From contig RFFP01000033.1 in assembly GCA_003696155.1 (NCBI GenBank), positions 1 to 53,196 of the forward strand: 53,196 bases of DNA, read 5' to 3'. Of the stretch, positions 1 to 53,196 are shown in pieces. The stretch is from Acidobacteriota bacterium (lineage in GTDB: Bacteria; Aquificota; Aquificia; Aquificales; Aquificaceae). Both the position numbers and the translations under genes were made by a program. How positions within the stretch are numbered: the stretch's first letter is position 1; each line of letters begins with the position of its first letter. The notes beneath the pieces are model-generated. The model had not been told where the DNA came from, did no database searches, and worked only from the letters and a program-made list of their open reading frames with translations.

Positions 1-234
1 AACCTGCCACCTGAGGGCTTTCTCAATGCTGTGTAAATGCATTTTCTCCTTATGACGCACAAGGAGATTTCTTGACGCATTCACATCAGCATTGAGTTTA
101 ACTTTGTCTGATACACCCTGTGGTAACAGGTTGAAGAAAAGACCTTGCAACTCAGAAAGATAAACACCCTTAGGACCCTTCTCAAGCTTAAAGGTAAGCC
201 TGACAATGTTGGGAATTCCCGCCTCCCGAGCTCT
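1..234 (-). pseudogene. TnpB-like transposase C-terminal relic, cut by window edge
   Basis: The minus strand is open for 78 codons from a TAG at 235-237 to the window edge, with no start codon. The translation contains NADVNASRNLL, which resembles the RuvC-III motif (D-x-N-x-A-x-N) of IS200/IS605 OrfB/TnpB proteins, preceded by GVYLSELQGLF. I infer a 3' piece of an RNA-guided TnpB-type nuclease gene. The upstream catalytic parts would have to lie at 235-349, where the frame is broken, so this is a relic. The family call rests on one motif; a different RuvC-fold transposase is possible. Confidence 0.5.
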
Positions 235-337
235 CTATGTCATTATAACTCAAGTTGTGCTATGTAGTCCCCATTCCCATAGACAACTATTCCCCATCCT
301 GCAGGAACAGGTTTCACAGACAAAGGATAATACACTA

Positions 338-343
338 TATACT
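338..343 (+). promoter_or_regulatory. -10 element of trxB, leaderless spacing
   Basis: TATACT ends six bases before the trxB ATG at 350 and there is no Shine-Dalgarno sequence in between. Transcription would start at or next to the start codon. No convincing -35 hexamer is visible. Confidence 0.4.
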
Positions 344-349
344 ATAAAC

Positions 350-1279
350 ATGCACCAGCTTGTTATAATAGGTGGTGGTCCGGCGGGCATATCTGCGAGC
401 ATATACGCCCAGAGAAAGAGGATGGACTTCGTGCTCATTGCACGCGATATAGGGGGTCAGGTCATAAAGGCCGGTGAGATAGAGAATTACCTTGGCTACG
501 CTTTGGTTGATGGTGTTGCCTTTGTTCAAAAGATGATGGAACAGATGGATAAGCTGGGTGTGAGGCCGGTGATTGATGAGGTGGTAGAGATAAAGAGGAT
601 AGATGATGGCTTTTGGCTCAGAACCTTAGGCGGTAAAGAGTTCACATCAAAGACCCTCCTCTTCTGCACTGGAGCGGAGCATAGGAAACTTAACGTACCC
701 GGTGAAAAGGAGTATACGGGAAGGGGCGTGTCTTACTGCTACACCTGTGACTCTCCTTTCTTTAAAGACGTTAAGGTGGCGGTCGTAGGTGGTGGAAACT
801 CGGGCTTTGAAGCTGCAGACCAGCTTATAAACTACGCAACGGAGATATACCTTCTTGAGCTTTCAGATAGCTTCAAGGCGGATGAGGTTCTAAAGGAGAA
901 GGTGCTCTCAAGTCCGAAGGTAAAACCCCTCCTAAGACACAGAGTTTTAGAAATAAGGGGCGATGGAAGGAACGTAAGGCAGATATGGGTAGAAAACCTC
1001 TCCAAGAACCTGACCTATACCCTTGATGTGGAAGGCCTGTTCGTGGAAGTAGGTTTAAAGCCCAACTCGGAGCTTGCCAAATCCTTGGGTGTCCTTACAA
1101 CCCAAAGGGATGAGATAATAATAGACTGTAACAACAGAACTTCAGAGAAGGGTATCTACGCTGCGGGAGACTGTACCAACATCTTCGCCAAGCAGATAAT
1201 AACCGCCGCCGGAGACGGGGCCAAAGCCCTCCTTTCCATATATCACGACCTTACCTACGGCATATCTTCATGGATTTAG
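350..1279 (+). CDS. trxB: Thioredoxin reductase
   Basis: FAD-dependent NAD(P)H oxidoreductase of about 309 residues that reduces thioredoxin in the cytoplasm. The FAD-binding Rossmann motif GGGPAG is at residues 8-13, the redox pair CYTC at 130-133, the NAD(P)H-binding GGGNSG at 147-152, and the second FAD motif (YAAGDCT) near 275. The frame is open back to 206, but the upstream 48 codons run into the tnpB-like relic and have no homology-like character. ATG 350 gives a normal family N-terminus and sits six bases after a -10-like TATACT. The 3' end overlaps deoC by 10 bp, so the two are likely co-transcribed. Confidence 0.93.
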   Translation: MHQLVIIGGGPAGISASIYAQRKRMDFVLIARDIGGQVIKAGEIENYLGYALVDGVAFVQKMMEQMDKLGVRPVIDEVVEIKRIDDGFWLRTLGGKEFTSKTLLFCTGAEHRKLNVPGEKEYTGRGVSYCYTCDSPFFKDVKVAVVGGGNSGFEAADQLINYATEIYLLELSDSFKADEVLKEKVLSSPKVKPLLRHRVLEIRGDGRNVRQIWVENLSKNLTYTLDVEGLFVEVGLKPNSELAKSLGVLTTQRDEIIIDCNNRTSEKGIYAAGDCTNIFAKQIITAAGDGAKALLSIYHDLTYGISSWI

Positions 1280-1905
1280 CAAAGCACATAGACCATTCTC
1301 TTTTAAGACCGGACCTAACCCAGAAGGATTTAGAGGAACATGTAGGTAGGTGCGTCTCCTTAGGCGTCTACTGCATATGCGTAAACCCCTACTGGGTTAG
1401 GAAGGCCGTAGAGCTCTCCGGTGAAAAGCTGGTAGTTTGTTCCGTTGTCTCCTTCCCCCTAGGGCTTGACACCAAAGAACAGAAGCTCCTACAAGCCCTT
1501 AAGGCTCTTGAGGACGGAGCAAAGGAGCTGGACATAGTTATGAACATATCCGCCTTCAAGAGCGGTCTGTACCGCTATGTGGAGGAGGAGCTCAAAACCC
1601 TTTCAAGGAATACAGAGGGAGCCATAAGAAAGGTAATAATAGAGACTGCTTACCTAAAGGAAGAAGAGAAGAAGAAGGCAGTGGAGCTACTTACCAATAC
1701 GGGTGTGGAATTTGTAAAAACCTCAACGGGCTTTGCATCAAAAGGAGCCACAGAGGAAGATGTAAAGCTTTTGGTAGAGCTATCTGCAGGTAAGCTAAAG
1801 GTCAAGGCATCTGGTGGTATAAGGGCAAAGGAGCAAGCCCTTAGATTTTTAGCCTTGGGTGCAAACAGAATTGGGACCAGTAGCACCTTTGACATTTTGA
1901 AATAA
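1270..1905 (+). CDS. deoC: Deoxyribose-phosphate aldolase
   Basis: Class I aldolase that interconverts 2-deoxyribose 5-phosphate with glyceraldehyde 3-phosphate and acetaldehyde. The 211-residue protein matches the family's usual length. The Schiff-base lysine is in VKTSTGF (K150), with the supporting Asp in ELDIVMNI (D88) and a second active-site Lys in KVKASGG (K179). It overlaps trxB by 10 bp and starts inside it, so it probably shares that transcript. In an autotroph its role is likely deoxynucleoside salvage; that is inference. Confidence 0.95.
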   Translation: MDLAKHIDHSLLRPDLTQKDLEEHVGRCVSLGVYCICVNPYWVRKAVELSGEKLVVCSVVSFPLGLDTKEQKLLQALKALEDGAKELDIVMNISAFKSGLYRYVEEELKTLSRNTEGAIRKVIIETAYLKEEEKKKAVELLTNTGVEFVKTSTGFASKGATEEDVKLLVELSAGKLKVKASGGIRAKEQALRFLALGANRIGTSSTFDILK

Positions 1906-1916
1906 AATTTAGTGCT

Positions 1917-2465
1917 ATGGAAGAAGGATCTACCAGGGGAGGGGAGCTATCGGAGCTTTTGGAGGAGATATACAAAAGCACGGAGAGCTTGGAGCTTGGC
2001 TGTGCGGAGATAAACTGCTTTATGTGTGCCAAAGGTGGGAATCTCAGTCCTTGCCAGAGACTGAAGGAGGCGGTGGTACTCCTTCCATGGGAAAACCAGC
2101 TCATCAGAAGCTTAAACGGTAGAGCCTTTCCGGAGATAAGCCTGAACGGCTTTAGTCTGGGTTTTCTTCCCCCTGAAGAGGACTGCCTTTTTAACAAGGG
2201 AGGTTGGTGCACCGTTCACGGAAAACACCCCATAGACTGCAGGAGCTTTCCCATAGTGCCCTCGGTAAACCAAAGGGGAGACCTCATAGTTTCCATATCC
2301 ATAAAATGCCCCATAGTACCCTCTTGGAAGTTTACCAAAACCTGGGTTGAAAACTGGCGTAGAATATGGAAAGTGGTACCTTTGGAGTGGTTTTTCTTCT
2401 ATTCCGAGGTGCCCACAAGCCCCCTAAAACCTATAGCGCTCTTTAAGGTGGAGGAAAGAGGATGA
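1917..2465 (+). CDS. YkgJ-family cysteine-cluster protein
   Basis: A 182-residue protein with the cysteine pattern of the YkgJ/CxxCxxCC family: cysteines near residues 29, 34, 37 and 46, then EEDC, GGWC and the diagnostic CRSFP segment followed by KCP. These cysteines are thought to hold a metal, probably zinc or an Fe-S cluster; the function is not established. The ATG lies eight bases after TAAAAT (1903-1908) with no Shine-Dalgarno, so it may have its own leaderless promoter inside the deoC stop region. It overlaps purB by 4 bp (ATGA). Confidence 0.75.
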   Translation: MEEGSTRGGELSELLEEIYKSTESLELGCAEINCFMCAKGGNLSPCQRLKEAVVLLPWENQLIRSLNGRAFPEISLNGFSLGFLPPEEDCLFNKGGWCTVHGKHPIDCRSFPIVPSVNQRGDLIVSISIKCPIVPSWKFTKTWVENWRRIWKVVPLEWFFFYSEVPTSPLKPIALFKVEERG

Positions 2466-3766
2466 TTGAAAGGTATACAAGGAAGGAAATGGGAGAGCTC
2501 TGGTCTGAGCTCCATAAGTTTAGGTTATGGCTAAAGGTAGAGCTTGCGGTGTGTAGGGCTTGGAGTACACTGGGAAAGGTGCCAGAGTCAGCTTTAGAAG
2601 AGATAGAGAAAAGGGTTTATGTGGATGAGGGTGTGGTAGAGAAGATAAAGGAGTATGAGAGAAGATACAAGCATGACGTTCTTGCTTTTGTGTCCGCCAT
2701 ATCAGAGCAGATACTCGAGCACTCCCATTACTTCCATCTCGGCCTTACCTCTTCTGACGTGGTGGACACGGCCTTAGCCTTGCAACTAAGGGAAGCCTTA
2801 GAGATCCTCATTAAAGATGTGGAGTTGGTCCTTGGGGAGTTAAAGGAGCTTGCTCTAAAGTACAAGAACACTCCTATTATGGGAAGAACGCACGGTGTGC
2901 ATGCAGAGCCCATTACCTTAGGGCTTAAGTTTCTAAGCTGGTATGAGGAGATGAAGAGAAATAAAGAAAGACTTATTCAAGCTCTTGAGAATATAAGTTA
3001 TGGAAAGCTTTCAGGTGCGGTAGGCACTTACTCTAACTTAGATCCGAGGGTGGAAGATATAGCCCTCTCAGAGCTTGGCCTTAAGCCAGAGCCTGTGTCC
3101 ACTCAGGTGGTGCCAAGGGACAGGCATGCTCAGGTTATGTTTGCTCTTTCCTGCTGTGCAAGCTCCTTGGAGAGGTTTGCCACAGAGATAAGACACCTTC
3201 AGAGAACGGAGGTTTTAGAGCTCTCCGAGCCTTTTACAGAAGGTCAAAGGGGTTCCTCTGCCATGCCTCACAAGAAGAATCCCATACATGCAGAGAGACT
3301 CTGCGGTCTTGCCCGCATAATAAGGGCAAATCTTCTGGTAGCCTTAGAGAACATACCCTTATGGCACGAGAGGGATATATCCCATTCTTCCGCAGAGAGG
3401 ATAATCCTACCCGATTCCACCATAGCCCTTGATTACATGCTAAACCTGTTCCTTGAGGTGTTAAAGGGTCTTGTGGTGTACGAGGACAACATTAAAAGGA
3501 ACATGGATCTATCCTTTGGGCTCTATGCTTCCTCAAGGGTTTTGGTCTTGCTTATGCAAAAGGGTATGCCCCGCGATAGAGCCTATGACCTCGTGCAGAG
3601 CTGTGCAATGAAAAGTTGGAAAGAGAAAAAGCACTTTGAGCAGACCCTCTTGGAAGAGCCGGAAATCTCTCGGCATATAACCCCGCAAGAACTCAGAGAA
3701 GTTTTTGAACCAAGTAGCTTTTTAAACAATGTGGAGCACATCTACCAAAGGAGCCTATCTTCTTGA
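2462..3766 (+). CDS. purB: Adenylosuccinate lyase
   Basis: Fumarase/aspartase-superfamily lyase acting twice in purine synthesis (SAICAR to AICAR, and adenylosuccinate to AMP), both releasing fumarate. The 434-residue length is normal. The superfamily signature SSAMPHKKNP is at residues 265-274, the conserved TSSDVVDT loop at about 96-103 and GRTHGVHAEP at 141-150. The start overlaps the preceding YkgJ-type gene in an ATGA arrangement. Its last codon and stop (TCTTGA) form the left edge of a repeated segment that recurs at 5519, after trpB. Confidence 0.96.
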   Translation: MIERYTRKEMGELWSELHKFRLWLKVELAVCRAWSTLGKVPESALEEIEKRVYVDEGVVEKIKEYERRYKHDVLAFVSAISEQILEHSHYFHLGLTSSDVVDTALALQLREALEILIKDVELVLGELKELALKYKNTPIMGRTHGVHAEPITLGLKFLSWYEEMKRNKERLIQALENISYGKLSGAVGTYSNLDPRVEDIALSELGLKPEPVSTQVVPRDRHAQVMFALSCCASSLERFATEIRHLQRTEVLELSEPFTEGQRGSSAMPHKKNPIHAERLCGLARIIRANLLVALENIPLWHERDISHSSAERIILPDSTIALDYMLNLFLEVLKGLVVYEDNIKRNMDLSFGLYASSRVLVLLMQKGMPRDRAYDLVQSCAMKSWKEKKHFEQTLLEEPEISRHITPQELREVFEPSSFLNNVEHIYQRSLSS

Positions 3767-3797
3767 CCTAAGGACTGAAAGGCTTAGCTTTTAAAAC

Positions 3798-4307
3798 ATG
3801 AGAACCATAAGCAAAGAAGAGCTAAAGGAGCTATACGATAAGGACTTCCCTCTTTGGGTGGAGATAAACTTAGAACTTCTCAAAGAAAAGGCTTATGACC
3901 TTGTGGATTGGGAGAACCTCCTTGAGGAGATAGAGGACATGGCAAGGTCTGACCTCAAAGCTTGTATAAGCTACTTGGCGGTTATTCTGGAGCACCTCTA
4001 CGAGTGGGATAACTTTAGGCATCTAACGGAGGGTGGAGGAGAAAAGGGGGGATACAGGTGGATAGCGAGCGTAGAAAGGGGAAGGGGCAGGTTAGAGGCT
4101 CTTCTTGAGGATTATCCAAGCCTAAGACCTAAGGTCTTAAAGGAAATACCAAAAGCGTGGAAATATGCCAGAATAGAGCTAAGGGGATGGCTTATAAAGA
4201 ACGGCTACAACCCAGACGCTTTTAATATACCAAAAGAGTGCCCTTACACTTACGAAGAAGCTATGACCAGAGACCTAAAGAAGGAGGTACGAAATGACAA
4301 AGGCTGA
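3798..4307 (+). CDS. DUF29 family protein
   Basis: A 169-residue DUF29 protein: N-terminal helix with [35 protein letters not shown], here given as its parts [13 protein letters not shown] (about 36-48) and [13 protein letters not shown] (about 54-66), and C-terminal [11 protein letters not shown]. The family is common in cyanobacteria and thermophiles, often multicopy, and has no known biochemical function. The last 14 bp overlap trpB. A partial duplicate lies beyond trpB (5557-6058). The two copies share almost identical upstream DNA and first ~190 bp, then drift apart. Confidence 0.75.
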
Positions 4308-5496
4308 ACTGTATGTCCTACCCGACGAAAGAGGATACTTTGGTAACTTCGGTGGCAAATTTGTACCCGAAACCCTCATGTACGCCCTTGAGGAGCTGGA
4401 AAAAGAATACAACAGAGCCAAACAGGATCCTTCTTTTTGGGAGGAGCTCCATCTTTACCTTAAAGATTTTGCAGGAAGACCTACGCCCCTTTACTTCGCC
4501 AAAAGGCTAACAGAATACGCAGGAGGTGCCAAAATATACATAAAGAGGGAGGATTTACTTCATACGGGGGCTCACAAGATAAACAACACCTTGGGGCAGG
4601 CTCTTCTTGCAAAGAGGATGGGCAAGAGGCGGATAATAGCAGAAACTGGAGCAGGTCAGCACGGTGTGGCTACCGCCACCGCTTGCGCCCTCTTAGGTTT
4701 GGATTGCATAGTATATATGGGTGAGGAGGATGCAGAGCGTCAAAAGCTCAACGTCTTTAGGATGGAGCTACTGGGTGCTCAGGTGCGCGTGGTCAAGAGT
4801 GGAAGCAGAACACTAAAGGATGCTATAAACGAAGCCCTGAGGGATTGGGTCACCAACGTAGAAAATACACACTACATAATAGGCTCAGTTGTGGGACCTC
4901 ATCCCTTTCCCATGATGGTAAGAGACTTTCAGAAGGTTATAGGAGAAGAGGTCAAATCCCAGATACTGGAGCTTGAGGGTAGGCTTCCAGATGGTGTGGT
5001 CGCCTGTGTTGGTGGGGGCTCTAACGCCATGGGCATGTTCTATCCCTTTATAGAGTATCCCGAGGTGATCCTGCTAGGTGTAGAGGCTGGTGGGCTTGGC
5101 ATAGAAACGGGGAAGCATGCAGCCTCCATAAGCGGGGGTGCGGTGGGTGTTCTTCACGGTATGAAGTCCTACTTTTTGCAGGATGAAGAGGGGCAAATAC
5201 TTCCAACCCACTCTATATCCGCAGGGCTTGACTACCCAGGCATAGGTCCGGAGCACGCACATCTCTTTGAAAGCGGAAGAGCTAAGTACATCTATGCTAC
5301 CGATGAGGAAGCCCTGGAAGGCTTTAAGCTTCTCTCAAGGCTTGAGGGCATAATACCGGCCCTTGAACCTGCCCATGCTGTACCAAGGCTTATAGAGTTA
5401 TCTAAGGATATAGGTAAAGATGGCATAGTCATATTCAACCTATCCGGCAGAGGTGACAAGGACATGCTACACGTTATGAAGCACCTTATGCTATGA
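4294..5496 (+). CDS. trpB: Tryptophan synthase beta chain
   Basis: PLP enzyme joining indole and serine to give tryptophan; normally partners TrpA, which is not in this window. The PLP lysine is K95 in HTGAHKINN, and the phosphate-binding GGGSNAMG loop follows near residue 233. The 400-residue length fits the standard TrpB1 subgroup. A good Shine-Dalgarno (AAGGAGG, about 4281-4287) lies within the end of the DUF29 gene and fixes ATG 4294. It is isolated from other trp genes and sandwiched between two DUF29 copies. Confidence 0.96.
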
Positions 5497-5556
5497 CTGG
5501 TAACTGGGTTATTCTGCGTTCTTGACCTAAGGACTGAAAGGCTTAGCTTCTAAAGC

Positions 5557-6058
5557 ATGAGAACCATAAGCAAAGAAGAGCTAAAGGAGCTATACGATAA
5601 GGACTTACCTCTTTGGGCTGAGATAAACTTAGAACTTCTCAAAGAAAAGGCTTATTGACCTTGTGGACTGGGAGAACCTCTTAGAGGAGATAGAGGATAT
5701 GGCAAGGTTTGACCTAAAAGCCTGCATAAGCTACTTGGCGGTTATATTGGAGCATCTTTACAAGTGGGACAATTTCAGACCTTTAACAAAGGCCGGAAGA
5801 GATAAAGGTGTTCTCAGCTGGATAGCAAGCATAGAAAATGCGAGAAGAAAGCTTAACGTTCTACTTAAGAGATATCTAAGTCTTAAGGAAAAGCTCCCTA
5901 AAGAGCCTCAGCTCGCTTGGGAAGAAGCTACTGCAGAAATAGTGGCATGGCTTATAAAAGACGGAAAAGACCCAGAAAAATATAACATACAAGAGGAATA
6001 CCCCTACACTTACGAAACCGCCATTACCAGAGACCTAAGGAAAGAGCTAAAGCCATAA
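5557..6058 (+). pseudogene. Frameshifted DUF29 duplicate
   Basis: The second copy of the DUF29 gene. It starts like the copy at 3798, but one extra T at 5655/5656 (GCTTATTGAC versus GCTTATGAC) creates a TGA at codon 34 (5656-5658). The rest of the frame stays open in +1 from GTG 5663 to 6058 and could give a 131-residue N-truncated product. The first ~190 bp and 38 bp of upstream DNA nearly match copy one, while the 3' half is a clearly diverged paralogue (YTYETAITRDL at the end). A sequencing error cannot be excluded from the sequence alone. Confidence 0.75.
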
Positions 6059-6155
6059 GGGTTGTAAGTAAGTGGAAGTTGAAGGAATTTTCATTCTGTA
6101 GCAAAGATACGGCTTAAGTCATGAAATACTTCGGGAAGGGATTTTAAGTTTATGT

Positions 6156-6161
6156 TATAAT
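6156..6161 (+). promoter_or_regulatory. -10 element of atpG, leaderless spacing
   Basis: A perfect TATAAT ends six bases before the atpG ATG at 6168. There is no Shine-Dalgarno and no clear -35 hexamer at 17 bp. The start of transcription should coincide with the start codon. Confidence 0.5.
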
Positions 6162-6167
6162 TTCTTC

Positions 6168-9225
<3,058 letters not shown>

Positions 9226-9230
9226 CTGCC

Positions 9231-9505
9231 CTACTGATACTCTCTGCCAAGTATGAGCCTTACCCATCTTAGAGGACTAATTACCCCCTCCGGAAAAAAA
9301 CCGAATAGGAGGGCAAGGAAGGCCGTTATTACTGGAGGTAGGACAAGCATCAGAGATAGGCTCTTTTCCCTTTTACTTTTAGGTCCACCCATGAACCAGG
9401 CGTTAAAGACCATGGGTAGCAGGTAAAGGGCGCTTAAAAGCGAGCTCAAGTAAAGTAGATAGGAAACACAACCAAAACCTGCCGACTCTGCTCCTCTCAA
9501 CAAGA
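9231..9505 (-). pseudogene. C-terminal fragment of an MrpD/NuoN-like membrane subunit
   Basis: About 80 residues with two hydrophobic segments: YLLYLSSLLSALYLLPMVF and, after a charged loop, SLMLVLPPVITAFLALLFGFF. This matches the last two helices of the proton-translocating antiporter-like family (MnhD/MrpD, NuoN/M, HyfB-like). The reading frame is broken at about 9500, where transposase sequence begins, so the N-terminal bulk of the gene has been lost. The stop codon lies 5 bp from the convergent rph stop. Which family member it was cannot be decided from this piece. Confidence 0.6.
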
Positions 9506-9828
9506 ATTATCAGGTTGTATAGCACAAACCTCGCAAGAACATACAAGCTCGCAACATGAAAGTCCTTAGTCTTATCCCTGTCCCCAAATCTGCTTTTGAC
9601 TATACCTATTACTTGCTCCACTTTATACCTGTTTCTTTTGTATATGTCTCTCTTCTCCTCATAATTCCCCTTAGCCCAAAGCCTTCCGCTGTTTCTCACT
9701 CTCGTGTGTATTGTATCCATCACAGGAATTATCCCACTCATACCTTTCTCCTTTACCAGTTAAATCTGTAGTGTATGGTTGTAAGGTCTGGGACTTTTGG
9801 GAATATGTCTTTTAGTCTTTCTTTGCCT
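9500..9828 (-). mobile_element. IS remnant, copy A: internally deleted DDE transposase
   Basis: Minus-strand remnant of an IS5/IS4-like DDE transposase. Read 5' to 3' it has a piece ending PDLTTIHYRFNW then a stop, followed in another frame by KEKGMSGIIPV, IYKRNRYKVEQV and IVKSRFGD, the last being the usual C-terminal region of such transposases. The central part with the catalytic acidic residues is missing. About 215 bp (9609-9824) are near-identical to copy B at 11158-11372, including the same internal deletion. Copy A keeps the C-terminal end and lacks the N-terminal end. Confidence 0.7.
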
Positions 9829-9864
9829 TGTCTAAAAAGAGCTTTAGAGATAAAATACCTACCA

Positions 9865-9957
9865 ATGAGTAAGAACTGGCGTCAGTATAACAGGGAGTTG
9901 GTAAAGAGAGGAGAAATACTTATAGCACCATCGCTTATCATAGCTGGGATGGTGTAG
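9865..9957 (+). pseudogene. N-terminal stub of another IS transposase
   Basis: A 30-codon plus-strand ORF starting SKNWRQYNRELVKRGEILI, resembling the N-terminus of IS5-related transposases (NWreYNxxLVxRGE). It then departs from the family and stops at 9955-9957. It faces opposite to copy A. I read it as the 5' stub of a second element whose body was deleted when the cmr6 fragment was joined here. Family assignment is from memory of the motif. Confidence 0.45.
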
Positions 9958-9960
9958 GGA

Positions 9961-10362
9961 GTGAATATGGTGGAGTTGATGAGGACAGGGGGATATTCAG
10001 GTCAGGGGGACTCTGATAGAATTCTTGGACTGGATAGAAACATAGTCTTCTTTGATGCTTTTCCCGAAGATTTTAACCCCGAAAAGCATGTGGTCATAGA
10101 CATAATGAACCCCCATTATACACCCTACTACCAGAAAAACGAACTTCCTGGCGACTGGCATAATCTCACACCCATTCACTTCCTTGCGGTCAGTGAAGGC
10201 GTTAGCTTTAGAGTATGCCTTTCTTACACGCCTGTAAACCCTGTGGAAAGTAAGCCAGATTTGGTAGAAATTGCAAAGGAGCTTTTAAAGGTAGGTCTTG
10301 AAAAATTTGGAGTTGGCGGAAAGAAGAGAAAAGGCTATGGTTGGTTTGAGGTTATAGAATGA
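9961..10362 (+). pseudogene. cmr6: Truncated Cmr6 (type III-B RAMP)
   Basis: 133 residues matching the C-terminal half of Cmr6: VFFDAFP (about 29-35), DIMNPHYTPYY (about 47-57), DWHNLTPIHFLAV (about 65-77) and the RAMP glycine-rich loop GVGGKKRKGYGWF (117-129). Full Cmr6 is roughly 250-300 residues, so the N-terminal RRM half is missing; upstream DNA is IS stub. A GTG at 9961 could start a short product, but it should not fold as a complete RAMP. It overlaps cas6 by 4 bp (ATGA), showing both came from one III-B operon. Confidence 0.75.
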
Positions 10363-11120
10363 GGTTTTGCGTGGTTTTATCTTCAGAAAAGGAAAGGGCA
10401 AAAATCTCTCTAGACTACCGAAGGCGTTTCATATCCTTCTTGAAGATAGTTCTGAGAGCGGAATATTTTAAAGAAAAAGCCCCAAGACCATATACCTTTG
10501 CGGTTTATTTTGGTAAAAACAAACCTATAAAGGAAGGCTTTATAAATGAGGTTGAAAGGATAACTTTCAGGTTTTCCAGTGGAGACCCTGTGGTTTTGAT
10601 GGAGTTCTATAACGGAATTTTAAGGCTAAAAAAGGAAAAATATCTGCACGAGATAGGAGACAGAAAGTTTTTGATAATTGGCATAAAGCAGGAAGAAGAA
10701 AAAGAGCCTAAAGGATACTTCAAAACCCTTTCTCCTGTAGTGGTGGACAGGCTCGGCTACGAAAAGGCGGAAAATCCCAAAGAGCGCTATGCTGTCCCGT
10801 GGGAGGAAGACTTTTTGCCTTCCTTGCTCTCCTGTGTTGCTTTAAGGTTTAAAGAGATAAAAGGCTACGAGCCTAAGTTTAAAAGCGTAGACTTTAAGCC
10901 TATTCAGGTAAAAGAGCAGGTGATAAAACACTACGGTGGTTATCTCAGGGGCTTTGTAGGGGAGTTTTATCTGTGGTTTAACGACCCAGAGGTTATGAAG
11001 TTTGTCTATCAGTATGGACTTGGTGTGCGCACAGGTCAAGGTTTTGGATATTTGCAAGTGGTATCTGAGCCTGTTGAAAAAAAATCGCAAAAGCCTATCC
11101 ATCAAGCTTCTAAAAGATAG
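10359..11120 (+). CDS. cas6: CRISPR endoribonuclease Cas6
   Basis: Cleaves CRISPR precursor RNA within repeats. The 253-residue protein ends with the Cas6 glycine-rich loop YGLGVRTGQGFGYLQV (219-234). The N-terminal RRM includes RPYTFAVYF (about 43-51). No histidine occurs in the first 96 residues, where the general-acid histidine of many Cas6 proteins sits, so catalysis may rely on other residues. It is translationally coupled to the cmr6 remnant and separated from the type I-B operon by an IS remnant. It probably serves the array at 17930, being the only complete cas6 in view. Confidence 0.85.
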   Translation: MRFCVVLSSEKERAKISLDYRRRFISFLKIVLRAEYFKEKAPRPYTFAVYFGKNKPIKEGFINEVERITFRFSSGDPVVLMEFYNGILRLKKEKYLHEIGDRKFLIIGIKQEEEKEPKGYFKTLSPVVVDRLGYEKAENPKERYAVPWEEDFLPSLLSCVALRFKEIKGYEPKFKSVDFKPIQVKEQVIKHYGGYLRGFVGEFYLWFNDPEVMKFVYQYGLGVRTGQGFGYLQVVSEPVEKKSQKPIHQASKR

Positions 11121-11157
11121 CCCAAACAAAAAGGCATAAAAACTAAATAAAATCCTC

Positions 11158-11579
11158 TTACTTGCTCCACTTTATACCTGTTTCTTTTGTATATGTCTCT
11201 CTTCTCCTCATAATTCCCCTTAGCCCAAAGCCTTCCGCTGTCTCTCACTCTCGTGTGTATTGTATCCCTCACAGGAATTATCCCACTCATACCTTTCTCC
11301 TTTACCAGTTAAATCTGTAGTGTATGGTTGTAAGTCTGGGACTTTTGGGAATATGTCTTTTGGTCTTTCTTCTAAGTTTATAAGGGACGGTCTTTCTAAG
11401 GTTTTTATTAGCAGTGCTGCTATTATGATGTGGTCTTTGTAGACTTTTGGTCTTCCTCTTGTCCTTGAGGTAGGTTTAAGGCTTTTGCATATTTGTTTGC
11501 TTTTTGCTATGATAAGTTTTATTAGGTGTTTCTTGTGTTTTGCTTTCATTGTTTTACCTCTTTTTTCTTTTTTTAACAT
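11158..11579 (-). mobile_element. IS remnant, copy B: internally deleted DDE transposase
   Basis: Minus-strand remnant keeping the transposase N-terminus (MLKKEKRGKTM..., then GRPKVYKDHIIIAALLIKTL) and the same join to KEKGMSGIIPV and NRYKVEQV as copy A. It is cut at its C-terminal side next to the cas6 stop. Relative to copy A it has a one-base loss (GACTT for GACCTT) and a few substitutions over about 215 bp. Copy A supplies the C-terminal end and copy B the N-terminal end, in the same orientation, with cmr6'-cas6 in between. Confidence 0.72.
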
Positions 11580-11650
11580 TTTCCGCTTGGGTATATCAAG
11601 TTTAAGGAGTGCTTTGCTAAGAGCTTGATTTTAGAGATTTTTTAAAAGAC

Positions 11651-11679
11651 TTGACCATAGAGACAGTAAGGTCTATAAT
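11651..11679 (+). promoter_or_regulatory. Promoter of the cas7-cas5-cas8-cas3 operon
   Basis: TTGACC (11651-11656), a 17-bp spacer and a perfect TATAAT (11674-11679). Transcription should begin near 11686, giving a leader of about 64 nt before the cas7 start at 11750. An in-frame ATG at 11687 would be a leaderless alternative start. Confidence 0.75.
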
Positions 11680-11685
11680 CATCAA

Positions 11686-11749
11686 CATGTTAAGTCTTGA
11701 AAGTGAGCAACCTTTTCAGAGTGGTAGGATTGCTCAAGGTGTTGAAAGA
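11686..11749 (+). ncRNA. Structured cas7 leader resembling a TnpB 3'-end RNA scaffold
   Basis: The leader has inverted arms GAGCAA (11705-11710) and TTGCTC (11730-11735) with TTTCAGAGTGG in the loop, then CAAGGTGTTG. The same loop followed by GCTCAGGGTGTTG occurs at 19465-19495, at the 3' end of the TnpB relic, with the flanking arms changed (GCGA and TCGC). About 25 of 32 bases match, and pairing seems kept in both. TnpB guide RNAs are encoded at exactly that place, so the leader may derive from such a scaffold. This is inference; no RNA evidence is available. Confidence 0.35.
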
Positions 11750-12739
11750 ATGGAAATGAAAGGACTCACTTTAACGATCATAACCAGCAGGGTAAGTGGA
11801 GGATTAAACTACGGGGAGACTTTTGGAAATGTTTCAACACTTAAAAAGCTAACACTCGGCGATAACACGCAGGTGGTCTATGTTTCTGACAAGGCTCTTC
11901 GCTACAGTTTAAAAAGGTGGCTTAAGGAAAATAGGGATTGGCGGTTAATGGACGAGCAGATAAAAGACTTGGTCAGTAAAGACAAAAACAAAGAGTCTAA
12001 GCTTGATGTAGACTCCTTTGGTAAATATCTTATAAAGGAGTATCACGAATTTGACCTTTTTGGCGGACTTTTCACAAACTTAAAAGGAGTAGAGCCGAAA
12101 AAAGGTATAGATAACACTATAAAGCGCACCAGCGTTGCAAAGCTCACTTATGCTTTTTCCCTTACACCTTACAAGGGAGATGCGGACTTTTTAAACAACA
12201 TAGACGCTTTCAACAGATACATAAAACATGTGGAGGATAAAGAGGAACAAGTCATAGCCTACACAGAACAGCATACAGCACATTATGTGTATACGCTCGC
12301 TGTAGACCTTGACAGGGTTGGTGTGTGGGAAAAGGAAGACCGTTCTAATGAAGATGTTTTAGAACTAAGTGAGAAGGTGCAAAGGGTAAAGGACCTTCTT
12401 GATGCTGTTTTTTACCTTACAAGAAGCATAAAAGGAAGGCAAGAAAACCTCTCTCCTATTTTCGTTATAGGTGGTGTTTTTTCGGTTAAAAATCCTTTCT
12501 TTGCAGATGCTATAGAGGTTTGTGAAGAAGGAGGAAAGCTAAGGCTTAATACAGAAAGGCTTGAGAGTGTGCTAAACCAAGTGCCAGAAAAAGATAAAGT
12601 GGTGTGCGGAATGCTTTCGGGCTTTTTTGCAAATGAGGAAGAGATAAAGAGTAAGCTGAAATGTATGGAATTAAGAGAAGCTTTTGAAACTCTCAAGTGC
12701 CTGGTGAAGAGTGCCTATGGAGTTACCGAAGTTACTTAA
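11750..12739 (+). CDS. cas7: Type I-B Cas7 (Cst2/DevR family)
   Basis: Backbone subunit of the type I-B Cascade complex that coats crRNA. Family features are GLTLTIITSRVSGGLNYGE at the N-terminus, ETFGNVSTLKKLT and YVSDKALRYSLKRWL. From ATG 11750 it has 329 residues; this start is preceded by AAGGTG (11737-11742) at good Shine-Dalgarno distance. The frame is open upstream, and ATG 11687 would add 21 residues without family resemblance. The 3' end overlaps cas5. Base composition across this operon is visibly richer in A+T than the flanking housekeeping genes, in line with transfer. Confidence 0.85.
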   Translation: MEMKGLTLTIITSRVSGGLNYGETFGNVSTLKKLTLGDNTQVVYVSDKALRYSLKRWLKENRDWRLMDEQIKDLVSKDKNKESKLDVDSFGKYLIKEYHEFDLFGGLFTNLKGVEPKKGIDNTIKRTSVAKLTYAFSLTPYKGDADFLNNIDAFNRYIKHVEDKEEQVIAYTEQHTAHYVYTLAVDLDRVGVWEKEDRSNEDVLELSEKVQRVKDLLDAVFYLTRSIKGRQENLSPIFVIGGVFSVKNPFFADAIEVCEEGGKLRLNTERLESVLNQVPEKDKVVCGMLSGFFANEEEIKSKLKCMELREAFETLKCLVKSAYGVTEVT

Positions 12740-13397
12740 GTTTGAGCTGTTTGTCCCAACTGCGTGTTTCAAGACACCTTTTTCTGTTAAGGGTATAGAA
12801 ACTTACCCTCTTCCACCTTACTCTACCATAATAGGTATTTTGTATACCGCTCTTGGAGAAGAGTGGAAGGGAGAGCGTTTTGACATCTCCATTCAGGGAA
12901 ATTACGAGGCAATTTTTAGAGATTACATAAGGTTTAGAAAATACAACTTCAAGGACAAAAAGCTTGAAAGCTTACCACTTTCTGTGCCTACTTTTTACAA
13001 GTTTGAGTTAAAGGTTCATCTGGAAGGAGATGAAAATCTGCTTAAAAAGTTTAAAAACGCCCTGGAAAAACCCAAAACTTACCTTTATCTCTCTGGTGGC
13101 GAGTATCCTTTAAAAATCAAAGGTGTAAGGTTTGTATATGCAGAAGAGAAGCGATATACACTAAGGGAGCCTGCAACACTCAAAGCTGGCGCGTTCGTTC
13201 CAGAAACTTTGGTGGAAAAAAGTGGTATTAGCACAAAAGAAAGCATACACTACAAAGTGCCTTATTTCTTGAAAAGCCTTCAACCAAGGGAGCATTGTTG
13301 GGTTGATGTATATTATTACCCTAAGGACACAGACATTTGCGGAAAAAACCTTTTGGTTGATAACGAGGGGGATTTGGTATGGCTGTGCTGTTCATAG
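12717..13397 (+). CDS. cas5: Type I-B Cas5
   Basis: RAMP subunit that caps the 5' handle of crRNA in Cascade. The N-terminus KFELFVPTACFKTP and PPYSTIIGILYTALGE are diagnostic of Cas5. From ATG 12717 it has 226 residues; a GTG six bases upstream is possible. It overlaps cas7 by 23 bp and cas8 by 19 bp, so the operon is tightly coupled. It has no sign of the catalytic Cas5d type, as expected where Cas6 is present. Confidence 0.85.
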   Translation: MELPKLLKFELFVPTACFKTPFSVKGIETYPLPPYSTIIGILYTALGEEWKGERFDISIQGNYEAIFRDYIRFRKYNFKDKKLESLPLSVPTFYKFELKVHLEGDENLLKKFKNALEKPKTYLYLSGGEYPLKIKGVRFVYAEEKRYTLREPATLKAGAFVPETLVEKSGISTKESIHYKVPYFLKSLQPREHCWVDVYYYPKDTDICGKNLLVDNEGDLVWLCCS

Positions 13398-14905
13398 GAG
13401 ACAACTGGCTTATGGCATCTGCAATCGTGGGCTTTTTGAGGGCTTGCGAGCTTTCAGGAAAAGACTGGGAAGGCTGGATAAAAGGTAGGAAATTAGAAGT
13501 GCCTGATAGTGTTTGGCAAGAAATGGGAAGCATACTGGGAGAAGCGCTTTTTAAGGAGGCATGTCTTAAGTCATCGGTTGAAAATTACATAAGGGATTTA
13601 AAAAGCTCAAAGAATAAAAATAAGAATAAAAATCCTTATGATGTTTTTGTTTTATCTTTGATTGGGGATTTTCACAACAACAGTGTCCTTACTAACCCTT
13701 CTTCCATAAAGTCTAATTCTTCTATACAAGAGTTAGAAAATTGGCTTAAAGGGGAAGCTATCGAGCTTTTAGAAAGTGAAGAGGAGTTTAAAAATCAACT
13801 AAAGGATAAAATAAAAAAAGCTGTAGAAGAAGCGTTGGGAAAGCTTAAAGGAGAATCGGAAAATGCGCCTTTATGCTTCTTTTGTCGTGAAAGAAAAACT
13901 TACAAATACAAAAACAAATGGAGAACCTTTGATGTTGTTCACTTTACTCCCCTTTCCGCAAGCCCCGAGACAATTGCCAACTTTTTCTACAACGGTAAAA
14001 ACACCATGTATTTATGTATAGACTGTGAAAAACTCCTGTTTTTCTCTTCTTTAGCCTACACAAAAGTGGGAGAAAATTATACCTTTGCTTATCTTCCCGA
14101 AGAAAATCTTAAGGCTATTTACGATGCAAACAATGTCCTTATAAAAGAGAAGAAAATAACCAAAAATTTCATAAGGCACATCCTAAAAAGAAAAGTGGAG
14201 TATTCTTATAAAAATGTATACATAGTGGAGATTCAGAAAATAGGACAGGCTAAGGCAAACATACATGTTTTTACTTTTGACAATAGGTTATTGCCCGCAC
14301 TGTATGAATATTTAGTCGGTTATCCACAAGGGTTTTTTGGTGAGATTTTTGATATTTTCCTTGATTATATAACCTCTGGTAAAAGCCTTTATGAAATGGT
14401 AAATTATATACTTTTAGGTTTCTTTTTTGATAAAAACAAGAAATATTCTGAATCCTCCTTTACACAACGGCTTATAAATCTGGGTAAAAGCTTTAAATTT
14501 TTACCTAATAAACTTACTTACTTTATAATGTTTCAAGAATACTTAACAAGTGAGGAGGGCAAAGACATGGGAGAAAAACAGATAAGCTGGGCTTATGCGG
14601 AAGGTAAAAAGCTTTATGAAAAACTTGTCCGAAAGTATGGAGAAAAAAATGTAAAAAAGCGTGTTCAGACCCTCTCTTACCGCATACTTGAGGCTGTGCG
14701 AAGAAAGGACACAGATGTCTTTGTTCAGAGTATTATAAGAGCCTATCTTGAGCTTGAGACCGAGGTGCCTGCACTCTTTAAAGAAGCTCTTGTGGACAAA
14801 AACTTCAACCGTATAGCTTACGCATTCCTTATAGGTCTAAACGGAGGAAGAACTGATGGAGGAAAGTCTGAAGGAGAAGTTGGAGAAGCTTTGGGCGAAG
14901 AGTAA
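13379..14905 (+). CDS. cas8b: Type I-B Cas8 (Cst1-like large subunit)
   Basis: Large Cascade subunit, expected to read the PAM and recruit Cas3. The 508-residue protein has the Cst1-type zinc site CFFC (166-169) and CIDC (213-216) and the N-terminal GDNWLMASAIVGFLRACE. A lysine/asparagine-rich linker (KNKNKNKN) lies near 78-85. It overlaps cas5 by 19 bp and cas3 by 50 bp. In many I-B operons cas8 precedes cas7; here it follows cas5. Assignment rests on the Cys pairs, size and position. Confidence 0.78.
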   Translation: MAVLFIGDNWLMASAIVGFLRACELSGKDWEGWIKGRKLEVPDSVWQEMGSILGEALFKEACLKSSVENYIRDLKSSKNKNKNKNPYDVFVLSLIGDFHNNSVLTNPSSIKSNSSIQELENWLKGEAIELLESEEEFKNQLKDKIKKAVEEALGKLKGESENAPLCFFCRERKTYKYKNKWRTFDVVHFTPLSASPETIANFFYNGKNTMYLCIDCEKLLFFSSLAYTKVGENYTFAYLPEENLKAIYDANNVLIKEKKITKNFIRHILKRKVEYSYKNVYIVEIQKIGQAKANIHVFTFDNRLLPALYEYLVGYPQGFFGEIFDIFLDYITSGKSLYEMVNYILLGFFFDKNKKYSESSFTQRLINLGKSFKFLPNKLTYFIMFQEYLTSEEGKDMGEKQISWAYAEGKKLYEKLVRKYGEKNVKKRVQTLSYRILEAVRRKDTDVFVQSIIRAYLELETEVPALFKEALVDKNFNRIAYAFLIGLNGGRTDGGKSEGEVGEALGEE

Positions 14906-17081
14906 TGGCACAAGTATAAGAAAGCATACGGACAGACTGCTCGAGAACCTGAAAGAGTTAAAAAACCTTTATGGGGAACAAATAGAGAAAGCTATACCTG
15001 AGGAAGAGCGAGAGTTGTTTTGGAAGATTTTGGAGCTTGCCTGTGAATATCACGATTATGGCAAAATTCATTGCAAGTTTCAAGAAAAAGTAGGTAATTC
15101 AAACTGTAAATGTAGTCAACAACTCCAAGAAGTAAGGCACAATCTTATATCTCCAGCTTTTGTAAAAGCGGATGATGAGCTTGTGGAAAACATTATTGCA
15201 TTGGTTGTATTACACCATCACAGATATAAAAAAGATAAAGAGGAAATCAAAAAGCTTGAGGAGGTTCTAAAGGAAGAGTTTGGAAAAGAGCTTTGTTATA
15301 GGTTTCTTCTTAAAGAAGACAACGACTATGCAATGCTTGAGAAAATTGAAGAATGCTATGGCAAAGATTATACAAAGCTTTACACTCTTATGAAAGGCTT
15401 TCTTCTGCGGATTGACCATGCAAGTAGCAGTAAGGGGGGTGTTGTAGAAAAACCACTTATAACGGACTACCAAAAAAGGGTTGAAGACTACCTAAAAACG
15501 CAAAAAAACTCTTCCCTTAATTGCCTTCAAGAGTGGGTGCTTGAGAACTTGGAAGACAATCTTTTAGTAATTGCAAGCACAGGCATGGGTAAAACGGAGG
15601 CAGGCTTTCTGTTTCTCAAAGGCAAAGGCTTTTTTATACTACCTATAAGGACTTCTGCAAACGGTATATACCTAAGGGCTTGTGATGTTTTTAATGAAGA
15701 AGATTGTGGACTTTTACACTCCTCTTCTCTTAATTTTCTTCTTTTTGAAAAAGACGGTGCGAAGGATCACTTGAACAACAACTTGGATGTGGGTATACTT
15801 GACCACATTGCGGAAAGCAGGAACTTTGCAAAACCTATAATAGTCTGCACTCCAGACCAGCTCTTTCCCTTTGTTTTTAGGTTTTACGGTTTTGAAAAGT
15901 ATTTTTCTATGTTTTCCTATGCAAGGGTTGTGTTGGACGAAATCCAGCTCTATGAACCCCACACCCTTGGCTTTTTGGTGTTTGCCCTAAAGTTAATACA
16001 CGAAGAGCTTGGTGGTAAAGTAATGGTAATGACCGCAACCCTTCCTGAGTTTGTAAGAGAAGACCTTAACTTTCTACGAGAATCTGATCCTTTTCTTTTT
16101 GAAAAACCAAGGCACCATATTAAGCTTGAAAAAAGATCCATACTTGACGAAGGTGCGCTAAAAACAATGATTGACAAAGCTCGTGAAAATAAAGTCCTTG
16201 TAATCTGCAACACGGTAGAAAGGGCGATAGAGTTGTATAAAAAACTTAAAGAGAAGAACGAAAGCTTAGACATAGGGCTCCTGCATTCAAGGTTTATGTT
16301 AAAAGATAGGATAGAAAAAGAGAAGGAAATAAAAAGCTTCTTTGACTCCGAAGAACGCTCGGGCATTTGGATAACAACTCAGCTTGCGGAAGTTTCTTTG
16401 GACCTTGATGCGGACTTGCTCTTTACCGAACTTTCACCAGCGGACAGCCTTTTCCAAAGATTTGGAAGAGTAAACAGAAAGGGTAGAAAGAATACAGACA
16501 AGCCTAATGCTTTTATCTTTACAGAAGATTGCTCGGGTGTTGGTTCTGTCTATAGAAAGGCATTATTTGAGCTAACAAAAGAGAAGTTAAAGGATGGGAC
16601 TTTGGGGGAGGAAGACAAAGTGAGCATCGTGAAGGAAATATATTCAAAAGACACTCTTAGCAAGAGGGATGATAAATACTTAAAAGAATACGAAGAAGCA
16701 AAAGACTATCTTAAAAGTTTGTGGGAAATGTCCGTATATATCAAGGAAGGTTTTAGCAAAAAAGAAGCTCAAAAACTCTTTAGGGATATTGATAATGTTT
16801 TAGTAATTCCAGAGGAATTTAGGCAGTATGTTGAAAAGCTTTTGGAAAAAATGGAAGCAGAAAACAAAAAAAATGGAGAAAGCGAAAAATATTTTAGGGA
16901 TAGGGAGGAGATATACAAATACTCCATAAGTGTGCCTAAGTATTGGTTAAACAAGAAGGTAAAGGTAAAGGGAGCTGTAGGAAATTTAAAGCCTAAAATT
17001 TTCTACATAGAAGGATGCTCGTATGACGAGCACCTTGGACTTTACTGTGCGCAAGAAGAAAGTCTTGGTGAGTTTATATGA
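14856..17081 (+). CDS. cas3: CRISPR helicase-nuclease Cas3
   Basis: Nuclease-helicase that degrades DNA bound by Cascade. An N-terminal HD nuclease domain has H24, H66-D67 (YHDYGK), H95 (RHNLIS) and HHH 120-122. The helicase has Walker A STGMGKT (241-247), DEIQ (361-364), TATLP (393-397) and QRFGRVNR (534-541). All expected motifs are present in 741 residues, so it should be active. The start ATG 14856 has GGAGGA just upstream inside cas8. It overlaps cas4' by 4 bp. Confidence 0.95.
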   Translation: MEESLKEKLEKLWAKSNGTSIRKHTDRLLENLKELKNLYGEQIEKAIPEEERELFWKILELACEYHDYGKIHCKFQEKVGNSNCKCSQQLQEVRHNLISPAFVKADDELVENIIALVVLHHHRYKKDKEEIKKLEEVLKEEFGKELCYRFLLKEDNDYAMLEKIEECYGKDYTKLYTLMKGFLLRIDHASSSKGGVVEKPLITDYQKRVEDYLKTQKNSSLNCLQEWVLENLEDNLLVIASTGMGKTEAGFLFLKGKGFFILPIRTSANGIYLRACDVFNEEDCGLLHSSSLNFLLFEKDGAKDHLNNNLDVGILDHIAESRNFAKPIIVCTPDQLFPFVFRFYGFEKYFSMFSYARVVLDEIQLYEPHTLGFLVFALKLIHEELGGKVMVMTATLPEFVREDLNFLRESDPFLFEKPRHHIKLEKRSILDEGALKTMIDKARENKVLVICNTVERAIELYKKLKEKNESLDIGLLHSRFMLKDRIEKEKEIKSFFDSEERSGIWITTQLAEVSLDLDADLLFTELSPADSLFQRFGRVNRKGRKNTDKPNAFIFTEDCSGVGSVYRKALFELTKEKLKDGTLGEEDKVSIVKEIYSKDTLSKRDDKYLKEYEEAKDYLKSLWEMSVYIKEGFSKKEAQKLFRDIDNVLVIPEEFRQYVEKLLEKMEAENKKNGESEKYFRDREEIYKYSISVPKYWLNKKVKVKGAVGNLKPKIFYIEGCSYDEHLGLYCAQEESLGEFI

Positions 17082-17260
17082 AAGAGGAGCTGAGGCTTCT
17101 CAAGTACAGAGGCACTCAAGTTGCCTACTTTGTAGTTTGCAAAAGAAAGCTTTGGTTGTTTACCAAAGGCTTAGGTTTTGAGCATCTTTCTGAAAGGGTT
17201 GCCTTGGGAAAATTCCTTGATGAGGTAAGTTTTCAAAAGGAAGAAAAAGATATGGTATAA
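17078..17260 (+). pseudogene. cas4: Truncated Cas4
   Basis: The first ~50 residues match the N-terminus of Cas4: YRGTQVAYFVVCKRKLWLFTKGLG, given in parts as GTQVAYFVVCKRKLWLF and FEHLSERVALGK, including the first cluster cysteine. The normal protein is about 165-200 residues with RecB-like catalytic residues and three further C-terminal cysteines; here the frame stops after VSFQKEEKDMV. The DNA beyond does not resume Cas4 in any frame I could follow. cas1 and cas2, which usually follow, are absent. Confidence 0.8.
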
Positions 17261-17528
17261 AAAGCCTCCTATGGCATAAGGGAAAGATACACCACACTCA
17301 ATTAGCAGATTGTATTGGATGGGGATAGAAAACATAAGGGCTTTGTGTTGGCTCTTCAGATAAAGGTAAAGGTGTGTTTTAGGAGTTTAGGATTTAAATT
17401 TTGAATCGGAAATTAAATTAAGGTGTATAATATAATCATAGTGGTAGAAAAGCTTTGTAAAGCTTGGGAGTCTGTTTGGCTCCCTGTCATCTTGGCAACT
17501 GAATAGGTGAGTGTTTTCGGGTTAGGCG
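17261..17528. other. Spacer between cas4' and RHH gene, with hairpins
   Basis: No convincing gene. TATAAT occurs at 17426-17431 with TTGAAT 19 bp upstream, a weak promoter candidate. Downstream lie two AAGCTT boxes and the hairpin GGGAG/CTCCC (around 17466-17484), not followed by a T-run. The segment could encode a small structured RNA, or be the end of a lost IS element that removed cas4-cas1-cas2. Confidence 0.3.
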
Positions 17529-17714
17529 TCAAAATTCAAAGGGGTAGATTGTACTTTTTTCTTTTAGCTCTTTCCACTCAGCAAGGCGTTTGGCGATAAG
17601 CTCGCTCATTGAAATGCGTTTCTTTACACTCTCTGTTCTAAGCTCCAACCAAAGCTCGTAGGGTAAAATTACAGTAGTTTTAACCTCTTTCCTCTCCTTC
17701 CGCTTGCGAGCCAT
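17529..17714 (-). CDS. Ribbon-helix-helix DNA-binding protein
   Basis: A 61-residue basic protein with the RHH (CopG/MetJ-like) pattern: beta strand KTTVILPYELW (about 12-22), helix A to about 32, then ISMSELIAKRLAEW as helix B. Such proteins are homodimeric repressors, often antitoxins. It is divergent from the CRISPR leader, and a symmetric operator lies directly upstream (17727-17763), so it is probably autoregulated. No toxin gene is adjacent. TATAAT sits two bases before the ATG, so the promoter is embedded in the operator region. Confidence 0.7.
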   Translation of the reverse strand: MARKRKERKEVKTTVILPYELWLELRTESVKKRISMSELIAKRLAEWKELKEKSTIYPFEF

Positions 17715-17726
17715 AGATTATATTTT

Positions 17727-17763
17727 ACCGTAAAACCGTAATATGGTGATACGGTATTACGGC
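17727..17763. promoter_or_regulatory. Four-half-site operator upstream of the RHH gene
   Basis: Two ACCGTA boxes (17727, 17735) face two TACGGY boxes (17750-17755 TACGGT, 17758-17763 TACGGC). All are spaced 8 bp within each pair and symmetric about base 17745; 13 of 18 base pairs of the dyad match. Tandem 6-bp half-sites are typical of RHH repressors. A further direct repeat AATATGGTG occurs at 17740 and 17764. Confidence 0.65.
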
Positions 17764-17929
17764 AATATGGTGTGTACTTCAAAACCTTGATTATCAACAA
17801 CTTAAATTTGATAATAACACACTCAAGTGTGCATAACCTCGTATTTCCCGAAAATAACCTTCATTTGAGAAGGGTACCCCTTGACAAAAAGCTTGAAAGA
17901 GAATAAAATGAAAATAGTGGGTATGGCAG
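17764..17929 (+). promoter_or_regulatory. CRISPR leader
   Basis: A+T-rich stretch upstream of the array, without a gene. It holds inverted repeats TTATCA/TGATAA (17791-17814) and CACACT/AGTGTG (17818-17831), and ends in the array promoter. Array polarity is set by the repeat 3' end (GTTGAAAG), which forms the crRNA 5' handle when transcribed rightwards. Confidence 0.65.
17881..17909 (+). promoter_or_regulatory. Consensus promoter of the CRISPR array
   Basis: Perfect -35 TTGACA (17881-17886), 17-bp spacer and -10 TAAAAT (17904-17909). Transcription should begin near 17916, about 14 bp before the first repeat. This is one of the two best sigma-70-type promoters in the window. Confidence 0.82.
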
Positions 17930-18609
17930 GTTTCTAATCAACCGGGTGGAGTTGAAAGCTCTGTATATGCTGGATATATCTGCGGGTGTGAGCTGTTTCT
18001 AATCAACCGGGTGGAGTTGAAAGTTTTTAGGTGAGCATTTTGCGGTGATGCCTACAAAAGTTTCTAATCAACCGGGTGGAGTTGAAAGTTTCTTGAGGAT
18101 ATATTATATGCAAGTCAAAAAAGGTTTCTAATCAACCGGGTGGAGTTGAAAGATAATCAAGTCTTGCAAGCTCCTCTTCAGTAAGGATGTTTCTAATCAA
18201 CCGGGTGGAGTTGAAAGTTTCTTGGTAGTCAAAGAGTAAAAGCCTTATCTCATTGTTTCTAATCAACCGGGTGGAGTTGAAAGACGGATAAATCGGATAA
18301 AAAGGCCAGCAAAGTACAAGTTTCTAATCAACCGGGTGGAGTTGAAAGTGAAATACTTACCGTTAAATCCTATACTTATGGGCTCGTTTCTAATCAACCG
18401 GGTGGAGTTGAAAGTCCATTGAAGTATCTTCTGAAAGTCTTCGTAGTGCGTTTCTAATCAACCGGGTGGAGTTGAAAGTTTAAAGCTCCCTACACATATA
18501 ACTATAAACGAAACTGTTTCTAATCAACCGGGTGGAGTTGAAAGTGAAAGGTTTGACACGCAGAATGTCTGGCTTAAAATGTTTCTAATCAACCGGGTGG
18601 AGTTGAAAG
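17930..18609 (+). CRISPR. CRISPR array, 11 repeats and 10 spacers
   Basis: Eleven 29-bp repeats start at 17930, 17995, 18060, 18124, 18189, 18255, 18320, 18386, 18450, 18516 and 18581. They begin GTTTCTAATCAACCGGG and end TGGAGTTGAAAG, and I see no mismatch among them. Spacers are 35-37 bp. The 3' end GTTGAAAG fits the usual crRNA handle and gives rightward polarity. A short CAAC/GTTG stem can form. The last repeat is not degenerate, unlike typical trailer ends, and is followed within 20 bp by a truncated tnpB, so the array was probably cut there. Confidence 0.98.
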
Positions 18610-18627
18610 GTTTGTTTGTCTACATAG

Positions 18628-19521
18628 GTGATAGCTTGGGCTGAAGTGTCAAAAGATGGTAATCTCATAAGCTATGGGCAAATTTCTATGCACGAGCTTT
18701 TGGAAAAGAAAAGAGCAGAGCAAAGGAAGGACTACCTACACAAGCTTGCACATGAGATAACAAACTTGGCAAAGGAGAAAAGTAAAGCAATAGCGATAGA
18801 GAAGCTAAAGAAGGTCAGCAAAGGACAAAGGGGAGATGGAAGGGCGAAGCTAAGGAAAAGACTTCACAACTGGGTCTATAAAAACTTGCTTGAAAAGATA
18901 AAGACAACTGCAAGGAGAAAGGGGATAGAGGTTATAGAAGTAAACCCAGCATACACGAGCGTAATTGGGGCTTTAAAGTATTGTCCACAATATCTGATAG
19001 ACAAAGATACAGCAGGAGCTTATGTGATAGGAAGGAGGGCATTAGGCTTTAAAGAAGACATACCAGAAAACTACTTAAAACTGCTAAGCGACAAAGACTA
19101 CATGCTTTATTCTATTGCAAGGCTTGAAGAGAGAAAGCATGAGCTAAAGATAAAACTAAAGCAAGAGGCAAACATATACAAAAGGAAAGCCATAAAGCAA
19201 GAGTTAAGCAAACTAAACAAGGACATAGAGCTTATATATAAACATCTACAAAGCCTTGAGAGTGAGCCAAGTGCTCAAAAACAGGGGAGCCTATGGAAGG
19301 AACCTGTGAGGGGCAGGTCTTTTGACCTGCAAAAAGCTTGGCTAGCTGTCAAGGTAGCCCTCACCTTCCCTATTCTTGAAAAGTCCTTTGTAAGGGATTT
19401 TTCTCCCTTGAGGTCAATTTTGGTTTCAGGGGATTGGGATAGGAGGACAAGTAAGGCGAGACCTCTTTCAGAGTGGGTGGTCGCTCAGGGTGTTGTTATT
19501 CAATGCTCTGGGAATTTTTAA
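18628..19521 (+). pseudogene. tnpB: 5'-truncated TnpB-related protein (IS200/IS605 group)
   Basis: Open from a TAG at 18625-18627, with GTG as a possible start. It begins IAWAEVSKDGNLISYG, the segment just after the RuvC-I Asp of TnpB, so the N-terminal ~150-200 residues and that Asp are missing. It continues with AIEKLKK, VNPAYTSVIGALKY (about 110-123) and DKDTAGAYVIGRRALGF (about 131-147), typical of the zinc-ribbon-less TnpB-related group. The truncation point lies 18 bp after the last CRISPR repeat. Its 3' end carries a sequence also found in the cas7 leader. Confidence 0.72.
19454..19500 (+). other. Likely right end / guide-RNA scaffold region of the TnpB element
   Basis: The 3' end of the tnpB relic has GCGA (19455-19458) pairing with TCGC (19480-19483) around TTTCAGAGTGG, then GGTGTTGTTATTCAA. 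In IS200/IS605 elements the right end and the guide RNA scaffold overlap the tnpB 3' end, so this is where they should be. The exact IS boundary is not determined. Confidence 0.4.
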
Positions 19522-19537
19522 ACACTCTGTTTCTAAA

Positions 19538-19566
19538 TTGACAAAATAATTTTGAGATTTTATATT
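19538..19566 (+). promoter_or_regulatory. Promoter of feoAB
   Basis: Perfect -35 TTGACA (19538-19543), 17-bp spacer and -10 TATATT (19561-19566). The transcript has a short leader ending in AGGAGG (19583-19588) before feoA. No Fur box is obvious. Confidence 0.8.
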
Positions 19567-19594
19567 AATTACCTTAAGCCTTAGGAGGATAAAA

Positions 19595-19807
19595 ATGAAC
19601 CTCGAAGAAGTAAGTCCCGGACAGGAAGTGGTCATAACCGAGCTAAGGGGTAAGGAGGATATTCTTAAAAAAGTTGAGGCCATGGGCCTAAGGAGGGGTA
19701 AAAGGGTTCATCTTTTGCAGAAGGTGGGAAGAAACCTCCTGCTTAAACTAGACAACTCAAGGGTAGTTATAAGTAGAGACCTGGCAAGAGCCATAGAGGT
19801 TCAATGA
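19595..19807 (+). CDS. feoA: Ferrous iron transport protein A
   Basis: A 70-residue SH3-like protein that assists FeoB in ferrous iron uptake. It has the family pattern of LEEVSPGQEVVITEL, then EAMGLRRGKRV and the ending DLARAIEV. Shine-Dalgarno AGGAGG lies six bases upstream and a consensus promoter just before that. It overlaps feoB by 4 bp (ATGA). It is the first intact gene after the CRISPR/IS region, so the promoter may have been brought close by the IS junction. Confidence 0.93.
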   Translation: MNLEEVSPGQEVVITELRGKEDILKKVEAMGLRRGKRVHLLQKVGRNLLLKLDNSRVVISRDLARAIEVQ

Positions 19808-21870
19808 AGACCATAACCGTTGCCTTCGCTGGCAACCCAAACGTAGGCAAAACAAGCCTGCTCAACCACCTTGCGGGCACAAATCTAAAGGTAGGCAACT
19901 GGCCCGGTGCAACCGTAGAGAAGAAGGAAGGAAGGCTCAGTTTCATGGGGCAAGACATAGTCCTCGTGGACCTTCCAGGTGTGTACACCTTAGAGCCCAT
20001 ATCAGAGGATGAGTGGATAGCCTCAAACTTCCTCACCGAAGGCAAACCAGATCTGGTGGTAAACGTGATAGAGACACCCAACATGGAAAGGGACCTCCTC
20101 CTCACCGTGGAGCTACTTGAGAGGGATATACCCATGGTCCTTGTCCTCAACATGTGGGATGAGGCCCAAAAGCTTGGCATAGAAGTTGATACCGAGAGGC
20201 TTTCCGAGCTTTTAGGTGTTAGGGTGGTAAAAACCAATGGAAGGACAGGGGAGGGTGTAAAGGCCATACTTCCCAACATTCTAGAGGTTATAGCCCTAAG
20301 GGAAAAGCCCAAACCTCTTAGGTATGGCAGGGAGCTTGAGGAGTTCCTTGAAAAGGTCAGAGAGAGACCTGAAGAAACAAAGGCGGAGTTAATAAGGAAA
20401 CTGCTCCAGTCTCCAAAGTTTGAAACCTTAAGGGCTCATATAAAGAGGACATTAGGTAAAAACCCCTATGACCTTATAAAGGATGAGCGTTATGCGGTCG
20501 CCCACGGCTTGTACAGGGAGGTGGTTCACAGAAGAGCCCTGCACTCAAGGGATATAACGGATGCCTTGGACAAAGTTCTACTTCATCCATACTTTGGTGT
20601 GCCCCTTTTCCTGCTCGTCATGTTTTTACTCTTCAAGGTTGCCTTTGATTTCTCCTTACCCTTTATGGACTGGCTTGACAGCTTTGTAAACGGCTTTTTA
20701 GCCAGCCTGTTTTTTGTATTATTTTCCTACTTTGGCGTGGATGAGTGGGTCCAGAGGTTTGTTTCAGAGGCTCTGGTGGGTGGTGTAGGTTTTGTGCTCA
20801 CCTTCTTACCGCTAATAGCAGTCATTTACTTCCTTCTTGCTTTACTTGAGTTTTCAGGATACCTTCCGAGGGTTGCCTTTTTAATGGACCGATTTATGCA
20901 CCGCCTTGGATTACACGGAAAGAGCCTTATTCCCCTTCTTCTTGGCTTTGGTTGCAACGTGCCCGCCATAGTTGCCACAAGAACCTTGGAGACAAAGAGG
21001 GACAAGCTACTCGTCATTGCCATGATACCCTTTATAAGCTGTCCTGCAAGGCTCGTGGTCTTTTCCTTCTTTGCCCTGATCTTTTTCAAAAACCCAGCTC
21101 TTGTGATATTTTCCCTTTACCTCTTGGGTATTCTGGTGGCTCTGTTAACCGCCGTCTTTCTCCGAAAGACCGCCTTCTCTGGCCAGCTTTACCACTTTGT
21201 TATGGAATTACCGCCCTACAGATTACCCACCCTTAGGCTTCTCTTTAGAATAGTCTGGGTTTACGTCAAGGATTTCCTCTATAGAGCGGGCACCCTCATC
21301 TTTGCCGCCTCTGTGCTTATATGGCTACTTCTAAACCTACCACCCGGTGTGAAAAATCCCTCAGAAAGCGTGGCGGCAGGCATAGGCAAGGCCATATTGC
21401 CCATGCTTAAGCCCATGGGTATAGAGGACTGGAGGGTCTCCACATCCCTTATCCCAGCCTTCTTGGCGAGGGAGATTGTGCTTGGCTCTATGGGGACCAT
21501 ATACGCTGTGGAATTAAAGGGGGAAGAAAAAAGTTTTGAACCCTTGAAGGCTCTTGAGGAGCAAGTTGTGGCTTTTGGGTTTGCCCTAAAGGATGCTCTT
21601 GTAAACGTGCTGAAACCCTTACCTTCTGCCTTTGAGGTAGAGGAGGGTCATGAGGGTTTAAGAAGGGTTGTGGCGGGGAGTATGAGCCCAGCCTCTGCCT
21701 TTGCCTTCATGGTCTTCCTCCTTCTCTATACTTCATGTCTTGGCACTGTGGCAGTTATTTGGCGTGAAACGGGCAAGGTCTTTGCCTCCCTTTTTCTCCT
21801 TTACAGTCTTGTCCTGGGCTGGCTCTTGGGTGTTTTAGCCTACAGGCTCCTTTCCATATGGAGTTTTTAG
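19804..21870 (+). CDS. feoB: Ferrous iron transporter FeoB
   Basis: Inner-membrane Fe(II) permease with a GTPase domain. G1 GNPNVGKT is at 10-17, G3 DLPG at 56-59 and G4 NMWD at 116-119 (the FeoB variant of NKxD). Two Gate segments follow: LLGFGCNVPAI with the conserved Cys near 393, and the C-terminal transmembrane core. The 688-residue length is normal for the family. It forms an operon with feoA and possibly the tiny ORF overlapping its stop. Confidence 0.96.
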   Translation: MKTITVAFAGNPNVGKTSLLNHLAGTNLKVGNWPGATVEKKEGRLSFMGQDIVLVDLPGVYTLEPISEDEWIASNFLTEGKPDLVVNVIETPNMERDLLLTVELLERDIPMVLVLNMWDEAQKLGIEVDTERLSELLGVRVVKTNGRTGEGVKAILPNILEVIALREKPKPLRYGRELEEFLEKVRERPEETKAELIRKLLQSPKFETLRAHIKRTLGKNPYDLIKDERYAVAHGLYREVVHRRALHSRDITDALDKVLLHPYFGVPLFLLVMFLLFKVAFDFSLPFMDWLDSFVNGFLASLFFVLFSYFGVDEWVQRFVSEALVGGVGFVLTFLPLIAVIYFLLALLEFSGYLPRVAFLMDRFMHRLGLHGKSLIPLLLGFGCNVPAIVATRTLETKRDKLLVIAMIPFISCPARLVVFSFFALIFFKNPALVIFSLYLLGILVALLTAVFLRKTAFSGQLYHFVMELPPYRLPTLRLLFRIVWVYVKDFLYRAGTLIFAASVLIWLLLNLPPGVKNPSESVAAGIGKAILPMLKPMGIEDWRVSTSLIPAFLAREIVLGSMGTIYAVELKGEEKSFEPLKALEEQVVAFGFALKDALVNVLKPLPSAFEVEEGHEGLRRVVAGSMSPASAFAFMVFLLLYTSCLGTVAVIWRETGKVFASLFLLYSLVLGWLLGVLAYRLLSIWSF

Positions 21871-21938
21871 CACCTACTCTCTTGGTATTTTTGGGCTTCT
21901 ACCTTTGGTGGAGGAGAAGGAGGCGTTCCTGCTGCTGA
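21858..21938 (+). CDS. Possible 26-residue Cys-tailed membrane peptide
   Basis: Short ORF overlapping the feoB stop by 13 bp. It encodes one hydrophobic segment (FLAPTLLVFLGFYLWW), a run of five arginines, then Ser-Cys-Cys at the end. Small FeoB-associated proteins with one membrane helix and a cysteine-rich tail are known (PF12669), usually longer. The layout and position match that idea, but there is no clear Shine-Dalgarno and the size is minimal. It may be chance. Confidence 0.35.
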   Translation: MEFLAPTLLVFLGFYLWWRRRRRSCC

Positions 21939-22024
21939 ATCCGTTCCAACTTATGATATATACCATATATAAATCCTCATAAGAAGACCTTAAATTTATA
22001 AAAAATCTTTAAAGGAGGGTAGCT

Positions 22025-23545
22025 ATGGAGACTATGGAACTTCAGTATAGAGCCTACAAGCCCAAGCCCTTTACCAAGGAGGAAAGACCCCATACAACCC
22101 TGCTTTTCGGTGGTCTAACCTGGAAGCACGAAAGACTATTGCAGGGTGCTATGGAAAGGATGGGCTACAGGTCTGAACCCCTCCCCAACGTGGAAAGGCA
22201 GGATCTGGATATAGGCAAGGAGTACATAGACGTGGGTGCCTGCTGCCCTACTACCTTTACCGCTGGGAACCTTGCAAGAACCCTCATGACCAAGGCAAAA
22301 GAGGAGGGCTTAGAGAACCTTAAGAAGAACTACATCTTTGTGACCATAGGTGCATGCGGACCTTGCAGGTTTGGACAGTATCATGAATCCTACGAGCGGG
22401 TTCTTGAGGGTCTAAACATCACGGACTTTAGACTTTTCCTTCTGGACCTTCTTCAGATGGAGCAGGCTGCACCCGGTGGTGGTCTTGAGATAAGTATGCC
22501 CCTCACCTTCGGTCTTGTCTACGGCATGTTTCTCGCAGACCTAATAACGGACATGGAGTACGCAGTGCGTCCTTATGAGATGATGGAGGGTCAAACAGAC
22601 CGTGTGGTAAGGGAGAGCATAGAGCTCCTCTATGAAAAGCTAAAAAGCAGGCCCATAAAGGGTAAGAAGCTCCTTTCTTTGGCTTGGCACGTGGTGACGG
22701 ATTACTTTGTCAAAGCTCTCCGTGAGGTTAGAGAGTTATGGGATGGGGTAGAGGTGGACAGATTAAGGGTAAAGCCCAGGGTTAAGATAACCGGTGAGTT
22801 TTGGCTCCAAACACACGAAGGTGATGGAAACTACAACATAAAAAGATGGCTGGAAAAGGAGGGTGCAGAGGTCATACCACCGCCTATAGCGGTATGGATG
22901 GACTACCTTATAAACATGGAGCTTTTCAAGCTGGAGGACTCCAAGGGTTATGTAAAGAAGTACCATCTGAAGAAGTTTGCCATAGGGACAATCGCGTCCC
23001 TTTACAAGCTTGTTTACAACAGGCTCAGAAAAGCCCTAAACTACATACCCAACCCACTGCCAGACCAGAGGGAACTAAAGGAGCTAGCAAAACCTTACTT
23101 CTATTACAGGCTAACTGGCGGCGAGGGACATATGCTAGTTGGTAAAGCCTTATACGCTTACAGGCACAAACATGCTCATATGATATGCGAGCTTTCACCT
23201 TATGGCTGTCTTCCTAACACCATGTCTGTGGGTGCCATGGCAAAGGTGCTTGGAGACTATCCAGACCTGCTTTACGCACCCATAGAGATAAAGGGGGATG
23301 CGGAGGTGCATGCCTACTCAAGGTGTCAGATGATACTAACGGAGGCAAAGAGGAGGGCAAAGGAAGAGTTTGAGGAGGCTTTGGAAAGGACGGGCCTGAC
23401 GGTAGAAAGAGTTAGGGAGTTTGAGGAGGAAAGACCAGAGCTAAGAAGGGCAACCTATAAGGTGCCCCACTACGGCTACGCGGGAACCTCTGCCAATTAT
23501 GTGATGCACGTAGCAGAGCTTATGGGCAAGAGGGTAGGGACATGA
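22025..23545 (+). CDS. 2-hydroxyacyl-CoA dehydratase-like (HgdB-type) component
   Basis: A 506-residue protein resembling the HgdB-like C-terminal part of the very large activase/dehydratase fusion proteins of anaerobes. Conserved cysteine motifs are DVGACCPTTFTAGN (about 70-83), GACGPCRFGQYH (about 109-120) and ELSPYGCLPNTMS (about 391-403), likely Fe-S ligands. A strong Shine-Dalgarno (AAAGGAGG) precedes ATG 22025. It overlaps the activase gene by 4 bp (ATGA). The substrate is unknown; no hgdA/hgdB-type dehydratase pair is nearby. Confidence 0.72.
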   Translation: METMELQYRAYKPKPFTKEERPHTTLLFGGLTWKHERLLQGAMERMGYRSEPLPNVERQDLDIGKEYIDVGACCPTTFTAGNLARTLMTKAKEEGLENLKKNYIFVTIGACGPCRFGQYHESYERVLEGLNITDFRLFLLDLLQMEQAAPGGGLEISMPLTFGLVYGMFLADLITDMEYAVRPYEMMEGQTDRVVRESIELLYEKLKSRPIKGKKLLSLAWHVVTDYFVKALREVRELWDGVEVDRLRVKPRVKITGEFWLQTHEGDGNYNIKRWLEKEGAEVIPPPIAVWMDYLINMELFKLEDSKGYVKKYHLKKFAIGTIASLYKLVYNRLRKALNYIPNPLPDQRELKELAKPYFYYRLTGGEGHMLVGKALYAYRHKHAHMICELSPYGCLPNTMSVGAMAKVLGDYPDLLYAPIEIKGDAEVHAYSRCQMILTEAKRRAKEEFEEALERTGLTVERVREFEEERPELRRATYKVPHYGYAGTSANYVMHVAELMGKRVGT

Positions 23546-25698
23546 GGCTCATCCTTGGCATAGACGTGGGTAGTACAACCTGCAAGTACGTTTTAACAAA
23601 CCAAGAGGGGCAAGTGCTGGACAAGGCATACGAGAGGCACAACACCAAGCAAGCGGAAAAGGTACTTGAGTTTTTAAGGAGTCTTGAGGAGAAGGGTTTC
23701 ACACCCGGTAGAGACAGGGTCTACATTACGGGCTCGGGTGGAGGCTTTATAGGTGAGCTCATAGGTGCCCGCTTTGTGCAAGAAGTGGTGGCAGTCTCTA
23801 CTGCGGTGGAGAGGCTCCATCCAGAGGTGAGGTTTGTCAGCGAGATAGGTGGGGAGGACATGAAGACCGTCTTCATAAAAGAGCAGGAGGGTAAGAAGAA
23901 TAGGCAGGTCTTCATGCAGAACGTCTGTGCAGGTGGGACGGGAACCTTCATAGAGAAGTGTGCAAGAAAGCTGGGCATAAGTTCTGAGAGGCTATCCCAG
24001 ATGGGCTATGAGGGCTATACCCTACATAGGGTTAGTGCCAAGTGCGGTATATTTGCGGAGGCGGATGTCAACTCCCTTGTAAAAGCAGGAGTGCCCACAG
24101 AGGAGATAATGGCATCCCTCTTTGAGGCTGTGGTTTACCAGAACTTAGCCCAGCTTACCAAGGGTAACACACCCCTTCCCAAGGTACTACTTTTGGGAGG
24201 TCCCAACCTTTTCTTCAAAGGTCTTCAGGAGGCATGGAGGTACCACCTAAGGAGGCTATGGAAGGAAAGGGGTGTAGGGGACTTTAGTAGGGAACAGATA
24301 GAGGATCTAGTCATAGTACCAGAGAACTCCCTTTTCTACGCAGCCCTTGGGTGTGTTTTCACAGCCCTTGAGGAAGAAGGCGGCCTATACGTGGGCAAGG
24401 AAAGACTGCGCTGGTGGGTAGAGGAGGGACAGCACGAGCAGAAGTTAAAAGAGGGTAAGGCTGGACTTGTGAGCTCCGCTGATGAGCTCCAGAGCTTTAA
24501 GAGAAGCTACTCCTATGTAGTCCAAAACAAAGTAGTGCCAAAAAGGGCAAGCAGGGTAGTTATAGGATGTGACTTTGGTTCAACTACCGCCAAGGCGGTA
24601 TGCATAGATGAGGAAAAAAACATTGTCTTTTCCTGCTATAGCCTGAGCAAGGGAAATCCCATAGAGGATGCAAAGGACCTATTTAGGCAGATAAGGGAAT
24701 ACTTGGGTGATGGTGAGGTTCTCTCTCTTGGTGTGACTGGTTATGGGAAGGACCTTCTTAAGGATGTGCTAGGTGCAGATGTGGCAATAGTGGAGACTGT
24801 AGCCCATGCAACTGCAGGGCTTCACTTCTTCCCCGATGCTGACTGCATATGCGACGTGGGCGGTGTGGACGTGAAGATAATGCTCCTAAGGCAGGGCTCG
24901 GTGGTAGACTTTAGGCTTAACTCCCAGTGCTCTTCGGGAAACGGTGCTTTCCTCCAAGGTGTGGCAGAGAGGTTTGGCATACCCCTCTCAGAATTAGCGG
25001 ATAGAGCCTTTTCCGCCAAGGCTATGCCCAACTTTACTATGGGCTGTGGTGTTTTCCTCCAGAGCGATATAGTAAACCAGCAAAGGAAAGGCTGGCAGGC
25101 TGAGGAAATACTGGCAGGTCTTTGTTACGTTCTACCCTTGAACGTGTGGGTTTATGCGGGCAACATAAACAACCTCTCGCAGGTGGGTAAGAAATTTATA
25201 CTTCAGGGTGGTACCCATAGAAACTTAGCGGTAGTCAAGGCTCAGATAGACTTCATAAAGTCCAAGGTGCCTGATGCGGAGATATACGTCCATCCCTATT
25301 CAGGCGAGGCTGGAGCCATAGGTGCAGCTCTGGTTGCCCTTGAACACCACCAAAAGCACAAAAGGACAAGGTTCAGAGGTTTTGAAGCGGTAGAAGGGCT
25401 CACCTACAGAGCCACCACATCAAAGGAAACAGTATGCCATTGGTGTCCCGTTAACTGTCAAAGAAGCTTCATAGATGTATACCTCGGAGAGGGTAAGGGA
25501 AGACCTTGGAGCAAGGTGCCACTGCAGGAAGGTTGGGTAAGGCTTATAGTGAACAACGCCTGCCCCAAGGGTCTTGTGGAGGACGAGAGCGAGCTAAAAG
25601 CCATAAAAGAACAGATGGAGAGGGTAAAAAATGAGTTTCCTAACATCTCTTATTTTGTCCAAAAAGAGGCCTTCAGGACAAGACAGAAGGTCCATTAA
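23542..25698 (+). CDS. Double-domain CoA-dehydratase activase (BadF/BcrA-type ATPase)
   Basis: A 718-residue protein with two ASKHA ATPase domains. Domain one starts GIDVGSTTCK (6-15) with C129 in CAGGTGTF and C168 in CGIFAEADVNS; these two cysteines bind the shared [4Fe-4S] cluster in HgdC homodimers. Domain two starts GCDFGSTTAK (342-351) with C463 in CSSGNG and C502 in MGCGVFLQSD. A C-terminal CHWCPVNC cluster follows near 639. The family uses ATP to inject an electron at low potential into a dehydratase or reductase partner, here probably the flanking gene products. Confidence 0.85.
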   Translation: MRLILGIDVGSTTCKYVLTNQEGQVLDKAYERHNTKQAEKVLEFLRSLEEKGFTPGRDRVYITGSGGGFIGELIGARFVQEVVAVSTAVERLHPEVRFVSEIGGEDMKTVFIKEQEGKKNRQVFMQNVCAGGTGTFIEKCARKLGISSERLSQMGYEGYTLHRVSAKCGIFAEADVNSLVKAGVPTEEIMASLFEAVVYQNLAQLTKGNTPLPKVLLLGGPNLFFKGLQEAWRYHLRRLWKERGVGDFSREQIEDLVIVPENSLFYAALGCVFTALEEEGGLYVGKERLRWWVEEGQHEQKLKEGKAGLVSSADELQSFKRSYSYVVQNKVVPKRASRVVIGCDFGSTTAKAVCIDEEKNIVFSCYSLSKGNPIEDAKDLFRQIREYLGDGEVLSLGVTGYGKDLLKDVLGADVAIVETVAHATAGLHFFPDADCICDVGGVDVKIMLLRQGSVVDFRLNSQCSSGNGAFLQGVAERFGIPLSELADRAFSAKAMPNFTMGCGVFLQSDIVNQQRKGWQAEEILAGLCYVLPLNVWVYAGNINNLSQVGKKFILQGGTHRNLAVVKAQIDFIKSKVPDAEIYVHPYSGEAGAIGAALVALEHHQKHKRTRFRGFEAVEGLTYRATTSKETVCHWCPVNCQRSFIDVYLGEGKGRPWSKVPLQEGWVRLIVNNACPKGLVEDESELKAIKEQMERVKNEFPNISYFVQKEAFRTRQKVH

Positions 25699-26791
25699 GG
25701 TAGGAGTGCCCAAGTTTTTAAACCTTTGGGGAACCCACCAGTTTTGGGTGGGCTTTTTCAACGCCTTAGGCGTGGGGAAGATAGTATTCAGCTCAGATAC
25801 CTCCGAGGAGCAATACAGAGCCTACGGCAAGGGCAGGATAACCATGGACAGCTGTTTTCCCGTAAAGGCTCTTGCGGGTCATATGGGGGAGCTTCTCTAC
25901 AAGGATATAAACCTTCTCTTTGTGCCCATGATTTACTCACTTCCTTCCTTCCTGAGGGGACATGTGATGGATACCTTGAGCTGTACGCGTGTGATGATGG
26001 CTGTGGAGAACATAAAGGCAGGCTTTTTGAAAGAGGGGGACGAGTTTGCCAAGAGTGGTATAAAGCTGGCTGTTCCCTTTGTTCCCTTTGCGGAGCCCCA
26101 TATTCTTCCCAAACATCTGTGGGAAGGACTATTTCCAGCCATGCCAGACCTAACCCTTGAGGAAACCAAAAGGGCAGTGGAGGAGGGTTTTAAAGCCCTT
26201 GAGGAGTTTGAGAAGAGGATAAGGCAGAAGAGCCTTGAGATTATAAAATGGTGCGTTAAAAACCACAAGCCTGCCCTGCTTGTGCTTGCAAGGCCTTACC
26301 ACATGGACCCGGGCATTGGACACGATATAGACGCCGAGTTTCAACCTTACGGCTTTCCAGTGCTGTGGTACAACTATCTACCTTTGGAGGACTGGCTTCT
26401 GAACTGGCTTTTTGAAAGGGACCTAAGGGCTGGGCTCATAAAAAGTCCCTTAGACATCTCCGATGTGTGGACATCCTCTTACAGCTCAAACACCAACGAG
26501 ATAGTATGGGGTGCCAAGTTTGCAAGCAAGCTCCCTTGGATAACTGGCGTCATAAGGCTTTCAAGCTACGAGTGTGGTATGGACCAGCCCACCTTCACAC
26601 CGGTGCAGAAGATCGTGGAGAGCTCGGGCACCCTCTTTTTTAAGTTTGGTGAACTTGATGAGACAAAGCCTGCGGGCAGTGTGAAGATAAGGGTTGAGAC
26701 CATAGTCTATTATTTAGAAAAGTACTCGGAGGAGATAATAGAGAGGAAACTAAAAAGATTGGGAAGCATTCCTAAAGAGCTACTTGATTGA
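25631..26791 (+). CDS. DUF2229-type acyl-CoA dehydratase activase-related protein
   Basis: A 386-residue protein corresponding to the DUF2229 region of the large activase fusions, with KVGVPKFLNLWGTHQFW near 23-39, RITMDSCFPVKALAGHM near 69-85 and LVLARPYHMDPGIGHDI near 213-229. The ATG at 25631 overlaps the activase by 68 bp; a later start would lose part of a non-conserved N-terminus only. It is the third gene of the split system. It is convergent with folD, overlapping it by 12 bp. Confidence 0.78.
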   Translation: MSFLTSLILSKKRPSGQDRRSIKVGVPKFLNLWGTHQFWVGFFNALGVGKIVFSSDTSEEQYRAYGKGRITMDSCFPVKALAGHMGELLYKDINLLFVPMIYSLPSFLRGHVMDTLSCTRVMMAVENIKAGFLKEGDEFAKSGIKLAVPFVPFAEPHILPKHLWEGLFPAMPDLTLEETKRAVEEGFKALEEFEKRIRQKSLEIIKWCVKNHKPALLVLARPYHMDPGIGHDIDAEFQPYGFPVLWYNYLPLEDWLLNWLFERDLRAGLIKSPLDISDVWTSSYSSNTNEIVWGAKFASKLPWITGVIRLSSYECGMDQPTFTPVQKIVESSGTLFFKFGELDETKPAGSVKIRVETIVYYLEKYSEEIIERKLKRLGSIPKELLD

Positions 26792-27655
26792 ACTGTTGAG
26801 CCTGTAGGCCTTTAGCGTGTTCATAAGGAGGGCTGTTACCGTCATCGGTCCCACACCCCCAGGAACGGGCGTTATGGCATAGGCCTTCTCTTTTACCTCT
26901 TCAAAGTCCACGTCCCCTACTATCCTGTCTCTCACCCTACTTATGCCCACATCCACCACAACTGCCCCTTCCTTTACCATATGACCCTTTATAAGGTGGG
27001 GGACGCCCGTTGCAGATATGAGTATGTCTGCGCGCCTTGTGTACTCGCTAATGTCCTTGGTGTGTATGTGACAAACACTTACGGTGGCATCCCTCCAGAG
27101 GAGGAGAAGGCTCAAGGGCCTTCCAACTATAAAGCCCGCGCCCACCACCACCACGTCCGCACCTTTTAGCTCTATTCCATGGTGAGAAAGGAGTAGGTCT
27201 ATGCCCAGTGGTGTGCAGGGTATGAACCCGTCCTCTATACGTGCCACCAGCTTGCCCATGTTCTCCGGATGGAAGCCATCCACATCCTTTTTTGGGTCTA
27301 TGGAAAGTATGACCTCCTGCTGGGGTATATGTGGGGGAAGGGGAAGCTGGACCAAAATGCCGTCCACCTCCTGGTCTGCATTTAGCTGGGCAATAAGCTC
27401 CAAGAGCTCCTCAAGCCTTGTGTTCTTAGGCAGATGGTAGAGTAAGGATCTTATACCAACCTTTTGGCACGCCTTCTGTTTGTTTTCCACGTAAACCTGA
27501 CTAGCTGGATCATCACCAACGAGCACTACCGCAAGGCTCGGAGCCCTGTGGCCCATGGATACATAACCTCTTACCTCTTGTTCTATCTTCTGTCTTAGTT
27601 GAAGGGAGAGAGCTTTGCCATCAAGTATTATGGGTTTTTTCAAAACCTTTTCCAT
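26780..27655 (-). CDS. folD: Methylene-THF dehydrogenase/cyclohydrolase
   Basis: Bifunctional enzyme interconverting methylene-, methenyl- and formyl-tetrahydrofolate. It has the conserved [14 protein letters not shown] with the catalytic Lys (about 55-68), [10 protein letters not shown] (about 98-107), PKKDVDGF (about 122-129) and [11 protein letters not shown] (about 268-278). The nucleotide motif reads [12 protein letters not shown] where most members have GRSxxVGxP, a mild variant. The 291-residue length is normal. It overlaps cysS by 16 bp on the same strand, so the two are co-transcribed. Confidence 0.95.
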
Positions 27656-29112
27656 TTGGTGCCCGCGGGTGTATCTTCAAGGGCTATGCCCACATCTTTT
27701 AGTCCATCCCTTATGCGGTCTGCTATCTGGAATGCCTTCTCTTTCCTAGCCATATCCCTAACCTCTATGAGAAGCTCTACTAGTTTCTCATCTAAAACCT
27801 CACCCGCAGCCAGCTCCCTCTGAACTACCGTCTTTACCTCGCACTCAGGCTTGTAATCCTCAAGAAGACCGAACACACCTCTAAGGTTTTTAAGAAGGGA
27901 ATTTACCGCAGTTTCATAAGCGGAAAGCTCCTGCACCGATATCTTACCCTCCGAGTAGGCCCTGTTTTTTACCTTCCCAAGCTCGCTCACAAGGGAGTAG
28001 ACCTTGGCTAAGGCTTCGGGTGTGTTGAAGTCATCGCTAAGGGACTTGAAAAACTCCTCCTCAAACTCCTTTATCCTCTCAAAAAGGGGATGCGTTCCCT
28101 TCTCTTCATAGGTTGGCAACTTCTTGAGTAGTTCCAGCTCTTCCAGAGCGCTCAGGAGCCTCTCATAGGCCCTCTTCGTCTCCTCCATCTTCTCCCAGGA
28201 GAAATCAAGGGGACTTCTGTAGTGGGTAAAGAGTACTAAAAGCCTAAGAATATCTGGATGGTACTTAGTATAGACCTCCCTCAGTGTTACGTAGTTTCCA
28301 AGAGATTTGGACATCTTCTGACCACCCACGGTCACGAGGCCGTTGTGAACCCAATAGCGGGCAAAGGGCTTACCCGTTAGGGCTTCCGCCTGAGCTATTT
28401 CGTTCTCGTGGTGGGGAAACACCAGGTCAAGCCCACCGCCGTGTATGTCTATAACCTCTCCAAGGTGCTTAAAGACCATGGCAACACATTCGGTATGCCA
28501 TCCCGGACGCCCTGGTCCCCAGGGAGAGTCCCATGCAGGCTCTCCAGCCTTTGCCGACTTCCATAGAGCAAAGTCTAAAGGGTTTCTCTTTCTTTCGGAT
28601 GGCTCTATCCTTGCACCCACCTCGAGCTCCTCAACGTTTCTCTTAGAAAGCTTTCCATACTCTGGGAAGGATTCTACAGAAAAGTAAACATCTCCTCCCG
28701 ACTCATAAGCATAGCCTTTTTCAATGAGACCCCTTATAACCTCTATTATCTCCTGTATGTGCTCGGTGACCCTTGGCTCCACGTCCGCTGGCTTTACCCT
28801 TATGTTTTCCATATCTATGTAATAGCTGGCTATGTATCTGTTAGCTATGTTCATAAAATGGGCACACTCCTCCCTTGCTCTGTTTATTATCTTGTCGTCC
28901 ACATCGGTAAAGTTGCGCACAAACCTAACCCTATAACCCATATGCTCGAGGAACCTTCTAAAGACATCAAAAACTATAAGACTTCTACCATGACCCACGT
29001 GGGAATCGTCGTAAACGGTAACCCCGCAGGTGTATATGGTAACCCTTGGTGGGTCTATGGGAACAAACTCCTCCAATTTGCCAGAGAGAGTGTTGTAAAT
29101 ACGGAGGCTCAT
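27640..29112 (-). CDS. cysS: Cysteinyl-tRNA synthetase
   Basis: Class I aminoacyl-tRNA synthetase, 490 residues. The HIGH motif appears as HVGHGR (about 37-42) and KMSKS at about 267-271 ([11 protein letters not shown]). Zinc-binding residues include C29 (TCGVTVYD), C209 (HTECV) and the downstream [14 protein letters not shown] with His and Glu. A 41-codon ORF precedes it on the same strand by 9 bp. Its last bases overlap folD. Confidence 0.96.
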
Positions 29113-29121
29113 AAGGTAATT

Positions 29122-29247
29122 TTAACCTAAAAAGGACTTTTCCAGGAGCTCTCTTATCTTATTGAAGAAAACCGCCTTCTGGAGGTCCTGCTCAGAAACC
29201 TCCCTTTGAAGCTCCCTTTTAAGACCCTCATGATTAAATTCCGCCAT
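29122..29247 (-). CDS. Small 41-residue protein upstream of cysS
   Basis: ORF of 41 codons, ATG to TAA, ending 9 bp before cysS. It reads MAEFNHEGLKRELQREVSEQ and continues as a charged amphipathic helix with VFFNKIRELLEKSF. Codon use looks like the neighbouring genes, and GAGG lies about seven bases upstream. I do not recognise a family. It sits head to head with accD, so its own promoter would overlap the accD control region. It could be a chance ORF. Confidence 0.45.
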   Translation of the reverse strand: MAEFNHEGLKRELQREVSEQDLQKAVFFNKIRELLEKSFLG

Positions 29248-29274
29248 GCCTCTACCTCACGACTTGACTGTTCT

Positions 29275-29292
29275 ATGCATAATATTATGCAT
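29275..29292. promoter_or_regulatory. 18-bp perfect palindrome over the accD start
   Basis: ATGCATAATATTATGCAT is its own reverse complement and ends in the first two bases of the accD start codon (29291). It covers a -10-like CATAAT (29278-29283) seven bases before that ATG. A dimeric repressor bound here would block accD initiation. No known lipid regulator can be named from the sequence. Confidence 0.4.
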
Positions 29293-30127
29293 GGGTTTTT
29301 TAGACCGCTTCAGAAGGAAGGAAGAAAAGGAAGTTCTCTGGACAAAGTGCGAAAGCTGTAAATCCATACTGTACATACCTGAGCTAAGGGCCAATCTTAA
29401 CGTATGTCCCAAATGTCAGCAGCACTTTCCCATATCTGCAAGGGAGAGACTGCAAACCTTACTGGAGGAGGGCTATCAGCTCCTCTTTGAAAAGGTACTT
29501 CCTACGGACCCTCTTAACTTTAAGGATACCAAAGTATACAAGGACAGATTAAAACAGGCACAGGAGCAGACGGGTATAACGGAAGCTTTAGTGGTGGCAG
29601 AAGGCTACATACAAGACCAGAAGGTCCTTCTTGCGGTCATGGACTTTAACTTCATAGGTGGCAGCATGGGCTCCGTAGTTGGCGAGAGGTTTTACAGAGC
29701 TTGTAGGTACGCATCGGAAAAAGACCATCCCCTTGTGGCAGTTGTAACCTCCGGCGGTGCGAGGATGCAGGAGGGTATACTATCTCTGATGCAGATGGCA
29801 AAGACCTCCATAGGTGTGGGCTTTCTCAAGGAGAGGGGCATACCCTATATAAGCGTGCTCACAGACCCAACGATGGGTGGCGTTTCCGCCAGCTTTGCCT
29901 TCTTAGGAGACATAATAATAGCGGAGCCAAGGGCTTTGATAGGTTTTGCCGGTCCTAGGGTCATAGAGCAGACCATAAAGCAACAGCTACCCGAAGGCTT
30001 TCAGAAGTCCGAGTTCCTACTGGAAAAGGGTATGATAGACATGGTGGTCCACCGCAAGGACCTAAAGGAAACCCTTTACAAACTTATAAGGATGACAACT
30101 TACTGGAGAAAGCATGTGGAGGTTTGA
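29291..30127 (+). CDS. accD: Acetyl-CoA carboxylase carboxyltransferase beta subunit
   Basis: Transfers the carboxyl group from biotin to acetyl-CoA, with AccA. The zinc ribbon CESCKS and CPKCQQHF lies near 19-45, and the oxyanion-hole loops SGGARMQEG and TMGGVSASFA follow near 154 and 194. The frame is open upstream to 29246, but ATG 29291 (MGFLDRFRRK) matches family N-termini and gives 278 residues. An 18-bp palindrome overlaps this start. The 3' end overlaps scpA by 14 bp. Confidence 0.95.
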   Translation: MGFLDRFRRKEEKEVLWTKCESCKSILYIPELRANLNVCPKCQQHFPISARERLQTLLEEGYQLLFEKVLPTDPLNFKDTKVYKDRLKQAQEQTGITEALVVAEGYIQDQKVLLAVMDFNFIGGSMGSVVGERFYRACRYASEKDHPLVAVVTSGGARMQEGILSLMQMAKTSIGVGFLKERGIPYISVLTDPTMGGVSASFAFLGDIIIAEPRALIGFAGPRVIEQTIKQQLPEGFQKSEFLLEKGMIDMVVHRKDLKETLYKLIRMTTYWRKHVEV

Positions 30128-30710
30128 GGAAGAGCACCCCTTTGCCCTTGCCTATAGGTTGGTAGAGGAGGGAAAGCTTGACCCTTGGGACGTGGACATA
30201 TCTGCCCTAGCGAGGGCATACCTTGAAGAAATAAAGAGGAGTGAGCTCCTTGACCTAAGGGTGCCCGCAAGGGCTGTACTTGCTGCCTCCTTTCTACTCA
30301 AAAAACAGGTGGATATCATCTTTCCGACGCCTAAGGTTAAAAAGGAGAGAAAGAAGCTTAGTCTTAAGGAAATAGTGGAAGAGTTCGAAAGCCAAGAGCA
30401 TGAGGTAAAGCAGGAGGTTATAGAAAAGATAGAGAAAGTAAAGAGGGTTCTTAAAAGTGTGCATGTAAGCAGAGAAAGGAGACCTCAAAGGAGAAGACGC
30501 TTTCCCATACACGTGTCAAAGTTTGAGGATGCTCTAAAAGAGCTAAAGGAGCTTCTAAAAGAAAAGGGTATGACTTTCTCTCTTTGGGAGCTGGTGCTTA
30601 ACAAAAATCCAGTTCCTTACCTCATGGCACTGCTCGTTTTGTATCAGGAAGGGCTCGTGGAGCTCTATCAAGATAAACCCTGTGGAGAGTTAAGAGTGGA
30701 GGTGCTGTAA
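30114..30710 (+). CDS. scpA: Segregation and condensation protein A
   Basis: Kleisin-type subunit of the SMC-ScpAB condensin. The N-terminal kleisin motif is PFALAYRLVEEGKLDPWDVDI (residues 8-28; LDPWDVDI is the conserved core), with AASFLLKKQV near 62 and the C-terminal winged-helix segment MTFSLWELV. The 198-residue protein is shorter than the usual 230-270 because the middle linker is compact and basic (RRPQRRRR). It overlaps accD by 14 bp and hisIE by 1 bp (TAATG). Confidence 0.85.
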   Translation: MWRFEEEHPFALAYRLVEEGKLDPWDVDISALARAYLEEIKRSELLDLRVPARAVLAASFLLKKQVDIIFPTPKVKKERKKLSLKEIVEEFESQEHEVKQEVIEKIEKVKRVLKSVHVSRERRPQRRRRFPIHVSKFEDALKELKELLKEKGMTFSLWELVLNKNPVPYLMALLVLYQEGLVELYQDKPCGELRVEVL

Positions 30711-31339
30711 TGCTACGGCTTAGATACAATGAGGATGGTCTCATACCGGTCATAGCTCAAGATTGGCGCACTGGTGAGATAAGGATGTTTGCATGGGCAA
30801 ATGAAGAAGCCATAAGAAAGACCATAGAAACTGGCTACGCTCACTACTATTCAAGGTCAAGAGGGGAGATATGGAAAAAGGGTGAAACCTCTGGAGAGCT
30901 CCAGAGGGTCCTTGAGGTAAGGGTGGACTGCGATGAGGATGCTCTGCTATATATAGTAATGCAAGAGGAAAACAGAGCATGCCACACGGGAAGGAGAAAC
31001 TGCTTCTTTAGAGACTTAGAGGGGCAGGAGGCAGAGAGGGTCCTGCCCTTTGAAACCTTGCAGAGGCTCCAAGAGACTATAGAGGAAAGGCTCAGAGAGA
31101 AACCAGAAGGTTCTTACACTGTCAAACTCTACATGGAGGGTGAAGACCGCATATTACAGAAGTTCGGCGAGGAAGCCATAGAGGCCCTCCTTGCCATGAA
31201 AAAAGACAACAGAGAAGAGATTAAGGCCGAAGTGTCCGACATGCTTTACCATCTTCTTCTCATGCTAACCCTTAGAGGCTTGGGTGTGGAGGAGGTCCTT
31301 TCCGAGCTTGCACGGAGGCTGGTCAAACCTCGTAGATGA
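30710..31339 (+). CDS. hisIE: Phosphoribosyl-AMP cyclohydrolase / phosphoribosyl-ATP pyrophosphatase
   Basis: Bifunctional histidine enzyme catalysing steps 2 and 3. The HisI part has FAWANEEAI, WKKGETSG, DCDEDALL and CHTGRRNCF with metal-binding Cys and His. The HisE part (from about residue 118) has YTVKLYMEGEDRILQKFGEEAIEAL in pieces such as LQKFGEEAIEAL, then DMLYHLLLML. The 209-residue length is normal for the fusion. It overlaps the convergent TPR gene by 17 bp. Confidence 0.95.
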   Translation: MLRLRYNEDGLIPVIAQDWRTGEIRMFAWANEEAIRKTIETGYAHYYSRSRGEIWKKGETSGELQRVLEVRVDCDEDALLYIVMQEENRACHTGRRNCFFRDLEGQEAERVLPFETLQRLQETIEERLREKPEGSYTVKLYMEGEDRILQKFGEEAIEALLAMKKDNREEIKAEVSDMLYHLLLMLTLRGLGVEEVLSELARRLVKPRR

Positions 31340-31562
31340 TGTCAAGGAGCTCCTTTGCCTTCTCTGGAGATAGCTCCTTTAGCCTCTTGTATACCTCCCT
31401 AGCCTTGGAGGTGTTGCCCATCCTTGAATAGGCTACACCCAGTTTAAAAAGAAGCTCCGCATCGTCTGGTCTGCTCTCCAGCTCCCTATGCACATCTTCT
31501 ATAAACTTCTCAAGGAGTCCTTCGCCCATTTTACTGAACAAGCCCCTGTAATTCTTATCCAT
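31323..31562 (-). CDS. Small TPR protein
   Basis: A 79-residue protein with about one and a half tetratricopeptide repeats: DAELLFKLGVAYSRMGNTSKAREVY (residues about 34-58, core LFKLGVAYSRMGN) followed by ELSPEKAKELL. It is likely a small protein-protein interaction adaptor; no specific partner is indicated. It follows the hypothetical gene at 31568 on the same strand after 5 bp and overlaps the convergent hisIE. Confidence 0.7.
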   Translation of the reverse strand: MDKNYRGLFSKMGEGLLEKFIEDVHRELESRPDDAELLFKLGVAYSRMGNTSKAREVYKRLKELSPEKAKELLDIIYEV

Positions 31563-31567
31563 GGCCC

Positions 31568-32071
31568 TTAGACTCCGTAAAATCTGTATTTAAGTTCCTT
31601 AATTCTTTTTAGGTTTTCCAGCAGGACATCCTCTATGGTTGAGCTATAAGAGACCACCACTAAGTCAAATCCAAAACCTCCTTCCTCAAGTATGCGTCTT
31701 GATTCTATCAGGAACTCTTTCAGCACGTGGTCCAGCTCTATTTCAAAGGGGGCACCTAAGAAGTGATGGCTTATGCCAAGGAAGCTCCCAGGCTTTACCC
31801 TTACCATTAGCCTTATGGGATTGAGGCTTTCTATGAGCCTCTCCCTTTCTGTCGCATACTGAAGACCAAACATTAGCATGGCATCGGTTATAAGATGGTA
31901 GGAAGATAGGGAGACGAACTGCCTAAAACCTGTTTCTTTAAAGTCAAGCTTCAGATTGTCCTTACATGTCTCCACCCAATGGGGATGGGGATTTTCAACA
32001 AGCCAGAATATCTTTTCTGGATAGAAATTGTCTCTCTCTTGCACTCCCCATATCATGGTGGCGAGGGGCAT
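31568..32071 (-). CDS. Uncharacterised 167-residue protein
   Basis: I do not recognise this family. It is a soluble protein without signal peptide or membrane helix, with ENPHPHWVETC near 27-37 and SYSSTIEDVLLENLKR near the C-terminus. The ATG has no Shine-Dalgarno but lies seven bases after a -10-like TATATT on the minus strand (32079-32084), so it may be leaderless. It is divergent from glcD and followed by the TPR gene, suggesting a two-gene operon. Confidence 0.65.
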   Translation of the reverse strand: MPLATMIWGVQERDNFYPEKIFWLVENPHPHWVETCKDNLKLDFKETGFRQFVSLSSYHLITDAMLMFGLQYATERERLIESLNPIRLMVRVKPGSFLGISHHFLGAPFEIELDHVLKEFLIESRRILEEGGFGFDLVVVSYSSTIEDVLLENLKRIKELKYRFYGV

Positions 32072-32136
32072 CTTTTTAAATATAGGCTATGTTAAAGGTC
32101 ATTGCTATTTTTGAGTACATGCGTAAAATACTTGCT

Positions 32137-33531
32137 ATGATTGGTATATTGAAAAAGAAACCAGTGGATAAACTACTTGAGGCTTTAGGAAAGGAGAAGG
32201 TAAACACCTCCATAGTAGAGAGAAAACTTTACTCTTACGATGCTACACCTATACCCATAGATAGGGCTGTACCCTCTGCCGTGGTATTTCCTGAAAACCA
32301 TGATGATGTGGTAAAGCTTGTAAGGATTTGCTATCAGGAAGGTATTCCCATGTTCCCAAGGGGGGCGGGCTCGGGGCTCACGGGTGGTGCGGTGCCAACC
32401 AAAGAAAACGGCGTGGTTGTTTCCTTCGAGCGGATGAACCGCTTTAAAGTGGATGAGAACAACACCACCGCTGAAGTAGAGCCGGGCGTTATAACTGCTC
32501 AGTTCCAGGAGCATGTGGAAAAGCTTGGCCTCTTCTACCCACCAGACCCTTCATCTTTTAAGTACTCGACCATAGGTGGTAACATAGCGGAGAACGCTGG
32601 GGGTCCAAGGTGTCTCAAGTACGGCGTTACCCGTGAGTACGTGCTCGGGCTTACAGTGGTTGTAAAGGACGGTGATGTGTTAAAGCTTGGAAATCCTGTT
32701 ATAAAGGATGTGGCGGGATACGACCTTACCAAGCTCTTTGTAGGCTCTGAGGGCACCCTCGGGCTCATAACCTCTTCAAACCTCAAGCTCATCCCAAAGC
32801 CAAAGGCGAGGGCAACCGCCTTAGCCCTTTTTGAGAACCTTGAGCATGTTGGTAGGGCTGTGACCAAGATTATGACCTCCGGTATATTCCCATCTGCCTT
32901 GGAGTTTATGGACAGGGATGCCATAAAGGCGGTAGAGGATTTCAAGCCCGTGGGCTTACCGAGAGATGTGGAGGCTTTACTGCTTATAGAGGTGGATGGC
33001 TCACCCCAGAGCGTGCGCGAGGATATAAACCAGATAAAGGGGCTTTTAGAACCCATGGGAATAAGGGTAAAGACTGCAGAAAGCAAAAAAGAGGAGGAAA
33101 GGCTCTGGATGGCGAGGAAAAGCCTGGGTCCAGCCCTTGGAAACCTCAAAAGCGGTAAGATAAACGAGGACATAGTCTTTCCAAGGATATACCTCTCGGA
33201 AGCCATACCAAAGCTAAGACAGATAGCTGAAAAGTACCACCTTCTTATGGTAATTTTCGGACATATAGGGGATGGAAACCTACACGTGAACCTGCTGTAT
33301 GACAAGCAAAACCGTGAAGAAGAAGAAAAAGCCGAAAGGGCTGTGGATGAGGTTTTTGAGCTTGCCCTAAGCTATCACGGCTCCATAACGGGAGAGCATG
33401 GGGTAGGTCTTACGAAGAAGAAGTTTTTAAAGTGGCAGTTTGGAGATATAGGCTATGAGCTCCTAAAGGGTATAAAGCTCCTCTTTGACCCTAAGAACCT
33501 GTTTAATCCAGGAAAGATGGTAGAAGTTTAA
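32137..33531 (+). CDS. glcD: FAD-linked oxidase, GlcD/lactate dehydrogenase type
   Basis: FAD-binding (PCMH-type) oxidase oxidising glycolate or D-lactate-like 2-hydroxy acids. It has the FAD motif PRGAGSGLTGGAVP (about 79-92), GGNIAENAGGPRC (about 147-159) and the C-terminal HIGDGNLHVN and GSITGEHGVGL metal-binding signatures. The frame is open to 32089; I chose ATG 32137 because it follows TAAAAT by seven bases and the first 16 codons look non-conserved. glcE and glcF are not adjacent, so its electron acceptor is not evident. Confidence 0.88.
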   Translation: MIGILKKKPVDKLLEALGKEKVNTSIVERKLYSYDATPIPIDRAVPSAVVFPENHDDVVKLVRICYQEGIPMFPRGAGSGLTGGAVPTKENGVVVSFERMNRFKVDENNTTAEVEPGVITAQFQEHVEKLGLFYPPDPSSFKYSTIGGNIAENAGGPRCLKYGVTREYVLGLTVVVKDGDVLKLGNPVIKDVAGYDLTKLFVGSEGTLGLITSSNLKLIPKPKARATALALFENLEHVGRAVTKIMTSGIFPSALEFMDRDAIKAVEDFKPVGLPRDVEALLLIEVDGSPQSVREDINQIKGLLEPMGIRVKTAESKKEEERLWMARKSLGPALGNLKSGKINEDIVFPRIYLSEAIPKLRQIAEKYHLLMVIFGHIGDGNLHVNLLYDKQNREEEEKAERAVDEVFELALSYHGSITGEHGVGLTKKKFLKWQFGDIGYELLKGIKLLFDPKNLFNPGKMVEV

Positions 33532-33907
33532 GGGCTCTTTCAAATATCTCCTTGTCCCCCTTGTATTTGAGCATAATCTTTGCCTCTTCTAAAGAGAAAA
33601 AGCCTGCTTCCTGCACCTCCCAAGAGGGTCTTGGCTCACCCTCAACATACTCCATAAGGTAGTAGATAACTCTCTTTTTTATCTTCTGCTTTTCCCTCAT
33701 GTACCAGTATGTTATATCACCTATCTCGGAAAGCACCCTTCCCCTTATACCCGTTTCCTCCCACACCTCCCTCAGGGCCGTCTCCTTTGGCTCTTCCCCC
33801 TCCTCTACCAAGCCCTTAGGTAAGGTCCATACCCCAGAGGGGTTTTTTATAAGCAGAACCTTACCATCTTTAAAAAGCACACCACCTGCGGAAAACTCCT
33901 CTATCAC
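33503..33907 (-). CDS. Nudix hydrolase, Ap4A hydrolase-like
   Basis: A 134-residue Nudix protein. The Nudix box is GLVEEGEEPKETALREVWEETGI, with its core REVWEE near 51-56, preceded by WTLPKG. The size and composition match bacterial/archaeal diadenosine tetraphosphate hydrolases such as that of Aquifex, which remove signalling or toxic Ap4A; the substrate is inferred. It is convergent with glcD (29-bp overlap) and its start overlaps flgA by 4 bp. Confidence 0.85.
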   Translation of the reverse strand: MIEEFSAGGVLFKDGKVLLIKNPSGVWTLPKGLVEEGEEPKETALREVWEETGIRGRVLSEIGDITYWYMREKQKIKKRVIYYLMEYVEGEPRPSWEVQEAGFFSLEEAKIMLKYKGDKEIFERALKLLPSFLD

Positions 33908-34536
33908 CTCAGAACCTCTACAAGACCTTTGGATACAACCCTTCCCCTCAATATCCTATCCCCTCTCTTTACGCTTACCAGCTCGCCCATACGTCCAGAG
34001 TCCATGGCTATGCCATCAAACCTTATCTCTATGTATTCCCTTCTGTATATGACTTCCACTTTTTCACCAGCACTTACCAAGGGTAGCTCCTTAAGGTAAG
34101 ACTTCCTGAGAACCGTCCCCTTAGGTATAAAGGTGCTGGCTACGTAGTTTTTAAAGTCTTCAGGGCTCAGCCTTAGGTCCGAAGGTACAGTCTTTGCAAG
34201 CCTTTCCTCCTCTTCAAACATGCTTATATCTACGGTACTACCTTTGGGGATATCTCGGAGGGCTATGTACACCTTATAGCTCCATAGAGCATCTATTACA
34301 GCTTGAAACCTTCTCTCCCCTGTGTACACGTAAGCCACAGCCCTAGCCTTACCGTGCTCCATATCCAGCTCTATCCTCTGAATCTCCTTCAGGGACTTAG
34401 GACCCAGGAACCTTACGCCTTGAACCCTTACCCCATTACCAAAACGTGTGTATATCTTCTCCTCTATAGCCTTCTCTACGCTTACATGAGCAAAACAAAG
34501 GCCAAGTGCTACGAGTATTAAGCTAAGCGGGAACAT
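33904..34536 (-). CDS. flgA: Flagellar P-ring assembly protein FlgA
   Basis: Periplasmic chaperone for P-ring assembly, 210 residues. An N-terminal signal peptide (MFPLSLILVALGLCFAHV) is followed by the FlgA/SAF domain: ALRDIPKGSTVDISMFEEEE near 100 and FIPKGTVLRKSYL near 136. The end (GELVSVKRGDRILRGRVVSKG) is the usual FlgA C-terminus. It indicates a motile organism, yet no other flagellar gene is in the window. It overlaps frdB by 14 bp. Confidence 0.88.
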   Translation of the reverse strand: MFPLSLILVALGLCFAHVSVEKAIEEKIYTRFGNGVRVQGVRFLGPKSLKEIQRIELDMEHGKARAVAYVYTGERRFQAVIDALWSYKVYIALRDIPKGSTVDISMFEEEERLAKTVPSDLRLSPEDFKNYVASTFIPKGTVLRKSYLKELPLVSAGEKVEVIYRREYIEIRFDGIAMDSGRMGELVSVKRGDRILRGRVVSKGLVEVLR

Positions 34537-35206
34537 GCATAATGTGCATAAGCTCCCTTATAAGGGTTGCGGGCTGGACCTCTTTTGGGCATACGTTGTT
34601 GCACTTGTTACAGGAAAGACAGTGATACAAGTTCCCCTCCTTTACAGCCTGTATGGACCTGAGCTCCTTCCTATCCTCCCTTGGGTCGCTGTAAAACCTG
34701 TAGAACTTGGCAAAGAAAAGGGGTCCGGCGTACCTTTCCTCGAGCACCTGAGGACAGTAGGACTGACAGGCAAAGCAAAGTATGCAGTCTGCAGACCCTT
34801 CAATCTTTGAGCTTATATAAGGCGGGATGCGCGGGTCACCCTGGAACTCCTTAATCCAAAGCTGTAATCTTTTCATCCTATCTATGGCCCTTTCATGGTC
34901 CACCACAAGGTCCTTTATGACCTCAAAGTTCTTGAGCGGTTCTACAACAAGCTCTTCACCAAAAAGGACGTAAGGTAAGACCTGCTCCTTGCATGCAAGC
35001 TTGGGGAAGCCGTTCACCATGACCGCACATGTTCCACAGATACCTGCCCTACAGAAATGTCTAAAGGCAAGGCTTTGGTCTGTATCCTCTTTTATCTTCT
35101 GAAGGGCGCTTAGAAGGGTCATACCCTCCTGATAAGGCACTTCAAAGCTCTGATAGTAAGCATCTAAATCCTTTTCCTGTCTTTTTATTCTAAGTTTTAG
35201 AACCAT
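34523..35206 (-). CDS. frdB: Fumarate reductase/succinate dehydrogenase iron-sulfur subunit
   Basis: Electron-transfer subunit with three clusters: [2Fe-2S] CRAGICGTC plus a later Cys (about 52-72), and CILCFACQSYCP (about 139-150) and CLSCNKCNNVCP (about 194-205) for the [4Fe-4S] and [3Fe-4S] clusters. The middle group has a fourth Cys, so cluster identities are uncertain. The 227-residue length is normal. In Aquificales this enzyme runs as fumarate reductase in the reductive TCA cycle, which is known for the group; the A and membrane subunits lie elsewhere. Confidence 0.88.
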   Translation of the reverse strand: MVLKLRIKRQEKDLDAYYQSFEVPYQEGMTLLSALQKIKEDTDQSLAFRHFCRAGICGTCAVMVNGFPKLACKEQVLPYVLFGEELVVEPLKNFEVIKDLVVDHERAIDRMKRLQLWIKEFQGDPRIPPYISSKIEGSADCILCFACQSYCPQVLEERYAGPLFFAKFYRFYSDPREDRKELRSIQAVKEGNLYHCLSCNKCNNVCPKEVQPATLIRELMHIMHVPA

Positions 35207-35231
35207 GGCTAAATAATGTATGCTATTTTAC

Positions 35232-36416
35232 ATGCTAATCAAGAGCTTTGAAAGTAGGGAAGCCTTTTATAAGTTTCTTAAGGAGAGAATAGGTGTATTC
35301 TTCAAAGAGGCTTACGATAGGTCCTCTGAGGGTCTTTTTTATGTTTTTTACATAAAGGGGGAAGGTTTAAAACCTGAGGTCGTTCTTCCAATGGCAAGGA
35401 GTTCCTGTCTCCATGCCTTCTACGTCGAGGGTAAATACGTCCTGTGCGGTAGCGAGTCCAATATAAAAAACTTCTCCTCCCTTTTGGTAAGGGAGAACAA
35501 GACTTTAGCTATGGAAATACTTAAACATATTCAGGGCTATCGCAAGAGGTCTTTTAAACTTCAGTACAACTACAAGATACTTCCCTTAGGCATAAAGACG
35601 GCCATAATGGGTGTGCTCAACCTTACCCCCGACTCCTTCTCCGATGGTGGACTTTATCTAGAACCTTCCAAGGCTGTAAGCAAGGCTGTAAAAATGGTGG
35701 AAGAGGGGGCGGACATAATAGACATAGGAGGCGAGTCTACACGCCCGGGATCTAAAAGGATAAGTGCGGAGGAGGAGCTAAGAAGGGTTTTGTCCGTTTT
35801 GAAGGAGATAAGAAGGGAGCTTCCAAAGGTTTGGATATCCATAGATACCTACAAAGCACAGGTGGCAAAGGCTTGCCTAGAGGAGGGGGCGGACATCATA
35901 AACGACATAAGCGGGGGAACCTTTGACGGAGATATGTTTAACGTGGTGAGCCAGTATGGATGCCCTTACGTACTGAACCACATAAAGGGAAGACCCGAAA
36001 CCTGGAAAGAGGAGCCGCCCCTTTATGAGGATGTCATGGAGGAGATCATAAGCTGGATGAGAAGTAGAATTGGGGAGCTGAGAAGTAAGGGTTTTAGTGG
36101 TGAAATAATCCTTGACCCGGGCATCGGCTTTGGGAAGCTCCCCGAGCATAACGTAGAGATACTCAAGAGGTTCAGGGAACTGAATATATTCGGAGCGCCT
36201 CTCATGGTTGGCGTATCCAGAAAATCCTTTATAGGGCTTATACTTGAGGGTCTTATAAAGAAGAAGACGGAGCCCCACGAAAGGCTCTTTGGAAGCCTGG
36301 GGGCCCTCGCGCCGGCGGTCTTAGGCGGTGCAAACATAGTAAGGGTGCACGATGTAGCTCAAACAAGGGAGTTTTTAGCCCTTTTGGATTCGGTGAGAAC
36401 CTATGGTGAATTTTGA
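35232..36416 (+). CDS. folP: Dihydropteroate synthase with N-terminal extension
   Basis: Joins p-aminobenzoate to dihydropterin pyrophosphate in folate synthesis. The DHPS barrel starts IMGVLNLTPDSFSDGG (about 124-139) and has DIIDIGGESTRPGS, ISIDTYKAQVA and DPGIGFGK. Before it lies an extension of about 120 residues with no recognisable domain, making 394 residues against the usual 270-290. The ATG at 35220 is an alternative; 35232 follows a -10-like TATGCT by seven bases. It overlaps cdaA by 14 bp. Confidence 0.9.
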   Translation: MLIKSFESREAFYKFLKERIGVFFKEAYDRSSEGLFYVFYIKGEGLKPEVVLPMARSSCLHAFYVEGKYVLCGSESNIKNFSSLLVRENKTLAMEILKHIQGYRKRSFKLQYNYKILPLGIKTAIMGVLNLTPDSFSDGGLYLEPSKAVSKAVKMVEEGADIIDIGGESTRPGSKRISAEEELRRVLSVLKEIRRELPKVWISIDTYKAQVAKACLEEGADIINDISGGTFDGDMFNVVSQYGCPYVLNHIKGRPETWKEEPPLYEDVMEEIISWMRSRIGELRSKGFSGEIILDPGIGFGKLPEHNVEILKRFRELNIFGAPLMVGVSRKSFIGLILEGLIKKKTEPHERLFGSLGALAPAVLGGANIVRVHDVAQTREFLALLDSVRTYGEF

Positions 36417-37167
36417 CCTTCTGAGGTTTTTCTCATGGAGAGATCTGCTTGACATACTTGCTGTATCCCTCCTTTTATACGGTATTATCCACTTTCTTCG
36501 GATAACCAAGGGTTTCCAGATACTAAAAGGCATAGCGGTTCTTGCTATTTTTTGGCTCTTTGCGGAAATCTTGGGCCTTAGGGTGCTTTCCTGGATATTT
36601 GAAAAGCTATGGGCTGTGAGCCTTTTTTCCCTTGTGGTCATATTCCAGCCCGAGATAAGGAAGGCTCTTGGAAGGCTTGGACAGAGGGCTGGCATTTACA
36701 CGAGCAAACCCCTAATGGAACGGGTAGTGGAAAGGGTGGTAAGGGCTTGCGGTTTCTTATCTGAAAGACAGATAGGAGCCCTTGTGGTCATAGAAAGGGG
36801 ACAGAGCATAGATAACCTGGTGGAGGGCTGTGTGCTAGTGGATAGCGTAGTCTCTGCAGAGCTAATAATTACCATATTCAACCCACTTTCTCCCCTACAC
36901 GATGGAGCAGTGGTTATAAAGGGAGACAGGCTTGCCTTTGCCTCTTGCATTCTTCCACTTTCAAGAAGCCAAGAACTGCCCAAGAAGTACGGCACAAGGC
37001 ACAGGGCTGGTCTTGGCATATCGGAGGAGAGCGACGCCCTCTGCGTAGTAGTTTCGGAGGAAACGGGGGAGATATCCCTTGCGGTGGGGGGAAAGCTCCA
37101 CAGAAACCTTGACCCTGAGATGCTGAAGGCTCTTCTAATAAAGGAGTTAAGGATTGAGAATGCTTAG
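36403..37167 (+). CDS. cdaA: Diadenylate cyclase CdaA
   Basis: Membrane enzyme making cyclic di-AMP from two ATP. It has N-terminal membrane helices (about 14-30, 37-56, 63-80), then the DAC domain with PLHDGAVVIKGD (about 163-174) and GTRHRAGLGISEESDA (about 194-209), the DGA and RHR catalytic motifs. The 254-residue length is normal. The YbbR-like gene follows with an 8-bp overlap, the same cdaA-cdaR order as in Firmicutes. Confidence 0.93.
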   Translation: MVNFDLLRFFSWRDLLDILAVSLLLYGIIHFLRITKGFQILKGIAVLAIFWLFAEILGLRVLSWIFEKLWAVSLFSLVVIFQPEIRKALGRLGQRAGIYTSKPLMERVVERVVRACGFLSERQIGALVVIERGQSIDNLVEGCVLVDSVVSAELIITIFNPLSPLHDGAVVIKGDRLAFASCILPLSRSQELPKKYGTRHRAGLGISEESDALCVVVSEETGEISLAVGGKLHRNLDPEMLKALLIKELRIENA

Positions 37168-37546
37168 AAAGTTTCTCATAAGCGATTGGCAGTACAAGCT
37201 ATTGGCGCTCCTGCTTAGCATATCCTTTTGGCTTATGCTTAACTTGGGGGAAAGGGTTAGTATAAGTGTAGAAAAGAACCTTCAGGTCATAAACAAAGAA
37301 GGTGGTATGGATTATAAGGTAGACAGAAAGAGGGTAAAGCTCAGGCTCAGGGTTATCGAGAGGCTGGTCACCGAAGAGATGATAGAGGGTATAAAGGTAT
37401 ATGCAGATGTAAAGGGGCTATCTGAGGGTGAGTACATAATAAAGGTTGATGTTTACAACCCATCAAGGTTTCTCATAGGCATAGAAAGAATAGAACCGGA
37501 CTACGTTAGGGTTAGGGTATTAAAAGCCCCCGAAGGGGGGCAGTAA
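37160..37546 (+). CDS. cdaR: YbbR-domain protein (CdaR-like)
   Basis: A 128-residue protein with one N-terminal membrane helix (LLALLLSISFWLMLNL, about 13-28) and a single extracytoplasmic YbbR domain. CdaR in other bacteria binds CdaA and tunes c-di-AMP synthesis, but has four YbbR repeats; this is a one-repeat minimal form. I chose ATG 37160 over the TTG six bases earlier. Its 3' end forms the stem of the minus-strand terminator of the A-type Fe-S carrier. Confidence 0.75.
   Translation: MLRKFLISDWQYKLLALLLSISFWLMLNLGERVSISVEKNLQVINKEGGMDYKVDRKRVKLRLRVIERLVTEEMIEGIKVYADVKGLSEGEYIIKVDVYNPSRFLIGIERIEPDYVRVRVLKAPEGGQ
37522..37541 (-). terminator. Rho-independent terminator for the A-type carrier gene
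   Basis: Reading the minus strand, GCCCCC and GGGGGC arms enclose a CTTC-type loop and are followed directly by TTTTAATA. It begins 9 bases after the stop of the gene at 37550. It overlaps the last codons of the convergent YbbR gene. Confidence 0.75.
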
Positions 37547-37549
37547 AGT

Positions 37550-37894
37550 TCATCCGCAGGAGAAGGAGCTACCACAACCGCAGGAACCAGTCGCGTTGGG
37601 ATTCCTTATGGTGAAACCACCGCCCATAAAGTCCATGACGTAGTCTAGCTCAGCGTTGTTCACGTAAGGCATAGAAAACTGATCTATGGCGATCCTAAGA
37701 CCGCCGTATTCAAAGACGTTGTCTCCTTCCTCTATGGTATCGTCAAAGCCCATAGCGTACTGGAATCCGGAGCATCCACCAGGGACAACCCTTATCCTCA
37801 GTACGGGCTCTGATATGTTGTTCTCCTGAGCAATCCTCAGGACCTCCTGCACGGCCTTTTCCGTTGCGAAAAAGTTAAATCCTACTTTCTGCAT
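37550..37894 (-). CDS. erpA: A-type iron-sulfur carrier (IscA/ErpA)
   Basis: Delivers Fe-S clusters to target proteins. The 114-residue protein has the three conserved cysteines: one in PGGCSGFQY (about 41) and two in GSCGCGSSF (about 104-106), plus a last Cys in FSCG. A strong Shine-Dalgarno (AAAGGAGG) lies upstream and TATACT further up on the minus strand. A rho-independent terminator follows. IscA, ErpA and SufA cannot be separated by sequence alone, so the symbol is tentative. Confidence 0.88.
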   Translation of the reverse strand: MQKVGFNFFATEKAVQEVLRIAQENNISEPVLRIRVVPGGCSGFQYAMGFDDTIEEGDNVFEYGGLRIAIDQFSMPYVNNAELDYVMDFMGGGFTIRNPNATGSCGCGSSFSCG

Positions 37895-37978
37895 AATTAA
37901 CCTCCTTTAAAAGTTTTTTGCTAAAGTATATGATAGGCGGTGTAGGGGGCTTTTCAAGGGGAGGCTTTATGACGCTTA

Positions 37979-38422
37979 TCAAATAGTGGTTTCAGCTCTG
38001 TTTATAAGCCAAAAGACTATCCCAAGGGCAAGCACCAAAAGGGCAAGCACTATAAGCTCTTCGTGTTTTTCTGGAGTAAGAGAAAGAATTAGAACCTTCC
38101 TTATAACAGCCGCAAGAGCCACGCTCAAGAAGACCTTTATGCTTATGGTTCCTCCTTTCAGACGTCTAAGCTCCCCCAATAGCAGTTCAGAAATGGCATA
38201 AAGCACAAGTATGGAACCGAGGATGCTAAGACCACCACGTTCAATGGGCAACTGCCCTATAAGGACCATGTAGAACTCATAGATTATCCAAACCATAAGG
38301 AAGATACCCACACCAAAGAGTGTAAGCACTACAAAGGCATCAAAGAGGTAGGAAATACCCTCAAGGCCAAAGATGAGAAGCCTTATATATTTGTTTTGCA
38401 CAGTGTTATTTTTACGCTCCAT
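37979..38422 (-). CDS. PsiE-like membrane protein
   Basis: A 147-residue protein with four predicted membrane helices (about 22-48, 65-80, 92-112, 122-140), matching the phosphate-starvation-inducible PsiE family in length and in the segment ISIKVFLSVALAAVIRKVL. The biochemical role is unknown. The start lies seven bases after TATGAT on the minus strand with no Shine-Dalgarno, so a leaderless mRNA is likely. Confidence 0.7.
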   Translation of the reverse strand: MERKNNTVQNKYIRLLIFGLEGISYLFDAFVVLTLFGVGIFLMVWIIYEFYMVLIGQLPIERGGLSILGSILVLYAISELLLGELRRLKGGTISIKVFLSVALAAVIRKVLILSLTPEKHEELIVLALLVLALGIVFWLINRAETTI

Positions 38423-38456
38423 AGTTTATATCATAAATGGGTTAGGGTTTAAAACA

Positions 38457-38462
38457 TATAAT
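38457..38462 (+). promoter_or_regulatory. -10 element of folE
   Basis: TATAAT ends eight bases before ATG 38471 and two before ATG 38465. Initiation about seven bases downstream would fall at 38469-38471, favouring the later ATG in a leaderless message. Confidence 0.45.
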
Positions 38463-38470
38463 GTATGCTC

Positions 38471-39031
38471 ATGGCCATAGACAAGGAAAAGATAAGGCAG
38501 GCTGTTAGGCTATTTTTGGAAGGCATAGGTGAGGACCCTAATAGGGAGGGTTTGAAGGAAACACCCGAGAGGGTGGCACGCATGTGGGAGGAGTTTGAAG
38601 AAAAGAGGGACTTTGACTTTAAGCTCTTTGAGGAGTTCGGTGCATACAACGAAATGGTGCTGGTTAAGGACATAACCGTTTATTCTCTATGTGAACACCA
38701 CCTTCTGCCCTTTTTTGGCAAGGCACACATAGCCTATATACCCGACGGTATAATATGCGGGCTTTCTAAGCTTGTAAGGACGGTAAGAGCCTTCTCTCTA
38801 AGGCCTCAGGTTCAAGAGAGGCTGACAAACGAGATAGCGGATTTTCTGAATGAGCAGTTAAATCCCAAGGGAGTAGCGGTGGTTCTAGAGATGGAGCACC
38901 TATGTATGTCCATGAGAGGGGTAATGTCTCCTGGGCATCTCACCATCACATCAGCCCTAAGGGGTCTTTTCCTCAACGACCTTAGGACAAGGGAGGAGTT
39001 TCTAAAGCTCATAGGTAAAATATCTTTATGA
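38471..39031 (+). CDS. folE: GTP cyclohydrolase I
   Basis: First enzyme of tetrahydrofolate synthesis, GTP to dihydroneopterin triphosphate. It has the N-terminal [16 protein letters not shown], zinc ligands in [10 protein letters not shown] (Cys and His) and in [10 protein letters not shown] (Cys), and the catalytic [10 protein letters not shown]. From ATG 38471 it has 186 residues. It overlaps lpxI by 4 bp. folP lies 2 kb away, so folate genes are near but not contiguous. Confidence 0.95.
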
Positions 39032-39810
39032 AGGTTTGCCTCATAGCCGGCTCGGGTGAACTCCCAAGGGTTTTTTTTAGAGAAGCCCTGAAGGCAGGGG
39101 TTGAGGTCTTTGTGATAGGTATAAGGGGTATAACGGACCTGCATGTAGACCAGTACATACCGCTGGGCAAGGTAGAGAGGCTCGTAAAGACATTACAGAA
39201 GGAAGGTATCAAAGATATAGTTATGCTTGGAAAGTTTGAGCACAGCCTTCTCTTTTCCCATCTTCTCACCTTGGACAGCCTAGCAATTAAGATACTCCAG
39301 AGGGCAAGGGACAGAAAACCTCAGACCCTCATAAAGACCTTTATAGAAGAGCTTGCAAGCATAGGCTTTAACTTTCCAGACCCAAGGCCTTACTTGGAGG
39401 CAATCCTTGCACCAGCTGGCAGGATGGGATCCGTTGAACCTTCAGCTGAGGCTATGGAGGATGGGCTTTGGGGTTTCCCCATAGCCAAGGAGCTGGCAAG
39501 CCTGGACGTAGGTCAGACCCTTGTGGTTAAGGATAAGGCTGTGGTGAGCGTGGAGGCTATGGAGGGCACCCAAAAGACCATAGAGAGGGCAGGAGAGCTT
39601 GCGGGCAAAGGTTGCAGGGTCATAAAGGTTGCCCGCAGGTCCCAGGACTTCAGGATTGATGTGCCCACCGTTGGACCCAAGACCGTAGAGGCTATAAAGA
39701 AGATAAGGGGCGATGCTCTCTTTGTTGAGGCAGGCAAGATATACCTAATTGACAGAGAAAAGCTTGTTAAACTCGCGGACAAACACGGTATTGCGGTTTA
39801 CGGCCTTTGA
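39028..39810 (+). CDS. lpxI: UDP-2,3-diacylglucosamine pyrophosphatase LpxI
   Basis: Fourth step of lipid A synthesis, UDP-diacylglucosamine to lipid X. It begins [15 protein letters not shown] and has the LpxI-diagnostic [19 protein letters not shown] (core PLGKVERLV) and the C-terminal [11 protein letters not shown] and [13 protein letters not shown]. The 260-residue length is normal. It shows an outer membrane with lipopolysaccharide. It overlaps folE by 4 bp and is convergent with the ABC exporter (13-bp overlap). Confidence 0.92.
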
Positions 39811-41483
39811 AGGAAGAAGTCTATAGCTTCCTTGGGTTTTCCTTCGAAAACGGGTGTGCCTTCGCCAAAGACAAAGACCCTATCGCACCTTCTTATGTTT
39901 GAAAACCTATGAGCTACCAGAATAACAGTACTTCCACGGAAGAAGCTAAGGAGGTTTTCCAGCACTTCCTCCTCCTTTTTCGCATCTAAGGCTGATGTTA
40001 CCTCATCCAAAAGAAGAAGGTCCGCATCCCTAAGAAAAACCCTCGCAAGGGCAAGTCTCTGCCTTTCTCCACCGGATAGGGTCCTATGGCTTACCCATTG
40101 TTCTAAGTCCTTCACAAAATCACAGCAGGCAAGCCTCAGAGCTTCCCACAGCTCCTCATCGGTGGCATTGGACCTTGAGATAAGGAGGTTCTCCCTGACC
40201 GTTCCCGGATACACAAAGGGTTCCTGAGAGAGGTATTGCACCCTAGACCTCAAGCAGGTTCTGTTTATATCTTTTAGTTCAACTCCGTTAATTCTAAGGC
40301 TACCTTCGTAGGGCAACAGCCCCGCAAGAACCTTCAAAAAGCTACTCTTACCTGAGCCCGTCTCCCCCATTATGCCCACCTTTTCACCCCTTGATATCTC
40401 TATGCTTACATCCCTAATAAGCTCCTGACCGTTCACACGCACTACCAACCCTGAGGCTTTTATGTCCTTGATGGGTCCACCCAATTCCAACCTGCCTTCC
40501 TTCTCTTCGGGAAGGCTGAGGAGCTCCCTTATCCTCTCAAGAACGGGCAAGGAAGCCCTGAGCTCCATTATGCCCTTCTGAGTCTCCACAAGAGGTCTTT
40601 GCAGAAAGACAAGGGCGGTAATATAGGATATGAAATCACCCGCTGTAAGCGCGCCCTCCACAACCCTATAGCCACCGTAAAGTATGACCATGGCAACCGC
40701 CGAATAACCAAAGGTATAGTTAAAGACGGAGTTTATAGCAAAGTAGAGCTCAGACTTGAAGCTAGAGTAGAAAAGCCTTCTGTTTAGTTCTGAAAATATG
40801 CCCTGAAACCTTCTCTCCGCACCTAAGCTCCTTATGCTTTCAAAGCCTCCAAAGGAGCTAAAGACCTTATCGGAGATGTCCGCGTAGCCCTCCTGAGACC
40901 TTCTAACGTGCTTGCCTCTCTTTCCCCCAAAGTATCTGACCGCAAGAGTGAGCACGGGAAGCAGGAAGAGCATCAAAAGGGTCAGAAGCCAATCCCTGTA
41001 AAGAAGCACACCCACTAGGAAGAGAACAGAAAAGGGTTCACGTATTATCTTTATAGAATAAGATCCTATTAGGTTTCTGTAGAGGTTCATATCCGATAGC
41101 ATCTTAGATAGGAACTCTCCGGGTGGTACCCTGAGAAATACGGAGTAGTCCACTCTTAAGAGCCTGATGAAGGCTTCCTCTCTGAGTCTTTGCATCTCCC
41201 TTTCCGTATAGAGGTTAGAAAAGAAGCTTACGGTAAAGCTCCCAAGCTGGGCAACCAGGACAAAAGCCATAAGTTTGAGTATGGTGAACACCAACTCCTC
41301 CCCCTCTTTTAGAAAAAAGACCCTGTCAACCAAGGACTTGACCACAAGACTTACGCCCGCCGTCCCCCCAGCTTCAAGGACGGAACCTACTAAACTTAGA
41401 AGAACCAAAAGCCAGTAAGCTTTAAGCCTTAGTAAGAGCCACTTTACATTTTCCACAGAGGGAAATATTTTAATACCAGCCAT
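39798..41483 (-). CDS. MsbA-like ABC exporter
   Basis: Half-transporter of 561 residues: an N-terminal six-helix ABC membrane domain (to about 310) and a nucleotide-binding domain with Walker A GETGSGKS (about 369-376), Q-loop LSQEPF, signature LSGGERQRLALARVF (about 463-477), Walker B LLLLDEVTSALD and H-loop VAHR. It could flip lipid A (MsbA), fitting its place beside lpxI, or export another hydrophobic substrate. Its ATG overlaps the ATG of the divergent small gene inside one CATG. Confidence 0.88.
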   Translation of the reverse strand: MAGIKIFPSVENVKWLLLRLKAYWLLVLLSLVGSVLEAGGTAGVSLVVKSLVDRVFFLKEGEELVFTILKLMAFVLVAQLGSFTVSFFSNLYTEREMQRLREEAFIRLLRVDYSVFLRVPPGEFLSKMLSDMNLYRNLIGSYSIKIIREPFSVLFLVGVLLYRDWLLTLLMLFLLPVLTLAVRYFGGKRGKHVRRSQEGYADISDKVFSSFGGFESIRSLGAERRFQGIFSELNRRLFYSSFKSELYFAINSVFNYTFGYSAVAMVILYGGYRVVEGALTAGDFISYITALVFLQRPLVETQKGIMELRASLPVLERIRELLSLPEEKEGRLELGGPIKDIKASGLVVRVNGQELIRDVSIEISRGEKVGIMGETGSGKSSFLKVLAGLLPYEGSLRINGVELKDINRTCLRSRVQYLSQEPFVYPGTVRENLLISRSNATDEELWEALRLACCDFVKDLEQWVSHRTLSGGERQRLALARVFLRDADLLLLDEVTSALDAKKEEEVLENLLSFFRGSTVILVAHRFSNIRRCDRVFVFGEGTPVFEGKPKEAIDFFLQRP

Positions 41484-41718
41484 GGTAAAGTGGGTTCTGG
41501 GCCTACTTATAGCCTTTTTGTTAATTGATCACCTGTGGATTCATCTCGGTGGTCCGATGATAGAAAAGGTAAGAGGGGAGTATAGGGAAGGTCTAGAAAA
41601 GGTGGTCAAGGAAGGTGAGAGGGTTGAGTTAGAGCAGACCCATAGAAAAAGCATAATAGATGGGCTCATAGAAAAGGCTAAGAAATTCCTCAAAAAGGAG
41701 GAGAAGAAGGATGGGTGA
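41482..41718 (+). CDS. Small membrane-anchored protein
   Basis: A 78-residue protein with one N-terminal hydrophobic helix (WVLGLLIAFLLIDHLWI, about 4-20) and a strongly charged, probably coiled-coil tail rich in Glu and Lys. I do not recognise the family. Its start codon overlaps that of the divergent ABC exporter. It overlaps ribBA by 8 bp, with GGAG before the ribBA start inside it, so it is probably translated to some extent. Confidence 0.65.
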   Translation: MVKWVLGLLIAFLLIDHLWIHLGGPMIEKVRGEYREGLEKVVKEGERVELEQTHRKSIIDGLIEKAKKFLKKEEKKDG

Positions 41719-42922
41719 GTACAAGTTTAACACCATAGAGGAAGCCCTAGAAGATATATCTCAGGGAAAGATGGTTATCGTTGTGGATGACCCAGATAGG
41801 GAAAACGAGGGTGACCTTGTGATGGCTGCGGAGAAGGTGACCCCAGAGGCTATAAACTTTATGGCAAAGTACGGGAGGGGTCTTATATGTCTATCCCTCA
41901 CACCGGAAAGGTGCGAGGAGCTAGACCTCCACCCTATGACCGCAAGAAACACGGACCCAAAGGGAACCTACTTCTGCGTCTCCATAGATGCCCATCCTAA
42001 GTTTGGAACCACCACGGGCATATCCGCCTTTGATAGGGCTGTAACTATAAAACTTGCAGTAAGTCCAGAGGCTAAACCTTCGGATTTCTTAAGGCCTGGG
42101 CATGTCTTTCCCTTAAAGGCAAAGCCGGGAGGTGTTCTTGAAAGGGCAGGGCATACAGAGGCTTCTGTGGACCTTGCAAGGCTCGCAGGTCTCTATCCTG
42201 CGGGTGTCATATGCGAGGTTATGAAAGATGACGGCACAATGGCAAGGCTTGATGACCTGATTGACTTTGCAAAAAGGTTCAACCTCAAGATAATAACCAT
42301 TGCGGACCTCATACGCTATAGGCTGAAGAGGGAAAGGCTCGTGGTCAGAGAAGCTACCGCCAACCTTCCCACAAGATACGGCTTTTTCAAGATACATGCC
42401 TACAAGCATGTGCTCACGGGGGAGGAACAAGTAGCGCTTACCATGGGAGAGTGGCATGAGGATGAGCCCGTGCTTGTTAGAGTTCATTCCGAGTGCCTTA
42501 CTGGGGATGTTTTCAAGTCCCTAAGGTGCGACTGTAGGTCTCAACTTGAGTCCGCAATGGAGGCCATAGCTCAGGAGGGTAAGGGCGTTCTTGTCTACAT
42601 AATGGGCCATGAGGGTAGGGGCATAGGTATAGTGAATAAGATAAAGGCTTACCATCTTCAAGATATGGGATACGATACAGTGGAAGCCAACGAGAAGGTG
42701 GGCTATCCTGCGGACCTCAGGGAGTACGGTGTGGGAGTTCAGATACTTCTAGACCTAGGGGTAAGAAAGATGAGGCTACTTACCAACAACCCGAGAAAGA
42801 TAGTAGCACTAGAGGGTTATGGGCTTGAAGTGGTAGAAAGAGTACCCCTGAAGGTTCAAGCCTGCGAACACAATCAGAGGTATTTGGAAGCAAAAAAGCT
42901 CAAGTTGGGACACATGCTATAG
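41711..42922 (+). CDS. ribBA: DHBP synthase / GTP cyclohydrolase II
   Basis: Bifunctional riboflavin enzyme of 403 residues. The RibB domain has DDPDRENEGDLVMAAE (about 26-41) and RPGHVFPL and ERAGHTEAS (about 141-149). The RibA domain from about 205 has HSECLTGDVFKSLRCDCRSQL with the zinc cysteines (core LTGDVFKSLRCDC) and MGHEGRGIGI. All catalytic motifs of both halves are present. A Shine-Dalgarno lies in the end of the small gene before it. It is convergent with the histidine kinase, overlapping by 6 bp. Confidence 0.96.
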   Translation: MGEYKFNTIEEALEDISQGKMVIVVDDPDRENEGDLVMAAEKVTPEAINFMAKYGRGLICLSLTPERCEELDLHPMTARNTDPKGTYFCVSIDAHPKFGTTTGISAFDRAVTIKLAVSPEAKPSDFLRPGHVFPLKAKPGGVLERAGHTEASVDLARLAGLYPAGVICEVMKDDGTMARLDDLIDFAKRFNLKIITIADLIRYRLKRERLVVREATANLPTRYGFFKIHAYKHVLTGEEQVALTMGEWHEDEPVLVRVHSECLTGDVFKSLRCDCRSQLESAMEAIAQEGKGVLVYIMGHEGRGIGIVNKIKAYHLQDMGYDTVEANEKVGYPADLREYGVGVQILLDLGVRKMRLLTNNPRKIVALEGYGLEVVERVPLKVQACEHNQRYLEAKKLKLGHML

Positions 42923-43903
42923 TATAGGCAGATATACCCTAAAGGTGCTTCCCCTTCCTTCGGAACTTTCCACATCAACCCTTCCTCCGTGGGATAGTGC
43001 TATATGTTTGGCTATAGAAAGGCCAAGCCCTGTACCACCCAGCTCTTTGGAGCGTGATGGGTCCACCCTGTAAAAGCGGTCAAAGATGAAGGGTATATGC
43101 TCCTTGGGTATGCCTATACCCGTATCCTCCACCTCTATGACCGCATGTCCCTCCTGCATGAAAGAGCCTACCCTGACCTTTCCACCCTTCCTGTTGTACT
43201 TTATACCGTTGTCAACAAGATTCTTCAACAGCAAAAAGAGCTTGTCCTTGTCGCCGCTAAGCATAAAACCCTCTTCCACCAAGTTCTCAAGGCTTACATC
43301 CCTCATCTGAGCTTCTTCCGAAAGAAAGTCAAAGACATCCTCTACGAGAGATCTCAGGCTAAAGGTTTCCCTTTTAAGCCTTTCCTCTCCAGATTCGAGC
43401 TTGGTTATTATTAGGAGGTCTTCGACCAAATTTCTCATGTCCTCTACACGCCTGATGGCTCTCTCTAAAAAGGTCTTCTTTTCTTCCCTGTCCTCCTCCT
43501 CATAGAGGGTTTCTAGGATGCTTTTGAGTACTGCGATGGGGGTTTTAAGCTCGTGGGATACGTTGGCAACAAACTCCCTCTTTGACCTTTCATAGCGCTT
43601 GAGCTCCGTTATATCCGTGCATCTTACCACGACCATATCGCTACCCACAAAGGTGTAGAGGGAATAATCCCTATGGCCATGGTAAAAATTGCACACCTTA
43701 GCCTTTCCGTTGGAAAAGGTTTCCGCAAGACAGCTCACCACGCTCAAGTTACCTATACACTCGTAGTAGGGTCTGTTTTCGTAATTCTCCTTTATAAGGC
43801 CCCTTCTTATGAGAAAGTCGTTGCAAAAGAGCACAAGTCCCTGTCTGTCTATCAACAGATAACCCTCCTCCACCTGGTTGAGAAACTCCTTAAGAAAGCT
43901 CAT
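42917..43903 (-). CDS. PhoR-like sensor histidine kinase
   Basis: A 328-residue kinase with an N-terminal PAS-like domain (about 5-100), H-box FVANVSHELKTPIAVL with His117, N-box NLVDNGIKYN, G1 DTGIGIP, F-box IFDRFYRVD and G2 GTGLGLSIAKHI. It has no membrane helix, so it may be a soluble sensor or bind a membrane partner. PhoR-like kinases usually pair with PhoB; no response regulator is adjacent. It overlaps purK by 14 bp. A PsiE-like gene lies 5 kb away, which would fit phosphate control but does not show it. Confidence 0.87.
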   Translation of the reverse strand: MSFLKEFLNQVEEGYLLIDRQGLVLFCNDFLIRRGLIKENYENRPYYECIGNLSVVSCLAETFSNGKAKVCNFYHGHRDYSLYTFVGSDMVVVRCTDITELKRYERSKREFVANVSHELKTPIAVLKSILETLYEEEDREEKKTFLERAIRRVEDMRNLVEDLLIITKLESGEERLKRETFSLRSLVEDVFDFLSEEAQMRDVSLENLVEEGFMLSGDKDKLFLLLKNLVDNGIKYNRKGGKVRVGSFMQEGHAVIEVEDTGIGIPKEHIPFIFDRFYRVDPSRSKELGGTGLGLSIAKHIALSHGGRVDVESSEGRGSTFRVYLPIL

Positions 43904-44972
43904 GATGGTAAATCACTTCTAGGAGCCTTTCTATCTTCTCCTCAACTTCTTGTTCTGTGCTTGCGACCACATTCACGTGCCCTACCTTTCTTCTTGGCTT
44001 TTTATCCTTGCCATACCAATATAGCTTGGCACCTTCAACGGAGAGAAGAGCCTGCAAATCAAGCTCTTCAAGGGAGAGCCCTAAGATGTTGACCATACCG
44101 GAAGGGCTCTTTAGCTTGGTAGAGCCCAAGGGCAGACCACATACAGCCCTAAGAAGGTTTTCAAACTGGGATGTATAAGACCCGTCAAGGCTGTAGTGTC
44201 CCGTATTGTGGGGTCTTGGTGCCATCTCGTTTATAAGAACTTTACCATCCCATGTGTAGAAGAACTCCACCGCCAAAAGACCAACAATGCTAAGCTCTTC
44301 CATAAGGTAGAGGACTATCTGATTTGCCTCATCTATGGAAAAGCCCCTGGTGAAGTTGTACAGAAGTATGCCCTTGTCATGGCGGTTTATGGTGAGAGGA
44401 TAGAGTTTAGTATTGCCCTTCTTGTCCCTTACACCGATTACCGAAAACTCAAAGCTAAAGTCAACCAACCTCTCCACAACAAACTTCTCTCCTTCCTTGT
44501 GGTTTTTGAATACCTGATGGAGGTCTTCCAGACTGTCTATCCTGTACTGACCCCTACCATCGTAGCCAAGCCTTTCCGCCTTTAAGATACAAGGGAAACC
44601 AAAGTCTTTTACCGTTGGAGATAAACCGCTGTAGTCCGCAACTGTAAACTCAGGTATGGGAAGCCCTTTCCTTCTGTAAAACTCCTTCTCCTCTATCCTG
44701 CTTCTCTTTACCTCTAGTATGCTAAGGGATGGTGTGGTAAGGTCATAAAGCTCCTCAAGGAGCTCCTCATGAATGTGTTCAAACTCGTAGGTTATAAGGT
44801 CGCACCATCTTATAAAATCTCTCACCCGCTCTGGGGGAAACCATAGGTCTGCTACCCTGCTGGCGGGAGCCCCTGGATCCTTATCAAGAACTGCAAACTC
44901 AAGACCCAGCCTCCTGCCCTCAAGGATGGTCATCCATCCCAGCTGACCACCGCCCAGTATACCAACCCGCAT
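43890..44972 (-). CDS. purK: N5-CAIR synthetase
   Basis: ATP-grasp enzyme converting AIR and bicarbonate to N5-carboxy-AIR in purine synthesis. It begins RVGILGGGQLGWM and has LKAERLGYDGRGQY (about 129-142), VERLVDFSFEFSVI and EMAPRPHNTGHY (about 255-266). The 360-residue length is normal. On the minus strand TATAAT (44979-44984) ends six bases before the ATG with no Shine-Dalgarno, and this -10 lies on the stop region of the cas6 relic. purE is not adjacent. Confidence 0.95.
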   Translation of the reverse strand: MRVGILGGGQLGWMTILEGRRLGLEFAVLDKDPGAPASRVADLWFPPERVRDFIRWCDLITYEFEHIHEELLEELYDLTTPSLSILEVKRSRIEEKEFYRRKGLPIPEFTVADYSGLSPTVKDFGFPCILKAERLGYDGRGQYRIDSLEDLHQVFKNHKEGEKFVVERLVDFSFEFSVIGVRDKKGNTKLYPLTINRHDKGILLYNFTRGFSIDEANQIVLYLMEELSIVGLLAVEFFYTWDGKVLINEMAPRPHNTGHYSLDGSYTSQFENLLRAVCGLPLGSTKLKSPSGMVNILGLSLEELDLQALLSVEGAKLYWYGKDKKPRRKVGHVNVVASTEQEVEEKIERLLEVIYHHELS

Positions 44973-44978
44973 AAGAAA

Positions 44979-44984
44979 ATTATA
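44979..44984 (-). promoter_or_regulatory. -10 element of purK in the tail of the cas6 relic
   Basis: TATAAT on the minus strand, six bases before the purK ATG. It overlaps the relic's last Leu and stop codons (TTATAA). No -35 consensus at 17 bp. Confidence 0.5.
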
Positions 44985-45156
44985 AGACCTCTAAGTATCC
45001 AAAGCCCTGACCCGTCCTGTAGCCAAGCCCAAACTGGTAGACAAACTTAAGGAGCCGTGGGTTGTCCGTCTCTATCTTAAAGGCACCAACAAAGCCCCTA
45101 AAGCTCTCAGCCTGAAACTTGAAGAAAGAAAACTTCGGGTTGTAGCCCTTAAGTTG
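44980..45156 (-). pseudogene. cas6: C-terminal relic of a second cas6
   Basis: 58 open codons on the minus strand without a start. They read LKGYNPKF, SFRGFVGAF, LLKFVYQFGLGYRTGQGFGY and LEV before the stop. The intact Cas6 at 10359 has IKGYEPKF, YLRGFVGEF, VMKFVYQYGLGVRTGQGFGY and LQV in the same order and spacing. The frame is cut by TAG (45157-45159) inside a CRISPR-repeat-like sequence. It is the end of another cas6, different enough from the intact gene not to be a recent copy. purK starts 7 bp downstream. Confidence 0.85.
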
Positions 45157-45180
45157 CTAATCTACCGTGTGGAGCTGAAG
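45153..45180 (+). repeat. Solitary degenerate CRISPR repeat
   Basis: 28 bases beginning GTTGCTAATCTACCG and ending TGTGGAGCTGAAG. Aligned to the 29-bp array repeat there are 24 identities, four substitutions and one missing A. Orientation is the same as in the main array. It directly touches the cas6 relic, and the nfeD promoter follows about 22 bp later. No second repeat is seen at 60-70 bp on either side. Confidence 0.8.
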
Positions 45181-45201
45181 GAGTTGAGTTAAAAGAAGTA
45201 G

Positions 45202-45207
45202 TATACT
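45202..45207 (+). promoter_or_regulatory. -10 element of nfeD, leaderless spacing
   Basis: TATACT ends six bases before ATG 45214; there is no Shine-Dalgarno. It lies 22 bases after the solitary CRISPR repeat. Confidence 0.45.
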
Positions 45208-45213
45208 ATCCTT

Positions 45214-46470
45214 ATGAAACTTGTTATTTTGCTACTACTCCTCTTTGGTTTTCCCTTTGCAAAGGTGTATGTTTCCCAATGGCAAGATGCAGTTACTCCT
45301 GTAATGGTAGACCATATAAAAAGAAGTCTTCAGGAGGCTGAAAAGGGAGGGGCAACCCTTTTTCTCCTTGAGCTTAACACGCCCGGGGGTTTAGAAAGTT
45401 CCATGAGGGAGGTGGTTCAAGAGTTTCAGAGGGCACATATGCCCATTGTGGTCTTTGTTTACCCGTCTGGTGGTAGGGCTGCCTCCGCTGGTGCCATAAT
45501 AACCATATCGGCAGATATAGCGGTCATGGCACCGGGAACAAACATGGGTGCGGCACATCCTGTGCAGATGGGTGGTGAGAGGATGGACGAAGCAATGAAG
45601 GAGAAGGTCCTTCAGGATATGCTCGCCTTTGTGCGTAGTATAGCAAGAGAAAAGGGGAGAAATGTGGAAGTTGTAGAGCGCATGGTTAAAGAAAGCATAT
45701 CTCTTACACCAGAGGAGGCGCTAAAGGAAAAGGTTATAGACTTCATAGCAGTGGACAGAGCAGACCTCCTGAAAAAACTAAACGGCAGGGTGGTAAATAA
45801 ACAGGGAAGGGAGATAACCATAAAAACAGAGGGTGTGGCGGTTGTAGAAATGGGTAAGAGTTTGAGGGAGGAGTTTCTAAGACTTATAACAAACCCCACC
45901 GTAGCCTACATGCTCTTACTTATAGGTTTTTATGGCATATTCTTTGAGCTTTACAACCCAGGCTCCATAATACCCGGTGCAGTCGGTGTTATCAGCCTGC
46001 TTCTCGGTCTTTATGGGCTCGGTATAATAGGCATAAACTGGCTTGGGCTACTGCTCATACTTGCAGGGATTTTGCTTTTAGTTCTTGAGCTTATAACGCC
46101 AACCTTCGGAGGGCTTGCAATAGCAGGTGCGGTTGCCCTTGCTATAGGTTCCCTAATACTCATAAGCCCAGACTCACCTTACGGGGATATACCCTTAAGC
46201 GTCATAGCCACTATGGTGGGTCTTACGGTGGCCTTTTTCCTATTCGCTGGGAGATTAGGTCTCGCAGCGCAAAAAAGGAAAAAGATGCTCGGAACTGAGG
46301 AGCTGATAGGAGAGCGAGGAGAAGCATACACAGACTTTGTGGGTGGTAAAGGAAAGGTTTTCATACATGGTGAGATATGGAACGCGATCGGCAAGGAGGA
46401 TATAAAAAGGGGAGATATGGTTGTGGTGGAAGAGGTCAGCGGAATGACATTAAAGGTGAAGAAACTATAA
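45214..46470 (+). CDS. nfeD: NfeD membrane serine protease (ClpP class)
   Basis: 418 residues: signal peptide (about 1-16), a ClpP-like protease domain with the nucleophile S91 in GRAASAGA and a likely Lys near 131, several membrane helices (about 230-345), and a C-terminal OB-fold NfeD domain (about 360-418). The archaeal homologue PH1510 cleaves stomatin; a stomatin gene would be the expected partner but none is adjacent. It is the full-length (NfeD1b-type) form. Confidence 0.9.
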   Translation: MKLVILLLLLFGFPFAKVYVSQWQDAVTPVMVDHIKRSLQEAEKGGATLFLLELNTPGGLESSMREVVQEFQRAHMPIVVFVYPSGGRAASAGAIITISADIAVMAPGTNMGAAHPVQMGGERMDEAMKEKVLQDMLAFVRSIAREKGRNVEVVERMVKESISLTPEEALKEKVIDFIAVDRADLLKKLNGRVVNKQGREITIKTEGVAVVEMGKSLREEFLRLITNPTVAYMLLLIGFYGIFFELYNPGSIIPGAVGVISLLLGLYGLGIIGINWLGLLLILAGILLLVLELITPTFGGLAIAGAVALAIGSLILISPDSPYGDIPLSVIATMVGLTVAFFLFAGRLGLAAQKRKKMLGTEELIGERGEAYTDFVGGKGKVFIHGEIWNAIGKEDIKRGDMVVVEEVSGMTLKVKKL

Positions 46471-46471
46471 A

Positions 46472-46559
46472 CGGAGAGGGCGGGATTCGAACCCGCGGTA
46501 CGGGGTTACCGTACACAGCATTTCCAGTGCTGCGCCTTCGACCACTCGGCCACCTCTCC
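46472..46559 (-). tRNA. tRNA-Ser (GGA)
   Basis: 88-nt tRNA on the minus strand. Acceptor GGAGAGG pairs with CCTCTCC, discriminator G, anticodon loop CTGGAAA with anticodon GGA, T-loop GGTTCGAATCC, and a long variable arm (TACGGTAACCCCGTA) as expected for Ser. CCA is not encoded. It begins 1 bp after the nfeD stop on the opposite strand. Confidence 0.96.
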
Positions 46560-46590
46560 AAACCAGTAAAGATTATAAAATATTTTCGCT

Positions 46591-47505
46591 ATGAGAATTG
46601 CCAGCATAGATGTAGGTTCATACTCTTGTAGGCTCAGCATAGCAGACTTAGATGGCGGTCTAAAATTACTGCATGAGGAAGGCATAATAACCGCCCTAGC
46701 CACCGAGCTGAAGGAAAGGGGAGAGCTAAAAGAAGACAGAATCGTAGAAACCCTAAAGGTAGTCAAGGACTTTGTTCAAAAGGCAAACTCCTTCGGAGTT
46801 CAAAGGATAAAACTTGTGGGAACAGAGGCTTTAAGAAGGGCCAGCAACTCCCAAGAATTTTTAGAAAAGCTAAAAGAGGACACAGGCTTGGAGCTAAAGG
46901 TAATAACTCCAGAGGAAGAGGGAAAGTATGCCTTCCTTTCGGTAGCCTACTCTCTTAGACCTAAGGGGAAGTTCTGCATAATAGACCAAGGGGGTGGCTC
47001 TACAGAGTTTGTCTGCGGAAGGGATTTTCATATAGAAAGTCTCACATCCTTTCCCTTTGGCATTGTTAACCTCACAGAGGAGTTTATACACAGCGACCCG
47101 CCCACAAACTACGAGCTTGAATCCCTGAAAAACTACCTTGACGAGCATATAAAGCACATAGTCCAGCCCTGCGACCATCTTGTGGGTCTGGGTGGTACTA
47201 TAACCACAGTGGCAGCCTTAGAGTATGGTATTTACCCTTACAAGGGTGAAGAGGTCCATGGTAAGGAACTCCCTATTAATAGACTCATGTTTTGGCTTGA
47301 GACCCTCTCAAGCATGAAGGAAAGTCAAAGGGTTGCAAGCTTCCCCCATATTGAGCCCAAAAGGGCAAGGGTCATAATCCCAGGCCTTTTAATTTTCTAC
47401 AGGAGTATGCTACTTTTTGCCAAAGAACGCATACTGGTAAGCGATTGGGGACTAAAAGAAGGCCTACTTGTGGAAGAACTACTATACTATACAACCTTTA
47501 TGTAG
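46591..47505 (+). CDS. ppx: Exopolyphosphatase / pppGpp phosphohydrolase
   Basis: ASKHA-fold Ppx/GppA hydrolase, 304 residues. It has SIDVGSYSCRLSIAD at the N-terminus (phosphate loop 1), GTEALRRASN (about 87-96), IIDQGGGSTEF (about 130-140) and GLGGTITTVAALE (about 194-206). This is the short, two-domain form lacking the C-terminal HD extension of E. coli Ppx. It may control polyphosphate or (p)ppGpp; which one is unclear. The start has only A+T-rich DNA upstream. It is convergent with the DsrE gene (19-bp overlap). Confidence 0.9.
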   Translation: MRIASIDVGSYSCRLSIADLDGGLKLLHEEGIITALATELKERGELKEDRIVETLKVVKDFVQKANSFGVQRIKLVGTEALRRASNSQEFLEKLKEDTGLELKVITPEEEGKYAFLSVAYSLRPKGKFCIIDQGGGSTEFVCGRDFHIESLTSFPFGIVNLTEEFIHSDPPTNYELESLKNYLDEHIKHIVQPCDHLVGLGGTITTVAALEYGIYPYKGEEVHGKELPINRLMFWLETLSSMKESQRVASFPHIEPKRARVIIPGLLIFYRSMLLFAKERILVSDWGLKEGLLVEELLYYTTFM

Positions 47506-47996
47506 GCAAATCTCTCCACAGCCTGCAAGTGTCCTATCATGCCTACACCCGATGGTACTATTTTGGTAAACTCGTGGAGCTTGTTCGGGTCCAGCTTAAG
47601 CCTTCGAAGGGTTATATCGCATATGTAAAAATCTACACCATAAACCGTGAGGTCCCTTTCAGCCCTATAGAGCTCTTCTATGTTTAGCTGTTCCTTTTCC
47701 CAAGGTGAGCCCGTTAGGTCTTTCATGAAGAACTTTACACCAGGTCCGTGGGCTACAACCGCTATCTTTATCTTGAAGGGGTCGTTGTTATACACGGATA
47801 GATGATTGCTTATGTTTCTCAGCATGGTTGTAAAACGATCAACCTGGGGAAAGTCGCAGTGGTATACAACACCTATGCTGGCCTCTTTTTTAACTTCCTC
47901 CATTTTAAGTCTCTGAGGGCTGGCGTTAGCAATCTTGCCAACTATGGGAACTGATGCCAAAAGAGAAAACCACTTGAAAAAACCTCTTCTGTTCAT
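47487..47996 (-). CDS. Tat-exported DsrE-family protein
   Basis: A 169-residue protein with an N-terminal twin-arginine leader (NRRGFFKWFSLLASVPIVG) and a DsrE/DsrF-like domain: VVYHCDFP near 43-50, KIAVVAHGPGVKFFM near 76-90 and DFYICDITLRRLKL with a Cys near 129. DsrE-like proteins handle sulfur or bind small ligands; the periplasmic ones are of unknown role, possibly linked to sulfur oxidation in this group. AAAGGAGGG gives a strong Shine-Dalgarno. Confidence 0.8.
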   Translation of the reverse strand: MNRRGFFKWFSLLASVPIVGKIANASPQRLKMEEVKKEASIGVVYHCDFPQVDRFTTMLRNISNHLSVYNNDPFKIKIAVVAHGPGVKFFMKDLTGSPWEKEQLNIEELYRAERDLTVYGVDFYICDITLRRLKLDPNKLHEFTKIVPSGVGMIGHLQAVERFAYIKVV

Positions 47997-48118
47997 GTTT
48001 ACCCTCCTTTAATTTTTCTCTGAGCTTTAGTCTAGGCCATTTCTAAAAAGGGTCAACCTGATAGGCATCATAAGGAAGGGTAAAAGGACGGCTTAAGATA
48101 CATTCTTTGGCTTTCTGC

Positions 48119-48124
48119 TATAAT
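48119..48124 (+). promoter_or_regulatory. -10 element of tRNA-Met
   Basis: TATAAT 12 bp before the first base of the tRNA. No matching -35 hexamer at 16-18 bp. Confidence 0.5.
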
Positions 48125-48136
48125 TTTATACCTGTA

Positions 48137-48210
48137 GGCGGCGTAGCTCAGCTGGTTAGAGCGGAGATCTCATAAGTCTCAGGTCGGAGGTTCGAGTCCT
48201 CCCGCCGCCA
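48137..48210 (+). tRNA. tRNA-Met (CAT), elongator-like
   Basis: 74-nt tRNA with acceptor GGCGGCG/CGCCGCC, D-arm AGCTCAGCTGGTTAGAGC, anticodon loop CTCATAA with CAT, and T-loop GGTTCGAGTCC. The first pair is G-C, so it is not the initiator, which has a mismatch there. A lysidine-modified tRNA-Ile (CAT) cannot be excluded. CCA is not encoded. The stop codon of the convergent ligase gene follows with no gap. Confidence 0.93.
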
Positions 48211-49935
48211 TTACTCCACGGAAACCTTTTTTTGGAGATTGTAAAGTCTCACTATGTCCTCAACAGTGTTTGCGTCCTCTGCTCTCTTGTCTTCCCTTAT
48301 AAAGCTCACGGCCCTTGGAAAGCGAAGAGCATAACCCGGCTCTTCTATGGTTCTTCCTGCGGTGTGCATGGGTGAGCGTGTAATCTCATCTGCGTTCACA
48401 GTTATGACAAACTTGGGCTCTACCCATACGTCGGGTTCCAGAAGGCTGTCAACCCTTGGGTGCCTGTGAGTAAGCTTTATTCTATCTAGCATTTCCCTTA
48501 GTTCCACCCACTCCCTTTCCGTAAAGCCTGAGCCCACCTTGCTTATAGTCTTAAAGGTGTCCGCAGATGGTTCATAGACACCTACAAGCACACCACCTAT
48601 GCCAAGCTTTGCCCTTGCACCTCTACCATAGTAGTAACCAAGTATGACCACGTCAATGGTGTCCGCAAGAGCACCCCTGTAGCTCCTCTTTAGCTTTATC
48701 CAGTTGAAGTTTCTTGAGCCCGCTGTGTAGGGGGCGTCCAACCTCTTAGCCATTATACCCTCTAACCCTCTGGTTATGGCGTTTTCAAAAAACTCCTCAA
48801 TCTCCCTTATGCTTTCTGTTATAAATAGCTCCGAATGGTCCAAGTGTTCACCCTTTGGCACCACCTCTTCTAGCCTTCTCCTTCTCTCTATAAAGGGCTT
48901 TGGGGTGTAGTCTTCTCCGTCTAGGTAAAGAAGGTCAAAACAGAAGAGCTTTAAGGGAAACTCCTTAGCGTACTCTTGAACTCCGTACTTTCTCTTTCTC
49001 TGTATGGTTATCTGAAAGGGGTAGAACTCTCCCGTCTCTTCGTTAACCGCCAGAGCCTCTCCCTCCAATATGAGGCTGTGAACTTTGACCTCTTTGAGTA
49101 TGGAGGCCTTGATTTCTGGAAACATCTCGGTCATGCGCTCTAAGTTTCTTGAATATATCTCTATCCTTTGACCTTCTTTATGCACCTGAAGCCTAAAGCC
49201 GTCGTACTTGACTTCCACAGCACAGCGACCGAGCCTTCTGACTATCTCCTCCGCGCTGGCTACCCTCTCCGCCAGGGCCATCCTTATGGGATAGCCTACC
49301 TTCACACCGAAGCTCTTTAGCGCCTCCATACCACCCTCTTTTAGGCTCTTAGCCACCAGTCCAAGGTCGGAACACAGATTGTAAGCCCTTTCTATATCCT
49401 GCTTCAACTCCTTACCGCCAGCCATAAGGGCAAGAGCATCCAGTATGGTTGCATCCCCTACCCCAAGTCTCAGCCTTCCAAGAATTATCCTCACCGCATA
49501 GCGTGCTTCAAAGCCAGAAAGTCCTTTAAGGAGGCTTATGAGCTTCATAACTTTGTCCAAGGTCCCCCTAGTCTGAGCAATGCCGAGAAGCTCCCCATAG
49601 ACCTGTGAAAGGCTCAAAGCCTTCCCCTGCCAGCTGATAATCTGCTCTGCCACCTCCCCCAGATCCCCAAGCTTCTTGTATATGGTTTCTATCTGTGAGA
49701 CCTTTAAACCGCACGCTTTTGAAAGAGCTTCCATAATAAGCTTTTCTGAAAGCCCAAACTCCACACCTCTGAAGGCGGGCAGTATTTCTCCCGTGGTGAG
49801 GTAAGCGACCTTGTCTACTTCATCACTATCCACAAGATGAAAAAGCCCTCTGAGAAGTTCCGCCATCTCAAGCCTGCTCGTGGTTTCTTCTATGCTTTTT
49901 AGGTACTCGCAGAACTCTTTAAACTTCATGACCAA
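48211..49935 (-). CDS. lig: ATP-dependent DNA ligase, archaeal type
   Basis: Seals nicks using ATP. The 574-residue protein has an N-terminal DNA-binding domain, motif I EVKYDGFRLQ with the adenylated K243, motif III (SLILEGEALAV), motif IV (EGIMAKRLDAPY) and motif V (WIKLKRSY), then the OB fold. This length and arrangement are those of archaeal replicative ligases, known also in Aquifex, and unlike the NAD-dependent LigA of most bacteria. ATG three codons in is an alternative start. It overlaps the DUF815 gene by 17 bp. Confidence 0.94.
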   Translation of the reverse strand: MVMKFKEFCEYLKSIEETTSRLEMAELLRGLFHLVDSDEVDKVAYLTTGEILPAFRGVEFGLSEKLIMEALSKACGLKVSQIETIYKKLGDLGEVAEQIISWQGKALSLSQVYGELLGIAQTRGTLDKVMKLISLLKGLSGFEARYAVRIILGRLRLGVGDATILDALALMAGGKELKQDIERAYNLCSDLGLVAKSLKEGGMEALKSFGVKVGYPIRMALAERVASAEEIVRRLGRCAVEVKYDGFRLQVHKEGQRIEIYSRNLERMTEMFPEIKASILKEVKVHSLILEGEALAVNEETGEFYPFQITIQRKRKYGVQEYAKEFPLKLFCFDLLYLDGEDYTPKPFIERRRRLEEVVPKGEHLDHSELFITESIREIEEFFENAITRGLEGIMAKRLDAPYTAGSRNFNWIKLKRSYRGALADTIDVVILGYYYGRGARAKLGIGGVLVGVYEPSADTFKTISKVGSGFTEREWVELREMLDRIKLTHRHPRVDSLLEPDVWVEPKFVITVNADEITRSPMHTAGRTIEEPGYALRFPRAVSFIREDKRAEDANTVEDIVRLYNLQKKVSVE

Positions 49936-50656
49936 GCCTTAACCTTCCCATGAGGTCTTTTACAAACTGGCTTGCACTCCTGCCGGAAAAGCCATGGTGG
50001 AGAGCCCAATCAAGGGCAAGCCTCTCTAGGTCTATACCCTGAAGCTCCCTTCCATTGAGCATGTGCCTTACGATGGAAAGAAACTGCTCCTTTCCAAAGG
50101 CAAAAAAGCCAAGCCTGAGACCGAACCTCTCCACGAGGGAGACTCTCTCTATGTGGCTCTCTTCGGGAAACTTCTCAGACTCTTCCCTCAGGGGCATGAG
50201 GTGCCTGCGGTTTGAAGTGGCGTATATGAGCATGTTTTGGGGTCTTTCCTCCACATCTCCATCCATAAGGGACTTGAGCACCAGAGCCCTATCTTCGTGA
50301 GGCTCAAAGGAAAGGTCATCAAAGAAGAGTATAAACCTCTCCTCCCTTTTTCTAAGCAAGCTGTAGAGCTCAGAGAGGTGCCCTATGTCCATCTTGTAGA
50401 CCTGCACAAGCCTTAACCCCTCCTTGGCAAAGAGCCCAAGCATGGACTTTACCAAGGAGGACTTTCCCGTTCCCCTATCTCCCCAGAGGAGAGCATCGTT
50501 TGCGGGAAGCCCCCTCACAAACTGGAGGGTGTTCCTTCTTAGGAGCTCCTTCTGTCTGTCTATGTGTAGGAGGCTGTCGTAGCTCGGCACGTGTGGGTGC
50601 TCTATGGGCTGAAGCTCTCCATCTTTAAAGCGGTAAGCCAGAACTTCTATCCCCAT
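49919..50656 (-). CDS. DUF815 AAA+ ATPase
   Basis: A 245-residue AAA+ protein with Walker A GDRGTGKSS (about 59-67), Walker B ILFFDDLSFE (about 109-118) and sensor-1 YATSNRRHL (about 144-152). DUF815 proteins are widespread and lack an assigned function. It lies between nadK and the ligase with overlaps on both sides (10 bp and 17 bp), so all are co-transcribed. Family is clear; the role is not. Confidence 0.85.
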   Translation of the reverse strand: MGIEVLAYRFKDGELQPIEHPHVPSYDSLLHIDRQKELLRRNTLQFVRGLPANDALLWGDRGTGKSSLVKSMLGLFAKEGLRLVQVYKMDIGHLSELYSLLRKREERFILFFDDLSFEPHEDRALVLKSLMDGDVEERPQNMLIYATSNRRHLMPLREESEKFPEESHIERVSLVERFGLRLGFFAFGKEQFLSIVRHMLNGRELQGIDLERLALDWALHHGFSGRSASQFVKDLMGRLRLGHEV

Positions 50657-51468
50657 CTTAGTTTCTCCTTAAGTATCTCAAAAAAGCTTCTCTTTGGGTT
50701 TGGATACATAAGACAGTAATGGGAAGACCTTTTTATCCTCAGTTCGTCAAACCTTAGAAGGTGCATACCCTCCTGTCCGTCCATGGTAAGATAGGCCATG
50801 TTGTCCTCCGAGAGGTTCAAAAGGCGTATTTCAAAGTCCGGTGGCAAAACTAAAGGTCTGTTGGACAGGGTATGGGGACATATGGGAACAAAAAGAAGGT
50901 TCTCCGAAAGGGGGTATATGATGGGACCACCTGCGGAGAGGGCATAGGCGGTAGAGCCTGTGGGTGAGGAGATTATAACACCATCCCCGTAAACTATAAG
51001 GAGGGTTTCCTCTTGGGTCTTTACCTTCACCTCCATCATCCTAGCTAGGGCACTTTTTGAGAGGACAATGTCATTAAGATAATCACCCATGAACCTCTCT
51101 TGCCCATCCCTCACGAGGTATGCGGAGAGCATCATCCTCTTTTGAGTTTTTACCCTTCCTGCGAGCACATCCCTGAGAACTTCCTCCATATCCTCCTTCT
51201 CTATCTCCGTCAAAAAGCCAAAACGCCCTTCGTTTATACCCAGTATGGGAACGCCGTACTTGGACACAAGTCTGGCACCAGCAAGAAAGGTCCCATCCCC
51301 ACCTACAACCACAAGGAGGTTGAGAGAGGAGTAGTCTATGTCACAGTGGGAGCCCCTTAGGTTTACAAAGGTATAGACCTCAACCCCCTCAGAATTTAAA
51401 AAATCCCTTACCCTTTCTCCCGTCGCTCTTGCGGTAGGACTGTCCTTTATAAAGACGAGAGCCTTCAT
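50647..51468 (-). CDS. nadK: NAD kinase
   Basis: Phosphorylates NAD to NADP. It has the catalytic GGDGTFL (about 55-61), [18 protein letters not shown] and the [17 protein letters not shown] loop (core PTGSTAY). I chose ATG 51468 ([11 protein letters not shown], 273 residues), which overlaps the gmhA stop in an ATGA; the frame is open 17 codons further up, but inside gmhA. The DUF815 gene follows with a 10-bp overlap. Confidence 0.95.
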
Positions 51469-52028
51469 AAAAGCCTTTCTACTATCTCGCAGATGGTATG
51501 ACCAAGGGTTATATGACACTCCTGTATGCGGGCAGTATCGTAGGATGGAACTAAAAAGCTGTAATGGACTATGTCCACCACCTTTCCACCATCCCTTCCC
51601 GTAAAGGCTACGGTTGTGGCACCAAGGTCATGTGCCTTTTTTAGAGCCCTTATCACGTTGGGTGAGTTTCCCGAGGTAGTTATACCTATAGCTACGTCCC
51701 CAGGCATGCATAACGCCTCTATCTGCCTTTCAAATAAGGTCTCAAAGCCGTAGTCGTTTCCTAAGGCTGTTAAGACGGAAGTGTCCGTGGTGAGGGCTAT
51801 GGCGGGGAGGGCTCTCCTGTCCCTTTTGAACCTACCCACTATCTCTGCAGCTATGTGCTGAGCATCGGCAGCGCTTCCACCGTTTCCAAAGAGAAGAAGC
51901 TTGTTACCCTCTTTCAAAGCTTGGGCTATTATCCTTCCTACCTCTAACACCCTCTCCGCATAAAGCTCTACAAAAGCCAGCTTTACGTCCGCACTTTCCC
52001 TGAAGGAGTTTATAACAAGGTCAAGCAT
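51465..52028 (-). CDS. gmhA: Phosphoheptose isomerase
   Basis: Isomerises sedoheptulose 7-phosphate to D-glycero-D-manno-heptose 7-phosphate for lipopolysaccharide core. It is a SIS-domain protein of 187 residues with [16 protein letters not shown] (about 48-63), [12 protein letters not shown] (about 78-89) and [10 protein letters not shown] (about 115-124). The C-terminal QECHITLGH holds the catalytic His. It overlaps the ferritin-like gene by 8 bp and nadK by 4 bp. Confidence 0.95.
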
Positions 52029-52920
52029 CCTTCTTTCTTAGGTCCCCCACCGTTAGGCGGTTCATCAGTTTGAAAAACTCGAGAAGTTTTTGCTTGTGAT
52101 ACTCCTCCTGATGTTCTATAAACCCAAAAAGCCTTTTTATATCTGGCTCCTGGACCGCCTGTATTTCCCTAGCGTACTCTCCGCCCGTTTCCTGCTCGTA
52201 GAGTATTTCACCCTTTACCTGCTCCTGCAAGCTCCTTAGGAGCTTAGGTGAAAAGTCTACTCTGCCAATCTCTGGCATTCCACCCATCTCCCCTATCTTC
52301 TCACCTAGCTTTCCCATGTGAACCATACTTTCTATGGCAAGGTCAAGCATTATATCCTTGTAATCGCAGTTCTTTGAGTGGAAGAACTGATAGAGGTAAT
52401 TAATTATTGTCTGATATTCTTCCTTGAGGAACTTGTTCAGAATCTCTAAAGTCTTAGGGTCTGGTTTTTGCTCCTCAGGGGGAATGTAAAACAGTTCCTC
52501 CTTTACCTTCTCCATAAGTTCGGTAAACTCTATTTTGTGGTCTTGCTCATCCTTTATAACCCTCTCTAGGAGCTTTTTAACCGAGTCATCCTTTACTAGT
52601 TCTAACTGCCCGCTGTATATCCTTATAGCTTCTTCCTCTGCCCATACGTCTTTGGATAGCATATCTGCCCAATCAGGACCACCCACCATAATCATGTCTT
52701 CCAGCCTATCCAGAACTACCTGACCACCAAGCTGGACCACCTTTTGGGCAAACCATTTGAGATGTCTCATTTCCTGACGTGCTATCTCTTCTATCTCCGA
52801 TGTTATGTTTCCGTCTGTTATCAAGAATATATGATAGAGGTACTGGACTATGGCAGAGTGTTCAAGGGCCACATTGTAAAGAAGCATGTTTATCAGTTCT
52901 CTCTTGTCCATATCACTCAC
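52021..52920 (-). CDS. Ferritin-like protein with duplicated four-helix domain
   Basis: A 299-residue protein that appears to contain two ferritin-like domains. Domain one (about 8-142) has [13 protein letters not shown] with E20, QEMRH with E50/H53, [10 protein letters not shown] and DEQDH. Domain two (about 155-290) has [32 protein letters not shown] and QEEYH. Diiron residues look complete in the first half and less so in the second. It could store iron or detoxify peroxide, or act as a bacterioferritin-type oxidase. It starts at GTG 52920, overlapping the phosphorylase stop (GTGA); ATG 52911 is possible. Confidence 0.72.
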
Positions 52921-53196
52921 CTCAATCCTATTTTGTACACCTTACTAATATACTCACTTACCATCCTATGGGTGTTAAAGTAGGGTCCTATAGTGGCTAT
53001 GCTGTTCTTCATGAGCTTTACCCATTCGTCCTTATGTTTGTAGTAGGTTGGGATTATTATATAGGCCAACTTGTTGTAGAGGTCCTCAAGGTCTTCCTCG
53101 TCATTAGAGTCGGTCATATCCTGCCAGCTTGGTTTTGGACCTATGCCCCAGCCGTTGACGCCTTCTATACCACCCTCAAGCCACCATCCATCCCAT
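52917..53196 (-). CDS. glgP: Glycogen/alpha-glucan phosphorylase, 3' end only
   Basis: 93 codons cut by the window edge. The translation has DGWWLEGGIEGVNGWGIG in its first part (core EGVNGWGIG), a DLYNKLAYIIIPTYY helix and the C-terminal FNTHRMVSEYISKVY, all typical of the end of alpha-glucan phosphorylases (GlgP/MalP), which release glucose 1-phosphate from glycogen. Only the C-terminus is seen, so subfamily and integrity are unknown. It overlaps the ferritin-like gene by 4 bp. Confidence 0.8.
   Translation of the reverse strand, partial: WDGWWLEGGIEGVNGWGIGPKPSWQDMTDSNDEEDLEDLYNKLAYIIIPTYYKHKDEWVKLMKNSIATIGPYFNTHRMVSEYISKVYKIGLR

Follow-up and report, generated by a model that had tools for sequence, protein, structure and literature searches.

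Loss of CRISPR-Cas loci by deletion has been documented in Haloquadratum walsbyi, where removal of the whole cas set left a CRISPR remnant (PMC3119063). The locus is complete in one strain and reduced by deletion to a few repeats in the other, HBSQ001, in which five spacers and a leader remain with no cas gene there. In the Aquificales, the number of CRISPR clusters ranges from one to thirteen, and cas genes accompany only some of them (PMC4227106). Single repeats outside arrays can also be functional elements, from which a small RNA is expressed that acts with Cascade: those of CreTA are paired with a toxin RNA (PMC9458426), and the solitary repeat units, or Racr, lie in viral genomes (PMC10651486).

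The locus described here, from a hot-spring bacterium, lies in a window of 53,196 nucleotides, which is the whole stretch of DNA that was analysed. Like the HBSQ001 remnant, it appears to be a locus that is complete in one relative and was reduced by deletion in another, and it differs from that remnant in consisting of one repeat and the end of a cas6 gene, with no leader. We assign a probability of roughly 93% to the reading that this relic and repeat are together a scar left by the loss of a type I-B-like CRISPR-Cas locus. The following features define the scar and its closest points of reference:

43890-44972, minus strand: purK, with its ATG 7 bp after the cas6 stop
44980-45152, minus strand: cas6 relic, 57 C-terminal codons and the stop (from translation, Pfam PF01881, and alignment and a tree with intact Cas6)
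45153-45180, plus strand: solitary CRISPR repeat, GTTGCTAATCTACCGTGTGGAGCTGAAG (from a shuffle test and comparison with the array of the relative G010)
10359-11120, plus strand: resident intact cas6, of a different lineage from the relic (from Pfam and the tree)

The first-pass annotation had read the minus strand of 44980-45159 as the C-terminal quarter of Cas6, and the translation, QLKGYNPKFSFFKFQAESFRGFVGAFKIETDNPRLLKFVYQFGLGYRTGQGFGYLEVL bounded by stop codons, agrees. In a profile search, PF01881 (Cas_Cas6_C) matches the relic with an E-value of 3.9e-9 and 37.8 bits (cut-off 23), the alignment reaching the last profile position (125/125), and this E-value rules out chance resemblance to Cas6. 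The NCBIfam model TIGR01877 also matches (1.6e-7), although the shortness of the piece keeps the score under the family's full-length cut-off. The glycine-rich GxGxRTGQGFG motif of the C-terminal Cas6 domain is present, and pairwise alignment with the intact Cas6 at 10359 gives 46% identity (8e-18), so both the alignment and the profile comparison proposed at first pass bear out the assignment. In one search the relic was 67-69% identical to Cas6 from the same-genus genomes G009 and G004, and 54% identical to the Cas6 of its own genome. The tree likewise groups the relic with same-genus Cas6 and apart from the resident protein, on a long branch with 24% of columns filled; with a relic of just 57 codons on so long a branch, the tree does not separate G009 and G004 from G010 as nearest relative.

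Besides this closer kinship to same-genus Cas6, two details of the original description required correction. The cas6 stretch ends at 45152, since Q at the start of the translation and part of the L after it belong to the CRISPR repeat; for the same reason, codons in frame before LKGY are no longer counted as candidate cas6 sequence. The order of motifs had also been described as spaced like that of the intact Cas6 at 10359, which does not hold: 12 codons are deleted in frame between PKF and RGFVG, where relatives carry YKEQMLKHYGGY.

No open reading frame of at least 30 amino acids was called at the relic, and it falls short of a full-length Cas6, which has two ferredoxin-like domains and a start codon. 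With 57 of approximately 232 residues, the N-terminal three quarters and the start codon gone, and a 12-residue gap, the relic is therefore a broken gene, a pseudogene fragment rather than a Cas6. Its frame remains uninterrupted, and on that basis alone a short peptide could still be made, but there is no start codon. That the 57 codons are still translated, into a trimmed Cas6 that serves the cell as a small RNA-binding peptide, is barely credible: the open frame, the limited change at first and second codon positions and the fact that another genome of the genus, G008, likewise retains just the C-terminal Cas6 end all speak for it, yet no start codon gives a product of at least 30 amino acids, the N-terminal three quarters are absent, the deleted 12-residue stretch is a conserved one, and the G008 piece has a different length and different neighbours. 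That separate relic (L003:1480-1670) comprises about 60 codons with stop codons just upstream, at another location, in a genome in which one CRISPR repeat was found.

Understood as a pseudogene, the relic was probably inactivated recently relative to the species split, because its codons still look constrained: compared with G009, identities at the three codon positions are 0.70, 0.81 and 0.53, with pN of 0.24 and pS of 0.62. Synonymous sites are near saturation, and with pairwise synonymous distances mostly saturated the timing of decay is qualitative only. The same pattern of substitution suggests that the relic diverged from relatives mostly while it was still a working gene.

The break in cas6 directly adjoins the repeat at 45153-45180 (plus strand), a point that the first-pass annotation missed. 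A shuffle test, with 0 occurrences expected by chance in 100 shuffles, rules out a chance origin for this repeat. It is near-identical to the repeats of an array in a relative, 26 of its 28 bases being equal to those of the G010 array repeat (2 mismatches), and its orientation relative to cas6 is that of the intact G010 locus. An array comprises at least two direct repeats with spacers; only one repeat is present at the relic, with no second copy within 42000-48500.

The scar now forms one edge of a rearranged segment, as indicated by comparison of gene order with relatives:

30710-31339, plus strand: hisIE, its last codons altered at the left junction (LVKPRR instead of MK)
31325-45213, no strand assigned: block of approximately 13.9 kb with a TPR gene, glcD ... 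ribBA, a histidine kinase gene, purK, the cas6 relic and the repeat
45214-46470, plus strand: membrane protease gene of the nfeD family, which follows hisIE directly in relatives and is here separated from it by the block

The genes hisIE and nfeD are direct neighbours in 11 same-genus genomes, with a gap of approximately 15-17 bp where the genes were read, and the block separates them in this genome only. Gene order within the block, from the TPR gene and glcD to purK, is as in relatives, and the glcD-to-purK order is ancestral in the genus. At the left junction, the break falls in the final codons of both hisIE and the TPR gene, and the right junction consists of the repeat and 33 bp, followed by nfeD. 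Gene order thus indicates that the block was placed between hisIE and nfeD by a rearrangement seen in this genome only and, given the adjacency of these genes in relatives, the closeness of nfeD to the relic is secondary and uninformative about the old locus. The assembly is a draft of 37 contigs. Misassembly was judged unlikely: the two junctions differ from each other, each adjoins an ancestral neighbour, and a chimeric join would not be expected to put the block exactly between hisIE and nfeD at both ends.

The first-pass annotation had suggested looking for an intact cas locus in relatives, and two genomes carry one. Both G010 (L071) and G012 have, upstream of purK, an intact cas6 that belongs to the same genus group and is divergent from an I-B-like cas7-cas5-cas8-cas3-cas4-cas1 operon, and in G010 an array of at least 13 repeats lies beyond the operon. 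The cas7, cas4 and cas1 genes of G010 were assigned by Pfam and the remaining cas genes by position and resemblance to the set resident in the window. A type I-B locus, with cas6, cas8, cas7, cas5, cas3 and adaptation genes beside an array, is thus present in G010, and beside purK in the window there are only the cas6 end and a single repeat. The window and G010 otherwise agree in the distance of 7 bp from the cas6 stop to the purK ATG, in the genus-level Cas6 group, in the repeat (2 of 28 bases different) and its orientation, and in the bases TATAATTTTC / TTATAATTTTC on the purK side of cas6. In G012 (L072:9157-10434), the intact cas6 is separated from purK by a cytochrome c peroxidase gene, and a 48-bp piece with QGFGYLEV and the stop directly adjoins purK as a second scar. 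The short cas6 end is thus repeated before purK in that genome, as if insertion of the peroxidase gene had duplicated the end of cas6.

These comparisons bear on whether a stray piece of cas6 and a repeat were copied or moved alone into the gap between purK and nfeD, with no full locus ever beside purK in this lineage. Such an origin would suit a region that is rearranged in this genome only; it is nonetheless very unlikely, given that G010 has an intact cas6 at the same 7-bp spacing with the same TATAATTTTC sequence and that G012 retains a cas6 end directly upstream of purK. From the G010 spacing and sequence and the G012 cas6 end, the cas6-purK joint is therefore ancestral and old in the genus. 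The deletion-scar reading, and with it a second CRISPR-Cas locus that once stood next to purK in an ancestor, is supported by a relic that belongs with same-genus Cas6, a repeat of another array type than the resident one abutting it, and an intact cas6 and operon at purK in two genomes. The initial proposal of a second locus survives in this form, beside purK in an ancestor; its setting between purK and nfeD, and the present distance to the resident locus, derive from the rearrangement rather than from the original layout.

The ancestor would have had a cas6 ending 7 bp before purK and, divergent from it, cas7-cas5-cas8-cas3-cas4-cas1 leading to a CRISPR array, as in G010. A deletion of approximately 8-9 kb would then have removed the N-terminal part of cas6 and everything between, fusing the C-terminal quarter of cas6 to one array repeat so that only the two ends of the locus remained, and the remnant would have drifted afterwards. 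In G010, the position equivalent to the cas6 break lies at about L071:7983, 8.3-9.1 kb away from the array at 16255-17118; this interval corresponds to what the window has lost. We infer one deletion rather than several. The purK block with the scar came to lie between hisIE and nfeD by rearrangement, either before or after the deletion.

The cas6 stop is overlapped by a TATAAT-like box that lies a few bases ahead of the purK start codon and is nearly genus-wide (L031-L045), though the upstream gene often differs. Because of this overlap, it is plausible that the last bases of cas6 were kept partly as regulatory sequence for purK, which would have limited the extent of the deletion. A promoter scan of the purK-nfeD gap returned no convincing promoter for either gene, only a single weak match on the wrong strand for nfeD. 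A contig scan with PurK returned one named relative, an Aquificaceae metagenome-assembled genome.

The genome also has a CRISPR-Cas system elsewhere in the window and further solitary repeats on other contigs; the genome-wide statements that follow rest on searches of the genome:

11651-17081, plus strand: resident I-B-like cas7-cas5-cas8-cas3
17930-18612, plus strand: resident array of 11 repeats, GTTTCTAATCAACCGGGTGGAGTTGAAAG
C32:69729-69756 (L101): solitary repeat of the lost type
C14:16314-16335 (L102): solitary repeat of the lost type
C27:49243-49269 (L103): solitary repeat of the lost type

One cas7 was found in the genome, and neither cas1 nor cas2 was detected there at the thresholds used, in searches that matched control genomes. 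After cas3, a truncated cas4 (window 17078-17260) is similar to the 169-residue Cas4 of G010 over that protein's first 60 residues and then stops. With neither cas1 nor cas2 found, spacer acquisition by the resident I-B-like system is probably no longer possible. A truncated protein of the RAMP superfamily (133 residues, 9961-10362) is encoded immediately upstream of the intact cas6; it matches PF03787 (8.9e-5), is similar to the C-terminal portion of a type III Cmr6-like protein and is apparently another Cas relic. The truncated RAMP gene and the intact cas6 lie between two copies of a transposase-like fragment that are 97-98% identical (9605-9823 and 11154-11371), which looks as though cas6 had become trapped between two insertion-sequence remnants. 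Two similar small proteins sharing a 28-residue stretch are encoded at 3798-4307 and 5663-6058, on either side of trpB.

Each of the three other solitary repeats sits behind the conserved leader motif TGACATCTTGsCAACTGAAyAGGG or a close variant of it, a motif likewise found ahead of both the G010 array and the resident one. These repeats are surrounded by housekeeping genes and have the appearance of arrays of which only a leader and one repeat are left; G013 and G008 also have solitary repeats of this sort. These leader-bearing repeats, together with an I-B-like effector that is still present and the functional ectopic single repeats known from CreTA and Racr, would be compatible with the repeat at the scar being a working element of that kind, a CreA-like regulatory RNA or an RNA anti-CRISPR-type unit with the cas6 end as a mere neighbour. 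The details at the relic make this highly improbable. Its repeat differs more from the resident array repeat GTTTCTAATCAACCGGGTGGAGTTGAAAG than from that of G010, and it has no leader, second repeat, phage gene or toxin gene beside it and no Rfam match in a scan of 44900-45300. It is flanked by the cas6 break on one side and by 33 bp and then nfeD on the other, and it was not found between hisIE and nfeD in relatives. It shares with CreTA and Racr the position of a single repeat outside an array, and no toxin, spacer-like partner, target promoter or viral context was seen. On these features, it would be explained more simply as a deletion scar, in which the absence of a leader follows from a deletion that starts inside cas6. 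It is very unlikely that the solitary repeats of this genome, that of the relic included, would be kept as small RNA genes for the remaining I-B-like effector rather than as passive leftovers.

The scar itself needs no function, and the decay it records follows a known pattern and gives no hint of a new mechanism. It is a well-preserved case of a known process, clear but ordinary, and it also illustrates that scars in intergenic space can escape annotation pipelines. Its value lies in being an unusually legible snapshot of CRISPR-Cas loss: the two ends of the locus can still be read, joined to each other, and the genus includes an intact counterpart. Within one genus of thermophiles, the order in which adaptation genes, arrays and whole loci are lost is thereby open to study.

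Follow-up and report, generated by a model that had tools for sequence, protein, structure and literature searches.

Orphan and degenerated CRISPR arrays have been reviewed (PMC8616872), and RNA anti-CRISPRs (Racrs) are known to sit in viruses, prophages and plasmids, often close behind a promoter and at a distance from cas genes (PMC10651486). The CreA antitoxins of CreTA retain the bases for Cas6 processing and are bound to the toxin RNA (PMC8501985). In the Aquificaceae, a type I-B locus (Cst1/Cas8b1, Cst2/Cas7, Cas5t, Cas3, Cas4, Cas1, Cas2 and Cas6) was found complete in one relative, designated G010.

We analysed a window of 53,196 nucleotides (contig RFFP01000033.1) from a hot-spring bacterium of the family Aquificaceae, in which a solitary CRISPR repeat lies between a fragment of cas6 and the nfeD gene. 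Its likeness to the Aquificaceae type I-B locus extends to the repeat (27 of 29 positions), the cas6 gene itself, the place at the side of purK and the relative orientations, the difference being that the window appears to have lost everything from the cas6 tail to the terminal repeat. As in the orphan arrays read as degeneration (PMC8616872), the repeat is without a cognate cas operon, but here it is a single one, with no spacer, and it is physically joined to the cas6 fragment, so that its origin can be traced. It shares with the Racrs (PMC10651486) the form of one intergenic repeat-like unit; however, it is on no recognised mobile element, has no promoter before it and adjoins a cas remnant. 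CreA (PMC8501985) is likewise a degenerate repeat outside an array and near a cas gene, whereas the orphan described here has an altered handle, a nearly intact repeat body and no identified toxin RNA, spacer analogue or second repeat. We propose, with a probability of about 0.88, that the orphan repeat and the cas6 tail form a scar left by the deletion of a type I-B CRISPR-Cas locus. The features on which the comparison is based are the following:

10359-11120, plus strand: intact cas6 of the main locus, ~50% identical to the Cas6 of the genus
17930-18609, plus strand: the window's own array, 11 identical GTTTCTAATCAACCGGGTGGAGTTGAAAG repeats of divergent type, with a conserved leader upstream
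30710-31339, plus strand: hisIE, the ancestral upstream neighbour of nfeD and the other side of the rearrangement
43890-44972, minus strand: purK (PF02222, PurK_C; synteny with locus L154 of G010)
44986-45150, minus strand: 3' tail of cas6, ~55 codons and a stop (TIGR01877, PF01881; alignment)
45151-45152, no strand: putative deletion junction between the cas6 tail and the repeat, where ~8 kb stands in G010
45153-45181, plus strand: solitary CRISPR repeat GTTGCTAATCTACCGTGTGGAGCTGAAGG, 27/29 to the genus repeat
45182-45213, no strand: junction between the repeat and nfeD, with TATACT at 45202-45207, six bases before the nfeD ATG; nfeD upstream regions were compared
45214-46470, plus strand: nfeD (PF24961, PF25145, PF01957)

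The orphan repeat was identical to the repeat of the window's own array at 24 of 29 positions and in the same orientation, a match that the earlier note had judged to be far beyond chance. This was confirmed when 40 first-order Markov windows with the dinucleotide make-up of the real window were simulated: their closest match to either repeat had 8-12 mismatches, and never fewer than 8, as against the 5 (own-array repeat) and 2 (genus repeat) of the orphan, which excluded a chance match. The location given in that note was right, although the repeat covers 29 positions and not 28, ending at 45181. When 40 relatives were searched, the genus array repeat GTTGCTAATCTACCGTGTGGAGTTGAAAC, or its variant ending in AAAG, was found in the sister genomes G003, G004, G007, G009 and G010, and the orphan agreed with it over its full length as an Aquificaceae type I-B repeat, with differences at positions 23 and 28 (position 29 itself is C/G variable in the genus). 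The better agreement with the genus repeat (27/29) than with the local one (24/29) indicates that the orphan is a nearly intact genus-type repeat and not a copy from the window's array. Its description as a degenerate copy of the array repeat was therefore imprecise, the repeat being of another array lineage, and descent from the window's own array was ruled out.

Nucleotides 1-21 were identical in the orphan and the genus repeat, and all the differences were confined to the last 8 nt, which form the handle. The handle (GCTGAAG) had been thought to be nearly preserved, but it proved to be the least preserved part, GCTGAAGG in the orphan agreeing with GTTGAAAG of the own array at 6 of 8 positions. 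Terminal array repeats of relatives, for instance GTTGCTAATCTACCGTGTGGAAGTTTCTC and GTTGCTAATGTACCGTGTGGAATCTAAAT, also vary mainly in nt 22-29; this shared pattern and the restriction of the differences to the handle make the orphan look like a leader-distal terminal repeat. It stands as a single repeat with no spacer, and no second match at ≤9 mismatches was found outside the main array.

A partial second copy of the repeat 3' end (GAGTTGAA-like) was seen at 45182-45195 of the window, within ~0-8 nt of the orphan, and similar copies occur at L182:240-253, after the array ends of L184 and L197 and after the single-repeat stubs L021 and L022. Such partial copies behind terminal or single repeats are perhaps collapsed last spacers. 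The repeat hairpin was discarded as evidence, the folds of the own, genus and orphan repeats being weak and no better than those of shuffled sequences, and of the RNA families searched for in the window only tRNAs passed.

To the left of the repeat, on the minus strand, the peptide encoded by the cas6 3' end (KGYNPKFSFFKFQAESFRGFVGAFKIETDNPRLLKFVYQFGLGYRTGQGFGYLEVL, followed by a stop) showed Cas6 homology (TIGR01877, E=1.6e-7; PF01881, E=3.9e-9) and reached 64% to the intact Cas6 of the genus. In the alignment the tail was ~12 codons shorter than intact homologues across the KHYGG stretch, and a relic of only ~55 codons is too short to point to one exact cas6 lineage. The homology stopped at the lysine codon of KGY (45148-45150), so the claim that the repeat starts where Cas6 homology ends is accurate to within 2 bp; the cas6 frame before this codon meets a TAG inside the repeat. 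An open frame on the plus strand, antisense to the tail, had no Pfam match and was rejected as a gene. The positional anchor is purK, which lies directly downstream of cas6 both in G010 and in the window. A TATAAT hexamer spans the stop codon of cas6 and leaves six bases to the ATG of purK; most relatives, whether or not they have cas6 there, show a similar AT-rich box at the 5' side of purK. Judging from these sequences, the cas6 tail probably persists as the carrier of the purK promoter region, and the left end of the locus probably survived because that region sits in it.

The intact locus of G010 (L154) has purK and cas6 pointing one way and, in the opposite direction, cas7, cas5, cas8, cas3, cas4, cas1, a 97-aa ORF at the position of cas2, and an array whose 14 repeats are of the genus type; the contig stops shortly after it. 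The genes at 34.5-45.0 kb of the window, including purK, were colinear with L154. At the junction, G010 contains the rest of cas6, cas7-cas5-cas8-cas3-cas4-cas1-cas2, the leader and the array, whereas in the window only the cas6 tail at one end and a single repeat at the other remain, oriented relative to each other as in G010 and with nothing between them. The cas6 fragment is thus at the orthologous place and the repeat is of the type of the G010 array, as in a relic of a type I-B locus. In another relative, G013, a region elsewhere in the genome holds a cas6 that is intact, a piece of a decayed cas7 with stops in it, a leader that can still be recognised and one repeat, GTTGCTAATCCACCGTGTGAAGTTGAAAC; this scar is an independent case of the same kind, which indicates that deletion from a cas gene to the array, leaving one repeat, took place at least twice in the genus. 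The intact orthologous locus and the parallel scar together give strong support to the suggestion, made in the earlier note, of a dead locus. G012 bears a shorter cas6-like tail (SKQGFGYLEV) directly before purK, followed by a 370-aa ORF with CxxCH haem motifs and then, ~1.2 kb away, by a full I-B locus. In a 1,551,335-base genome of another genus of the family (G016, C1, L209:661-998) the last repeat of an array, a degenerate one, likewise stands immediately upstream of purK, and the 5' side of purK looks like a recurrent CRISPR site.

According to the deletion model, an ancestor with the layout seen in G010 (purK and cas6 on one strand; cas7-cas5-cas8-cas3-cas4-cas1-cas2, leader and array divergent) would have undergone one or more deletions that fused the cas6 3' end to the last array repeat, with loss of the intervening DNA. 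The right end would also have become a chromosomal rearrangement breakpoint, by which nfeD was brought beside the scar in the order now observed, and the repeat, left without leader, spacer or cognate adaptation genes, is most likely inactive. As a fossil, the orphan repeat belongs to a known kind and is well explained. It offers a clear case of a lone CRISPR repeat traced to an intact ancestor locus, and G013 adds a second, independent scar of this kind from the same genus. The case also carries a warning: where a single repeat adjoins a piece of a cas gene, comparison with relatives should come first, ahead of any proposal of a crRNA-like or anti-CRISPR role.

In the window the conserved block accD-scpA-hisIE-nfeD-ppx is interrupted, 31339 being the last position of hisIE and 45214 the first of nfeD, and the right end of the intervening segment consists of purK, the cas6 tail and the repeat. 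In all of the relatives with a readable junction (11/11) hisIE and nfeD were adjacent, and none of these junctions carried the repeat (best match 10-13 mismatches). Since the pair is split in the window, the scar also marks the rearrangement breakpoint, providing an example of a CRISPR locus at such a site. CRISPR-linked inversions in Thermotogales are a precedent, and a search of the literature on them yielded nothing usable. At the left edge of the segment separating hisIE from nfeD (31339-31568 of the window) no remnant of a repeat or leader was seen.

Searches of the whole genome gave one weak 15-bit match for Cas1, in contig C25, at what reads in translation as an SPFH/HflK-like ORF, and otherwise none; for Cas2 there was no match. 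As the genome is a 37-contig assembly, the case for the absence of cas1 and cas2, though strong, falls short of certainty. With neither detectable, the known route of growth is closed to the orphan stub. The cas6 at 10359-11120 was the only full-length Cas6 match found in the genome. Three further single-repeat stubs, all intergenic, were found in this genome (G000): L021:2028-2056 (C32:69727-69755, minus strand), L022:2042-2070 (C27:49241-49269, minus strand) and L023:2014-2042 (C14:16313-16341, plus strand). Each one had the leader motif TCTTGCCAACTGAATAGGGC 58-201 nt upstream, and they are apparently arrays shrunk to a leader remnant and one repeat, making this an example of a genome without detectable cas1 and cas2 whose other arrays have been reduced to such stubs. 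The leader motif was also present with no detected repeat nearby at C14:26556-26593 and C32:118992-119036 (L180 and L181), where arrays have perhaps been lost entirely.

The full order purK-cas6-cas operon-array-nfeD was found in no genome, and the G010 contig stops just past the array; the repeat could thus stem from a separate array across the rearrangement. It would then have come from another small array or stub near nfeD or hisIE, purK and the cas6 tail having been brought to it by the rearrangement, with no single deletion from cas6 to the array. The other intergenic stubs and the coincidence of the scar with a synteny breakpoint speak for such an origin, which we nonetheless consider unlikely: the relatives' readable hisIE-nfeD junctions are free of the repeat (0/11), the three stubs keep the leader motif that the orphan lacks, and the repeat points the same way, with respect to purK and cas6, as the repeats of the intact locus in G010. 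These same junctions argue that the orphan is not an nfeD element. The presence of the same element upstream of nfeD in genomes with different CRISPR repeats had been named beforehand as the observation that would make it an nfeD element, and the repeat was found in 0 of 12 other genus nfeD loci, the range of 10-13 mismatches applying to 11 of them. A regulatory element linked to nfeD, or a short plus-strand ORF resembling a repeat by chance, has a next to negligible probability, because the match is far beyond chance, no counterpart precedes nfeD in the 11 members of the genus whose upstream region could be read, and the frame antisense to cas6 lacks a Pfam match, even though only 32 bp separate the repeat from the nfeD ATG and that frame stays open through the repeat.

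The deletion scar being our preferred reading, the remaining alternatives concern a possible function of the repeat. Neither the leader motif nor a leader alignment was found before it, and a consensus scan of 44950-45300 showed no sigma-70-like promoter on the plus strand. With one repeat, no spacers and no leader, it does not have the make-up of a functional array, and the mini-CRISPR or crRNA-like source envisaged in the earlier note was not borne out, the more so as the deviations are concentrated in the handle. The repeat family is the same as that of the array that looks functional, the genome still has an intact cas6, and CreA antitoxins rely on one or two degenerate repeats close to cas genes (PMC8501985), all of which would suit a crRNA-like or CreA-like guide that is transcribed and cut by Cas6 8 nt before the repeat end, the downstream sequence acting as spacer analogue. 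We regard this guide as highly improbable: the repeat is single, and so bounds no spacer analogue; it has no leader and no sigma-70-like promoter on the plus strand; its handle is the diverged part, whereas CreA repeats keep the nucleotides for Cas6 processing; the gap between cas6 and cas7 in G010 (~50-80 nt), and likewise in G012, is too small for a creTA module; and a guide from the downstream sequence would match its own locus only. Racrs are solitary intergenic repeats matching the host repeat (PMC10651486), but an RNA anti-CRISPR, a decoy binding Cas6 and Cas7, is extremely unlikely in the case of the orphan, which has housekeeping genes on both sides, adjoins a cas6 fragment directly, lacks an adjacent forward promoter in the sigma-70 consensus scan and resembles the repeat of the resident system less than that of the lost one. 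Its flanking genes are purK and nfeD, with no phage gene seen nearby, and the exact orphan/genus pattern was absent from viral contigs, which also led us to reject a viral origin. A crRNA-like, CreA-like or RNA-anti-CRISPR role is thus not supported. An RNA with the orphan repeat in it might be cut by the Cas6 that survives in the main locus, but nothing suggests that such an RNA is made; it could be guessed that the TATACT before nfeD uses the repeat 3' end as its -35 region. That the scar has been newly put to use, either through outside transcription and Cas6 cleavage into an RNA that affects the resident system or with the repeat 3' end as a piece of the nfeD promoter, seems very unlikely.

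Some additional observations were made at the main locus of the window, whose array is preceded by its leader motif, 440 nt upstream of repeat one. After cas3, at 17070-17400, the start of a cas4 gene (69-74% to intact cas4) is cut short and gives way to degenerate sequence, and no cas1 or cas2 was seen between this broken cas4 and the array. A 181-bp direct repeat (98%), located at 9605-9785 and 11154-11334, flanks a truncated cmr6 and the intact cas6; it is transposase-like, with a DDE_Tnp_1 match in the first copy. Finally, a C-terminal fragment of TnpB fused to unrelated sequence (18628-19521) begins 18 bp past the last repeat of the array.
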